A stretch of 64,000 bases of DNA from Membranipora membranacea (taxonomy: Eukaryota > Bryozoa > Gymnolaemata > Cheilostomatida > Membraniporidae): the NCBI GenBank assembly GCA_914767715.1, contig OU612066.1:31284283-31348282 (forward strand). Reading direction: 5' to 3'. Shown piece by piece: positions 1 through 64,000 of the stretch. The notes beneath the pieces are model-generated. The model made no database searches. It was given only the letters and a program-made list of their open reading frames with translations, and was not told where the DNA came from. Each line of letters starts with the position of its first letter. Position 1 is the first letter of the stretch. A program made the translations under genes and the position numbers.

Positions 1-558
1 ACTAATTACAGAATTTGGGAGCTTGGGACAGTCACAAACACACTAAACAATTTAATTTAAAGGCATAACTCGTCAACAGAGTTGTCTTCCAATTAACCAT
101 GTCAAAGCAAATCCAAAGTTACAATGCCTTATTTAAGACTTCTCAATTTGTTGATTTTTTAGCCTGCAAAAGATATTTTATTGGGAGATACTCGCAGATA
201 TTTGGCATGTTCTGGATGTGGCATTTCAGTGGTAATGTAACTATATCAATCAAGTTGATCGATGAATTATCCTCATATTAGCTACGCTAACACAGTTTGC
301 AATTTAATTCAAAGTTTAAAACCATTGAGACTTTTTAAATATTTATTTGTTAAGAATAAAATCGAAAGCCCTTAGCTTGCAATGGAATAATTAGAGAGAT
401 ATATATATGAATGTATATATGATTATTCAGATATTACTTTGCAGTGGTAGTAAATAATGGAGCTGTTCAATATAAAGTGGACTGTAAAACAGTTATACAT
501 GTGTGTATAAAAATGGTAGACAGATTCAACTGAAAAAGATGTCAGTAGTAAAATGTAC
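1..558. other. No gene seen at left edge
   Basis: AT-rich sequence with one 60-codon open frame that has no recognisable features. It lies downstream of the 3' end of the receptor-like gene and may hold its 3' UTR. I see no repeat or RNA gene. Confidence 0.4.
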
Positions 559-3500
559 TTAAAAATTGAGATTTATATCTGTTTCAGAGTAGGGTGCTGA
601 AAACAAGCTAGATAGTGTTGTCCGTATTGCCAAAGGTATTCTGTTTGACATGAGTGCCGTAAACATGATTGAGTTATTATCTTCTGTCTGGTTCACATTA
701 TGACCTGCTGGTGATAGATATTGCTGAGGACTCTCTGTTGATATTGTGTTTGACTCGCAGACAGACCCAGGTGGTGTGACAAAGTATTCAGTGTCTTCGA
801 TATTGTCCTGCTGCTGATCCCTGAAAGACCTTTCCAAACCAGTATCATCTGTGCCTGCTGTGCCTGCTGTCTCTGAAGGAGAAGGTAGCCGTGGTCGTGG
901 TGGTCGGTTCTCTCTGCTTTGGGCGACTACATCAGTAGTCGTTTGATCAGCGTCAACTGCGCCTGCTGTCGTTGAGGGAGAAGAAACTGGTGATGGTAGT
1001 GGTCGGTTCTGTCTATTTTCAGTGACTCCGTGAGTTACTGTTGGGTCTAAATAAGACTCTTCAATGTCAAGATAATAAGGATTCTCCACGTAAAAACTTT
1101 CATGTTGGGTCTCCGAATGTCCGCTTGTTGGGGGAGTGACCGGATTTGCCAGCTCAGTCTGAGAGGGTCGATGTGCTCTCTCCTCCTCTGGGGCTGATGC
1201 CTCCAATGTGCCAAGCTCAATATCTACAACTGAGTATAGAGGTAAGCTTTCTACGTGAAAGTTTTGTATGATAATCTTGCAATAACCGTATGCATTACAA
1301 GCCATTTTCGGGCTCTCAAGTTTAATGTTTTTAACTTCACAGGCTCAAATGTGCCAACTCCTAGTAACAGTGCCATAAATTGAGGAAATTATTGTCCCTT
1401 AAAACCATGATCTTAAGGTTTTCCATATTCTACTCACCATCTGGATTTCCTTGAGGCTTTCTAACCCTGCTCATGTTTTGGAAGTCTCGTCGCTTACGGA
1501 TATACAGAACAAGGAATATTGTTTTTGTCGCGAGAGCCAATATAACAGCAGCAGAGAGGCCCCAAATAAGAGGCTCCGGGAGTCCCGTTTTATCTGGCTC
1601 CTGGTCTGAGCCTTCAACAGACGATAAAAAAATTAGTATAATTTGTATTAGTTATCAGTTACAAACAACAAGACTGATCTTCATGTCGGCATTCACTATC
1701 AGGCTGTATGTTACTAACCAATTTCTATGGTTTGACTAATGCTGTCAGAAAGTTTTGAAATCACTGACGAGTTGACTACACTTTCACTAACAGTAAAATA
1801 TGCGATGGTTATTTTAGGCAGTTTGTTTATAAATATTACACTGTAAAGGTGATTTTAAATATTTATTACTCCCATAGAAGCATTGATTTGAGTAACTAGG
1901 TTGTATAATAGAAAGAAAATTAATGGTTCTCATTGTTATGGACTAGAGAAGAAATAATTCAAAATCTTTAGCTTACACTTGAGTGAAAAGTATCGGATGA
2001 AGTTTCCCTTTTTCACTCTCAAAGTTCCATCTTCTTCCCAATAATCTATTAGAAGTGAGGCAATGAAGAAGCGGTCACAGCTATATTCCGTGTCAAATCA
2101 AGGCAGATATGTGGTGGCTGACTCACATAAACTGCTGGTAAATCCATCCTTTAGATTGAGTAGAAATACTACATTGTCTGATGATCTGCAAACTGCAGTA
2201 TTTTCTTTTATTAACATAGCTTGCACAACTGGCTCAGTATCACCACTAATTGAGACATATTTTGAAAATTCGGCTGTTGCTGTGCTGTGCATATTCAATG
2301 GTATGATGGCTCTGTTTATTTGAAAGGCAAACATTATTGAACGGTCGAGGTTGAAAGCCAGAGCAGTTACTTTCCCTTTAGAACTGTCAAGTTCAAACAC
2401 TATGACTGGACTTTGTGTACCTATCACAGCTTTATATATTGTTGAGGAGGCACTGTAAATGATTATGTTGGAATCATCTGGGTGGATCTCTGCTGGTCCT
2501 ATTGGTCCTTCTTTTTCCTCACATGCGTGCTTCTGATAACAACAGCCTTTGCTGCCACAGAGCAGAGTTTGGCTCCACTGATTGCTCAGAGCAAGAGTTT
2601 CGAGAGTCAGCCTATACTTGGTGCCAACAAGATATGTATCATTCTGAAGTTGGTGGAAATATTCTATGACTATTTCAGAATTAAAAATCGAGTGTGACTG
2701 TTGGCCTGTATCACTTGTTCGACATATACCCTTCCCATCCAGAGAATAATAGAACAAATTTCTTATGTCCCCAGCAAAATTAGGCTCTATCCATAAAATA
2801 TCTTTGGATTCGTTGAGATTCAGTGTTCTGTTGTTGCTGCTTATATCCACTATGACTCCCGTTGCACCATTGATGCAACTCACTGAAGACTGAAATAGAT
2901 AGATAGATAGATAAAAGGGGAGGAGTTGAGATATTTATCGAGAAGGAGGTAGGGTGGAGATAGTGTTACATTTTCTTAAGCAGGAGTGCCTTGAAGTCAG
3001 CCCGGTACATGAAACATTTGAACTGTGGATGCTATCTATCACAACTCAGGAATATTATCTTAAGAGGAAGATAATCAAGCTTGAATTACAATATTATTAA
3101 ACATGAGCACAACTTTTATTTATTTAAAGAAAACTAGTGGGACCTAGTTAGTCTCTAAATATCAAAAATGCTGATTGTTCTGATATTATCACAATATAAT
3201 CATCATTTAATTGAAATTATAACCAATACTGATACGCACCAAAATTATTGCCGTGATACAGCAGAACATTCCCGCCTCCATCAAATTGAACATCTTGTCT
3301 CTCAATATCAAACACTGCCACAAAAGTACACCAAAAGTACTGTTAACAAGATCTTATATCAAATGTCTAAAAATCGGTAATCATATGAGGAGTACACAGC
3401 TTAGGTTAAGATCAAAGATTCTGATTGGACCATGGTAGAGTGACCATGGCAATGAATAATGTCTGCAAGAGGTACTTTCCATTTTTGTGGCTCAAACATT

Positions 3501-6500
3501 TTATCAATGGCATCACCCATTTGACAAATAATTCCTTGCTAATATGTTACAATAAAATCATATACTAGGAACGACGTGTCCATACAGCATCGGAGCATTT
3601 TCCTGGTGGAGTAAGCCTCATTAATGTACCATGCCTGGTCTTTACTGCACACAATGCACTCTTTTTCCCATTTTCTGCAAGCATTAAAATAAATTTATCT
3701 CAATTTACTCAATATCGCAAAGGCTGATATCAAAACAATGACTAGGCTGCGTTGGCAATATTTTTCATTCAATTTTGTTTACTCTGTTAAAACTGAGGAA
3801 ACTAGTCTCCCAATCGGAATGGGAAAACCAAGCAAGTTGAGGTATCAAAACTGACCAAAGTATTTGAAAGCAGTGAAACGGTTGACTTCTGACATAAGGA
3901 ACCCAACATCAGGAGGATAGATACTAGTTGGGCCAGTTCTCATAATCTGGAATACATTTCTATCACACATTGTCACAGTCTGAAGTGGTTGCCTCAGGCT
4001 TGGCTGTAAAAGAGTAATTAAGATCCAAATTAAATACAACGGATGGTTATTGAACCCAAATTGCTGATCAACTATTCCAAGAATTATTATCTATTTTAAC
4101 ATCACTTGTACAAGTACAGTGTTCAATTGATGTTAAATGGCTAAAATTGACCGCTACTGCACTCAGTGAATTGATGGTGAGCTTGTCAGATGTAAATAAT
4201 TGAGATTATCTTATCAAATTTAAGATTGTTAGGAAAGCAAAAAACAACCACTGTTCATATCAAAGCTTTGCCATAGCATTAAACAAAAATTTTTTTTTGC
4301 AGAAGTACATAACTGAATGATGTTACTAGTGTTGTATTCAGGGTCGATTCAACGGGTTTCGGGTTTCTGTGGTCAGGTCATGTTAGGGTCAAGTCGGGTC
4401 AGAGGTGTACATCCTTATGGATCTCAACTACTAGAGTGATAGTCAAAATACTGCGTCCACGATCTTAACCACTATGCTATAGATTTTAGGTGATGATTTC
4501 GGAAATAGAGACTATACGTTGATAAAACATAATAGTTATTAGTCATGCTTTTGCTGTGATTATTATGAACGGCTTACAACACTACATAAAGCTTTCTTCA
4601 GACATCTATAATTCGATAAATACTCTCAACATAGTTCATTGTGTCTAGATGATATATTACAAACTGAATCAAACTTAACATGTACTATTAGCTAATTGCA
4701 CTAGTGATTAGTGGATGAATATCCATCATTCTTTTAAATTGTGATATCTGAAGACAGTGTAGGAGTAGGACATCGACTTATGAAGTCGTAATGTAAATCC
4801 ATTTCACGCGCTCTTTTCGACTCGACCCGACTCGTACCCGAATTTAGGGAAATTTCAGTGGCTCGGCTCATTTTCATATTTGCTGGCTCAATATAACACT
4901 AGATGTAACCTGATTTTGAGTGCAAAAAACCTAGGGCCTAGAGTATGTTATCTCCTCTGTTATGAATTGACTGACACTAAAAATATCTTTGACTACGCCA
5001 CCGTTGTTCGATACTGTTTTTTGACAATTTCTAGTGTAAGTAGAGCAACCTTGTAACTGTCCTAGCCACACCCGGGCTAGGCTTACTGTAATACTGTAAG
5101 TGGATCATCATTTTAGTGTGGATCTGTTACAGGGGAGATGATACACTCTAGAACATTTTAGACCCTGGGTTTTTGCACTTTGAAATATATTACATTATTC
5201 AATAATGTGATCCCCAAAAAAAATATTTTTTTGTTCAATGCTATGGCAAAGCTTTGGTATGAACAGTGGTTGTTTTTTGCTTACCTAAACACTTTAATTA
5301 CAGAAGAAACCTCATACTGTTCCTATAATCATGCTACCATCAGGGGTTACAGTCAGTTGGCCTAGAGATTTTTCTATCCATCCATCACTTTTTCTCCAAT
5401 AGTCATAAATATGCAGAATGATAAATCTCCTGATATCTGTTTGCCCATCAATCTTATAGACATCATAAACAGCGAATTGGTCATAATAAGTTGGTGATGA
5501 CCATATTCCTGAAAAAAATACAAATTAAAAAAAAATTAACGCCTTGCCAAGTTAACTCTCAAATGAAATGTTGCTATGCAGCATCTCAGCACACTAGGAG
5601 TTTCATATAAGGTGATTCTCGTATACAAAATTTTTCCAAATCAGTCTGCCGACATCACTGACATCGCTGTATAAAGATAAGCAGGTCTATATTGTTGGAC
5701 GACGCTTCATAGATTACTTACTGTATTCATTCTCCAGAACCAACACTTCCTTTGTCAAATTGTCAATTGTCACCATTCCAAAAGTTTCTGCATGTCGGAG
5801 ATGCCTATGTATTGTATATCCAGCATCAATCAATCTCAGTTGTGGACAGCGTTCTATATCAGCATGTACTACAATGTAAAAAGCAGCATTGAAGATTCTC
5901 ATACTACACGAGAATGCAGATGATCCACAAGGCTTCAATATCCAGTTTCTCAGCAGCTAATTCACCACATCATCTGTCCTGTATGGCCTGCTCATGATTT
6001 AACATAGCTTTGAGTGACAAAGGACATTATAATGTTACAAAGTTTTTATGTGACATAAGATTTAGGTTTCTTTATGTTCTCAAATTCTTTTTGCTCTTCG
6101 ATACATTTCCTGTTTATCAATTATTCATTTGTTGAGTGATCCAGGAGGTATATTATGCTCATCAATCATTGTATCGCACATTAGGATAACTGTCAGTACG
6201 TAACTATTAATATTTTTTTATAACCAAGGGACCAAGCTGATGGTTAATCCACAAGCTTATTTAAATTTTTTCAGTACAAAAACCTGGGCCTCTGTCAAGT
6301 CATCCAGATCAATAGGCCAGAAGCAGCTATAGAATAAGTTGTTATGGCACGGACAATATTTGATGGCAGGATGTTGATCACGTTTTATACTTTATTGGTG
6401 TATCTTCTGTAAAATTCACTGAGTGTACCCAGTTGTAGTGGTCATATTTAGAAATTAAAAGGTGTTTTGTTTAGGCTTTAAATGTGTGGGGAAATAACTC

Positions 6501-9500
6501 CTATTCTGTGTAGTCTAAATAATCTAATCATCAGGGAATTCCAGGTTGAAATTGCATTGTGGGATTTGTTTACATGGCAATTAATTCACAAAGTAAACTT
6601 GTAGAGAAGTCTGCTCGTATCAGACCAGCACTAATTGAAAAATTTCAATTGAATTATGTCAAACGTCTTATGGGACTAGTATGATATTGTATGTTCTTAA
6701 GACCACTGTCTTGGGGCAATTACCAACAACATTTTTGATGTTTCAATTGCCTCTTATATCATTTTTCGGCTGGATATATTCTGCATAACACATGAGCAAA
6801 GAGTTCAATGAGTGCCTCACTTTTCAGCAAAGAAACCCAACTGTCAGAGTCTGAAAAACTTAGATAGGCCAGCTTCGCATACTTTCCTAACGTGCTAATG
6901 ACACGATATGGGGATATGCGGTAGCGCTGTCTCTCACCGACCACCTCATGCAATGATAAAACAATACAATGTAGAACCAAGGACTATAGTCTTGACTTGT
7001 GTCAACTGCATCAAACTCTTGACTTCCCACTAATCACATATCGATAGTGTGAATATTTGGGATATGCAGTAGTGCTGCTGCTGACCTCTTCAACTGGGTA
7101 CACACTTTTTTCCTACATCAAATTTGTCTCACGTCTAGGCTGCTTTTTGTATTGTTCTCATTGAGATGTAGTGCTGTTGCTGACCACTTTTTAAAATGAT
7201 GTGATAGAATATCTTGTTAAAATCATACATATAGTCGTGTTTCCTGCTGACCATATTAATCACTTAACATTTCACTTACCTAACCGATTGTGAAGAAAAT
7301 TGCAAGTATGCTGCCGCGTTGCCGCTGACATGATTGCTACAACCGGGTACACTCTCAGTTTTAGATTCAGCACGTTGTTCTACCCTAGATATATCCTTGT
7401 TTAAAACTCGTAACATTTCACTTATTATAAGCGATTTTGAAAAAAATTGCGATATGCTGCCGCGCTGCCGATCTTCCGCTGACATGATTGCTACAACTGG
7501 GTGCACTAGACCAAGTTTGGTCAATTTGCCTGCATTCCGAGTGGCTTCCACTCCACTGGTCACGCCGCGGCGTGACCAGTAGATCGGGAGCAACAGGCAT
7601 ACAGGCAATTGGATCAAACTTGTTCTAGGTTACACCCTTATTTCTTTATATTCAGCACGTTATTATACCCTTGAAACACCTTTTATTTAAACTCTTAATA
7701 TTTCACTCATTAAAAGATATTTTTAGAGGAAGTGAGGATATGCTGCCGCGCTGCCGCGCTGCCGCTGACATGATCGCTACAACTGGGTACACCCTTAATA
7801 TTGGATTCAGCACGTTGTTCCACCCTAGAAACACCTTTTATTGAATTCTTAACATTTCACTTATTATATGCAATTTTGAGAAATATTGCGGATATGCTGC
7901 CGCAAGACAGTATCATACTAACCTCATAAAGATCTGACATTATACTTATTGAAAATTTTAAATTTGTCCTGATCTAACACGAGCAGACTTCTGCAAGTTT
8001 ACTTGGTAAATAAATTGGCAAGTCAACAAAATCCCCACAATGCAGTTTCAACCTGGAATTCCCTGAAGATTAGATTAGTAATATTACACAGAATAGGAAT
8101 TATGTCCCCACACATATAATGCAAAAACAAAACAACTTTTAATTTCTAAATATGACCACTACAACTGGGTACACCCGGTGAATTTTACAGAAGAAACATC
8201 AATAAAGTATAATATGTGATCAGTTTCCTGCCATCAAAAATTGTCCGTGCCATTTTTTTATAGAGCAGTTACAGCTAGGCTGCTTCTGGCCTACAATCAC
8301 CAGTCAAACTTTCCCGATGCTATCCCAGACGGACCCAGACAGTCTGGGATTGTGTCATTTTCTGGTTCACATTGACTGGGATGGCTATCTAGGATGGCTA
8401 TCTGGGATGAATGTTATAATGTGACTGGGATAAGCATCTGGGATGGCATCCTAGTGTCATCTTGGACAATGTGAACCGAGCATAAAGTTAGACGCATCAA
8501 ACCTCATTGCAAATCTCAGAAATGATCTATGGAAATAATCTCACCCCAATAAATGAGCTTGAAGAGAACTCCGAGAGGAAACCAGCAGTAATAGGCTGAC
8601 ATGCTTGACAGAAAATCGGACACTGACTAGCTCAATTGATTCAACAAATACAAAGTGAAATAATGGGTCATCAAACTAACCAACAATGGTGTTTCAGCTT
8701 CTATTTAAAAAAATATAAAGTACAAGTTTTATGTTTCTTTGTTTTAAATCATCGGTTGTACAGCCAACTTGAGTTCTGGTAATGAACAAAAGGTAGTTTG
8801 ATGACACAAACTTGAAGTTGATCCTATGAATCTCAAAGAGCAATAAATTAAACGGGAGGAAAATCATGAACGCAAGAATTCGCCTGAAATATCACACATA
8901 AATAGATTGTGTGGTCCTAAAAGGTTTGTTGACGTTTACCATGTTAGAGGGGTGCCATATTTCATCATAATATTTGCTGCTCTCCACCTTCCACCACAAT
9001 TTTTCAAAACAAGTTGATCAAGAGTAGTAGTTTCAACACTTTCCTATGTTTTGCCTTCAAAACAGACTCTTAGGCTGCTCGAAACAACATGGGTCAATTT
9101 TGTAGCAAATGTTAAATTTTGGGTATTGCAAGCTCTTATGACAGATTGCCATAGTTCTGCAACTCTGATGCTTAACAGTATCATCAATCTTGGGAGTTTC
9201 AAAACCTATCACAGAAATCCGTTAGACGAAGGATTAATTTTAACTAGTCTTTTAATAGGTTGAATATCATTGTTTCAAAGATTGATCACACACCCAACTG
9301 TGTAATGGCTGGGTCAATTCGCTGCATTTTTGGAAAGAATCACCAGCATTAAAGGTTTTCTAGCTCATAGGTGGTATAGACAGGACTGCCATTTTAATTT
9401 GCACTTATAATGACATTGCCAATTGGCCATCCATCATAAATTCAATCTACAACCTGAGTGTATCATTCACACTCCTGAAGTTTTGTGGCATTTATGATCG

Positions 9501-10228
9501 TTGCATTTCTAGTAATAATGGTATAATATGGAGTCATTTGTTAGGAGTCTGGATTGGATTAAGCAAACTGCCAGGAGGGAAGAAACTGCCACGGGGCACC
9601 ACTCCGGGATTTTCAACACTGCACCTGAAGCCAATTGAGCCACGAAAATCAGATTTGAATTCACAGCTCATGTGTAGTTATGTTATTATTATCATATCAA
9701 ACTCACAGCACTTCCAGGTTGAGATTGTCCTGTTAGCCACTTTCTGACACCTTTCCAGAAGAAAATTAGGCAGCCAAAACAGGGTACCAGACCTTTTCTC
9801 TGCAAACAGCTCATTCTCCCAGGTTATATATGATACACCTCTATATCAATGGGGCATGAAGGCCAAAATTTATATTGCAGTAAGGATTTTTAATGAGGTA
9901 TTATTATTATTATAGGACTCAATTCTGATGGTTTTTTTGCACAAAGGGGATGGATAATATTTCAATTACAGTAGTATCAAAGCTCAACAGTTCATACTAC
10001 TGTTGCCCAATGTATATATATATATGTGAATATTTTTTTTTACCAAAATGCCCTTACCCATAGTCCCTCGTAAATGTATACAACAGATATCAAAGGTAGT
10101 TCTCTCATGATGCAGTCGTTTAGCTTCATAGAAATGGACTTTTTTAACTAGCAGAGAGCCCTCAGGATTTCGGTAGCGTCGCATAGGTAGCTTAATTGTC
10201 CGAACAAAGTAGCAAGAAAGATTTTGGG
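559..10228 (-). CDS. Single-pass receptor-like protein, ectodomain unrecognised (5' end not found)
   Basis: I do not recognise the family. Exons assembled from open frames and GT-AG sites, 5' to 3': 10228-10058, 9838-9707, 9205-9068 (donor uncertain), 5956-5722, 5508-5318, 4003-3856, 3674 to about 3560, one near 3530-3420 (frame uncertain), 2889-2127, 2045-1977, 1611-1438 and 1229-559. Phases agree between 10228 and 9068, between 5722 and 3856, and from 2889 to the stop. The joins 9068 to 5956 and across 3674-2889 are unproven. The extracellular part is cysteine-bearing; the 2889-2127 exon has short repeated strands resembling beta-propeller blades (an impression only). The 1611-1438 exon carries one transmembrane helix (LIWGLSAAVILALATK...) followed by RKRR. 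The last exon is a roughly 225-residue cytoplasmic tail rich in Pro, Ser, Thr and Glu, with NPYY and EYFVTPP tyrosine motifs, so a signalling receptor is plausible. No start or signal peptide was located. A further candidate exon lies at about 11122-11037. Confidence 0.6.
4232..5285. mobile_element. Foldback DNA element with TA flanks
   Basis: The sequence from 4232 (GGAAAGCAAAAAACAACC...) recurs inverted and nearly unchanged up to 5285, over about 60 bp. Both ends abut TA, as expected for a TA-target (Tc1/mariner-like) insertion. Internally, a GGGTCAAGTCGGGTC-like segment near 4390 is answered by an inverted counterpart near 4825. There is no transposase frame. It sits in an intron of the receptor-like gene, ending 33 bp from the donor of the exon that ends at 5318. 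Confidence 0.7.
6315..8291. mobile_element. Large foldback element (about 2 kb) with long inverted arms
   Basis: About 400 bp at 6315-6710 (GGCCAGAAGCAGC...) is repeated inverted at 7900-8291, including the GGAATTCCAGGTTGAAA segment (6535) and its partner at 8045. TA flanks both ends. The centre holds degenerate tandem units of about 150 bp starting with CTGCCGCG.TGCCGCTGACATG at about 7310, 7456, 7742 and 7893. One unit is interrupted by a nested small inverted repeat (7506-7628). Open frames inside are not transposase-like, so it looks non-autonomous. Confidence 0.75.
7506..7628. mobile_element. Nested miniature inverted-repeat element
   Basis: The left arm CTAGACCAAGTTTGGTCAAT mirrors the right arm, which reads ATTGGATCAAACTTGTTCTAG. 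The core contains a perfect CACGCCGCGGCGTG palindrome. It interrupts one of the 150-bp units of the larger foldback. A partial relative (CAGGCAATTGGATTAAACTT) lies at about 57619-57691. Confidence 0.6.
8292..9067. repeat. Intron with degenerate tandem motif
   Basis: At 8310-8480 short units related to GGGATGGCTATCT and GACTGGGAT recur several times and partly inverted. The remainder to 9067 shows no coding signal that I can support. It lies between supported exons of the receptor-like gene and is presumably intronic. Confidence 0.4.
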
Positions 10229-10281
10229 CTAGTAAATGCATAATAGTTACAAATGGCCCCTCAAATTCCCCCCGGCATTTT

Positions 10282-10519
<238 letters not shown>

Positions 10520-11829
10520 TCGTTTTTTAATAAACTGCTGTTCACATAGAACATAGGAATAAAAATTACATAAAAAAAGCTGACATCTATCGTGGATTGA
10601 GTTTTAAAAATATTATTGTGGGATAAAATCACGGTGCGTAAAAAAGAAGACTTATATTTTAATGTCCTATATCTTCCTGATGGTAGCTGTGGTAAAAAGT
10701 CATTTATAAAATGTTCATCATCATGTATATAGTTTATTATCAGGATTTTAGTCCGATTATCTATAACGCTATCAAGGTCACTAATGTTTTGAATATTTAG
10801 ATGGTTAGCCTCTTTATAAAACTTAGAAACTTTAAAAAAACTCTCTCAGTAGATATCTACAATGTTCTAAAAATGATCTATACAAATCAAATGCTAATGA
10901 TAGGGCATATGTTATTTAGCAGTTCTCTATTGTGCCTTCAGACACTGCAGTATGTGATATTTGATAATCGATAATATTATTGGCATGATTGGGGTGGATT
11001 TCACGACAAAGTCTGACTTCATACCTGCTTGCTTTTTCTACAGGCTGGTATTTGCGTACCAGCCGGTCAGGTTGAGGTTTCTGTCCAATGCTCCTCCATA
11101 TTAGCTCTGCATTAATTATACCTGATAACTTCATACAGGGCCAGTTGTCCAATCACACCTAGCTGAGCAATCTGCTTGTGGTACCATTTGCAAAAAAGAA
11201 TATATAGCTAACGTCAAACAGAAGTGTTAATACCTTAGGGTTTTCTTTGTTTGTAGGATTAATTCTAAACCACAACATTAATTTAATGATAATTAATATA
11301 TATCACTGGCAACACTACAATCATTTGCTTCAGGCTCAATCGCATAAAATGCTAATTTTTTGTTGTTTAAATTAATTTTTGATGTTCTGAGTTTAGAGAG
11401 ACTTTTCTTCTCAAAATATCTGGCAAGCTATCGCAGGTATGGTAAGATACAAAGCAGATATTTGAATACCATGGAGTCTATACGCAATACAACAGCGGTG
11501 CAGTTCAGGGTAAAGTGATGAAATCTTAATGTTCCAAGAAATTTTCACCACTAAACTACTAACTACGATACTATGCTGCTTTGAATGATGTTTCTTTCTA
11601 CTTAATTGTTTTTGAGTCACCTCTCATGAAAAAACTCTGTAGGCTGGTTGATTTTCAGAGTCAAACAAAAGTTTAATAAAAATATTGTCATACGGAATAA
11701 AAGTTGTCTTCATGTTAAAAATTCAAATCAAATTCAATGTTGACAATCCACACTGCTGGACATGAGAGAAAAATAATGAGTTTGATCTCACATTCAATAT
11801 TGAGTTTGTAGTTGTTACCAAGCCATTAA

Positions 11830-12200
11830 AGGGCAACCAAGGTTTCGCAGCAATGCAATAATGGGTAGCAAATAATGTGCTGGGCAGCATCAGCTTTGTG
11901 CATTACGCGATGCAAAACTCAAAGTAGTTGCTGACTCTAAGCTTGGTAACACTTCAGTTTAGGGGAGGTTCCAAGACTTTGCTGTAATAATTATAGAGCA
12001 CAGGCTAAATAATAACAGGAACAGGAAACTGCTATGTGGTATTCTCTTTTAGCTGAGTTTGAGATGGAAGAAATGTTTCACAAGAATTCTGGCTGAATAA
12101 TCATCCGAATAATATTTTGTCTTTTTCCCCATGCAGAAGGTGCAATCTGCTATTAATCAATGGCCATCAATGAGAAGTTGTTTGAAACCTTGGTTGCCCT
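11830..12200. mobile_element. MITE with TTAA target duplication
   Basis: Terminal inverted repeats AGGGCAACCAAGGTTTC are flanked by TTAA at 11826-11829 and 12201-12204. The 371-bp length and absence of coding capacity fit a non-autonomous element of a TTAA-targeting (piggyBac-like) family. It lies just past the broken exon 4 of pseudogene A, where exons 5 and 6 of that gene should be. Confidence 0.8.
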
Positions 12201-12626
12201 TTAAGCGACATAGTTGAGGGCGCGCAAATTAATGGCGAACAAAATAGTTGTTGCCAGGCTCAGTATGAGCTTTGGTTAGTGCCCAATCCAGGTAGTCACT
12301 GCTTGTTCTGGTTACAGCCTTACTAGCAACTCTGGCATTCAGTCCAAATTCATAAATGAATGAAGGAGTGCTAGTGCTAGTGCTAGTGCTAAAAACAAAA
12401 GTCATCATAGACTATAAAGTTGCATAACAGTTTTAACAGACTAACCAGATTTTCCAAGCAGAACATCATCACACAGTGGTATGCCATGGGGGAGAATGAT
12501 ATGTTGTTGTATAAAAAGCTTTTGTTCTCAGTCTGATTAATTGATTACTACATACTACATACCTACATACTAACATGTTGCGAATCGGTCTTCAGCAAAA
12601 CTGTAAATAAAAGCGTTCTGTTCCGG

Positions 12627-13910
12627 TGTAGTATTGTAAACTGTCCCCGCGCGAAAACAACCCCCGGACACTTTACAATATTGTAAACTGTCCCGGGGAC
12701 ACTTTACAATAAAAACAGGCCTATTGTAAACTGTCCCCCCCTATTGTAAACTGTCCCCCCTATTGTAAACTGTCCCCCCCCCCTATTGTAAACTGTCCCC
12801 CCTATTTGTGACTGTCCATATCGAGGGCCCAGCTGTTTATCACCATTCTAAATGGGTCAGATCATCTAACTGGAGCATACCATGATGTTCTGGCTGCCAC
12901 TATGATGGCCAAAGTTGTACCATGGGGATGGTGGTGGTATCTCATTGAATGAGTGTATAAAGCCTCTTTTTCATATGGTACTTTGTAGATCTATTTTTTG
13001 CAAACACTAGTTATTTGAAGCTCCTATGATTTAGAGATGTCTGGTTTGCGAAGAAAGGTGCACTAAGCCAACAGTGGATAGATGTGTAGTTGCCACATCA
13101 CAGAACACACATACTTTCTTTGCCGGTTCATGAGCCGCGCGAAAACAACCACCCCATTCATTCATCATAAAATCTACCTCCGTCAAGCATTTGCCTGTGA
13201 GTGCTGAAAGTCAGTCACAAGTGAGACCTGGAGAAATAACCACTTTTGAGGTTTTCATATTGTGCGGCCTGGTATTGGACTGTAAAACATTGCTTAAGCC
13301 GCGCGAAAACAACCAAGAACGTGAAAGTCAGTCACATGTGAGACTTGGAGAAATAACCTTTCATCACTCACAGGCAAATGCTTGATTGAGGTAGATTTCA
13401 AGATGACTGAATGGGGTGGTTGTTTTCACGCGGCTCATGAACTTGCAAAGAACGACATATCATCCGTTGTGTCATTAATTTCTAACCTTTAAATCCAAAA
13501 TTAGGTACACAGTCACCTTATGACAATCACATTATGGCTGCCAAATCATGGTTCATTATGATTGAGACTTTTTGACAGATAATCTTTATAAGACACTTTG
13601 GGGGGTGGTTGTTTTGGCGCGGCTTAAGCAATATTTTACAGTCCAATACCAGGCGGTACAATATGAAAAACTCAAAGGTCGTTATTTCTCCAGGTCTCAC
13701 ATGTGACTGACTTTCATCACTCACAGGCAAATGCTTGATTGAGGTAGATTTCAAGATGACTGAATGGGGTGGTAGGGGGGACAGTTTACAATAGGGGGGG
13801 GACAGTTTACAATAGGCCTGTTTTTATTGTAAAGTGTCCCCGGGACAGTTTACAATATTGTAAAGTGTCCCGGGGTTGTTTTCGCGCGGAGGACAGTTTA
13901 CAATACTACA
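12627..13910. mobile_element. Foldback transposon inserted in an exon, CCGG target duplication
   Basis: Ends are TGTAGTATTGTAAACTGTCC and its inverse; the arms run well over 100 bp and contain repeated ATTGTAAACTGTCCCCCC units. CCGG occurs immediately left (12623-12626) and right (13911-13914), while the equivalent exon in copies B-D has it once. A second, nested inverted repeat lies at about 13127-13442, with ends reading GAGCCGCGCGAAAACAACC. There is no transposase frame. Confidence 0.92.
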
Positions 13911-14872
13911 CCGGGACATCCATCTGCAAGGTACACTGGAATCCACTTCCTTTGTGTCGATTAATTGGATCAATTGTCATTCTGGGAAAAAACAACAACC
14001 TAGGTCACACCACTATGACGGACTCATATATATTCATAATGCTGCATTAAGAGATATGTTGAAGTTGGATGACACCCCCAGTGGACGAATCAATGAGCCA
14101 TATCGACTCCAAAAGCCCTGTGTACTGTACAGTGCTACTAAGATTATAAGTGACAGTGGTGATATGGTATGAGTTAACTGTGATACAGACGTGAATTACA
14201 GGTGAGATGGTGCAAGCAGTTTCTGTGCTTATCAAACACCAGTCAATGGCTTCTAGTGAGAATCTGGGTTCAAATTCCAGAATTTCATCATGTAAGCATG
14301 CTAACCAAAAACACATTCTACATGCGATGGTAAGCTAATAGAATTCCCACAATGTCACTTACAGCCGGGAATCAAAGTTATCAATGACCAGCATGGAATA
14401 CCGTCTGACAGTCAAAACTTACAGGTATTGCTTGTTACATAGAGAGTTCCAATTTGCCTCTCCTCAGTTTATCTCAGTGAAACTAAACGGTCTAGTATTG
14501 GTACGGCCACGTCCCGTACTCAAATTACAGTCAATCGTTTGCCCAAAGGCTGAAATGAGAAATAAACAGACGATTTTGGTTTCTTAATTTGATGTCCTTG
14601 GATTATAAAAAACTTTGAATGCAATTTGACAAGCTGTCCACCAATAATAGTTCATTCGATAACATGATGGGCTGAGGAAAAACTCCTGCTACCAAATGCA
14701 AATCACACAGATATTATTATGAATGTTTCTTTGTCAACCCGTCATAACTTTTCAGAGGCGGTTCAGATCTTTGCAGCCAAAATCGTCAGTTAAATTTTAA
14801 GGAGTTTTTGTTGACCAGAAACTATATTTCAACAAACACATTGATTGCCTGATATCTAAATGTAAGACTGGC

Positions 14873-15226
14873 ATGTTTTTAATGCGTAAACTGAAATTAA
14901 TTACTCTAAATGTTGAAGGTCTAAAAAATGTTTATACTACAAACATTCGTTCCATCATGTGCTATTCCATTCCAGCATTTTATACTTTTTTGTCTGACCA
15001 CAACAAATCAAGGCTTGAAAGTGTGCAAAAAGCAGCATTGAGAGTTATCCACCCAGAATCCAACTATGAGGAGCGCTGTTTAGCTCTGCAACTTATCAAC
15101 CTCAATGACTTTATGTTTACAATCTGTGCTAATCATTTCAGTAATATTTTAAGAAATGAGTCCTATCCTCTGTACAATTGTATCATTTTTAATACCAATC
15201 CAAGAGTATCCTCACGTAATGCCTAA
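14873..15226 (+). mobile_element. Non-LTR retrotransposon fragment (reverse transcriptase C-terminus)
   Basis: The 117-codon frame contains SRLESVQKAALRVI followed by YEERCLALQLINL and a downstream HFSNIL segment. This resembles the region after the palm in CR1/Jockey-type reverse transcriptases, where KxxLExVQKxALRxI is recurrent. The upstream catalytic part is missing. It sits in intron 1 of pseudogene A in the opposite orientation. Confidence 0.75.
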
Positions 15227-15599
15227 AAATTCAGGCCCAGACGCAGTCGTACTATTAAATGCTAGAGCAGTTTTTGTAATTACTTCATGAATTTTTACAA
15301 TAACAATTTTATGTACAACTGAGTTACACCAAGAGCTGCCATATACATATATTTCTTCATCATCATCGCCATGATATCGTATGTAAAAATACAAATCAAT
15401 CATGATTGAAAGTAAGATGAGATAAAAGTAACAACGAAGAAATTATTACCATTGACAAGAAGTAAACTTGCTACAACAAGAATCGATTTCTCCATATTGG
15501 AGGATTAGAAAGCAACCTGTACAGTTTGTGTTTTGGCTAGTCGGGCTTCTTCACTCAGGAGAATGCTTTAAAGAACTGATATCAGTTGCAAATTACACA

Positions 15600-15715
15600 C
15601 TCTATTTATAGCTGAGATTACGCTATTTTGTTTTATGGCAAAGTTTCATCTAGTGCTAGAAGGTAATCTTCTAGGATTAGGGGAGATGTTGGCACAAGGA
15701 AGGAATGAGGATATC
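15600..15715 (-). promoter_or_regulatory. Promoter module, copy A
   Basis: On the minus strand, a TATAAATA box (15610-15603) lies about 110 bp upstream of the ATG. It is preceded by a CATTCCTTCCTTG-rich block (about 15713-15681) also found before copies B, C and D. A conserved AACTGATATCAGTT segment sits between the TATA box and the ATG. Confidence 0.55.
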
Positions 15716-16284
15716 AAGAGAGTATAGATATTTATAAATCAGTGCCGATACCACAATATCAGTGAATTAGCGCTAGATGTAGCCCACTGCTATTTCACAT
15801 CAGTGGAGCCAGAACTTTGACGTTATATCTATCATTCAGTAAAAGATTAATGGGGTTTCTACATGGTTTCACTTAGGCTAAATTACATGTAATAAATATC
15901 AAATCACTGTTTCCTTCCAGTGAACGGCGCCAAAAATCTTCTAGAACAGGTATATATTTACATTTCCCTGGTGAAATATTTACGTACCATAATTATTATT
16001 TTATGTTGATTGAACAAGAATCTTCTGACCAGAACCAACCTATTTTCAAGTCGATGCAAATAAGCAAATAGCAGTCCATATATCAGTTTGCAGGGAATTC
16101 TCAAGGAAGGCTACTGAAATCCCTGATGCTTGTAACCATTGCCCAAGTGTCTTTTGAGAGTAGAATATTGACCATCAACCTTATCATGTCATTATAATAT
16201 TAATACTTACTGTATAATGCTGCAATATCTTAAAATATCATGGGAACTCATGATATATATATATATATATATCAAGTTTACGAC

Positions 16285-16620
16285 CTAACTTAGAGCAATA
16301 CAGTGATAGCCAACTACGACCAATACAGACTCTACAAAAAAATGCTCTGCGAATCATTAAGAGAATCGGACCAGGGGGTCACATTTCTAGTCATTTTAAA
16401 AACTTTAAATCATGCTATTGCAAATGCTTTTTTAATACAGAACTTTAAAACTTTTATTAAGATCATATTCAATTCAAGATATTTTAAATATGAAAACAAA
16501 CCATGACTATAACACTAGGTCCAACAATCTTAAAATTATTAAGACCAACAACAAGCGAGGAGAGAGGTCCTTGTTGAGCAATGGCATATCCTTGTTCAAC
16601 AAGTACCTTTTGGGAGTTTG
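16285..16620 (+). mobile_element. Degenerate non-LTR retrotransposon 3' fragment
   Basis: Two overlapping frames (16303-16506 and 16490-16684) together read like the end of a LINE reverse transcriptase: a SDQG segment, a long hydrophobic/aromatic stretch, then HDYNTRSNN and a GERSLLSNGISLFN-like motif. The frame change near 16500 shows decay. Confidence 0.6.
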
Positions 16621-17812
16621 GACGGGGCCAGGGTGCGATCTCACAGTTGGGCTGGCGGGGCGTCTCTGGTCGTGCGGTGGATAGCGGGTACGGTGGGCAT
16701 GTTTTGTCTGGGCTTGTCATGATGTTCGTGTAGTGTCTTTTTAATTAGTTGGAGGGTTGGCTGCCACTCTAGTTCACAGACTATCAGGCTGACCCATGCT
16801 TTTATTTACTTTCTTAGACATTTATTTCTCTTAATTTACAATGTTTCTTAATAGCAAAATACAAAAAAAAAAAAAAAAAATGTTGGTCAATTATAATCTA
16901 GGGCCAAGATATGTTGAAATGCAGAAATAATTTGATCAGATCATAAGTTCAATCCGATCACAAACGCTGTTATTAAAAAAAAAGAAATAAAGAGTAGTTC
17001 ATAGAGTTTTTGTGGACCTACACTGGCTTTGCCTGCGGAGAAAAAGTAACTCCGAATAATTCATCTGCCAAGACTAACTAGGCACCATCGCTCCCTGCTC
17101 ATGGGTTCAAAGGCTCCTCAGACTTACTGGCTGTGGAATATCAAGTTCCAGACTTGGCCACTTGTAAGAACCTGGCTGAAGAAATACTCAAAAATTGATA
17201 TGCAGTCACCTGAACAAAGATTGGGTCTTAGAAAGTCTCAATAATGTACCAAGCTTCATAACTGTTGCTTAGGTCATTATGGAGAGAAAATATGCAGGTA
17301 TGACAATCTAAAAGATATTTTTTCAAGTAAACTGATAGAAATATGTAAGGCTAACCTGCTTGCATGCAGCTGACTTGCAGCACCTGACTGTGATCCCATC
17401 AGCTCTTGACTGATCACAATTTCTGATGGGTTGCCAACAGCTGTTTTTTGTGAGTGGAGGCTGTCATGGCAAGTATAACCATAGAAGAATGACAAGGGTG
17501 ACTTTCACTTAACTTATGGCCCCACATGTTAGATAACCTTACTGTGACTGTATCGCTATCACAGTACTAGTAGTGCTTATGAGCGCATGCATGACCAAAC
17601 ATTAATGTTTGCTGGACAACAACGAAAACGGGACATTTGTATGTGACAACAGTTTTATTTAGTTCTGTCGAACTGATAATATGATATTGGCATTCATACA
17701 CTTTGATGAAAGATCTGATCTTTGGGGAAGATTATAATTCCGACTACTGGCCAAAGAAAAAAAAAGAGTCTCAAAATTAGAAAAATGTACAAAACTATTG
17801 AGGCTGATATAA

Positions 17813-17965
17813 ATACTAAATTACTGCTGCCCTCAGGCAAATCTGTGCTCATTGGATTCAGTATTGCTCCAAGATAAGTAATTGAGGCCTTAATCTCAGA
17901 ATTATCACCTAATGAGCAAATAATTTGCGCAAACTGATCTTCAAAATCAGGGTATGAAATTAACC
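17813..17965. mobile_element. Half copy of a foldback element
   Basis: TACTGCTGCC, then CACCTAATGAGCAAATAATT and CAAAATCAGGGTATGAAA, in the same order as one arm of the element at 38016-38405. The inverted second arm is not present here. Confidence 0.6.
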
Positions 17966-18213
17966 CACGAGGTGATGCATATCAACCTATTATCATCAAA
18001 GAAAAAAACAGATAAAAAAAAATCTCCTTACAAAACTATACCTACTAAGTTATGATTAAAACTTAAATGAAATTAAAGATAAATTTCCATGTAAGCAATT
18101 CACATGAGTTCAATATAAGCAAATGACAACTGTTCCCAGATTTAGCTATGATTTGGTAGAGGAGGATGTGATTCAGTCACTATGGTAACTTAGGAGTCGC
18201 TGCAACTCATTTA

Positions 18214-21014
18214 TTAGAATATAACACGTTCAATGCTTGGCTCTGCTATGTTGCTGGTTGCTAGTGGACTGATTGTTGGAGGCACTGGTTGACGCGATTG
18301 TCCTGGCTGTCCATCATTACCTGGTTGACCAGGTGCTCCTATTGGTTGTCCGGGAGAACCAGGCTGTCCAGAAGGTGCTGACCGCCCAGGAACACCCGGT
18401 GCACCATTCTGTCCAGCAGCACCAGGCTGTCCAGCAGCACCTGGTTGACCAGGTGCTCTTCTTGGTGGTGGTGGAGGACCAGGAGGTCCATCAGGACCAG
18501 GCTGTCCAGCAGGACCGGGCTGTCCTGCACCAGGGAAACCTGGTTGAAAGTTGAATACTAAAATAAAAAAAATTGCGTAATGAAAATACCCTGAACCATT
18601 CATAGGCATTGTTAGTTTTGTGCGTTACTCACACTATCTTAAAGATATGTGGGCGGTTAAGTCAGCAATACTTACACGCATGCAACATGAATGGATTATT
18701 TAATTTTGTACCAGCTAATCAAATCTAACTTACCACGCTGGGGGAGAACACTACATCTGATCCTACAGACTCCACTTCCTTGACCTGATGTGGTTGCATA
18801 GAGACGGTTGAGTCCAATGTATGTGTGTCTGAAGGTTGGGCTGTATAGAGCTGTGGATCCAGTGTGGAGGGTCAATCCCTGAGATGAAAACACGCTCAGT
18901 TGGTTGTTCTCAACTCTGTATGATACCCAGCTGCAATGATATGAGCAATGGAAATTAAAAAAAATAATCTGGGGTGTAGTACTCGTTCCACAAACTTTAG
19001 GCCTAGATCAATAATGGTGCTCCTTAGTCAGACGCCCCCAAACCCTTGCCTCCCCCTTTTGCTCGCGGTGTGACGGCCCCCTTGCACTTGTAAGAACCAT
19101 ACAGCCACACATTCCATCAAAAAGGCTGCCTGGCATATAATTTACTTTTGCATAATAACTATTGCCTCTTTCATACGAAGAACAAAGATGGTAAATAAAT
19201 GGATTCCAAGTGTATGAAGAAACCTTGTACTCTATAGATAGATAGTTTTACTGAAATATAAAAATATCTTACCTGAAATGATTGTTTTCAGGCTCAGTGT
19301 GAGCTTTGGTTAGTGCCCAATCCAGGTAGGCGCTGCTTGTTCTGGATACGGCCTTACTAGCAACTCTGGCATTCAGTCCAAATCCATAAATGAATGGAGT
19401 AGAACTTGTTTTAACTGAAAATATAAAAAGAAAATGTAAATACGCAGTTTATAGTTTTCTCATTTTATCCTGAATAAGCATCAAACCCTAAGGCATCATC
19501 ACAAAATACACTAGGTATAGTTTCTCTAATTTGAATTATTCCAGATAGGGAAGGTTGAAAAATGATGCAATGCAATATTTCTAATATGTGACGGAAATTA
19601 GCTCAGTGCTAATATTTAGAAGAGTGTTGTGTTATTATTTAATAATCTTGCCTTCGCTCATTGGATCACAGTTACAATGGGCTAGAAATAACACAAAGCA
19701 GACATAATAGCCTAATATTCTGTAATTTTATAAAATTAAAATGTGTTTCTGGCTGAGCCACAAATTTCTTGGAGGAAGTTTAGCCATTCAGGAAAATATT
19801 GGAACATAATATAGTAAATTCCTGCCAAGTTCAGCTCATGCTCATGTCACCATGTAAAAGGTCATCTACTTACAAGTTGCCAATCGGTCTTCAGCAAAAC
19901 TGTAAATAAACGCATTCTGTTCCGGCACATCCATCTGCAACGTACACTGGTACCCACCACCTCCAAATCGGTTCAGTGGATCGATTGTCATTCTGCAAAT
20001 ATGAATTAGAAATTGAGAATAGATGATGATGCCCATATGACCAATGAGTTAGGGTTGTCTCTAACTCAGTGATATGACACGATACGACAATAGTCAAAAG
20101 ATTTTGCACACTGAGAAAAATTACCACATGAAGGGTGAACATGCTGATTTGAATGCCTGTTAAAAATGATGAAGGACCTCAATCCATTATTATGATTGAC
20201 TCATAAAAAACACAGGTGACTGTATAGAAAATCATGTGGAATGACTAGTTTGAGTTGCTGTCGGTCAAAAAAAATGTTAGTTGCAACAAGCCTAACATTT
20301 TTTAAGCGGTGCTATCCATAATTGTAGAAGTTGTCCTTTTCAGCTGGACAATTAGAGTCATCATTACCAATAGAAAATCATAATTAGAAAACACTCAAAC
20401 TTACTGGTATTGTTTGCTACAGAGAGAATTCCAGATTTCTTGTCGCCTGTCAATCTCCGTAAATCTAAATGGACCAGTATTTCTACAGCCCTGCCCAGTT
20501 CTCAAATTACAGTCAATTGTTTGTCCCAGCACTGAAATGAAATATAATAGCCTTAAAGTGATATATCCCATTTTAAGTTTCTCAAGAACTACTTGTCCCA
20601 TTCCAAAAATCCCTTCACTGACATGTCGGTAGTGGTTGGACTAAGATTTCATACTACAATTCTTTTTAAACTTCATGATTCCTACTTTGTAAATTAACTA
20701 AAATATATTGAAAACATATACGCAGCAATGGGCAAAATGATGCAGTAAAATAGGTTATGCAAAAGTGTGATGAAAATATTCCTGTACTTAACCACGTCAT
20801 CCAAATTCACAGGAAACAAAACAGAAATTGCCCTTTGAAAATGATTAGAAGACACATCGCTGTTTTTTAAATGTTGAAACTTGATGAATTTGTTTAGTCT
20901 AAGATGGTTATTGATGAGTAACCCAACCTCTGACTCAAAATTAACAACAAGTTTGAGACTACACTTACCATTCACAAGGAGTAAGCTCGCAACAATTACA
21001 ATTGTTTTCTCCAT
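18214..21014 (-). CDS. Copy B: secreted protein with short collagen-like tail (324 aa)
   Basis: Exons 21014-20969, 20531-20405, 19992-19874, 19414-19273, 18930-18734 and 18557-18214 total 975 nt with consistent phases. The first exon is a signal peptide ([16 protein letters not shown]). The next four form a roughly 200-residue domain with conserved cysteines in [17 protein letters not shown] and VCRIRC, and conserved stretches such as AFIYSFAED and [11 protein letters not shown] do not recognise the fold. The last exon encodes about 25 Gly-X-Y triplets, mostly GQP or GAP, interrupted by a [11 protein letters not shown] block, and ends SPLA...EPSIERVIF. The product is probably secreted, with the tail possibly trimerising. 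It is the second of four tandem copies. Confidence 0.9.
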
Positions 21015-23631
21015 TTCTAAGGGTTTAAATGACTCCTGTATTTAAAATTTGGTATATTTGCTATTTGCTTTTGTCTGGGTACCTCACTGAAGAGAACGCT
21101 CAAAAGAACTGATATCAGTATGCAAAGCACCCCTTTGTTTTATAGGCCGTTGTTGCAGAAGATCAATCAGGTATCGATGGTAACCTTCTACGAATTTGCT
21201 GAGGCGATGACAAAACAAGGAAGGGAACGAGGAAATGTAATGATTATAAATGATTCGTTAATAGGTACTAAACCTTGTTAATGATTGACCTTCCAACGCA
21301 AGCATGGACCAGAAACTCTAACGTAGGTCAAAAGATTTATGGAAATTTCCACATAGCTTCATTTGAACATATCTTTCAATCATAATTTCCTTGTCGTGAA
21401 TAGCACAGAAAGTCTTCAAACTATACAATATTTCTAACTTGATAAATGTTTTTCCTTGTTAGGAAAATTATTACGTGTTAGCGAAATATTTTAATTGAGG
21501 AAATTAAGGAAATAGTAGCTTATCATTAAGGTTTTTCTAGTTTCCAGAATCAAAGCATTTATTTATTTATTTATTCCAGCTTTGCATGGAGTTTGTGGAG
21601 ACAGTTAAGCATCCTATGTGTGGTACCATTATCAGATCTCCCTATATTTTCAATAAACAGATTTTAATTCCTTTAAATTACGAGGCTGGGAAGTTCAGAA
21701 TGAAAATCACTGCTTAGTGTTATTCATAGAGTTATTATATACTCTCTATGGTGTTATTACTCTACGGTGTTATTACTCCAAGTCCAGTTGGGCCTATGCA
21801 GCAAACTATATTTCTAGTAGTATGCATTCAGATTCTCTGTCATTCGAAATCTGAAACTATAATTCTCATCATGCGCAATCAATAGTGCATAGCCAGTTTC
21901 CTAATTGTCATAGATTGGGAATCACTTTTAGTTTGGCATTGGGCGGAGTATCTCGCGCTGTTTGCAAGATCAAATCCATTATTCATATTGACGTTCAAGT
22001 CGAGGATTTTTTTTTGGCTCAATATTACTCGAGATCACCATAGATGGAAAGAGCTTATAGCTTTTCATTGAATAAAAACAATAAATGAACGAAAATATAT
22101 ATTGTAGTGATTATATTGATAATTTATTTGTTAACATTTTTCCTACCCCTGCTCAAGCGATATCTCATGATATTGAGGGTGAGAAAATGTTCCTCAAGGA
22201 AGGCAAACAGGCCCGTGTTCCCCAAATATCAACAGATGTACTCAGCGAAAGTACTAATACTCAGCAAAATAAATCGAGGGACACTCAGCTAAAACAATTC
22301 CAAAACAAAGGATGAACCAGTATCTGCTCCGGGTGACAGTGCTGCCAATATTTGCTGCCAGTGATCAAGTCTGCTGTTCAAATTAGAAACCTGTTAATTC
22401 ACCTAACGCTCTGGTTCAAGACAACCTATGTACCAAAGCAATCTAATAGTCCTGCAACAATGTAAAGTCTGGCAACAATTGATAGTCTGGCAGCTATTTC
22501 TGCAGTAGTTATGCAATATTTTTACACCGAAAAAATTCATAGCACTTCTTTATAAAAATATTTTTCTACTCCAGAACTAGCTTCCAGGATATGTATTCTG
22601 TGGTCTTTGAACGTGGGAGAGGGCTTGCCCAATACTGGATAAGTAAACACTATAAGCTATCCATGAATAATCCACATCCTCATTGAGCCCACCTTCAAGG
22701 TAACAAGTGGGCGGTACCATAACTTACATAGTACAAGACTGAGCCAAGCCATTCATCTACTCGCTATATATGTGATTGTATCATTGTGATACACCCTCAG
22801 GTAAGGCTTGAGAAAAGAAACCAAAACAAGTGAAAATTCTACGTTTTCATTTAAATCAAGGTGAACACTCATACCCATATATTCATATATCACCTAGATC
22901 ACACTTTGAATCAAGCTACAAGTGCAGGTAAGCTGCCCCCTCCTACTACCCCCCCCCCCCCAAACAAACTCGCATCAGAGTATATCTTGCCAATGCCAAA
23001 GGAGTAATTTTTTTTCAGCGGATGTTGACTTGATTGGTAGTATTGCAAGGGATAATTAAAATGGAAAACTGAGGCGTGCGCGAAGATGTTAGTCATCGCA
23101 CATTTGGGAATGCAAGAACATATTGGTTATGAATTTACAGCACTAAAGTGATTCAAACAGTGGTCAAATCAGGGTTGTCCCTGGAGATGAATTTGGGAAA
23201 TCCTATTTAATAGGTTTGCTTTACTCCTTTCTGGCTTTGAGGAGACAAAATGATGCATTGCTTGACTTTCCATTGAGGTAACTTGGGCTTTGGTGTTTTT
23301 GTTGTATTTTTTGTTAATAATGTAACGTATTTTATCATTAAAACAAAGTTTTTATGACCATAAATGGGAAAATAAAAGAAAGCTTAGTGGTTATGAATGT
23401 CAAGTCTCTTTTTTGGCAATGTATGCACAAGGCAGCCGATGAATTCACCATTACATGTCCAATAGTGAGGGCAACTAAAACAATACAACTATTAATCAAG
23501 TTATAAGTGTTAAAATGTGGTAAGAGGTAAAAGAGAGAGACGCAGATTTGTACTATTGTACTATTGAAGTATCGACAAAATTAGCAACAGTGTTTGTATA
23601 ACTCAATTATGAGGAGATTGTTCTGAAATTA
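21015..23631. other. Spacer between copies B and C
   Basis: The promoter module of copy B lies at about 21100-21240. The rest contains a TTTA repeat at about 21557-21576, a poly-C run at 22951-22963 and an open plus frame at 22085-22315 with no recognisable similarity. I see no supported gene. Confidence 0.45.
21105..21240 (-). promoter_or_regulatory. Promoter module, copy B
   Basis: TATAAA on minus at 21144-21139, ACTGATATCAGT near 21110, and the upstream block TTCCTCGTTCCCTTCCTTG with GTCATCGCCTC at 21236-21204. Order and spacing match copies C and D. Confidence 0.6.
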
Positions 23632-26264
23632 TCAGAATACACCACGCTCAATCTCTGGCTCAGATGCACTAGGTGCTAGTGGAGATGGGGTGGGAAGCAC
23701 TCCTGTAAATCCAAGGTGAAACCCTGGTTGTTCTGGTGATCCCAGTTGTGCTGATGGTCCTGGTGCTCCCGGTTGTCCTGGTGCTCCCGGTTGTCCTGGT
23801 GCTCCCGGTTGTCCTGGTGATCCTGGTTGACCGGTTGTTCCTTCTTGTCCTGGTTGTCCGGGTATTCCAGGTTGTCCTGGTGTTACTGGGCGTGCTGCCG
23901 GTTCTGGTGTTGATGGTTGTGTTGACTGTTCTGGTGTTACTGGTTGTGCTGTTGACTCTGTTACATCTGTTCCTCCCGGGCCCTGTCCTGGTGCAAAGTC
24001 AGCACCTGGCTGTCCTACCAATCCTACTGGCTCTATGACTCCTGGTTAGAATACAAAGACACAGACATAAAGTGAGTGAGAGAGCGATTCTTAGAGTAAG
24101 AGCACATAAGGTCATGCCTCGCCTCTGATACTAACTTAAAACCTATTGGTTCTTGATTTTTCATTCCAATTGTAGTCTTTCTTTGTTCACTGATTTTAAA
24201 GCCCTCATTATTGTTTTATATAACTAACCACTTACCAGAAATTGGCAACACAGAGAACACCTGAGCCTGTTTTGGCTCTGATTGGTGGGTGGGGATCAGA
24301 GCCAACACATTGGCTAAGTAGACCCTATAAAGTGATTTTTATGATAATAATTCATAGCAGCAATTCATCAAGTATACTTTGAGAGAAAGGTCCTTTAGCG
24401 ACAGACAGGAATTAATAAGTCATCTTGCGAACAATTGGCCTTGAATTATAAACAGGACAGTCTTTAAATAATTTCCGGAACAGCCACATGACAGAAAAGC
24501 CCTTCCATTTAAATTGATAGAAATATAAATTACCTGCACCAAGGATGAGGTGACATCTGACTCTGCAAACACCGCTGCCCTGACCCTGAGTGGTTCCATA
24601 GAGCCGGTTAAGTCCGACATAGGTAGTCATATACCTTGGTGAGAAAAGGGCACTGGATCTAGTATGGAGGGTCATTCCCTGAGATGAAAACACGCTCAGT
24701 TGATTAGTATCAGTATCAACTTTGTATGACACCCAGCTGCAATAAAAAGGGTAAACAAAATGAACAAGGATTGACGAAGCTGTCCCTTCATTTTTGCATC
24801 AGTAAAGTGCTAGTTTTCACACAATTTAGACGTACTATTGAATGATGTTCCTCCATAAAATATATCCATGAGCAAGGCATGGTAGAGGCAAACTTTCACC
24901 AAAACACTATGAGCGATCTACATCATTACTATTGCCTCGCAGCCTGTCTATAAGACATGAGATGTGATTTGTTACTCGCCACCCAAATGTCTGGAGAAAC
25001 CCAACCTTTGCATATCTTACCTGAAGTGATTGTTGTCAGGCTCAGTGTGAGCTTTGGTTAGTGCCCAATCCAGGTAGGCACTGCTTGTTCGGGATACGGC
25101 CTTACTAGCAACTCTGGCATTCAGTCCAAATCCATATATGAATGGAGTAGAACTTGTTTTAACTGAAACAGATTAAGCACTTTTTTAAAGTCAGCTGGCA
25201 AGATCTCTACAGGATGCAAATAAAATTGCTAATTCTAATCAAAAACACCCAGGGTTTGAAGTGTTTGGATACGCATAATACCTCAATCCTGAGAATTGCT
25301 CTCAGCAGAAGCTTATATGCATTGTGGGTACTTGCACAACATGAGTTGATTTTTTCATATGCAGAGGCCTTTCTACTCACATGTTGCACACGGGTCTTCA
25401 GCAAAACTGTAAATAAATGCATTCTGCTCCGGTACATCCATCTGAAACGTACACTGGAGTCCTCGGCCTCCATATTTGCCCACCGGATCAATTGTCATCC
25501 TGAAAAATGAAAATTTGAATGAAGAACTACAACTGCGTGATTGATACAAAACAAGGCAGTAGACCAGAGTTACGGCATAGTGTAACAAAAGTAACGCAGG
25601 TCAAATTAGATCAAGTAGAATTCAGTTTGCTGCATTTTAAGCTGACTCCTTTGAGCTGCCAGTAGCTCAACAGTAGAATAGGAGCAACCAATATGCAGGA
25701 AAATTGGATTCAACCTGATCAAGGTTGCGATACAACACAACTTCAGAATCTCAGAGAAGGCCACTAAACTTATGTAAGAATTGCTTTCATTCCTACATCA
25801 AACTAAGAGGGAATTTCAAGAGATTGCATGATGGTTTATGATCCACCTGCAGCCATATAACTTACTGATATCGCTTGCTACATAGAGAATTCCAGCTTTC
25901 CTGTCCACTGTCAGTCTCGGTGAAGTTAAACGGTCCAGTGTTTATACAGCCCTCTCCAGTTCTCAAATTACAGTCAATTGATAGACCAAGATCAAAATCA
26001 AAGCCATGCACTGAAATAAATAACAATAACGATGACCTATAATGTTTTGTTCCAATTCTGACTTCACATGTAAGTTTTCGAACTTGGAAAGCAATGTGAT
26101 GACACAGGTATCAGGAATCAGGAATCAAACTCAACAACCTCATTCAGCCTAAGAGTTTTAAAGATTATGCTTAAAACACAATACACTAATCGACCACCTC
26201 AAAGTAAAACACACTTACCATTTGCAAGTAATAAGCTCACTGCAACGACAATTGTTTTCTCCAT
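23632..26264 (-). CDS. Copy C: secreted protein with long mixed collagen-like/TP-rich tail (354 aa)
   Basis: Exons 26264-26219, 26010-25866, 25499-25381, 25162-25021, 24736-24534 and 24041-23632 total 1065 nt with consistent phases. It has the same architecture as copy B. Differences: exon 2 is 18 nt longer (HGFDFDLG insertion after the signal peptide), exon 5 is 6 nt longer, and exon 3 gains a cysteine (EDPCAT). The tail exon starts with a Thr/Pro/Glu-rich segment (TPEQSTQPSTPEPA) before the GQPG and GAPG triplets, and ends SPLAPSASEPEIERGVF. The tail is the longest and least regular of the three. Confidence 0.9.
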
Positions 26265-26359
26265 TTATGAGGATTAGAATGGCAACTTTATTTAGAATTT
26301 ATAACCGACTCAAGTGAAGAACCCAGTATAACCACTGGTTTGGGTTTTCCACTCGATCG

Positions 26360-26510
26360 ATTCCTGCTAAGAACTGGCGTCAGTTTGCAAGGTACCCCAA
26401 CCTTATATATGTGGGTTTTAATAGCATAGGATTAATCAGGTATCAGTGGGTAACCCTCTACTGATTTGAAGAGGCGATGACAAAACGAGGAATGTAACGA
26501 GGAAATCTAG
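26360..26510 (-). promoter_or_regulatory. Promoter module, copy C
   Basis: ATATATAA box on minus at 26410-26403 and the upstream block TTTCCTCGTTACATTCCTCG with TCATCGCCTC at 26506-26471, equivalent in position to copies B and D. Confidence 0.55.
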
Positions 26511-27109
26511 AGATGATGAACAATTGATTTGTTAATCCTGTTAACACCACATCATAAAATCACCATCCCACAAAAAACTCAAAAGCAGTAATGTGGTAAT
26601 TTTGCCAGGATTAATTTAGATATAAACTGACTTCATTTTAGCTATGATTATTTAATCGGTATTTCATTGCACAGAGCATCCCTAAGAACACTTTTATAGA
26701 TGTACCTATCTCCTAGTCGGTTGTAGCTCGGTGTGCCACCGCAACATTGTGCGATAATTGAGGAATAATGCCTTTATATTTGTTTTAAGTTTTGTCCTTT
26801 TTGCAATCAACTTGTTGTTCATGACTATGTTAAGAAACAGGATATGCGAGCTAAATTCCAAACAACCTTACCATGGAACTCCCAAAAAGAGCTAGACGAT
26901 TCCAGTGTCCGGATTTCCCTGAAAATCCAGAGGGCAGCATTATATAAAATTCAAACCCATTCTTCTCTTAAAAGCAGTGGTTTCAGCATTGGAGTATTGA
27001 GGGCAACAAAACGGCAGTAGTATAACACACATGGATGGTGCAAATCAAACTTAATCCGCTTTTTTTCTTTGCTTTATGCATATATGCCATTGTGATGCAA
27101 TTTCATTAA

Positions 27110-27746
27110 AGACTTTGTTTGAGGCTGCTCTTTTGTATCACATCTTATTCTCCATATTTTATCCTATCATGTGAGCGATTTTCAGCTTTATAATCCAAAT
27201 ATTGAGGAAGTTATGGCCTCTCAAACTTCCAAGGTGACGGCAATTTTTTCAGTAAGAATCAGCCGGCAATCCCTAGGGTACGTCACTTATAAATATGTTG
27301 ATGATCAAAATGTTCATATCTGTAACGGTCTCGAACCCAGGTCCAAATGGCTTTGCAGGCGACAACGCTAATACTGATCTATATTGTCTACTAGCTAGCC
27401 TAGTTGGTCCAAGTGGCGTCATGGTAGCATCGTTGCCTGTAGGTATTGGGGTCTGGGTTCGTTTCCCACCCAGGATTGAATTTTGATCATCATCTTATCT
27501 GTGTGATTATTAGTGTATTAACTTATAACTCATAATGTCTATGTCACATGGTTGTGTCTATGGTTGTGACATACCCTAGGGGATACATCCGCTTATTCCC
27601 AATGCCGATTGAAGGCAATCACCCTGGAAGTTTGAGAGGCCGTAACTTCCTCAATATTTGGATTCTAAAGCTGAAAATCGCTCACATGATAGAATAAAAT
27701 ATGGAGAATAAGATGTGATACAAAAGAGCAGCCTCAAACAAAGTCT
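27110..27746. mobile_element. Inverted-repeat element with TTAA duplication
   Basis: Arms of about 130 bp start AGACTTTGTTTGAGGCTGC and end with the inverse; TTAA lies at 27106-27109 and 27747-27750. The arms include an ATATTGAGGAAGTTATGGCC segment found again inverted near 27640. There is no transposase frame. The unpaired centre carries a tRNA-like stretch. Confidence 0.82.
27405..27480 (+). mobile_element. Possible tRNA-derived (SINE-like) segment
   Basis: AGTGGCGTCATGGTAGCATC resembles a pol III A box region. GGGTTCGTTTCCCACCC, about 35 bp on, resembles a B box and T arm. Flanking acceptor-stem pairing is poor, so this is unlikely to be a functional tRNA; a SINE head captured inside the TTAA element fits better. 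Confidence 0.45.
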
Positions 27747-28483
27747 TTAAGAAAGTAGGTGGCCCAAAGCACCATTATCATAGCCAGCTTATTCTTAGAG
27801 AATAGCGTTGGCTCTGGTCATTAAAATGACATAGCCTACAGGGTTGCAGTCAATTCCTTGCTTTGAAACATTCTGCTGTCATGCTGTCCAACATGTGGTT
27901 AACTGGGATAGTTATGGTCCAAACGCACTTGGCAGTTGTGCAGCGGAACAGCTGCGGTAATAACCGTTCTTTAAACATTTTTCCAATGGGAAGTGTTAAA
28001 AAGAGCATCATGGGAATGAACCTCTTGTGTGTATGTGTACACATCATTTATTGCTTTGTGGATCTGCCCTAACTTTATGAATCATCGATGTTGATATATT
28101 GGCTGGGTATGCATCAATGTTATTTGATTGAAAAGTCCATTTTTTGGTAGTTATATCTCGCATGTATTTGTGATCAGCACACATAGAAAAGAGAAAAGAC
28201 CAAGTTAGTTACATGGGTTACATCTTTGGTTTTGACAATTTATTCAGTTGTTAAAATTGAAAATATCTTTTTGTTTGCTTTTAAAATAAAAGGTGATATT
28301 AGAACAACATAAAAACACAAGGTACAGCAGGAACGATAGAAAATAAATCAAATTTTGATTGGATGGCGAAACAATATGAATGTGCATAGATAAGAAGTAT
28401 AGTAGATTTGTACTCAATTTGAACCACTCTTAACTATAACCAGTGCTTTATTACTCGGTAGTAAAGAGATGACTCTGATTCAA

Positions 28484-30923
28484 TTAGAATATACCACGCT
28501 CAATTCCTGGCTCTGATGCAAAAGGTGCTAGTGGAGACTCAGTGATTGTTGATGGTCCAGATGGTCCCGGTTGTCCTGGTGATCCTGGTTGTCCCCCAGC
28601 CCCGGGTTGTCCTGCAGCACCAGGTTGTCCTGCAGCACCAGGTTGTCCTGGTCTTCCTGGTTGCCCACCGAATCCTTGACCGAAATTGAATGCTGCAATA
28701 GGAAGACACAATTTGAGGACGGAAGGGAGAATTTTGATAACCTTCAAATATCATGAATATTACATCACCACAAACATTTCAAAGCTTTTCAACAGAATCA
28801 ATGGATAGAATCACCATTTTGTCTATCTAGATAGAAATATGTATTACCTGGTGCTGGGATGACGCTACATCTGACTCTGCATACACCGCTACCCTGACCC
28901 TGAGTGGTTCCATAGAGACGGTTCAGTCCCACGTATGTAGTTTTGGAGGTTGGACTGTAGAGTGCTGTGGATCCGGTGTGGAGGGTCAATCCCTGAGATG
29001 AAAACACGCTCAGTTGGTTGTTCTCAACTCTGTATGATACCCAGCTGCAATGATATGAGCAATGGAATTTAATAATTTTTTCTGGGGGGTAGTACTAGTT
29101 CCACAAACTTTAGATCAATAATGGTGCTCCTTAGTCTGAGGCCCCCAAACCCTCGCACCCCTTGCCCTGCGGTAAGACGGCCCCCTGTACTTGTTAGAGC
29201 GATACAGCCACACATTCCATCAAAAAGGCTGCCTGGCATATAATTTAATTTTGCATGATAACTATTGCCTCTTTCATACGAAAAACAAAGATGGTAAATA
29301 TATGGATTGTATGGAGAAACCTTGCACTCTATAGATAGAGAGTTTTACTGAAATATCAAACTATTTTACCTGAAATGATTGTTGTCAGGCTCCGTGTGAG
29401 CTTTGGTTAGTGCCCAATCCAGGTAGGCACTGCTTGTTCTGGATACGGCCTTACTAGCAACTCTGGCATTCAGTCCAAATCCATATATAAAAGGAGTAGA
29501 GCTAGTTTTAACTGAAAAATACAAGACATTAAGGTAAGGTCATGGTAAGACGAAAATAAATCTTTACATCATGTAAACCTTGACCCAAGGCAATCCCAGG
29601 TTCAACCATCTGCATCATTGATTCAGTTCAAAAGCCTGCAGATAATGACAAATAATCAGATCTAAAAACTGTTTGCATCTTGTTCAAAGTAATAAATTTT
29701 TCCGAAATTCTCAAATTATGTGGTCTCCGTGTCACCAAGGGTGTTTTAATAACCGTCCAGTTTAATTCTCTATCCATATGTATTAAGAATAGGTGGACAC
29801 AATGGTGAGGTTTATAAAGTTGACAATGCACTTACATGATGCGAATCGGTCTTCAGCAAAACTGTATATAAAAGCATTCTGCTCCGGTACATCCATCTGC
29901 ATGGTGCATTGCCATCCATTGCCACTAAATCTGCTGAGTGGGTCAATTGTCATTCTGGAAAAAAACTTGCTTATTACTGAGCTGAAATATGTGAGTGATA
30001 TTCTGCCATCTCACTAAACACACTGAAACACCGTTCCATACTGCATTTTTCTGAGATTCCAAAACAGTTAAGAGTACCGATAACATGAGATTTGACTGGA
30101 TCACCATTGGAATCCCTATACATTCTGCCTGCAGGATAGCTTTGTGACAAAGTCTATCTCTGCAGCACAGCGATGATGGCACTGCATAGCACCAAGGAAT
30201 ACAACTCTAAGTGTTCAAAGTTATGAGATTGCAAAGCCAGTGTTCCATTTAGGCCCAAATATTTCAAAATAAGGGGTTTCCATTATTTACCAAAATTCGC
30301 TACTCAGTCCAGATGAATTAATTCAGGCCATATGCTGGAGAGACGAATGTATGTGTCAACAGCTTGCACATGCACAGATTGATCCCTAGCTAGCACTTCA
30401 CCATCTGAATGTTGGTAGAGTACCCAAATTATACTTACAGGTATTGTTGGCTGCACAGAGAGTTCCAGATGGATTCACGTCTGGTTACATTTGTAAATCT
30501 AAATGGTCCGGTGTTTCTACAGCCGTCTCCGTTTCTCAAGTTGCAGTCAATCGAATTTCCAAACACTGAAATAATAAGAAAAATGGGTTGTTAGTGATTG
30601 TCATTAAACCCTTCAATTGTATGTCGTTGTAACATGCTTCCCTGGCAATGTATCAATCTCTGGGTTTGAGAAAGAGATAAATTAGTTTGATCACCATTAA
30701 ACTTGTCACCAATGATAAATCATTGTGTATATTGATATATATAATTAATCTACATATGTAGGACGATGTGCAAAAGATATGTTGTGTGCTGAGAACTCAT
30801 ATAAATTAGTTAATTATTAGATTTGGACACTTTAAAATGTATAACTATGAAATATAAATATTTAATTTAATACTCACCATTCACAACCAGTAATGTCGCC
30901 AATACTATGATTACTTTCTCCAT
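28484..30923 (-). CDS. Copy D: secreted protein with short collagen-like tail (279 aa)
   Basis: Exons 30923-30878, 30565-30439, 29954-29836, 29511-29370, 29044-28848 and 28692-28484 total 840 nt, all phases consistent. The signal peptide begins MEKVIIVLATLLVVNG. The domain keeps DCNLRNGDGC, NSLC, WQC and VCRVRC cysteines. The tail is the shortest and most regular: about 14 GQPG/GAAG-type triplets, then SPLAPFASEPGIERGIF. Exons 4 and 5 and the intron between them are very close to those of copy B, pointing to recent duplication or gene conversion. The function of the family is unknown to me. Confidence 0.9.
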
Positions 30924-32925
30924 TTTTGGTTTTGATTTTAAATTTTATATAATGCTGAGTAGTGTGGTGCTCCTTACTATGTAACAAGCACTGAAGAACT
31001 GATGTCAGGATGAGGAGTGAGCCGACCTTTTATAGGTGGATTTTGTCACTTGATCTTTCTGTTTTGGCGGATCTTGGCAGGTGTTGCATCAGTAACTGTT
31101 GGTAATACTCCGCGACCACTAGCATGACGAAACAAGGAAGAGAATGAGGAAACTTAAGTGAAAATGAATGATTCGTAAATCTGTAATCGCTCCATTACCG
31201 CCATAGAATCTCAATGATTACTCAAGTTTGCAAAAACGAAGATTAAAAAAATTAATGGCCATTTAGCTAGGCTATTTTTCCATTTATCACCATTGCAATT
31301 AACCACCGATTTCCTTGTGTGGCGATTACCTCGTGTGGCTAGCAAAGGTCGCACCACTTTATCACTGCCCCACAATTTCCTGCCACCGTGTGCCTCTATT
31401 AATCCAGGTCTTTCTGAGAACAGTAATATGCAGTGCCTGCCACAAGTAAGGTGTTAGGAGCTAGCCATGTTTGTTTGAGTTGTCTAAAAATAGACTTCAG
31501 TAAAAAACCAGCAGTAATATCCAGAGGCCACAAACTCCCTATGATATTGGAAAACTGCACAGAATGCTATACACGAGTCATAGTGTTGTACAGTCTTCTG
31601 CTTCAAACTCAACCAGGAGAGCTTTGAGCAAGTGAGTTTTTATCAATTAATACATTAATTTGTCAGTGTTGATGAAAATATTTAGCATTTATTGCTTCAT
31701 TGAAGCCGTTCATGAATAAAAATAAATCTGCCTCCATTCTCATGAAATAAAATAAAACTACGTTTAAAATTATTAATAGAAAATAAACTATTTGTGTGAC
31801 AATTTTTCAGCAAGACTACTGAGATAAATTCTTTGAGGTTTCGATGCACGTTATAATGAATAAATGTTTTTGCATGCACAATCTGCAAATCACAGTAATA
31901 AGAGAGCAATTCACCTGCAACATTTTGCAAATTGAAAAAATCAAAAAAAGAGTTACAATCTGCCAACCCCTTTTAAATAGAGCAATTAACAAAAGTCTGA
32001 AATGATGCATTTAAACTGCAAAGTTTTTGACAAAGTTGTGCGTCATTTCAAACTTTCACAAATGACGCATGAAAACTGGGTAGAAGTATAAGTAAACCTG
32101 CCTGAAGCTATTTTAAGATTCTTGAATTAAGGAATGCATTGAGTTAAGAGAAAAAAGGGGGTGGATAGTAGTCTCAGGGGTGTCTAGACAGAATCACTAC
32201 TTGGCTTGGAAAAAATATTCTCTGCATGTCAAATAGACCTGGCGTTACACGCACCCGCACAACCGTGAATAGATGGCTAAAATTATGATAGAATATGCTG
32301 TTTGTAAAAAATTTGGACTTTTTGCATAATGTAATGACGAGATAAAAAGGTGTGCACATATATATTTAATGGGGAACTATGCGACATGGAAAATGTTAGA
32401 CGGCTTGAATGTTACTTTTCCGTTTTTATACGCCACTTTAGTATTAGATATATTTCCTCCTGTATTCGACCCTGCAATAGACAAGATGAGAGGGGGTTAT
32501 AAACTATATGGAGTGATGTCACAGATCCCTAACAGACAAATCCTCAGTTTTTCATTGAAATTTGAACTTTCTCAGTAATAGCTCTAAATTTCATAAATCC
32601 TTTGTATTTTGAACCATAAACATATTTTCAATAATCTAAAACCGGGTTCATTGTTGATCAGCACCCTCCCAGGGAATGAGAGGTCAAACTTATAAGCCTT
32701 GATGGAAACCAAAAGGCCTGCACATCGATTCTTCAGGGCCATGTAGCAGGAAAACTGACCACAACATTTCCTCTAAGCAGGAGTCAAAATACCACAGTCA
32801 AATTAAAAATTGTTATCTTTGCAAAGACAACAAGATCTTCTCTTCAGATGATAGATTTTCAATATATATTAATGATGTTTTCAAGATGATTCGAATCTTT
32901 TATACTGCTTTCATTGGGTTGACAG
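30924..32925. other. Spacer between the gene array and attractin
   Basis: Apart from copy D's promoter it shows only short open frames with no family resemblance. Attractin's 3' UTR should lie in its right part. No mobile element with clear ends was found. Confidence 0.4.
31000..31160 (-). promoter_or_regulatory. Promoter module, copy D
   Basis: CCTATAAAAGG on minus at 31036-31026, with the upstream TTTCCTCATTCTCTTCCTTG block at 31154-31124. CTGACATCAGTTCTT lies between the TATA box and the start codon. Confidence 0.6.
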
Positions 32926-35900
32926 TTATGGATATGGAGGGGCAGCTTTCCCTGCCTGCCCTGACCTGCCCTCCCAGCATAGAACAATGGTGCGCAGTTC
33001 ATATAAGACAGAGTAGAGTTATATCCTACGTACCTATATTCACAAGTGTAGAAGCAAAGGCTAGGCCACTACAGCCCATGCCTGGTTTATCTTCCCCTCC
33101 TGTTGGTAGTTTTATAAGAACACTGGCTATGGCAGCCCGAGCTGGCTCTATCGGCTCCAGTCCAACTAATGTTACCTGAATGACAAGATTAAGGGTTATC
33201 AAAGTTGGAGCACAAAATTTATATTCCTTTATAACGTGTGGGTCCTGAACATAGACTTAATGTACTATAGTAGATTATAGAATATACCATAGTATATTAA
33301 GTCTATGGTTGATCATGAATAAATCTAGGGGACTTTTAAATGTGATGAGTTATTATGTGTGCAGCAAGACAGAATCACAGGAACAGAGATTCAGTTTCAG
33401 ACTCCCCAGTTTCACCAGAAGTCAATCACTGCCAAGGGATGCCCTGATTGTAACGGCTAACAAACCTCAGAGATTCAACAATTACCTACTTGGCAAACAA
33501 TTAAAAATTTGTAACCAATAATCTCCATAAACTGGACATGGAGGGAGATTAGTAGTATTCCGCAGTCACCGCTCATATGGGGCTCAAACTTTACTTATAT
33601 TGCCGTGTAAAAGACCATACTTACTTTTGGTAAAGAGGTTATCAGTTTGGTTTTGCTGCGTTTACTGCTAGTTCTCTGGAAGGGGGACAGTGACTCGCTA
33701 CCTGACTGAGAAAATCTCCCAGGGATAGCCTTAGTGTTATAGTGATAGCTAGCCTCTGGTTCTGAGTGATCTGTAAGAAGCTCTATGGGTAAAAGTACAC
33801 TAGCAAACGGGCGGCTCGCCATGTTCCTTCTCTCTTGCCTCTCAGCCTACAATCAACAGGAAACAGATATACATAATATTAGATATTCCCAAGTTGATGT
33901 AAATATTACAGGGGTCAGAAATTCCTCGGTATAGAAGTGCAATATTTTCTCCACTGAATAGGTAAATTTTCTGTCCATTTTTATTTTTCTACGCAACAAT
34001 TAAATGAAGCATGAAATGTTAAACATACTAGTGTAAAACCGGAACACAAATAGCCATAACTATTCGATTACATGGGATAATCATTTAAATTTTCTCCAGG
34101 AAGCGATAAATTTTATGGCCAGTTACAACATTGCCTAATACTCTGATCCGCCCCACTAACGGTGAATCATGGTTGGTATATTTGTCTCAACTGAGGCGAT
34201 CGCATCATGACCTTAATTTCTAATTTAGAAAAATTTTAAGTAACTATCGCAAAAAAATAAATTTCTCATTATTGCAACATTGAAGTTATCTTGGACCTAG
34301 ATCTCTCATTAGTAAAAGTACCTCTGTATGGAATGTCAGAAACAGGTAAATAAGTGTAAAAAATGTAAACATTTTTGTAGGTTATAAGTGGAGAATCATA
34401 CTTTAATAATTTATTCAATGCTTGAGAGAGGAAAACAGTATTTGACCAAATGTCATAAAAACTTCAGTGTAAACAATTCTCGACTACAGGATCATGTTCG
34501 AGTAACTTTAAAAAAAAATTCGATACCAAGAAACTCGGTAAACAAAAACCATTTTAGTGAATCATAATGAATGTTTTCTTACTGGGATTATTTGGCTGAT
34601 CATGATCATACTTACGCTTCTTTGCTGCATGATGGCGTATCGAGCTTTCATCTTCCAAATAAACCCAGCAATAATAAGCAGGGCCAAGAAGCATCCAAAG
34701 AAGACCAGGAAGAACTGGAATAAGTTGATCCTCTGGTACTGAGTGAAAGATACCTGAAAATACAAACAATGAAAACGCGTGAAAAAAGAGCTTCAAGTGC
34801 CGAGAATCAAAATTGAAATAGATTATATTTACGAGTTTCTTGCAATGTTATTGTCTTATATTTCTAGCGATATCAGGTCAGCAATGACACCGACAAACCT
34901 GCTTTTCTTCGGAAATTAAGATTAAACTTGCATGGTGGGAATGTTTGTATGCTCTATTGCGGCAGAGAAAATAATACCGTGACCTCTCAACGTGAGTCGT
35001 CACTTAAACATAAGTAATTTGAATACGTATAAGACATTGTCATGGTAGAGAGGGTACCATCTACCACCAATACGCACACAGATATAATTTAGATTTTACC
35101 TGGAACACTAAAGGGGTGGTAAACCCGTCTAGCTGTAGCAGGAAAGTAGCATTGTGCTCTCTGGAGTTAAAGTCTAGATCTAGATGATCTATTGTCAGCG
35201 TGATAGATTCGTCCGCATAGCACTCACTATTTAGAGGAATAGACTGGTACTTAGAGTCATAAAAACCTGTGGAATACAGAACTAATGTTTTACCTGGAAC
35301 ACAAAAGGGGTGGTAAACCCGTCTAGCTGTAGTAGGAAGGTAGCATCGTGCTCTCCGGAGTTGAAGCTACGATCCCGATGACTTATCGTCAGCTTGATAG
35401 ATTCGTCTGCATAGCACTCACTATTTATAGGTATAGACTGGTATTTGGAGTCATAAAAACCTGTGGAACACAGAACTTAAGAATGCAGACACAAAAATGG
35501 TCAAGTTGTTTTGAGCACACTTGCTGGAAATAAAAAAGGAAAGAGAACAGCAGGGCTTTGATATGTAAAAACTTGAGCTAATGAGGCTATGAAGCATCGC
35601 TTGCAATAAATCATAATTTCAGTGTCCTGCGCCATCAGCTCATCTTTTCATCCTTTGAATGTCCTTTTTTCATCTCGAAAATCCTAAGCTGAATCTAAAT
35701 TTGCATCGCATTTCAAGGCACAAGCGGACATTTCTACATTTTCTTTTCAATATTGACTTTTATAAATCAAGATAGTATCTGGGAACTTAATACTATACCT
35801 GAATACAAGGTCAGATTAAGTTTAGCCGGCGCGAAGCAAGTCAGGGTTAGCTCCACATCCCTATCCTCATATCGAGGCTGACTCTGCAGGTTTATATGGG

Positions 35901-38900
35901 TCACATGTTTATCTTCTGGCTTAGAGAAATTAAATGTGTACCGGAAATCAACTCCTAATTTATCTGAAATATTGTGAAAATAATGTGAACTTCCAATGTC
36001 TAGAAGGGTTTTTGAATGCATACAAATGGTGTGTAGGCCATTCAACAGAAAATATGAGAGCAGATCATTAACTTCTTATGGGATGAAAGAAAGAAACTGA
36101 GTGATAACATGTCAAATCCAAATGGCTTTCTGAGCTCATAGTAGTTTAGACATCAACGTTATAATATTTAAACTGAGATGGGAGCCCAACATAGACATGT
36201 TGAGCACAAGTAGGTCTAATATTAATCGGAAGGAATGACGGTAATACTCACAGAAGCACTGCTGGTTGAACAAAGTATCAGGATGATATTGTCTAGTAGT
36301 ATCACACCTACAATACCAACAGATTCGGGCATATTATACAATTGATAATAAAGGAAAATTTCCATCAAAGTGTTCAAGAATATGCTCGGTGTCAGTGTCA
36401 GGGTATGTGCTGCCTCTGACTTCAGCATTTTGAGCTGCCTTCAACTGGTTTCGCTTATTATGCAAAACATTCACAATATCAAGCTTGTCCTGAAAAGCAG
36501 AAATGTTTTCATTGTGACACAGATTGGAATCAATATAACTTACTGTTCACAGACATCCCCAGTGGCTCCCTGTACTCTACATAAACAAGCACCTGTCTTA
36601 TCATCACAAGCATCTGCCACTGCACTACAGTTACACACTGTAAAACATACACAATCATACATATAAAAAAAAAAGTGATACGACAAAAAAAAAACCTAAT
36701 GATTTGAAAATCATATCTACGGTGGCCATGCAAAACAATGGACGGTACTCGACGGCAGAGTACTTAGAGATGAGCATCATATTACCCATCAGTAAAAGCA
36801 AAGTCTATATTCAGAGCGGGCTGTTAGCTGGTGAGCTTTATTTTAAAATGATGTCTAAAATATTGGCAACATCGATAAAATTGATAAGTCCCAATTACAT
36901 TACATTAAATATTTACTCATTTCTAAGCCGTTGTTCCCTTTTCATGCATGTCTTAATGGTCAGATGCCGTTGCATTCCTGAACAAGCCATTACAACAGCT
37001 GTGGATAAGCAGACCTAACTTAATAAACGCAAATATTCATGCATGCTAAGCGGGTCTCCTCACCAACATCAGACTTGTGGGGACGGTACAATGGGGGCCA
37101 TGACTAAGCCATGGGGGTATCCTATTATCACACGGCAGGCCTTATCTCACCATTATTGTAGCCAAAACATTTGGAAACCCAATACCTTTTTCATAAATTT
37201 TGTTGTTAACAGTTCATGTTCTGACTGAGTAGTCCTGACTAACATTGACAGGTTCCCCGTTAGTAGGATCCCCTAATTACGCAAACAGGTTTCCCCGTTG
37301 GTAGGATCCCCTACTTACATTGATAGGTTCCCCGTTGGTAGGATCCCCTACTTACATTTACAGGTGCCCCCGTTTGTAGGATCCCTTACTTACATTGACA
37401 AGTTCCCCCGTCGGTAGGATCCTCTACTTACATTTACAGGTGCCCCCGTTAGTAGGATCCCCTACTCACATTGACAGGTTCCCCCGTTGGTAGGATCTCC
37501 TACTTACATTTACAGGTGCCCCCGTTTGTAGGATCCCCTACTCACATTTACAGGTGCCCCCGTTTGTAGGATCCCCTACTTACATTTACAGGTGCCCCCG
37601 TTTGTAGGATCCCCTACTTACATTGACAGGTGCCCCCGTTTGTAGGATCCCCTACTTACATTTACAGGTGCCCCCGTTTGTAGGATCCCCTACTTACATT
37701 GACAGGTGCCCCCGTTTGTAGGATTCCCTACTTACATTTACAGGTGCCCCCGTTTGTAGGATCTCCGAAGTAGCCGTCAGCACATCTCTCACAATGATCA
37801 CCTGTAGTGTTACCTGTGCAGCTGATACAGCGATTGAGTGGGTCACATGTACTGTGTCCGTTACACTGACACTCTATAACACAAACACACACACTCTGTC
37901 AAATACAGCCCATGCAGTTAACAGCTACATGTAGACATACCATAGCATACCCTATACCCTAGAGGAGTCAGGTATTCGCAGGGGGACAAATTCGCTATTT
38001 TGCACAGGCTTGAGATAGCTAAATTTAAACCACTGCTGCCACACAGCCAAATTTGTGCTTATAAAATTCTGTATAGCTCAAAACTAATAAAATGAGGCTG
38101 CAATCTCAGCATTGTCACCTAATGAGCAAATTATTTGCACAAACTGATCGTCAAAATTAGGGTATGAAACTAATTATCTACCGGCACGCACGGGTGACGT
38201 AGTTACCGTCTTACTAGTGCATACTGTACACGTCAAAAGCTGGTGCGTAGATTTCATGCCCTGATTTTGAAGATCAGTTTGTGCAAATTATTTGCCCATT
38301 AGATGACAATTATGAGATTTAAGTCTCAATTAATTATCTTGGAGCTATGCAGAATTCAATGAGCACAAATTTGTATGAGTGGCAGCAGTAGTTTAAGTCT
38401 AACTAATATTCATTCCCTCTCTGTTCTGTACGTAGAATCCCAACTCAGCTAGCTAAAATAAACTAACTAAACCTAAATTTAAACCTTAACTCTAGCTCAT
38501 ATTTACTTCTCTAGGGTAAATGGAGAGCTGGGGAGATAACTAACTAACTAATAATTACACACATGCGGGCCAATCAGCTGCAAGGAAATCAGCCAGGTTT
38601 GCTGCTAGCTTACTAAAAATAGAACACAAGCTGTTAAGTCCATAGACTTTATTATTCAGTCTATGGTCAAGTCTGTTGATGTAAAGGGAGATAACTTACT
38701 TGGACACTCAGAGAAGAACCAGGTACCGCTGATATTTGAGCTGCATACACCGTCAATATCATTCTTCAGTTCACCTTTCATACAGTGTCCCTTACCTTAA
38801 TAATGTAAAGTAGTCAGATATATGCAGAAAAAATCATAATATAGTATATCAATAAGTCCTTTCAGTTAGAGGTTAGAAGGATTATAAAACATAAAACATC

Positions 38901-41900
38901 AAATATTTGTTTCTTAACATACTGTGCCTGTTATAAGATCCAGGAGGCACATTTTGTATGAAATCTTTTCACCTAATTAAGAGGACAGGAAATGCCAGAA
39001 CAGTTGCTATGTGTGATAGTATACATTCATACAAGAGGCAATATACATTAATTTGGACTGTAGGTTAGCGACAGTTGTGAGAGCTCATTGAATGAGGATA
39101 TCCTAATGTAGCCATACAGTTTAATTTTAAGAAACCGACTCATTTTTAAGGGGATAAATTACATACCTGTATTGGACGGGTCATTACACCAGCCACACAT
39201 GGCGTTACCAAGACAAGAGTCACAATCCTCAGTTAGCTCACATGACACGTCTGAAATGACCAACAAGAACTACACTGATAAGGGAGAATAAGGTATCATA
39301 TAGTACTGACATATACAGTACTCATATATATCTGTGAAAGCCCTCTGTGTGAAATAATTCCTCTGACGGACTGGAATGCTGTGCAAACACTGGATTGTAC
39401 AATGTATTAAAGCTGACAAGCTGGTATCACTAAGAGTTCATTGCCACACCTTCTTTTGCTTCCTGAATACAAATCTAGTGACGACAGTTCAGTTTTGTTG
39501 TAGAAAATCATAACAGATAATCTGAGAGCTTAAACTATCAGTAATAAAGGCTTGTCATCTATTTTTGTGTGAATGTCTGGGTGTCTATTCTGTCAATCAT
39601 GGCATATAATGTGCAATGTCTCGATGCAAGTAATGTACATTATCTAGGTTGATGCACTTACCATCACACTTGCTTTCTTGAGTAGTCCACTCCAGACACT
39701 GACCATAGAGGAAGTGAGTAAGGTATGAGTTTGTATCTATACACTGTGCTAAACTCTCACACCACAGACAACTATTAGCTGTGCAGTTTGAGCATGAGTC
39801 AAAGGTGTAACACGAGGCTTCACATGTCTGTGGTTCCTCTGTCGGCCCTGAAACACATAACAATGGTGATTCACTGACAAATAATACACCGTTAATTATC
39901 GCAAAATAATGATTGGAGTTGTCCAACTCTGTTATACAAGTAGAAAACTCCAAATCATATCAATTATACTCCGATATAATACAGTGGACATGAAATTACA
40001 CCATCACAGAATTTGCAATGATAGTGTGAAAACTGTGAATTTTCGATACACTTGAAAGATATAAAGAGTTATAAAGACACCTAAATGAAGTGTATAAAAT
40101 ATGTGCCTACACAGCAAATTGGTGATTTTTGTCGCTGCGACATATTGACTGTTAGTCCCTTTATACTTACCAGGTGATATGGTTTCCCATTCCTCTGATT
40201 TCCCATCATTATTATAACTAGATGTCTTCTCCTTGACGACACACTTATTAGACTCAGATTCCCAGTAGCAGTCATCAGGGTGTAGACCGCATGCCTCACA
40301 GTTAGTGTGTATGTCACATGATATCACGTTGTCACTGTCACATATCGACAACTCCTGCAATTCTGGGTTCTACAAGGACATTTATAAAACATGCAGATGC
40401 AGCTGAGTAAGATGGCAAAGGAGAAACTTTGAAATCCTGTCGCATGAGAAACCAAAGAGAAAAGCTGTCTCGACTACTGTGCAAAAAGATTTTGTTGAAT
40501 AGCAATACACACACAATAAATACCACCATACACATTTTTGATGGTAAATTGATCTTATAAACACACTAGTATAAAACAAAAAAGTACTGATACATTTTTG
40601 GCTGATCTAAATGAATAAATACATACGACACTGGCCGCAGGAGGTATGATACCGCAGAGCTTTTTATCAGTGCCTGCTTGTGATCTCCAGTAACATCCTT
40701 CAGTAGATAAACAGGAGTGACAGTCTGAACCAAACTGATTACACTTAGAGTGCATCTCTGACACTGAGACCTCACAAGAAGATTGGGTGCAGCTGTCAAA
40801 TGCATTCTGGGTACAACCTGTAATAAAGCACTTGTTTTGAAGATATTCGGAGTTGCCTATGCATTGCAAATTAATGAGAGGACAACTATTAAATATGTGA
40901 AATAAATCAAACTAAAGAGAGCAGCTGAGAAATAAATTGGGTAACAACATGAAGCTTACTAAACTAATCAATGTTTAAGTGTGGGCAAGTGAACGTTGCT
41001 CCCATCATTCAAGTTTTGCTTTGAGCTCCCAAGTAGGTCAGTTCCAAGCTCCATGCTATCAACAGCCGCCAACCTTGGGAAATCAGGAGTTTTGCACAGT
41101 GACACAGCCTGTTCTCACTTACCATCGTTGTCACTCCAGCGACAGAAGCTGTGTAAGAAGGCAGAAGGATCTGCGTTGTACATACTGGGGTTCAGAGCTC
41201 CGCCTAGTGCGCAGGTAAATGATGAGTTAAATAAACTACAGTCAGGTATATGAAGCTGTACGATGTCACCAAGCATCAGGCCGTTATAACCTCCATACAG
41301 ATATAGTTTACTAAAAGAAATTAGAAAGAGAGGATCACGGACATGCAAAATATAAATATGGTGTGTTGTAAGTTGCATACCAGCAGGACATTTAAAACCG
41401 GAGTAGGAGAATATTTTCGCAACAAACTGCTGAGATATTTCCAAAAATAAAAAAGTTCCTAGTTAAAACGGACGTTTGATGAAATATTGATTCTGCAGCC
41501 AGATGTCGAAGTGACAAAGCAAAATCACAGGTCTGATCATTGACAATACTTTACTTCATTAAGAGATCACATATCAAATATTATTTTGTTTATCAAACGA
41601 CAAACTTTAATGTCAATCTATTCTTTACATCAGCTGTAGTTTAAGCGCTTAAACAGTGTCGGGATAGCTGGTGGTAGCATTACATTATCAACCACTTTCC
41701 CAAACAGTGGTTGATAATGAAATGCTACTACCAGCTATCCCCACGCTGTTCAAGTGCTCAAACTACATCAGCTGTTATCAGTACTAACCTTTCATGAGAG
41801 AACATTGAATGACCAAATCTGCTGACGCTGTCAGTGGAAAGGTCTGCTGCTTCCATAGTCAGCCATTTATCACAACCTAAGTGAATAAATTATTAGAAAA

Positions 41901-44900
41901 TTTAACAATCGGAGAAGGAGAAATTATGATTTGGGTTAGTCTTCTTTTCAAAAAACACAACCACCTGCCTGCTAGTTATAGTGGCAGTGTTAGGACTGTA
42001 GGGCTGAACGGGGTACAAAAGTTGAAATAGTAGCTTTGCCCTTGAACGGGGCAATTGGAGATATTGGCCTTTGATTGGATGCGAACCAGTCATTATTGAA
42101 ACATGGTACCCTGTATTCCAGACTTGCTGAAGCTTAATCTAACTGATGGTTATCAAATCATTGACAGTACCATATTATTAGAGAAACAGTCACCTGTCAA
42201 TTATCCAGTCAACTAAAACATCTCACACTTAGTTTAACCAAGGAGACTCTAACTCCTTGGTTTAACACATACAGTTACTATTTATATATATAAGTATATA
42301 CACTAGAGACTCCATGGATTGACCACAGTCTTTCTCAGATCACGTTAGGGGGGGGGGGGGGTGTACAATAGCAGAATTAATAGCTTATCCTGTTGAGTAG
42401 GGTTATAGGCTTTCTACATTGTCACAAACATGGCACTTGATAATTGCAATAATAAGTAAATTCTTCAACAAAAAGTTCAACATCTCGTGGCATACAGTGT
42501 CAACTAGTTTAAGTGTTCTTTCAACTGTAGCAGGATAGCTGGTAGTAGCATTTAATTATCAGCCACTTGATAGTAAAATGCTACTGCCAGCTATCCCGGC
42601 ACAATTTGAGAGCTTAAATTAAGTATCGACACTGTGTGCCATAAGATGTTGAACTTTTAGTTGAGTTTCCTTGATATTGCGTTTATCGAATAACAGATAT
42701 GTAGGGTGTATAACTTACATATATCGTAAGCTTGTATTACATTAGAATAGCACTGCGATCCGGAGCTTTCTGTCGTCTCATTGTGTGAGTTGCCTCCACT
42801 TACTAGCATGTAACCAGAATATAACTCAGCGGAATGTAAGTAAAACGGACGGGAAGCTGGCGTCAAACCAACCCTACAAACATAATTCATACCCGATATT
42901 GAAGCTTATAGATGGACTGCTATTTATTAGCGGATAAATATTTCACTACTGGATAAAGAAGCCTTACTCATTGTAATGTGGAAGCCATGTAACTAATTTC
43001 CATGATAAATCACAATGGAGGGTGACCATGAGGCGCCTAAAGCTTTCCATCTAGGTTTGGCCAGCGAGTTCACTGGGATAGATAATTTACAGTTAGACTT
43101 ACAGCGGTTTGTTTTAATTTGACCTTCTCTTCTGAGAGATTGGCATCATAAACATTTATAACATCATGAAACTAGCAAAGCCCTACATGATGTGTTCTGT
43201 GGACATGAGACAGTAAACAGTTTACCTCAAGTGTGACTGGTCAGTTATCACTTGAGCAAAGTAATAGAGATATAAGCATGTATTTCTACTCTAGTTATAC
43301 CCCTAATTCTTCCCATTGTGAAATGAAGGGTGATATTGAAAGGGCCAATGCTTGATATCCTAACATATTGCTTTGTTAGGTATGTAGATCAAAAGGTAAC
43401 CCCTCTATCATCACATAATTGTGTACCATGATGCCAGAAAATTGACTCAAAATGTGTAATGGTTGCCAAGCTTGGAGCGCTGGAAACTATGTGATTATGA
43501 AAATATGTGATAGTGTGGTGTGATATGAGCAACAAACATGGCCTTGGCTGGCCTTCTTTCCAGACCCCACCACTATCATTGATTCAAACATAATTCAACA
43601 ATCCACAGGGTGTTGGGTGTGTAGGGAGAACGAGAGTCAAAGGGCAACAACATTCCCACAATGCAACTGTAGCTCAAAGTGAGATAAGCTTGAAATTTGT
43701 TTTTCTATCATTGACCTGATCTCTCTGGGAATTCCCAAAAAAAACTGCATTATGGGACGCTATTAAACTTGCCAAAACTGAATCATCCCAGTTTGTGGGT
43801 TTCTAGTAATGACATCAGACTGGACAGTATAAGCTCTTGATTAGTATCCCATGCACATACCATGTAGTTGTATTGACGATATATTTGTATAAGTTACTCT
43901 CAAGATAATATGATCCAGCTTTCTTGTTGTTACGATAGCCGCCGAATACAAACACAGAGTCGGTCATATCCTGATACACACTACTGTGACCATACCGACC
44001 TCGTATATTCACCCCCGATGTATCCACCACTGTCCAGTTAGAAGTGGCTACAATATACGGAGAAGGTAGGTAGATAGATTGTATAATTGAAGAGATGTTA
44101 TGATTTTGATTTTTGAGAAGTTTTTTTTAAATTGCTGGCTATAGAGGGAGCACATGGATTAGCCTGTCTTGACGAGCTTTGTTGTGGGGGGGGGGGGTGT
44201 TTTGTCCCCCCACCCACTGAACAAAGCTTGTCAAGACAAGTGTCAAGACAAGTGTCAAGACAAGTGTCAAGACAAGTGTCAAGACAGGTAGCACTTGGAT
44301 ATAACAATCATGACACCACAATATCAGGAAAGTTAAATTTCAAGCTAAGTGTAGGCTACAGGGGATTTATAGTTCAGTAATGTGGGCTGTGATTGTTTCG
44401 GATTCTATGATATGTAGGCACAACAAATTTCCATGTATAACGACATGTCAGCGCTATCTTGAACCCTTCGATGGTTTATAGTGATGAGAGTCAGTGGATT
44501 GGCTTGGTTGAATTGCCACAAATCAAACACATTGATGCTGGACTACTGGAGAGTTTAGACATGGGAAGCTTAGAACCAGAATATGAAATCTAAAGAAGAA
44601 TCTTCACATACCCGAGTATAAAGTAGTTAACAACGATGACACATAAAGCAGTATCAAATTATGACAACAAATGCTCATTAAAAGAAAAATTGCAAATCAT
44701 CTTTTTGAGTAACGTCATAGCTAACACTATGGTAGCACTGAGTATGGGCGTCACAGTCAAAAGAGGAAAAAATTGATTAAAAAATATGATATGCATGATG
44801 AAAATAAACTCTGACATGGACCAATATAGCATGGAGGCTTAGAAATAATGTGTAATCATCTCTTTGAGAATTCTTAAAGTGATATATAACAGTAGCTACA

Positions 44901-47900
44901 TCCTAGTCAGTCAGGATAAGCGAGCCAGGAGTAGAGCTAGACGCCTGATATCCTTACCAATATCATATGCCTGTACAGTAGAAATGAAGCTATACACAGC
45001 ACTCTGTCCAAAAAACACATAGAGTTTCCCTCTGATTATATGAGCGGTATGCCCGGTAACATTGTATATACCACTAGGCAATGTCCTCCACTGGTCAGAT
45101 ATTACATCGTAAGTCAGTAAATCTGAGGTAGGCAGACCATCTGATGAACCTCCGTACATATACAGCTAAAGATAAGAGTGGATCAGAAATAAAACAAAAT
45201 GGTGAGAGTTACTAGTGATGGTTGAATGGTTGAATGCTACTAGTGATATTCTGTTGTTGACTACTCACGGAATTCCACACAATCTGCACAGCACTCAGGC
45301 TAGATCCATGGATTGTTGTCACCCCCAACTGTGTATGGACTGGGTGATATATAGTTCCACTCAATGGCTGAATACTTGAAACTTAACATTTATCCAGATT
45401 GACCATCATTAAATTTAGCGGACAGGAATTGAACGATGAGTATTCTGATGTTATTGCCATAGAAACCGGTTTTCTATGTCCTACCAAGGGAAGGAAACCT
45501 GTTACGTAGCCATGTTCAAAAATCTTTCACTTCATGAAGTGAAAGATTTCGGAACACGTTAACTGAAGAAAAGTCAAAAATATGAGTGAAGATTTAAAGG
45601 GAGACGTTTGGAAATTTTATTTCTGACATCTTTGAGCTGAGCTTTGAACACAGATGGATGAACTGAGAACTTTATAATCATATTATGAACTATATGAAAT
45701 GTGGAAGTCAATTCTGAATAATCCGCAATAAATGTCACTAGTTGAGTGATAAATGTCACTAGTTAAATGTCACTAATTAAATGCCACTGAGTTGACTAAC
45801 CTGCCATGCCGGACAGGTTCAACCATGGAAGGATATGATCCTAATAATAGCATGCTTTCATAGTCATTTTTAATACCCTCGAGGAGTATTGTACTCACAT
45901 GAGGAAAGTTGGCCTTTTCACACATGCTTGAAATAGGAAAATTCACTCCTAGCCAATATTTCCTCACCCACTTATATGAACTAAAACCTAATATAGCCAA
46001 AACTGGTGCTAGCTAACATTTAGTCACCTACAAACTAGCAAAGCATATCTGATATTCACTCATATATCTCCCCCACACATGAGCTGATTACTAAGAATAT
46101 TTTGCCGAGTAGTAGGATTGGTCACAAGTTAATGATAACTTCCTCAATGCCATTCTTGTGAAAGCGTTCAGTCGTAATACCAAATAATACCATGTAATCT
46201 TGAATCACCGATTACAGATACAGACATACCATAGATAGAATGTTGTATTGACAACTAAGTCAACACAACATGCTAAGATATACCTGCTACCTCGTACACT
46301 GAGCTAGAATGACTAGGCAATATTTTACATCGCATCCCATATCGCACCAGTTAACTTATTATATGTGTAGAAAGAATATAATAATTTTATGATCACAGAC
46401 ACACATGTGGGGATATGTAGGCTGGTTTTGAGTTGTGAGGGGAATAGACTTCCTACACTCATCGATCAGGATGTCCGGGATTGTTAGTTCCATAAGGTTT
46501 TATAGCACAAAACCTTAGTTTGTGTGTGTGGAGTAAATCAGATGGCCTAAGTTTGACTATCTATCTTCATACACTATTTACCTGTTTAGTGTCAGGGTCG
46601 AAGGTTAGAGTATGACCGTATCTTTCTGTGATTGTCGAGTTACTGTTCGAAACACTCCACATGTAATTATTTAGATTATATCTAAAATATAGATGATACT
46701 TCAACAACCATAAAATATATCAATTACAAAAGCTATACGTAAATTTATCTCTGTTATTATACGAGAGAGACCGCAAGTATTCATCCAAAGTCAGATAGAT
46801 TTTATATTTTAAAGATTCTACAGTTGACAGACAAATATTGTGATAAGGTGACAGAGTTGGCAACAATGTCTAGTTTCCAGGGGCCACTTGTCACCAAATT
46901 GATGAGAATAAGAACAGAAAAGTAAAGATACGCAGGTGGTGGAAATATTAAGCCATGGCGTGCACATTTTTGTTTGCCAGTTTCTCAGATTCATATGTTT
47001 AGAAAGTTGCATATCATGCTTGCTTTCACAACATTTTTACTCCTCGATCTATCCAAAATAAACATTATTTCATCATCTTCGGGATGATAAGAATTCCTAT
47101 TCAAAATGGCTGGCTAAACTGGTTTGTAACAAAAGCCATATTGTATCTTTGATAGTGGTGTTCATCGTAACTGAATGATACTTGTGAGGATTAGTGTTGT
47201 GTATTCTCATGTCTCTAGTCAGATACATTATAAAGATCAGGTAGTCAATGCAATGAACTCCCTCTTCCTGGGAAGAGTGAGTTCATCGATCAATGTTCAC
47301 AATGACTTTCAAAATTTCAGTGCCATCTACCCTGTCAGCTATCATTCAAAATCACAGGCAAACCTCTCACATTTACATACCTGAACTTTCGCAATGTTAT
47401 CTAAAAGTGTGATTTGTAATTAAATAGAGGGGTAGGCAGATAAAACGAACCTATGAAGTGTTGATTGTTCTGTGCTGTTTAGATGTATATTATATCTGTT
47501 TTTGAGAGTTTCCCCGCCGATGATGTAGAGTGTATCGTCCACTACGGCTACAGCTGACGAGGCTCGGCCTAGCGGAGGGTTCGCTGTACTCACCGTCAGC
47601 CATGATGCATCTAACGCTGATGTGGAACAGTCATCTCCTGAAAAAGAAAATAAGTTAACCCTTGACCGATAATAGCGACGGAACTAAAATACTGTGATTC
47701 ATATATGAATCGATAATTACTTTATAAAAACCTGTGAAAATAATTTTCGACTGTCACATTGTATCTTGATGAAATGGTGAGACGATGACATATGTGTGCT
47801 AACAGACGTGATCGGTCACTCCCAACACAGATAGATCAGCAGAATAGACATACAATCTACATCTCACTGACTTTTGTCGAGAGTATATAACCTTTTGGAG

Positions 47901-50900
47901 TAAGTGATTGTTGTACTATAGTAAAACAACCACATACTCCAAGAGTTTAATGCCCAGACCTTTATCACATAATTGGGCATTGATAAGGTGATATAGATGC
48001 ACCATTGTGCCATTGTTTCAAGGACTGAAAAGGTCGGGATCGGCTGTAAAGCATCAAATCCTATTCTCGAGTAAGCACCCACCACAAATTCCTACACAGA
48101 AGCTCATCGAACATATCTGGTACCAAGGCAACCAACCTATTCTAGTTCTGCCTGAAGCAAGTATGTAGACAGTGATATCAATGCACTCGGAAAGTCACTG
48201 TGGTATTTCGCTAAGCTTTCCACTAGCAAGTTAATAATTGCTAGCAAGTTAATAATCGTGGACAGGTCAAGTTGCCATGCACAATACAAAAAAAATAGAA
48301 TGAAAATACAAAGGACTATCTATCATATTACATAAATAGGCTATGGCAGTCAACCAAGCAGGTTAACCTGAGCAAAATTTCAGATGAACGAAGGATAATA
48401 ATGTACTTTTTAATTAGAGTTATGAAACCAAATAAATTACATAGGAACGCCTCATATATGTTAAGGGCCTTCAAGGGTGCTAAAATGTTATCCTCACCTG
48501 TCCACAGCCTGTCACATTGGCAGTGACCTTGCTGACAGGTGCCCTGAGCTGTGCAGTTATTAGGGCAGGTGCTTGTGATAATGTTACACGAGTCTCCAGA
48601 CCACCCACTGTCACAGACGCAGAGCTCCGTGTCTGGGTTACAATATCCATGGTATGAGCAGTCATTCGGGCACTCTATAACTCTAAAATAGGGAATTATC
48701 AGATAGTTATTGGCAGAATGAAGATAAATAAAGGATATGTGGGTAGAAGATTTGGCACATGGAGAAAAAGGAAACATTGTAAAAATCTTGCCAGCCAACA
48801 AGACAAACACCCGAAAGCAGTGTTTTTAAGATTTGAGATTCCCTGCAAGATAAAGGCCAATTTATTACGAAAAAATGGAAATGAAATTCACTTCATGGTT
48901 GAATGTAATAAATAATTATTATTTATGAGGTCTTGAGGGCAGAAAGCGTTTAACAATGGGACTACGCAAGAAAACTTTATACTCTGAAACAATCTGTCTC
49001 TGCGTAGATATGTCCTGAGACGCGTAATCCAGTGACTTCCCAATTTATTTCTGGCATGACTGGCCAGTGGAAGAATGAAAAATAACCTCCGAGATTGACT
49101 CAATTATAACCAATAACAAGTGGGGCATATTATGTGACCTTGTAATCTTGTAATATTTAATCTGCATGAGGGAGGTAATACCACTCAACTATCTCAATGA
49201 TAAAAACCCTAGTATTTGCATTTTGTCAGTCAAAACGCAAATATTAGCTAAACATGAACTCCCTTTCTGGGAAGTGAGTTCATTGGCTACCCCATATCTC
49301 CCAAGTTACACTGTTTGGCAATTGATGTTTTACGTCTCGGCAAACTATTGAATTTGAGATTATTAAGATAGGCATCATTCTATCAGCACTTCCATTATTT
49401 TACAGCTGCCAAAAGTACTGCAAGACTGCTATAAGCAGTATAAACCGCCAGCTATCTATATCTAGTACAGAACTTATATATAGCCGACTTTGACTTTTCC
49501 CCCAGTCAAACCATGTCAGCACTATAGCAGGGAACCCACCATACAGAAGTTGGTGAAACACAAAACATTATATTATAAACATTATATTATAAACATTATA
49601 TTATAAACATTATATTATAAACATTATATTATAAACATAACATAAACATTATGTATACTGATTATGTTTTCAGAGATTTGTCTGCCATAGAACAGTCAGG
49701 ATTGGGACTTTCGTTGCAACAAGTCAGTTTTATAGCACACGCGAACACCATGTGTAAACGCGTAACAAAAATGCTTGTATAAGGTACACTAAATCATCTA
49801 AATATTTATTTTAATGCCCCACCTGCAAATATCAAGGACACAATAAATCATACCTGTATGTAATGTTGAAGCCGCCCATGCTGTAGGCCACATCACTAAA
49901 GAAATAAATAAATCCTCTGCCAGTCAACAGGATGAGGTCTTTACTCAGGCTCGTGACTCCACTAAAAGAAAAGGGCAAATTATAATTAATCCAGAGGAGC
50001 GGATGGTCAATTGTGACTACCTGTTAGTTCTGACCTGTGATGAAATTATGCAGAGTTTTAATTAAAAAGTATTTTGAAATGCATTTACAGAGAGACCAAC
50101 AACTGTTATTAGAACTATCGAGCCTCAGTCAGGGGTGTGTAGAATGGACTGAATTTATCTAGCAAGTCAAGTACAGGTCGGGTGTGTATGGTATCCTATT
50201 ACTAATCGACTAAATATCCGCCCAAAAATGATGAGATACTAATGCACTTGTTTAGTACATTGCCTGGAGAGTCTGCATTTTTCGCAATGATTAGATAATA
50301 AGGCATGATAGTTTTTGTGTATCGGGATTTGGTCATAAAAAAAGAATCAATGGGCAATGAATGAAGGCGTCACTGCGTATTGCATGTTGCAAAAAGTGTA
50401 TCCACAAAAGTATGTATGCCCGAATGGGATTAACGAGAGCAAGTACTTTTTCTAACATTGATACAATCACAGCTCTGTTATAAAATGGTCGTAATATCAG
50501 AATAACCAAACATTCGTATGAATTTTATCACAATGTTGGTAATTGTATTACAGAGTTTTATCACTCTGGTGAGATTTCATCAATTTGAGGAAGTCAGTCG
50601 CCTTCATAGAAGCAGTGGTTTAATCCACAAGTCATGATAATTGGATCGATAATGATTTTAACAAGTGTTACACCAGTAAGCCTTGTCACGTAGCCAAAAA
50701 TGTACACAACTGGACTACCACACATTTTTTTAATGGGTTTCTAAATGCCTTAGGCAATGAATTGTACATCCTCTGCTATGTTTACTAACAAGCTGTCAAT
50801 TGAAAAGTTAAGTTACATAATATAGAAGTTAGATGAGTTTTTCTCAGCTTATGTTGGCTAAGATGGGAAAACTGACCGATCAAAGATGGAAAGACTGTCT

Positions 50901-52347
50901 GATTAACTACATTATAGTATGAATTCTAATGCCTAGGATATGGTGCAACACAACCTCAGAATGAGACTTTGAGTACCTTGAGAATTTCCTTAGGAAAAAC
51001 TCTAGGATATAAATCTTATACCTAAGATACAAAATACCACTGTGGGATGGAAATAACGAAATAAAACATACCTGAAACTGCCGACCAGCGGGCTATAAAC
51101 TGATGTCCCATCGAATATGTGAAGGTGATCCCATCCGCATTCCGTTGAAAAATTATTGAACGTCAATTTTATAGGTTTAGGTTTGCCATATATTGGCAAT
51201 CCATTTATATCATATTTGGGTCTGTTTATAGGCTCTAATAGCCATGTGCATTTTGTGTTTAGTGAGTAATTTCCAGCACCATCATGTATCAGGCCGCTCT
51301 CAGCAGTCAATCTGGAAAAACCATAAAAATTACAATATTGTAATACACAGTTATCAGAGATACTTAGCTAAACTTTTCGTCTGTCATGATAAGCAAGTGC
51401 AAGTCAAGAACTGTATATTGCACTACATCAGATGATTGCCTTGGTTTGCTATGAATCTCTTTTTTTCCAGAATCACTCAACTCGACAATATCTGTAGAGG
51501 CCTCTGTCCCTTAGTATGGGCAATGTATAGACAGTTTATAGCTTATGCGCTGGGCCTGGAAATTACAATTACATGTCCTATCCAAACGTAGGCCTTAGTC
51601 ATAGTAGATTGCAGTAACTCTGCGTGTAAACTGCTGAATGTCAGATTATTCCATGAGTAGCAATGATGTACTGTAGCTATACCAATAATTTGTGTGTGTA
51701 TTATCAAGGAGTCTCTAACTCCTCGGTATTATCAAGGAGTAACTCTGTGGTATTTTATATAGGTCCGGAGTATGTGTAGGTAATGTAGCACATGTTGCGG
51801 AGTACCTTTTGATCATATAATCCTGGAATTACATGCATTATTTTCAATTTTGTCTATTTCCATGATCATGGGTGGAGTATAGATGCTTTGCACTGCTTGT
51901 AACCCCATCACTATCAGTGCCTGATACTATCTATAACTAAGTTTAGTTTAAGTTGTATGTATTGTTGTGTTCACTATATTTGTAACTGTATACAAATCAC
52001 TTAGAGAGAGAGAAACTTATTCCGGAGAAAAATTACAATCCATTAGATTGATAATAAGTTATTTAACTATATAAATACATAGGAGGAACAACAAATAAAA
52101 AGGGAATAAGAGAAAGCCCCTTTACTTCTTCGTCTTACCTGAATCTTCCATCACAAAACTGACATCTCTCTCCGATCCAACCTTCATCACACAAACATGT
52201 GCCATTCAAACATTGGCCATTGTCACACTCCCCTGATTTACAGAGACCTGACTCTGGTGTAGATATTGATAGCCCCAATGTCGATCTCAGGGCAACAGAA
52301 ACACAGAAAATAAGAGAAATTGTGTAGAGGTTTTTCGACATGTTCAT
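32926..52347 (-). CDS. ATRN: Attractin orthologue (25 exons, 1255 aa)
   Basis: Exons (5' to 3'): 52347-52139, 51311-51072, 49961-49854, 48682-48498, 47637-47451, 46681-46582, 45165-44958, 44047-43861, 42873-42719, 41876-41789, 41310-41123, 40817-40627, 40369-40171, 39847-39662, 39250-39167, 38795-38700, 37873-37736, 36637-36544, 36307-36252, 35963-35799, then 35460-35294 or 35266-35100, 34753-34616, 33846-33625, 33175-33034 and 32960-32926. Every phase agrees; the total is 3768 nt. Order: signal peptide, EGF, CUB, two EGF, six kelch blades, PSI repeats, laminin-type EGF (GDPTNGGTC), a beta-rich juxtamembrane part, one transmembrane helix (FFLVFFGCFLALLIIAGF) and a tail with MASRPFASV. In vertebrate attractin and MEGF8 that motif region binds the E3 ligases MGRN1/RNF157 (family knowledge). 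The single CUB-kelch-PSI set favours attractin over MEGF8. I see no C-type lectin domain, present in mammalian attractin. The last exon is short and less certain. Confidence 0.93.
35100..35266 (-). other. Attractin alternative exon, copy 1 (downstream)
   Basis: 167 nt, entered in phase 1 (GT TTT TAT GAC) and left in phase 0 (TTC CAG, then GTAAAA). It encodes FYDSKYQSIPLNSECYADES and continues to TTPLVFQ. It would join directly to the transmembrane exon at 34753. About 45 of its 55 residues are identical to those of its twin at 35460-35294. Confidence 0.9.
35294..35460 (-). other. Attractin alternative exon, copy 2 (upstream)
   Basis: 167 nt with the same phases, splice sites and length as its twin. 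It encodes FYDSKYQSIPINSECYADES, differs in the middle (IKLTISHRDRSFNSGEHD against ITLTIDHLDLDFNSREHN) and ends TTPFVFQ. Only 27 nt separate it from copy 1, less than a normal animal intron. Confidence 0.9.
37236..37765. repeat. 38-bp minisatellite copied from an exon end and its 5' splice site
   Basis: About 14 units in attractin intron 17. Read on minus, each unit is roughly GATCCTACAAACGGGGGCAC followed by CTGTAAATGTAAGTAGG. The first unit on that strand is the true end of the laminin-EGF exon (DPTNGGTCK) plus its GTAAGT donor at 37735. Units far from the exon are the most diverged. Confidence 0.93.
38016..38405. mobile_element. Foldback MITE in an attractin intron
   Basis: About 150-bp inverted arms around CACTGCTGCC and CACCTAATGAGCAAATTATT, with TA at both edges. 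The loop is about 70 bp. A half copy lies at 17813-17965. There is no coding capacity. Confidence 0.78.
41635..41768. mobile_element. Near-perfect palindromic MITE
   Basis: Arms containing GGGATAGCTGGTGGTAGCAT and the inverse, meeting at a TTATCAACCACT stem-loop. It lies in an attractin intron next to a related element at 42471-42658. Confidence 0.7.
42471..42658. mobile_element. Palindromic MITE, same family as 41635-41768
   Basis: Ends read AAAAGTTCAACATCTCGTGG and the inverse near 42655. The inner arms share AGGATAGCTGGTAGTAGCAT with the neighbour. Both lie in attractin introns. Confidence 0.7.
44161..44290. repeat. Hairpin with poly-G loop and 12-bp satellite
   Basis: AGCCTGTCTTGACGAGCTTT pairs with AAGCTTGTCAAGACA around a G-run loop. 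The right arm then expands as about five copies of AGTGTCAAGACA. It is a relative of the hairpin at 63684-63736. Confidence 0.75.
49564..49637. repeat. 14-bp tandem repeat
   Basis: About five copies of CATTATATTATAAA in an attractin intron. Confidence 0.85.
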
Positions 52348-52630
52348 CTCAAGCCATTCCTAGGATAAATCTGGTATATCCTGTTTCTCTGAAAAAAGAG
52401 TTAGGAAAAACTTTCAACCAAAACACAGAGCTGATTGGTCAAATTGTTGGATACACATCTGTGATTGGACAGCTAGTAAGTGATGTCATCCACAGCAACT
52501 CCAAAACAATCTCATCAACATCATTCTCAGCAAAGAAAAATTCTAGTGACACATTACTATTTCTTTCTTCAGATTTTTACTGTACTCAGAATACATCATT
52601 TTTATGCAGTTTCTAACATAATGCCAGAAC
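52348..52630. promoter_or_regulatory. Divergent promoter between attractin and Rab28
   Basis: The two start codons face away from each other with 283 bp between them, so both 5' UTRs and core promoters must share this segment. TTGTTGG and GTGATTGGACAGC in the middle include CCAAT-type sequences (ATTGG at about 52435 and 52466). No TATA box is obvious. This is an arrangement inference, not a mapped promoter. Confidence 0.5.
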
Positions 52631-55218
52631 ATGTCTGACTCTGAAGAAGAAGCTAAAGATAAGCAGTTGAAAATAGCCATTCTAGGGGATGGTTCTGCTG
52701 GAAAGGTAAGTTGTTGAATCATCCATACCAGTTGAGTTGAGAGTTATGAATTATATTGATGTAAATACTTTTACTTCTAAAAAGCATTTCAATGTTTACT
52801 GCCTCCCTTGGTCTGGTGTTATGGGAATTGTTATTTGGCTCATGTGAGACGCTATAGCTTCAACATATGGGGCTGCTTACTAGCTGTATAATTAGGTTGA
52901 CAAACTACCTACTAAGTTTCTGATGTAGTACACACAGAAGAGTAGGTGAAAGGGAGATAATGCCAATTTGACTGCTGTGTTGATGGTTATCTTCCCACAC
53001 ATACATATATACATGTTAAATTGACGTGGAAGTATTATATGTCGTCAAAACCCAAGTAAATTGTACTTACTTTTATTGTAGACATCTATCACTACTAGAT
53101 ATGCACAGGAGCAGTTCGGCAAACATTACCGACAGACAGTAGGAGTTGATTTCTTTCTCAAGAGAATAGTTTTACCAGGTAAACTGGTCAAATATTAATA
53201 ATACACTATCAGAGCTAGCCTCAGCCTTTAGACGATCCTCGTTTGAATTGGAGTTCTCATCTGATAAGTTAGTGGAATCAGCCTAATTACAACTTATCAT
53301 CAGGAATCAGTTTCTTACTATTTGAAATAGGCAATCTGAGTTCTGAGGGATTCGCCATTTGGAACCCAAAAGACTTGCATGTAAGAATCCATGGAGAAAA
53401 AAACCATTGTGGATTGTCACATGTTGCAATAAAAATTTATTGGTAAATGTAATTGAAGCGGAAAGGCAGTAATGACTACTATGTCCATCATTCATAATTG
53501 TACATGTCTGGTATGATCACAGGTGGTATCAATGTTGCAATGCAAGTATGGGATATCGGTGGCCAGTCAATAGCCGGCGGAATGCTTGACAAATATATCT
53601 ATGGTGCTGATGTAAGTTTATATTGTGTTAGTATGTCCAGCTTCCAACTCTGCATGTCTTATATTTTTGAAGATTAAGTCTAACTGTGCATCCAGCAACC
53701 AAATCGATTGTAGCACAACTCTCAACCTACCTTACCTTGAAAAAGTGGAGTTGGCACACAATACACTAAACTGAAAATAAATTGAAAAACAGAATTCTTA
53801 TCTAGATAGGCCTACAGTTTATCAAGATTATCGTAAAATTTACCTTATTTTGAAAAATTATTAATTAATTTTCATCGTTTTATAATGGAATATTTGACAG
53901 CCCCGAAAATATCTCTTTATCCGTTACAAAATACCAATTGTTGTGCTGATGTTGTAGTATTTGTCACATATTTCAGGGTATATTGGTAGTTTATGATGTG
54001 TTGATGTATTTCAGGGTATATTAGTAGTTCATGATGTATTTCAGGGTATATTAGTAGTTTATGATGTAACAAATTATCAAAGTTTTGAGAATGTGGAAGA
54101 TTGGCTAAAACAAGTCAAGAAGGTAACAGAGACACAGGGGCCTGAATACAGAAAACCGCATCTCGCCTTAGTCGGCAATAAAAGTAAGCAACCATTGTTA
54201 CTATGAGTTTACACTTATAGCTAATAAATATAGCCTGCCCTGACCCTAGGGTCCATTCATGTTAGTTGGTCGTAAAAATCAATTATTCAGATTTGAAGGA
54301 GTTATAAAATTAGGAACACCTATGAACAGTAGAGTTTATTATGTCAGCCAGCCAGCACCCCTATAGAGCTTGTGAATGTTACTATATTGTAATGTTTACC
54401 TCATAAGATAGACTCATAAAATAAGTTCACCTCATAAGATAAGTGTTCTGATCATCCACGTATTGAAGTTGATGTTTTGCGAATATTTCAGGTGATCTTG
54501 AGCATATGCGTACAGTTAAACTCGATAAGCACACAAAGTTCGCACAAGAAAATGGCCTTTCATCACATTATGTCTCTGCAAAGACAGGGGACTCGGTGAG
54601 CTGATTATTTTTTGTAAACCAAAGATTTTGACCATTTGTTTCACTGCAGAACAGTTTCTGTATCTGTAAGAGACAGTTAATTAAAAGGCGGAATGTTCTT
54701 CATGAGCTATAAGTTACCAACCTAGCTAGAAGTTATACATTATCGCTATGAAGGAATATGGATTAAGCTTCTAAGCCTAAGCCATGTCTAGTTTTTGGCT
54801 GCTGAAAATGTTAGGATGTGGAAGCATTCCTTTTTAATTGGTTTCTACTCTACACAAAAATAATTGATAGGAGATACAATTCCCAAGGCATCATACTTTG
54901 CATACATATTTTCAGCTTGTAACGTATATGGTTGATATTTTGCTTGAAGCTTTGCATTGCGCCTGTGCCGATTAGCAACTCTATCTGGGATTTGAGACGA
55001 CAACATAATAGTAATTAATATGGAGTTCTTTTTGCTCTTTTCAGGTGAACATTTGTTTCCAGAAGGTAGCTGCAGATATTTTAGGAGTTAAACTGTCACG
55101 TGCTGAGCTAGAGTCTCAACATAGGGTAGTTAAAGCTGAGATTACTAACTATGCTAAAAAAGAGGCAGCTGTGCCAGTACCCCAGTCTCAGAAGAGTAGC
55201 ATGTGTTCCATACAGTGA
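52631..55218 (+). CDS. RAB28: Rab28 small GTPase (225 aa)
   Basis: Exons 52631-52705, 53082-53178, 53523-53611, 54045-54183, 54492-54595 and 55045-55218 total 678 nt with consistent phases. The start [15 protein letters not shown] matches the known Rab28 N-terminus. Visible motifs: P-loop GDGSAGKTS, switch II WDIGGQ (typical of Rab28), base-binding GNKSD and SAKTGDS. The C-terminus CSIQ is a CAAX box, so farnesylation rather than the double geranylgeranylation of most Rabs is expected. Rab28 acts at cilia and extracellular-vesicle shedding in other animals (family knowledge). It is divergently placed beside attractin. Exon 4 is preceded by two extra copies of its own acceptor. Confidence 0.96.
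53971..54054 (+). repeat. Triplicated 3' splice site before Rab28 exon 4
   Basis: TTTCAGGGTATATT.GTAGTT occurs three times, with exon starts at 53977, 54015 and 54045. The spacings are 38 and 30 nt. Confidence 0.92.
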
Positions 55219-56612
55219 TTGGCTGTATCTGAGGCTAAGAAATAACCTTGTGAAGATAAAACTGGGAATGCCTAGCAATGTACAGCTTTCCATAGAATTG
55301 AAAAGAACTGCTGGCTCTTGAAGAACCGTTATTGCCAGACCATTATTAGTTCCTTATACATTTCTATTATTGTTTCAATGCACTTCCATTAGTATGCTAT
55401 TTTCCCCTGTTGTGTCAGTTTTTTTTGTTCGCCATCAAGTTATTTGTGTTCCTTATAAAGCTTTGGCTAAGATTCGCTGCCTTGTCAGTACAACTTAGAC
55501 AAATCCCAAAGATACCTCATGGTTCAAACAAATCTTATAATTGATCAATGTTTTAATGGTATTGTGATCATGTTCCGTTTACCGTCCACTTTTGTCTCAT
55601 GTCCATTCTGCTGTTCTACACAGTCCATGTTCCTGCCTAACAATCATATTAGGGTTATCTGCTCTTAATTTGCAGCCATAATAAAATAAATATAATAAAA
55701 ATAAATTGGGTTCCGGTGATATGATGATTTGTTGATTCCTAGTAGCACATCGTTGAATCATATCTCTTACTCCTTTGTTAAAGGCTTCTGGCCGGAAAAA
55801 AATATTGCTGGAGGTTTAAGCGTCTCAGTAGTACTAGAATGATGAACCTTGTTTCGGATCTGAGACTTTCACAAAAAGCATTTATTCTACTTTTTATTTG
55901 ACTCGGGACTGTTCCAAAATTGAGTCACATTGTTGAAATTAAGAAAAATAGGACAACATCAAAAACTAGAAAACATGTCTTTTCTTTGCATCAACCTAAT
56001 GCACATTTCTGCAAAATAGATTCACAACCATGAGATTCTAATTCCACACAAAATTTTCAGTAAAAGTATTCGGTTTGACTTGCAATTAAGTTTACAATAA
56101 AAGGCGACTTAACTTCATGAATGGGTTTGGGACGGTGTAGATAGAGGCTTACCGTTTGATCAATGAGCTTCCTCTATCCGGAGGGAAGTTCATTGATTGA
56201 TGGCGCCCAACTAACTTATAAAAAAAATAAAAACCAGTTAGAACTATAACCTGGCAAGGGGTTTTGCTTTGGCACAAAGAACATTGATAACGCTGCTAAG
56301 TTCTAAGAGAACTTAGAAAAAAGAGAATCTACCCACAATGGGAGGTAAACTTTTTTTAAATCGCTTATAGCATTGCAGTTTCGCTTCATTTTATAATTGC
56401 TTTGCAATCTGATTGTGTAGCAGCAAGGAGTCTCTAACTCCTTGGTGGCAGTAAGTGTCCAAATGATCATTCTCGTGGTAGAGTAAGAAAGGATCATTGT
56501 CCTCATAGTGCCGGTAGTGATGCTTTGCACAAAGAACTGACAGGACATCAGACTCTGTTTGCAGTGTCACTAGTGAGGGTTAAGTCTACACTTCGAACAT
56601 GAACTTCAGATG
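55219..56612. other. Convergent 3' region of Rab28 and the MMD-like gene
   Basis: AATAAA and related A-rich signals at 55680-55706 mark a likely Rab28 polyadenylation site about 465 bp past the stop. Two short palindromes lie at about 56160-56200 and 56424-56445. No gene was seen. Confidence 0.5.
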
Positions 56613-59600
56613 CTACCCGATTTTCTCGGCGACAGCGTCCGTAGAGCTATATAGGAATGATGAGGGGTATAGATACTTGAGTACAGCGTAGTAGTGATAA
56701 CCAGCACCAGCTGTCACGAAGCAGTGCCAGATGGCGTGAGCGTACGGTATCACTCCGTCCTTTTTGAAAAAATATATACCTAAGACTACGATTCCTCCAC
56801 TCATTGCTATTTCGAACACGCCTTCCTTGTTTTGCTGTGAAATGGAGAAAATTGGAAGATAAGCTTATGTATATACATAAATATATCAGTGTGTGGAATG
56901 ATTATGAGCATCAGTGGTAAAATGTAACCATTGATATCACATATACTGACAGCTGCCACAGGTGTGTGATTGGTGGTCACGAGCTTTGAATTGAGACCAA
57001 ATTGCTGGTTCACACATGACTAATAGAAAAATCCAAGCTGATCCACGGAGAACTTGCATTGTTGGTACTAAAGCTTCACCAGTGGATAGTTTTAGATTTG
57101 AAAAATAATCTTGAACAGTGTTGTCCTTATATTATACGCAAAGTTGGACTATTTTATGCACATGCAGAAATAAAACGGAGTTATCTAAGATCACTTACCA
57201 TTTCTAATATAAATACAGATGGACAAATACCTAGTGCCAAATAGAATGCTATCTCCAAAGATTGATACCTTCAAAGAGAAGTTTACATATTAATCAGCAC
57301 AGAAATATTATCTATTTGACATAGCTGATCAAGTTCATTGGGCTGCCACGACATTAAGGCAACGAGAGGGTACAGTAAAAATAAGCGCATAGACAGCAGA
57401 TATGACGCGTGTCCCATGGTCACATGAATTCTATGTAAAAAAAAAACCAAAACCATTTTTTATACCCAGTAAACCATATTGTAAGACCCAGTTTCTTTTG
57501 ACCGCATTTGTTTGCACTTTCCATAAGGTCTTCTAACTAGGCAGATAAAGAGTTATGCTTAATAAAATATCAGACCTCTCATCTAACCATTATGTCTCTT
57601 TTCTCGTCCCTTTCCCTGCATTTGGGGTTGCTCCTGATCCCCTGGAGCAACTGGAATGCAGGCAATTGGATTAAACTTGATCTAATATCCACCCCTAAGA
57701 GTTGGCTTCCTAACTACAATAATGTAGTGAAGAATGTCAATAATTTTGCTGGTTCAGGAATATGGGAGTTGTGACACTCTGAATCATGGGGGAGCAACTC
57801 TTCCTCTCAAAACTGATAACACCAAATCAGGGATACTTGTGTCATTTTTTAGCAAGCTATGTGGTAAGACATTTGGGTAAATATGCACTGTGACGCAGCT
57901 GTATAACCTGCCACAATTTTGTACATTTAGAGTAGACATATTTCAGCAAATACTTTCAATGTGAAAAGGCAGGCAGGAAACATGTGCCTTTGGTTCGACT
58001 ATGAACATATCAGTTAAGGGCAGAAAAAACTCTGCTCTGCAGGCTCAAAAACTCTGAAAGAGGTCTCAAGTACTGGTTTTATTGGTCTCACACACCCTGC
58101 TATTACAATCCTAACCTGTTATGGAATGTGAACTGGTACATCACAAGTAGAACTGTCGCTAACCATGTAAACCACAGAACTTCTTCACCCATAGTGTGCT
58201 GTTTGAGTACCATCCTGTAATCATAAACACCAATTCAGATTACACCAAGGAGTGATAGCGATTATACCAAGAGGCCTTGGCATCGAATCAGACAATGTTT
58301 TCAGATGAGTTTCAGGGAAAAGAAATTGGATTTTACTGCAAATGATAGGTGTTTTATGGCAGTCTAATGGTGGCTAAGCAGTCCTATGAATTTTTTGTCA
58401 ATTGATTGTAAACCAATTCATGGAAAAGTACAAAGCTTTCCAACAGAGAACCATCTTTTGAGCAGACTTATAAAAGATTATTATGACAACTTGAACGTAA
58501 ATAACCACAACTTTACATTATCTGAGCTAAGTACTGGCATTAGGTACATACTTCATATTGAACTTTAGTTGCCCTTGACAGCGATGCTATGCAAATTTCA
58601 TGTAGACAAGGGATCAAAAGACACAGTTTCTTTTCAGTGTGTATAGTTTTCTATCGATAATTCCATGTATGCTTATGAAACAAAAAATTTATCAGCTGAT
58701 CAGTAGAGCTAAAACTTAACCAAGTATTCTAATGTAAACTTATGTAATCATACATCAGAAACAAATCACTTTCTGTAAAAGTAATTACGTTTCATAATAC
58801 AGCAATCTTTCTTTGATAAATTTCATCACAATCATCAGCATGATCTTTGCAGTCGCACACTCTCTCAAGTTAATTAGCATTGGTAACGGCTTTCCATTCC
58901 AACTGAGAGCTGTAGAATATCATTAATCGAAAGTAATGCAATGTTATTGATTTCGCATCACTGTCTGTCGTCAGTCTAATGATGTTAGCTGACGTTAGCG
59001 GCTATTGCCTGATTAATATTCCCATTTGACACCAAACAATTATCACAATGCCCCTCAGGATAGGAGCTGTATTCTAAAATAAGCCTCACCCCCTAGCCAA
59101 TCCAAATCTAAACCATAGTCAAGGAACGCTGATCGTCACAGCAACTGTTTTTATAGGCTTCTATCACAGTATATACATCGCAGCAGCCACTAGCCTAGTC
59201 GTAGCTATCAGTAAACGTTTCTGAGTTTAAGTGCTTTCTGATCTTACACTCAGGGATTTGGCTCCCAGACATGAGGGTGTTAAAAATTTGACATTTCATT
59301 GAGAGCGGGTGAAGGTGTGATGTATATCCTTGGATACCAGACATTATATAGTCATGTGACATTTGCCACAATGAAAAATGATCTTACCATGGGGTATAGG
59401 CTGCAGCTATAAATACATATATGATGGCTCTGTCTCCCTTATGGCAGACACTTCTCAACTGCCTGTAAATAAGAGCAGACAGATGTGAAAATTCAGCTAA
59501 AGCATTTGTAGTTTCTGACAGTGGTATTGTTTGACATTTGTTACAACCAGAATATTATTATATATATAGTTATTTTGTAAGAACAATCTGTTTACAAGTT

Positions 59601-60943
59601 AGGTCTACCAGGTAGCAGCCCGATCTTAATAAATAAAACAATCAGTTGTTTTAAGTTTTTGGGTGACATATCAAAACTTTCACGAGTAACCCGGAGTTTA
59701 ATTCACTGGATCATGTGAAAAGTTTGAGGTGAATCATCGAGCATTGATCTACTAAAGCAGTTCAGTAACTAAACCTTTCAGTTCGATCATTATGTTCAAT
59801 GATTAGTCTACTCCATTTTAATTTTAATTTCAAGATTTGGTTATGGAGGGTAAAATTTAGAAGTAGAAATTAAAAATGCTTCGTACCCTGTATGTCCAAG
59901 GTAGCAAACTACATGAAACATCGTGGACAGGGTGAAGAGAAGTATTAAACAGGAGCCGTATATCCATGCTATCCAGGTGTGACTAGCCGTATGAGATAAA
60001 TATATCAGTGATAAGAATCCTATCATACTCATAGGTATAAATATCTATAAACGATAACAAACATGATTGTTAAAAAAATGCAACAGCAACAATCAATCAA
60101 CTTGTTATCACAGGATAATTCTACCCAAGTTAGCAACCGCCAAATAACATGATGGAGTTGCTGCCGTGGGCTTGATAATCATCAAGCATGGCAGCTTATT
60201 GAATGTTGATAAGACTGGGATGGATTGAGTTGGCTTGAGTGGTAAGTGTGCATGTGTGTGTTCTGCTTGCGACGACAAGCAGAAGAGGGGTAAAATGGTA
60301 ACATCATGTTTTTATGTTCATCCCATTACCATATTATATTTATCTGGACATTACAGGGAGCTCCAGCTCAATAAAAACATGATAGGACTATATCTATCTG
60401 ATGTCCCAGGATTCCAGAGTTAAGTTGCGTAGTTGGAATTCTGTCATTGTCAACATGCCCATTAGATAACAGTTAGCTAGAGTATTCTATGATAGATTCT
60501 CCTGTATATCATTGCATGTTTCAGAGAATATGCTCTCATATATTTACACCCAGGGCTTAGAATTAGGAGATAATCTATCAATCACAGGAGTAAACCGCTT
60601 TTCATGAGAGAAAACATGATCAGATCATTGCAACTGCCATTTTAGAGGCTCAGCGGTGGTTAAAAGACAATTATATGTTTTATAATCTGGACAATCGATG
60701 GATGAATATACTATGGGATTGATGGTTTTGGTGTGCAACCCATAGACAATGGTACAACCTACCAACTGCAGTAAATCTTTAGGGGTTTCATTGATGAACA
60801 CCTCCCCTGCCCCGGGGGGGGGGGGGGGGGGGGGCAAGAGTGGGACGATCAATATACTTACCCCGTGTGTGTATATATTAGCTCTGTGTTCTGAAGCTGT
60901 GGGAATGTATGCTTTTCCATCGCCAGGTATGGGATTCATGAAT
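56613..60943 (-). CDS. PAQR-family seven-pass protein, MMD-like (first exon not found)
   Basis: Exons 60943-60862, 60044-59887, 59462-59388, 58214-58116, 57268-57199 and 56834-56613 connect in phase. The frame opens with FMNPIPGDGKAY and continues through TASEHRANIYTHG, matching the start region of MMD/PAQR proteins. LSTMFHVV (the SxxxH motif of this superfamily), HKGDRAIIYVFIAAAYTPW (conserved Asp) and IPYAHAIWHCFV (HxxxH) are the expected metal-binding residues. The hydrophobic pattern fits seven helices. The last exon ends after a short tail, SSTDAVAEKIG. The first coding exon, probably about ten codons ending in phase 2, was not located. It is convergent with Rab28. Confidence 0.88.
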
Positions 60944-61554
60944 CTGCAGTGTATAAGCAAGTTACAAAAATAAAAGGCAGCTGTTTGCAAAGGCCTACAT
61001 ATATTTTTTTTCTCAATCATATACTAAAGAAATGTAATCATGTATTATTAAGCCATGATATTAACAGCAAACATTGGCATCAGTTAGCCATAGCAAACAT
61101 TATAATTGAGTAATTATGTTTTAACCGCCTGAGCATTGAACTTGCAAAAAGTAAAATTGAAGGCTGAAAGTTACTGTTCAGAACTTCTATCCACAATAAT
61201 TACGCTGTTCGAGATAGGGGGATCGTCCTTGCTTACCATAAGGCCTATGGATATGTATCATATATTATGATGAGAATTATTGTGTGAAAAGTATTCATAA
61301 ATGTATATCTATAAGATTGCGATCAATTTCAGCAGCGCTCAGCCGCTTGCAATCAGCTGATGAAGGATTAAATCAATACAGCTGCCATCCAATTACTAAT
61401 ACGATACATTTGTTATTGATACACACATTATTCTGCTGCTGAGTTGCTGATACATTATTTCCACAAAAAGTCTGAGTTTTATTATAAGAGAACAGTTATT
61501 CAACAAAATTCACACTCATCGAAAGGCTTATAAGTTACATGCCTTTATTTTGCC

Positions 61555-61625
61555 AATGTCTAGTATCAACCACCACAAAAAACAGGGGTTGATACTGGAC
61601 ATTTGCAAAGTAAATGCATGTAAGT
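61555..61625. repeat. Long imperfect palindrome
   Basis: GCCAATGTCTAGTATCAACC and an inverse copy ending GGTTGATACTGGACATTTGC pair around a short loop. The minus-strand frame running to 61566 reads through it. Confidence 0.7.
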
Positions 61626-61682
61626 CCCAGGGGCCACATGGCTAAAATGTCCTCTTCTGGGGTCATTTGGGGTTTGTCTCAC

Positions 61683-62017
61683 CTGCTGCACTCTGACGAG
61701 CACATCGTGTAGCTGTTTCAATGCTGACCCTCCCGCTTTTATAGCAAACCACTGAAGTGTCCACGGATGTGTACGGAAAGTATCCTTTTGCCAGAAAGTC
61801 ACCGATATGTCAAGTCCATTACACGAGCAGTTAAATATGATTGCTCCCACCCTCTGAGGTACCTGTAGACTGACTCTGCAGATAGAACCAGAAGACTATA
61901 TAACCAACACTTACATGTCGTCACGCATTTGCAGCTACCAAACACCCAAGAATCTTGTGCGTTAGGTAGCTGCAGCAACGAGATGATGAAAAATAAACCT
62001 TGCCATCCTGAAGACAT
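61683..62017 (-). CDS. Candidate secreted protein, 3' end unresolved
   Basis: Exon 62017-61915 starts MSSGWQGLFFIISLLQLPNAQDSW, a plausible signal peptide, followed by SCKCVTT. A 41-nt intron then joins in phase to 61873-61683 (SLQVPQRVGAIIFNCSCNGL ... LHDVLVRVQQ), ending at CAG before GTGAGA. No following exon was found; alternatively the frame continues to a TGA at 61566, but that part overlaps a palindrome and is suspect. Family not recognised. It lies upstream of the MMD-like gene on the same strand and should not be confused with that gene's missing first exon. Confidence 0.45.
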
Positions 62018-63217
62018 CCCCACAATTATGACCCTTGATTTACTCAAATGTTTTAACTTCTTGATTGCAAATCTTTTGCGCCAGTCACTCAGCTTGTGAG
62101 AGTATTACGTTAGTTACCGCATCGAGATACGTCCTCCGTTTCTGTTCTACGTACCTACCTGTTGTTATTTGTGTCTCCGACTAGGATTTGCTGCTGAGCC
62201 TTTCATGAGTGGGAGGCTGTATGATCTGGTGTGTGCTTGACGAATTTCTTCATCCCCATGAGCTCCACAATCTCATTCTGTATTATTGAATATCCCAGTC
62301 TTAGCTAAAATATAAAACACCCTAGGTTCCAGAGTCTCATTTGAACTTAAAGTGGAATGCCCACAGCCAGCTGCACAAACCATCTGAACTAAAGAGATCA
62401 CAGGCTAACTCGATCAGCTGCGCTAGTTAGACCAATACTCTACGATGTCAAAACAAAAAATCAATACTGACTATTGTGTAAGCCCCTTAGTCATAACAAT
62501 GCACAAAACTAGTCTATGAGAACTACATGAGAAGACAACTAGTAATTCTTTTTAAATTGAGACCACTCCAAATATGCATTTTCACTGGTTGTCAGCTCAA
62601 GAGAAAGTTTTAACCACCAGATAAATGAATAGATGACAGGACTCGTTCACAGGCTCCTTAGAAACCCGAGTCGTTCTAGAAAACCAAGAATATTCAGAAG
62701 AACACAATAATTATTACAAAACAAAATAAAGTTGGTCTTCTTTCTAAGCAAGAATATTGAAGAATGTTTCATTTTATTCTTTTCAATCTTGATATATATA
62801 TTTTTGACATATTTTTCTATTTGTGTCATAATGTAACTGCAAAACATGTTGTTGCAATAGTAAAAAAATGCACTCTTTATTATAGAATTTGGGTTATAAA
62901 AAATGTTACATTCCCGAGATTAGGGAATTGGAATATGCTTAAGTCTTTCATGGTCATTTAAAAATCTGTAAAAGTTTGTTAATTTGCATTCCAGTGAAAA
63001 AATAGGTTCAAAATTGTGCTACTTATATACATATACTTTGAGCGTATAGGCGGAGTTGAGCGTGGGGGCATGAGCATGCCAGGTGTATTACAGTCCATAT
63101 TTATGATTATTTAGTAAATCATAAATTGTCATAATACGAATTACCGAATCACAACATCGGAAAAGATATAAATCATGAAAAATAACATTGAAAAATATTT
63201 GTTTCTTTTTCATGTAG
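62018..63217. other. No gene supported
   Basis: Open frames here are short and unconvincing. The stretch may contain the promoter of the minus-strand candidate at 62017 and introns of the plus-strand gene that ends at 63433. Confidence 0.35.
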
Positions 63218-63433
63218 CTTGCTTCCCCGTTGTTAGCTGATAGGACAGTAAAGAGACATTTATTATCATTTATCCGTGAGAACATAGGTCAATACATAGA
63301 CCTCTTCTATAGAGGCAAAATGTTACAGATGGAACCATATCAACCAGCGGAGAGAAAAGAAAGCCCGAGAAAAAAGCCCAATATAACGCGAGGAAAAGAC
63401 CGGGAGTGTTGTGCAGGTGCAAAGTTCAACTAG
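63218..63433 (+). CDS. Probable terminal exon, protein unknown
   Basis: A CATGTAG acceptor is followed by 71 codons: LASPLLADRTVKRHLLSFIR, then ENIGQYIDLFYRGKMLQ, then a basic Lys/Arg/Pro tail (KESPRKKP) and a CC pair before KFN and the stop. Codon use and the absence of stops suggest a real exon in phase 0. Upstream exons were not found and I do not recognise the family. Confidence 0.4.
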   Translation, partial: LASPLLADRTVKRHLLSFIRENIGQYIDLFYRGKMLQMEPYQPAERKESPRKKPNITRGKDRECCAGAKFN

Positions 63434-63683
63434 CAGAGTTTATGAGGAAATACATTGATATGGCAATGAATGATTGTTAGATTGATGGTACATATGTTAA
63501 CATATCAATAATAATTGAAATAAAAGATTTATAGAATCATATTATATCATTATTAAGTATAATGACATAACAAACACTAGATGTATAACATATCTATATA
63601 TATCTAATATGTATTATTTAATATATCTATATATAACAATGAGGCCACAAACTATGAAGAGACTTTGCTCACTGCGCTCTCTC

Positions 63684-63736
63684 TAGCCTGTCTTGACAAG
63701 CTTTGTTTGGTGAGCAAAGCTTGTCAAGACAGGCTA
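63684..63736. repeat. Perfect short hairpin element
   Basis: TAGCCTGTCTTGACAAGCTT continues to TTG and is mirrored exactly after a short loop, with TA at both edges. The same arms, decayed and expanded, occur at 44161-44290. Confidence 0.8.
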
Positions 63737-63765
63737 CGCTCTCTCACACATCTCATATCTAACTG

Positions 63766-64000
63766 TTATCTGGCTCTCGGTTTGACGGGAGGTGGTGTGT
63801 TCACATCTCGAGACTGAAGTTGATGTGGATTGCGATGGTCATTTATAGGCACAGTACCAATAGGTTCAACGTAATCCTCTCCTCCATCGTCAGATCCGGA
63901 GCTCGGCGGCCGCATGGAGGGCACGGGAGGAGGAACTCTCGCTGGTGGCTGTTGTGTAGGCTGTTTCTTTCTTGGTTTAGTATTTGGCCGTGCAGGAGGA
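63766..64000 (-). CDS. C-terminal exon of a proline-rich protein (partial)
   Basis: An open minus-strand frame from the window edge to a TAA at 63768-63766, about 77 codons. It contains PTQQPPARVPPPVPSMRPP (SH3-ligand-like proline clusters), SDDGGEDYVEPIGTVP (a YVEP motif that could be an SH2 ligand if phosphorylated) and TPPPVKPRAR at the end. A signalling adaptor or cytoskeletal scaffold is plausible, but no domain is visible here. The 5' part lies outside the window. Confidence 0.7.
   Translation of the reverse strand, partial: PPARPNTKPRKKQPTQQPPARVPPPVPSMRPPSSGSDDGGEDYVEPIGTVPINDHRNPHQLQSRDVNTPPPVKPRAR

Follow-up and report, generated by a model that had tools for sequence, protein, structure and literature searches.

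The attractin gene of the bryozoan Membranipora membranacea contains two adjacent homologous exons, exon A (35460-35294, minus strand) and exon B (35266-35100, minus strand), which are likely to form a mutually exclusive pair created by a 194-nt tandem duplication, with exclusion enforced sterically, frameshift and NMD acting as a backup, and two isoforms of the membrane-proximal stem as the product. All positions refer to the window, the whole 64,000-nt stretch of contig OU612066.1 (assembly GCA_914767715.1) that was analysed. Exclusive twin exons arising by tandem duplication are a well-known splicing type, of which the attractin case would be a new instance, and the features of the sequence indicate that the pair is probably a real, working member of it.

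The gene is attractin, with a coding part at 32377-52347 (minus strand) that comprises 25 exons counting one twin and encodes a protein of 1303 aa; the gene model consists of a phase-consistent chain of 24 exons plus a last exon (32471-32377) read by hand, was tested by in-silico splicing, and includes one uncertain exon with a weak donor (40856-40567). The identity proposed in the earlier note is borne out by the ATRN propeller (PF24981, 276 bits), EGF_LMN_ATRN (PF24973, 59 bits) and GBD_ATRN (PF24972, the membrane-proximal stem, 85 bits), all over the curated Pfam cut-offs, and by the MASRP tail motif, which follows the membrane helix and is invariant in 37/37 rows, two of these rows being the two isoforms. 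Neither a CUB nor a C-type lectin domain was found at E 1e-3 in the Pfam scan of this protein; PF00059 is annotated for 2 of the 36 attractin-type homologues and PF00431 for only some. The constitutive exon before the twins (35799-35963, minus) encodes the first half of the stem domain, with PF24972 positions 3-57 matching window positions 35797-35961, and ends in phase 1, and the constitutive exon after them (34616-34753, minus) encodes the end of the stem domain and the transmembrane helix, which places the twins just before the membrane helix, as had been claimed. With either twin in place, the stem match covers all 117 positions of PF24972, the isoforms scoring 89.3 and 88.6 bits. The cytoplasmic-tail exon (33625-33846, minus) carries the MASRPFA motif, which is conserved in attractins and MEGF8, and the helix and tail of this attractin align to those of MEGF8 (E 9.5e-13), the profile matching helix and tail alone and not the stem. 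The closest of 41 protein matches is an attractin-like protein of Watersipora subatra (54% identity over model residues 905-1175), and when the last 373 residues of isoform B were used as the query, 20 proteins were found, none of the named ones being bryozoan.

Other features of the window include several within the attractin gene. Approximately 14 copies of a 38-nt minisatellite occupy 37238-37763 (minus), the unit being the end of exon 37873-37736 together with its donor (CACCTGTAAAT followed by gtaagtagg), so that 5' splice sites recur in series at and downstream of the authentic donor 37736; since 38 nt is not a multiple of 3, use of the later donors would shift the frame. One attractin intron contains a good-looking acceptor followed by an open stretch at 36489-36337 (minus; DKLDIVNVLHNKRNQLKAAQ...), which by hand reading is off the phase of the gene, and an inverted repeat with 154-nt arms that are 82% complementary and 82 nt apart lies in an attractin intron at 38016-38405. 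Elsewhere, 18214-29344 (minus) holds collagen-like open frames, and a module (N or T, ten further residues, then L or M and TLHT) occurs there in three near-copies, suggesting a tandem gene cluster, and long open frames of SINQ repeats at 9984-10845 derive from a simple tandem repeat.

Exons A and B are neighbouring, homologous, equal in length (167 nt) and identical in phase (1 in, 0 out), and direct reading of the sequence agrees exactly with the lengths, phases and 27-nt separation given in the earlier note, as well as with the positions of all five junctions named there. Two repeat finders recovered the pair as a two-copy tandem repeat with a period of 194 nt at 35094-35477 (minus), the copies being 88-89% alike (88% identity over 190 nt in one, 89% matches in the other). 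The ungapped match extends from 17 nt upstream of each acceptor to 6 nt into each donor, and the outer flanks beyond it show no similarity; these limits imply that the duplicated segment took in the exon and little more than minimal splice signals. The alternative that the pair reflects alleles which were collapsed or falsely duplicated is disfavoured by the 21 differences per 167 nt within one contig and by the distinct outer flanks. The twin-exon DNA has one match in the genome, this locus alone, and a genome search with PF24972 likewise gave one match, the attractin gene, although the exon-by-exon search missed even the twins and may likewise have missed a paralogue.

In-silico splicing yields a protein of 1303 aa with exon A alone and of 1303 aa with exon B alone, so that either twin joins both neighbouring exons in frame, and the companion claim that both together break the frame holds equally: joining A to B introduces a stop after residue 1116 and reading A, spacer and B a stop after residue 1108. 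Omission of both twins gives a stop after residue 1096. The premature stops of these three forms lie 359-684 nt before the last junction, well upstream of it, and NMD would therefore be expected. A further productive form, beyond those in the earlier note, would use an acceptor at 35293 and join the spacer (35293-35267, minus; 27 nt, gt...ag) to exon B, which would add 27 nt (9 aa, GKTLVLYST) in an open frame for a total of 1312 aa. Upstream of the pair, a pyrimidine tract with an AG that resembles an acceptor, 63 nt ahead of exon A (35523-35461, minus), would, if used, lead to a stop after residue 1056, and is possibly a decoy or the relic of an older acceptor.

The view that 27 nt is too short for ordinary splicing gains support from intron length in the 24-exon model, whose 23 introns measure 212-1416 nt; a spacer of this size would be too short for the spliceosome, and A and B therefore could not be joined to each other. 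The splice sites of both twins score within the range of the 22 others of the gene (donors 6.8 and 6.8; acceptors 6.2 for A and 5.0 for B, with a matrix built from the gene's 22 other acceptors). Competing RNA stems of the docking/selector type were sought between the upstream intron, the spacer and the downstream intron, the longest having 11, 9 and 7 pairs, lengths reached or exceeded in 58/60, 35/60 and 60/60 shuffles, respectively, and neither of the Rbfox motifs TGCATG and GCATG occurs between 35798 and 34754.

The twins differ at 21 nt (11 of them at third codon positions) and 9 aa, with no indel and no stop. At the column where A has Asp and B has Asn, exon A reads Asp-Ala-Thr and lacks the conserved N-glycosylation sequon, whereas exon B reads Asn-Ala-Thr and retains it, as do 32/35 other attractins, many of these rows being close kin; the three without it are two cnidarians and one unnamed. 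The 35 attractins are the 36 attractin-type matches minus P0016, with the laminin-type matches P0037-P0041 and 20 later matches left out. By this comparison, B keeps an old glycan site that A has lost. A single predicted loop (model residues 203-215) contains six of the nine differences, among them the one at the sequon, a clustering with P = 0.003 if 13 codons are counted and P = 0.005 if 14 are counted, the loop being taken from the predicted model of a relative (P0043) that is 37% identical, with stem pLDDT mostly >90 and an alignment gap just before the loop. Without the structure model, clustering of replacements in an arbitrary 22-codon window is not significant (P = 0.13). Replacements and silent changes affect 6:1 codons inside the loop vs 3:7 outside it (Fisher P = 0.05, two-sided), and the net charge over the nine differing residues is approximately +2 in A and -1 in B.

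The substitutions bear on a rather unlikely explanation, in which a single twin is used while its partner, a recent copy in decay, is rarely or never spliced. The ratio dN/dS between A and B is 0.09/0.33 (NG86) or 0.10/0.23 (ML), and simulation with both copies neutral gives so few replacements and no stop with P = 0.004 (0.004-0.014 in a simpler test); when one copy is constrained (omega 0-0.3) and the other neutral, however, no more than 9 aa changes without a stop appear in 5-10% of simulations (P 0.05-0.10), so that the substitutions only weakly disfavour an idle copy. In favour of such decay, conserved positions have changed in each twin: at position 107, 35/35 other attractins have His or an aromatic residue, whereas A has Arg and B has Leu, and this loss in both, together with the loss of the sequon in A, could reflect relaxed constraint. 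Moreover, the pair is not known from any relative, Watersipora having one unlabelled form in the database and no sign of the pair being seen outside M. membranacea. Against an idle copy, both twins retain frame, length, splice sites and a complete Pfam match, and replacements, but not silent changes, gather in the predicted loop. As for age, A and B share 47/56 residues and each has 21-22 identical to the Watersipora stretch, which suits either a duplication after the split from Watersipora or gene conversion.

Two further explanations turn on the splice forms themselves. Exon B might normally be spliced with the 27-nt spacer through the acceptor at 35293, the choice then being between A and B plus nine residues; this is improbable, although the end of exon A (35294-35317, minus; TTTACCACCCCTTTTGTGTTCCAG) does resemble a 3' splice site, with TTTAC, a pyrimidine tract and CAG and a branch-like A 21 nt upstream, and scores 8.5 as an acceptor, above the own acceptors of both A (6.2) and B (5.0), with an open product. 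The corresponding end of exon B, however, scores 7.2, yet the model begins no exon there, and the 8.5 may therefore be due to chance, as may the whole signal, since the FTTPFVFQ that it encodes is conserved as protein in Watersipora; the nine added residues would also fall within the domain. More remote still is an on/off or secretion switch, in which reading A with B or with the spacer would either yield an ectodomain lacking the membrane helix or lead to NMD. Mammals do have soluble attractin, and the A plus spacer and A plus B products would end at residues 1108 and 1116, just past the part of the stem encoded by exon A and before the helix; these stops, however, precede the last junction by 633-684 nt, so that NMD is expected, and a switch of this kind leaves the near-equal domain scores of the two twins unexplained.

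The reading as a mutually exclusive pair has parallels in alpha-tropomyosin, OGDH 4a/4b and the human MXE clusters, which likewise have adjoining homologous exons that match in length and phase, in a frame that needs one alone, and which share with the attractin pair a donor and a branch point placed too near each other. In published work, 57 (9%) of 629 human MXE clusters have a donor-branch-point distance <50 bp (PMC5740500), OGDH 4a/4b is described as resting on the same constraint, with alpha-tropomyosin cited there too (PMC7969005), and a too-short intron is stated to rule out joint use in two-exon clusters (PMC6071210). The OGDH case differs in that its branch points lie in a real intron, given as 118-131 nt in birds and mammals (PMC7969005), whereas the attractin pair has a 27-nt spacer with its sole candidate branch site inside the upstream twin. 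That candidate is the TTTAC inside exon A, the A of which (35314) lies 48 nt from exon B; no other yTnAy occurs in the 74 nt upstream of exon B. As a putative branch point for exon B that lies upstream of A's donor, it would allow commitment to exon B to consume exon A, while U1 bound to A's donor would cover the acceptor region of B and block its use; double or zero inclusion would be cleared by NMD, and the outcome would be two attractins differing in one stem loop and one N-glycan. The fully specified version of this scheme, in which the FTTPFVFQ codons also serve B as branch site and pyrimidine tract and the choice toggles the stem glycan and the loop charge, re-aiming an attractin-MGRN1 ligase across zooid types or stages, is speculative and rather unlikely.

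The earlier note knew of no such pair in attractin, and a search of the full-text literature, covering mainly open papers, agrees: among the papers listed, judged by title or abstract, none reports mutually exclusive exons in attractin or in Bryozoa. Attractin, ATRNL1 and distracted share the propeller, EGF, stem (GBD_ATRN), helix and MASRPFA tail; a twin stem exon was not found reported for them, and here the sequon is missing in one twin. As to what the variable residues might do, the stem of MEGF8 is described as its MOSMO-binding part, and the limits of this M-Stem were originally set by matching MEGF8 to ATRN and ATRNL1 (PMC8513608). The E3 ligase MGRN1 is described as using ATRN and ATRNL1 as its adapters; these two did not interact with MOSMO, a result attributed there to a diverged stem, and the MASRPFA tail motif is linked to MGRN1 in relatives (PMC12752501). 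Since the MEGF8 stem binds MOSMO and the ATRN and ATRNL1 stems have diverged, a switch in a stem loop could change the partner of the adapter, and the choice of isoform would then tune which membrane partner or receptor is engaged by the attractin-MGRN1 ubiquitin ligase adapter. The variable residues could thus be relevant to binding, by their modelled placement in a loop of the stem and by analogy with the MEGF8 stem and MOSMO. If the pair is what it appears to be, its 27-nt spacer would provide an extreme test of the minimal gap between exclusive exons, and one gene would supply two naturally occurring stem isoforms, distinguished chiefly by a single loop and one glycan site, as a ready-made experiment.
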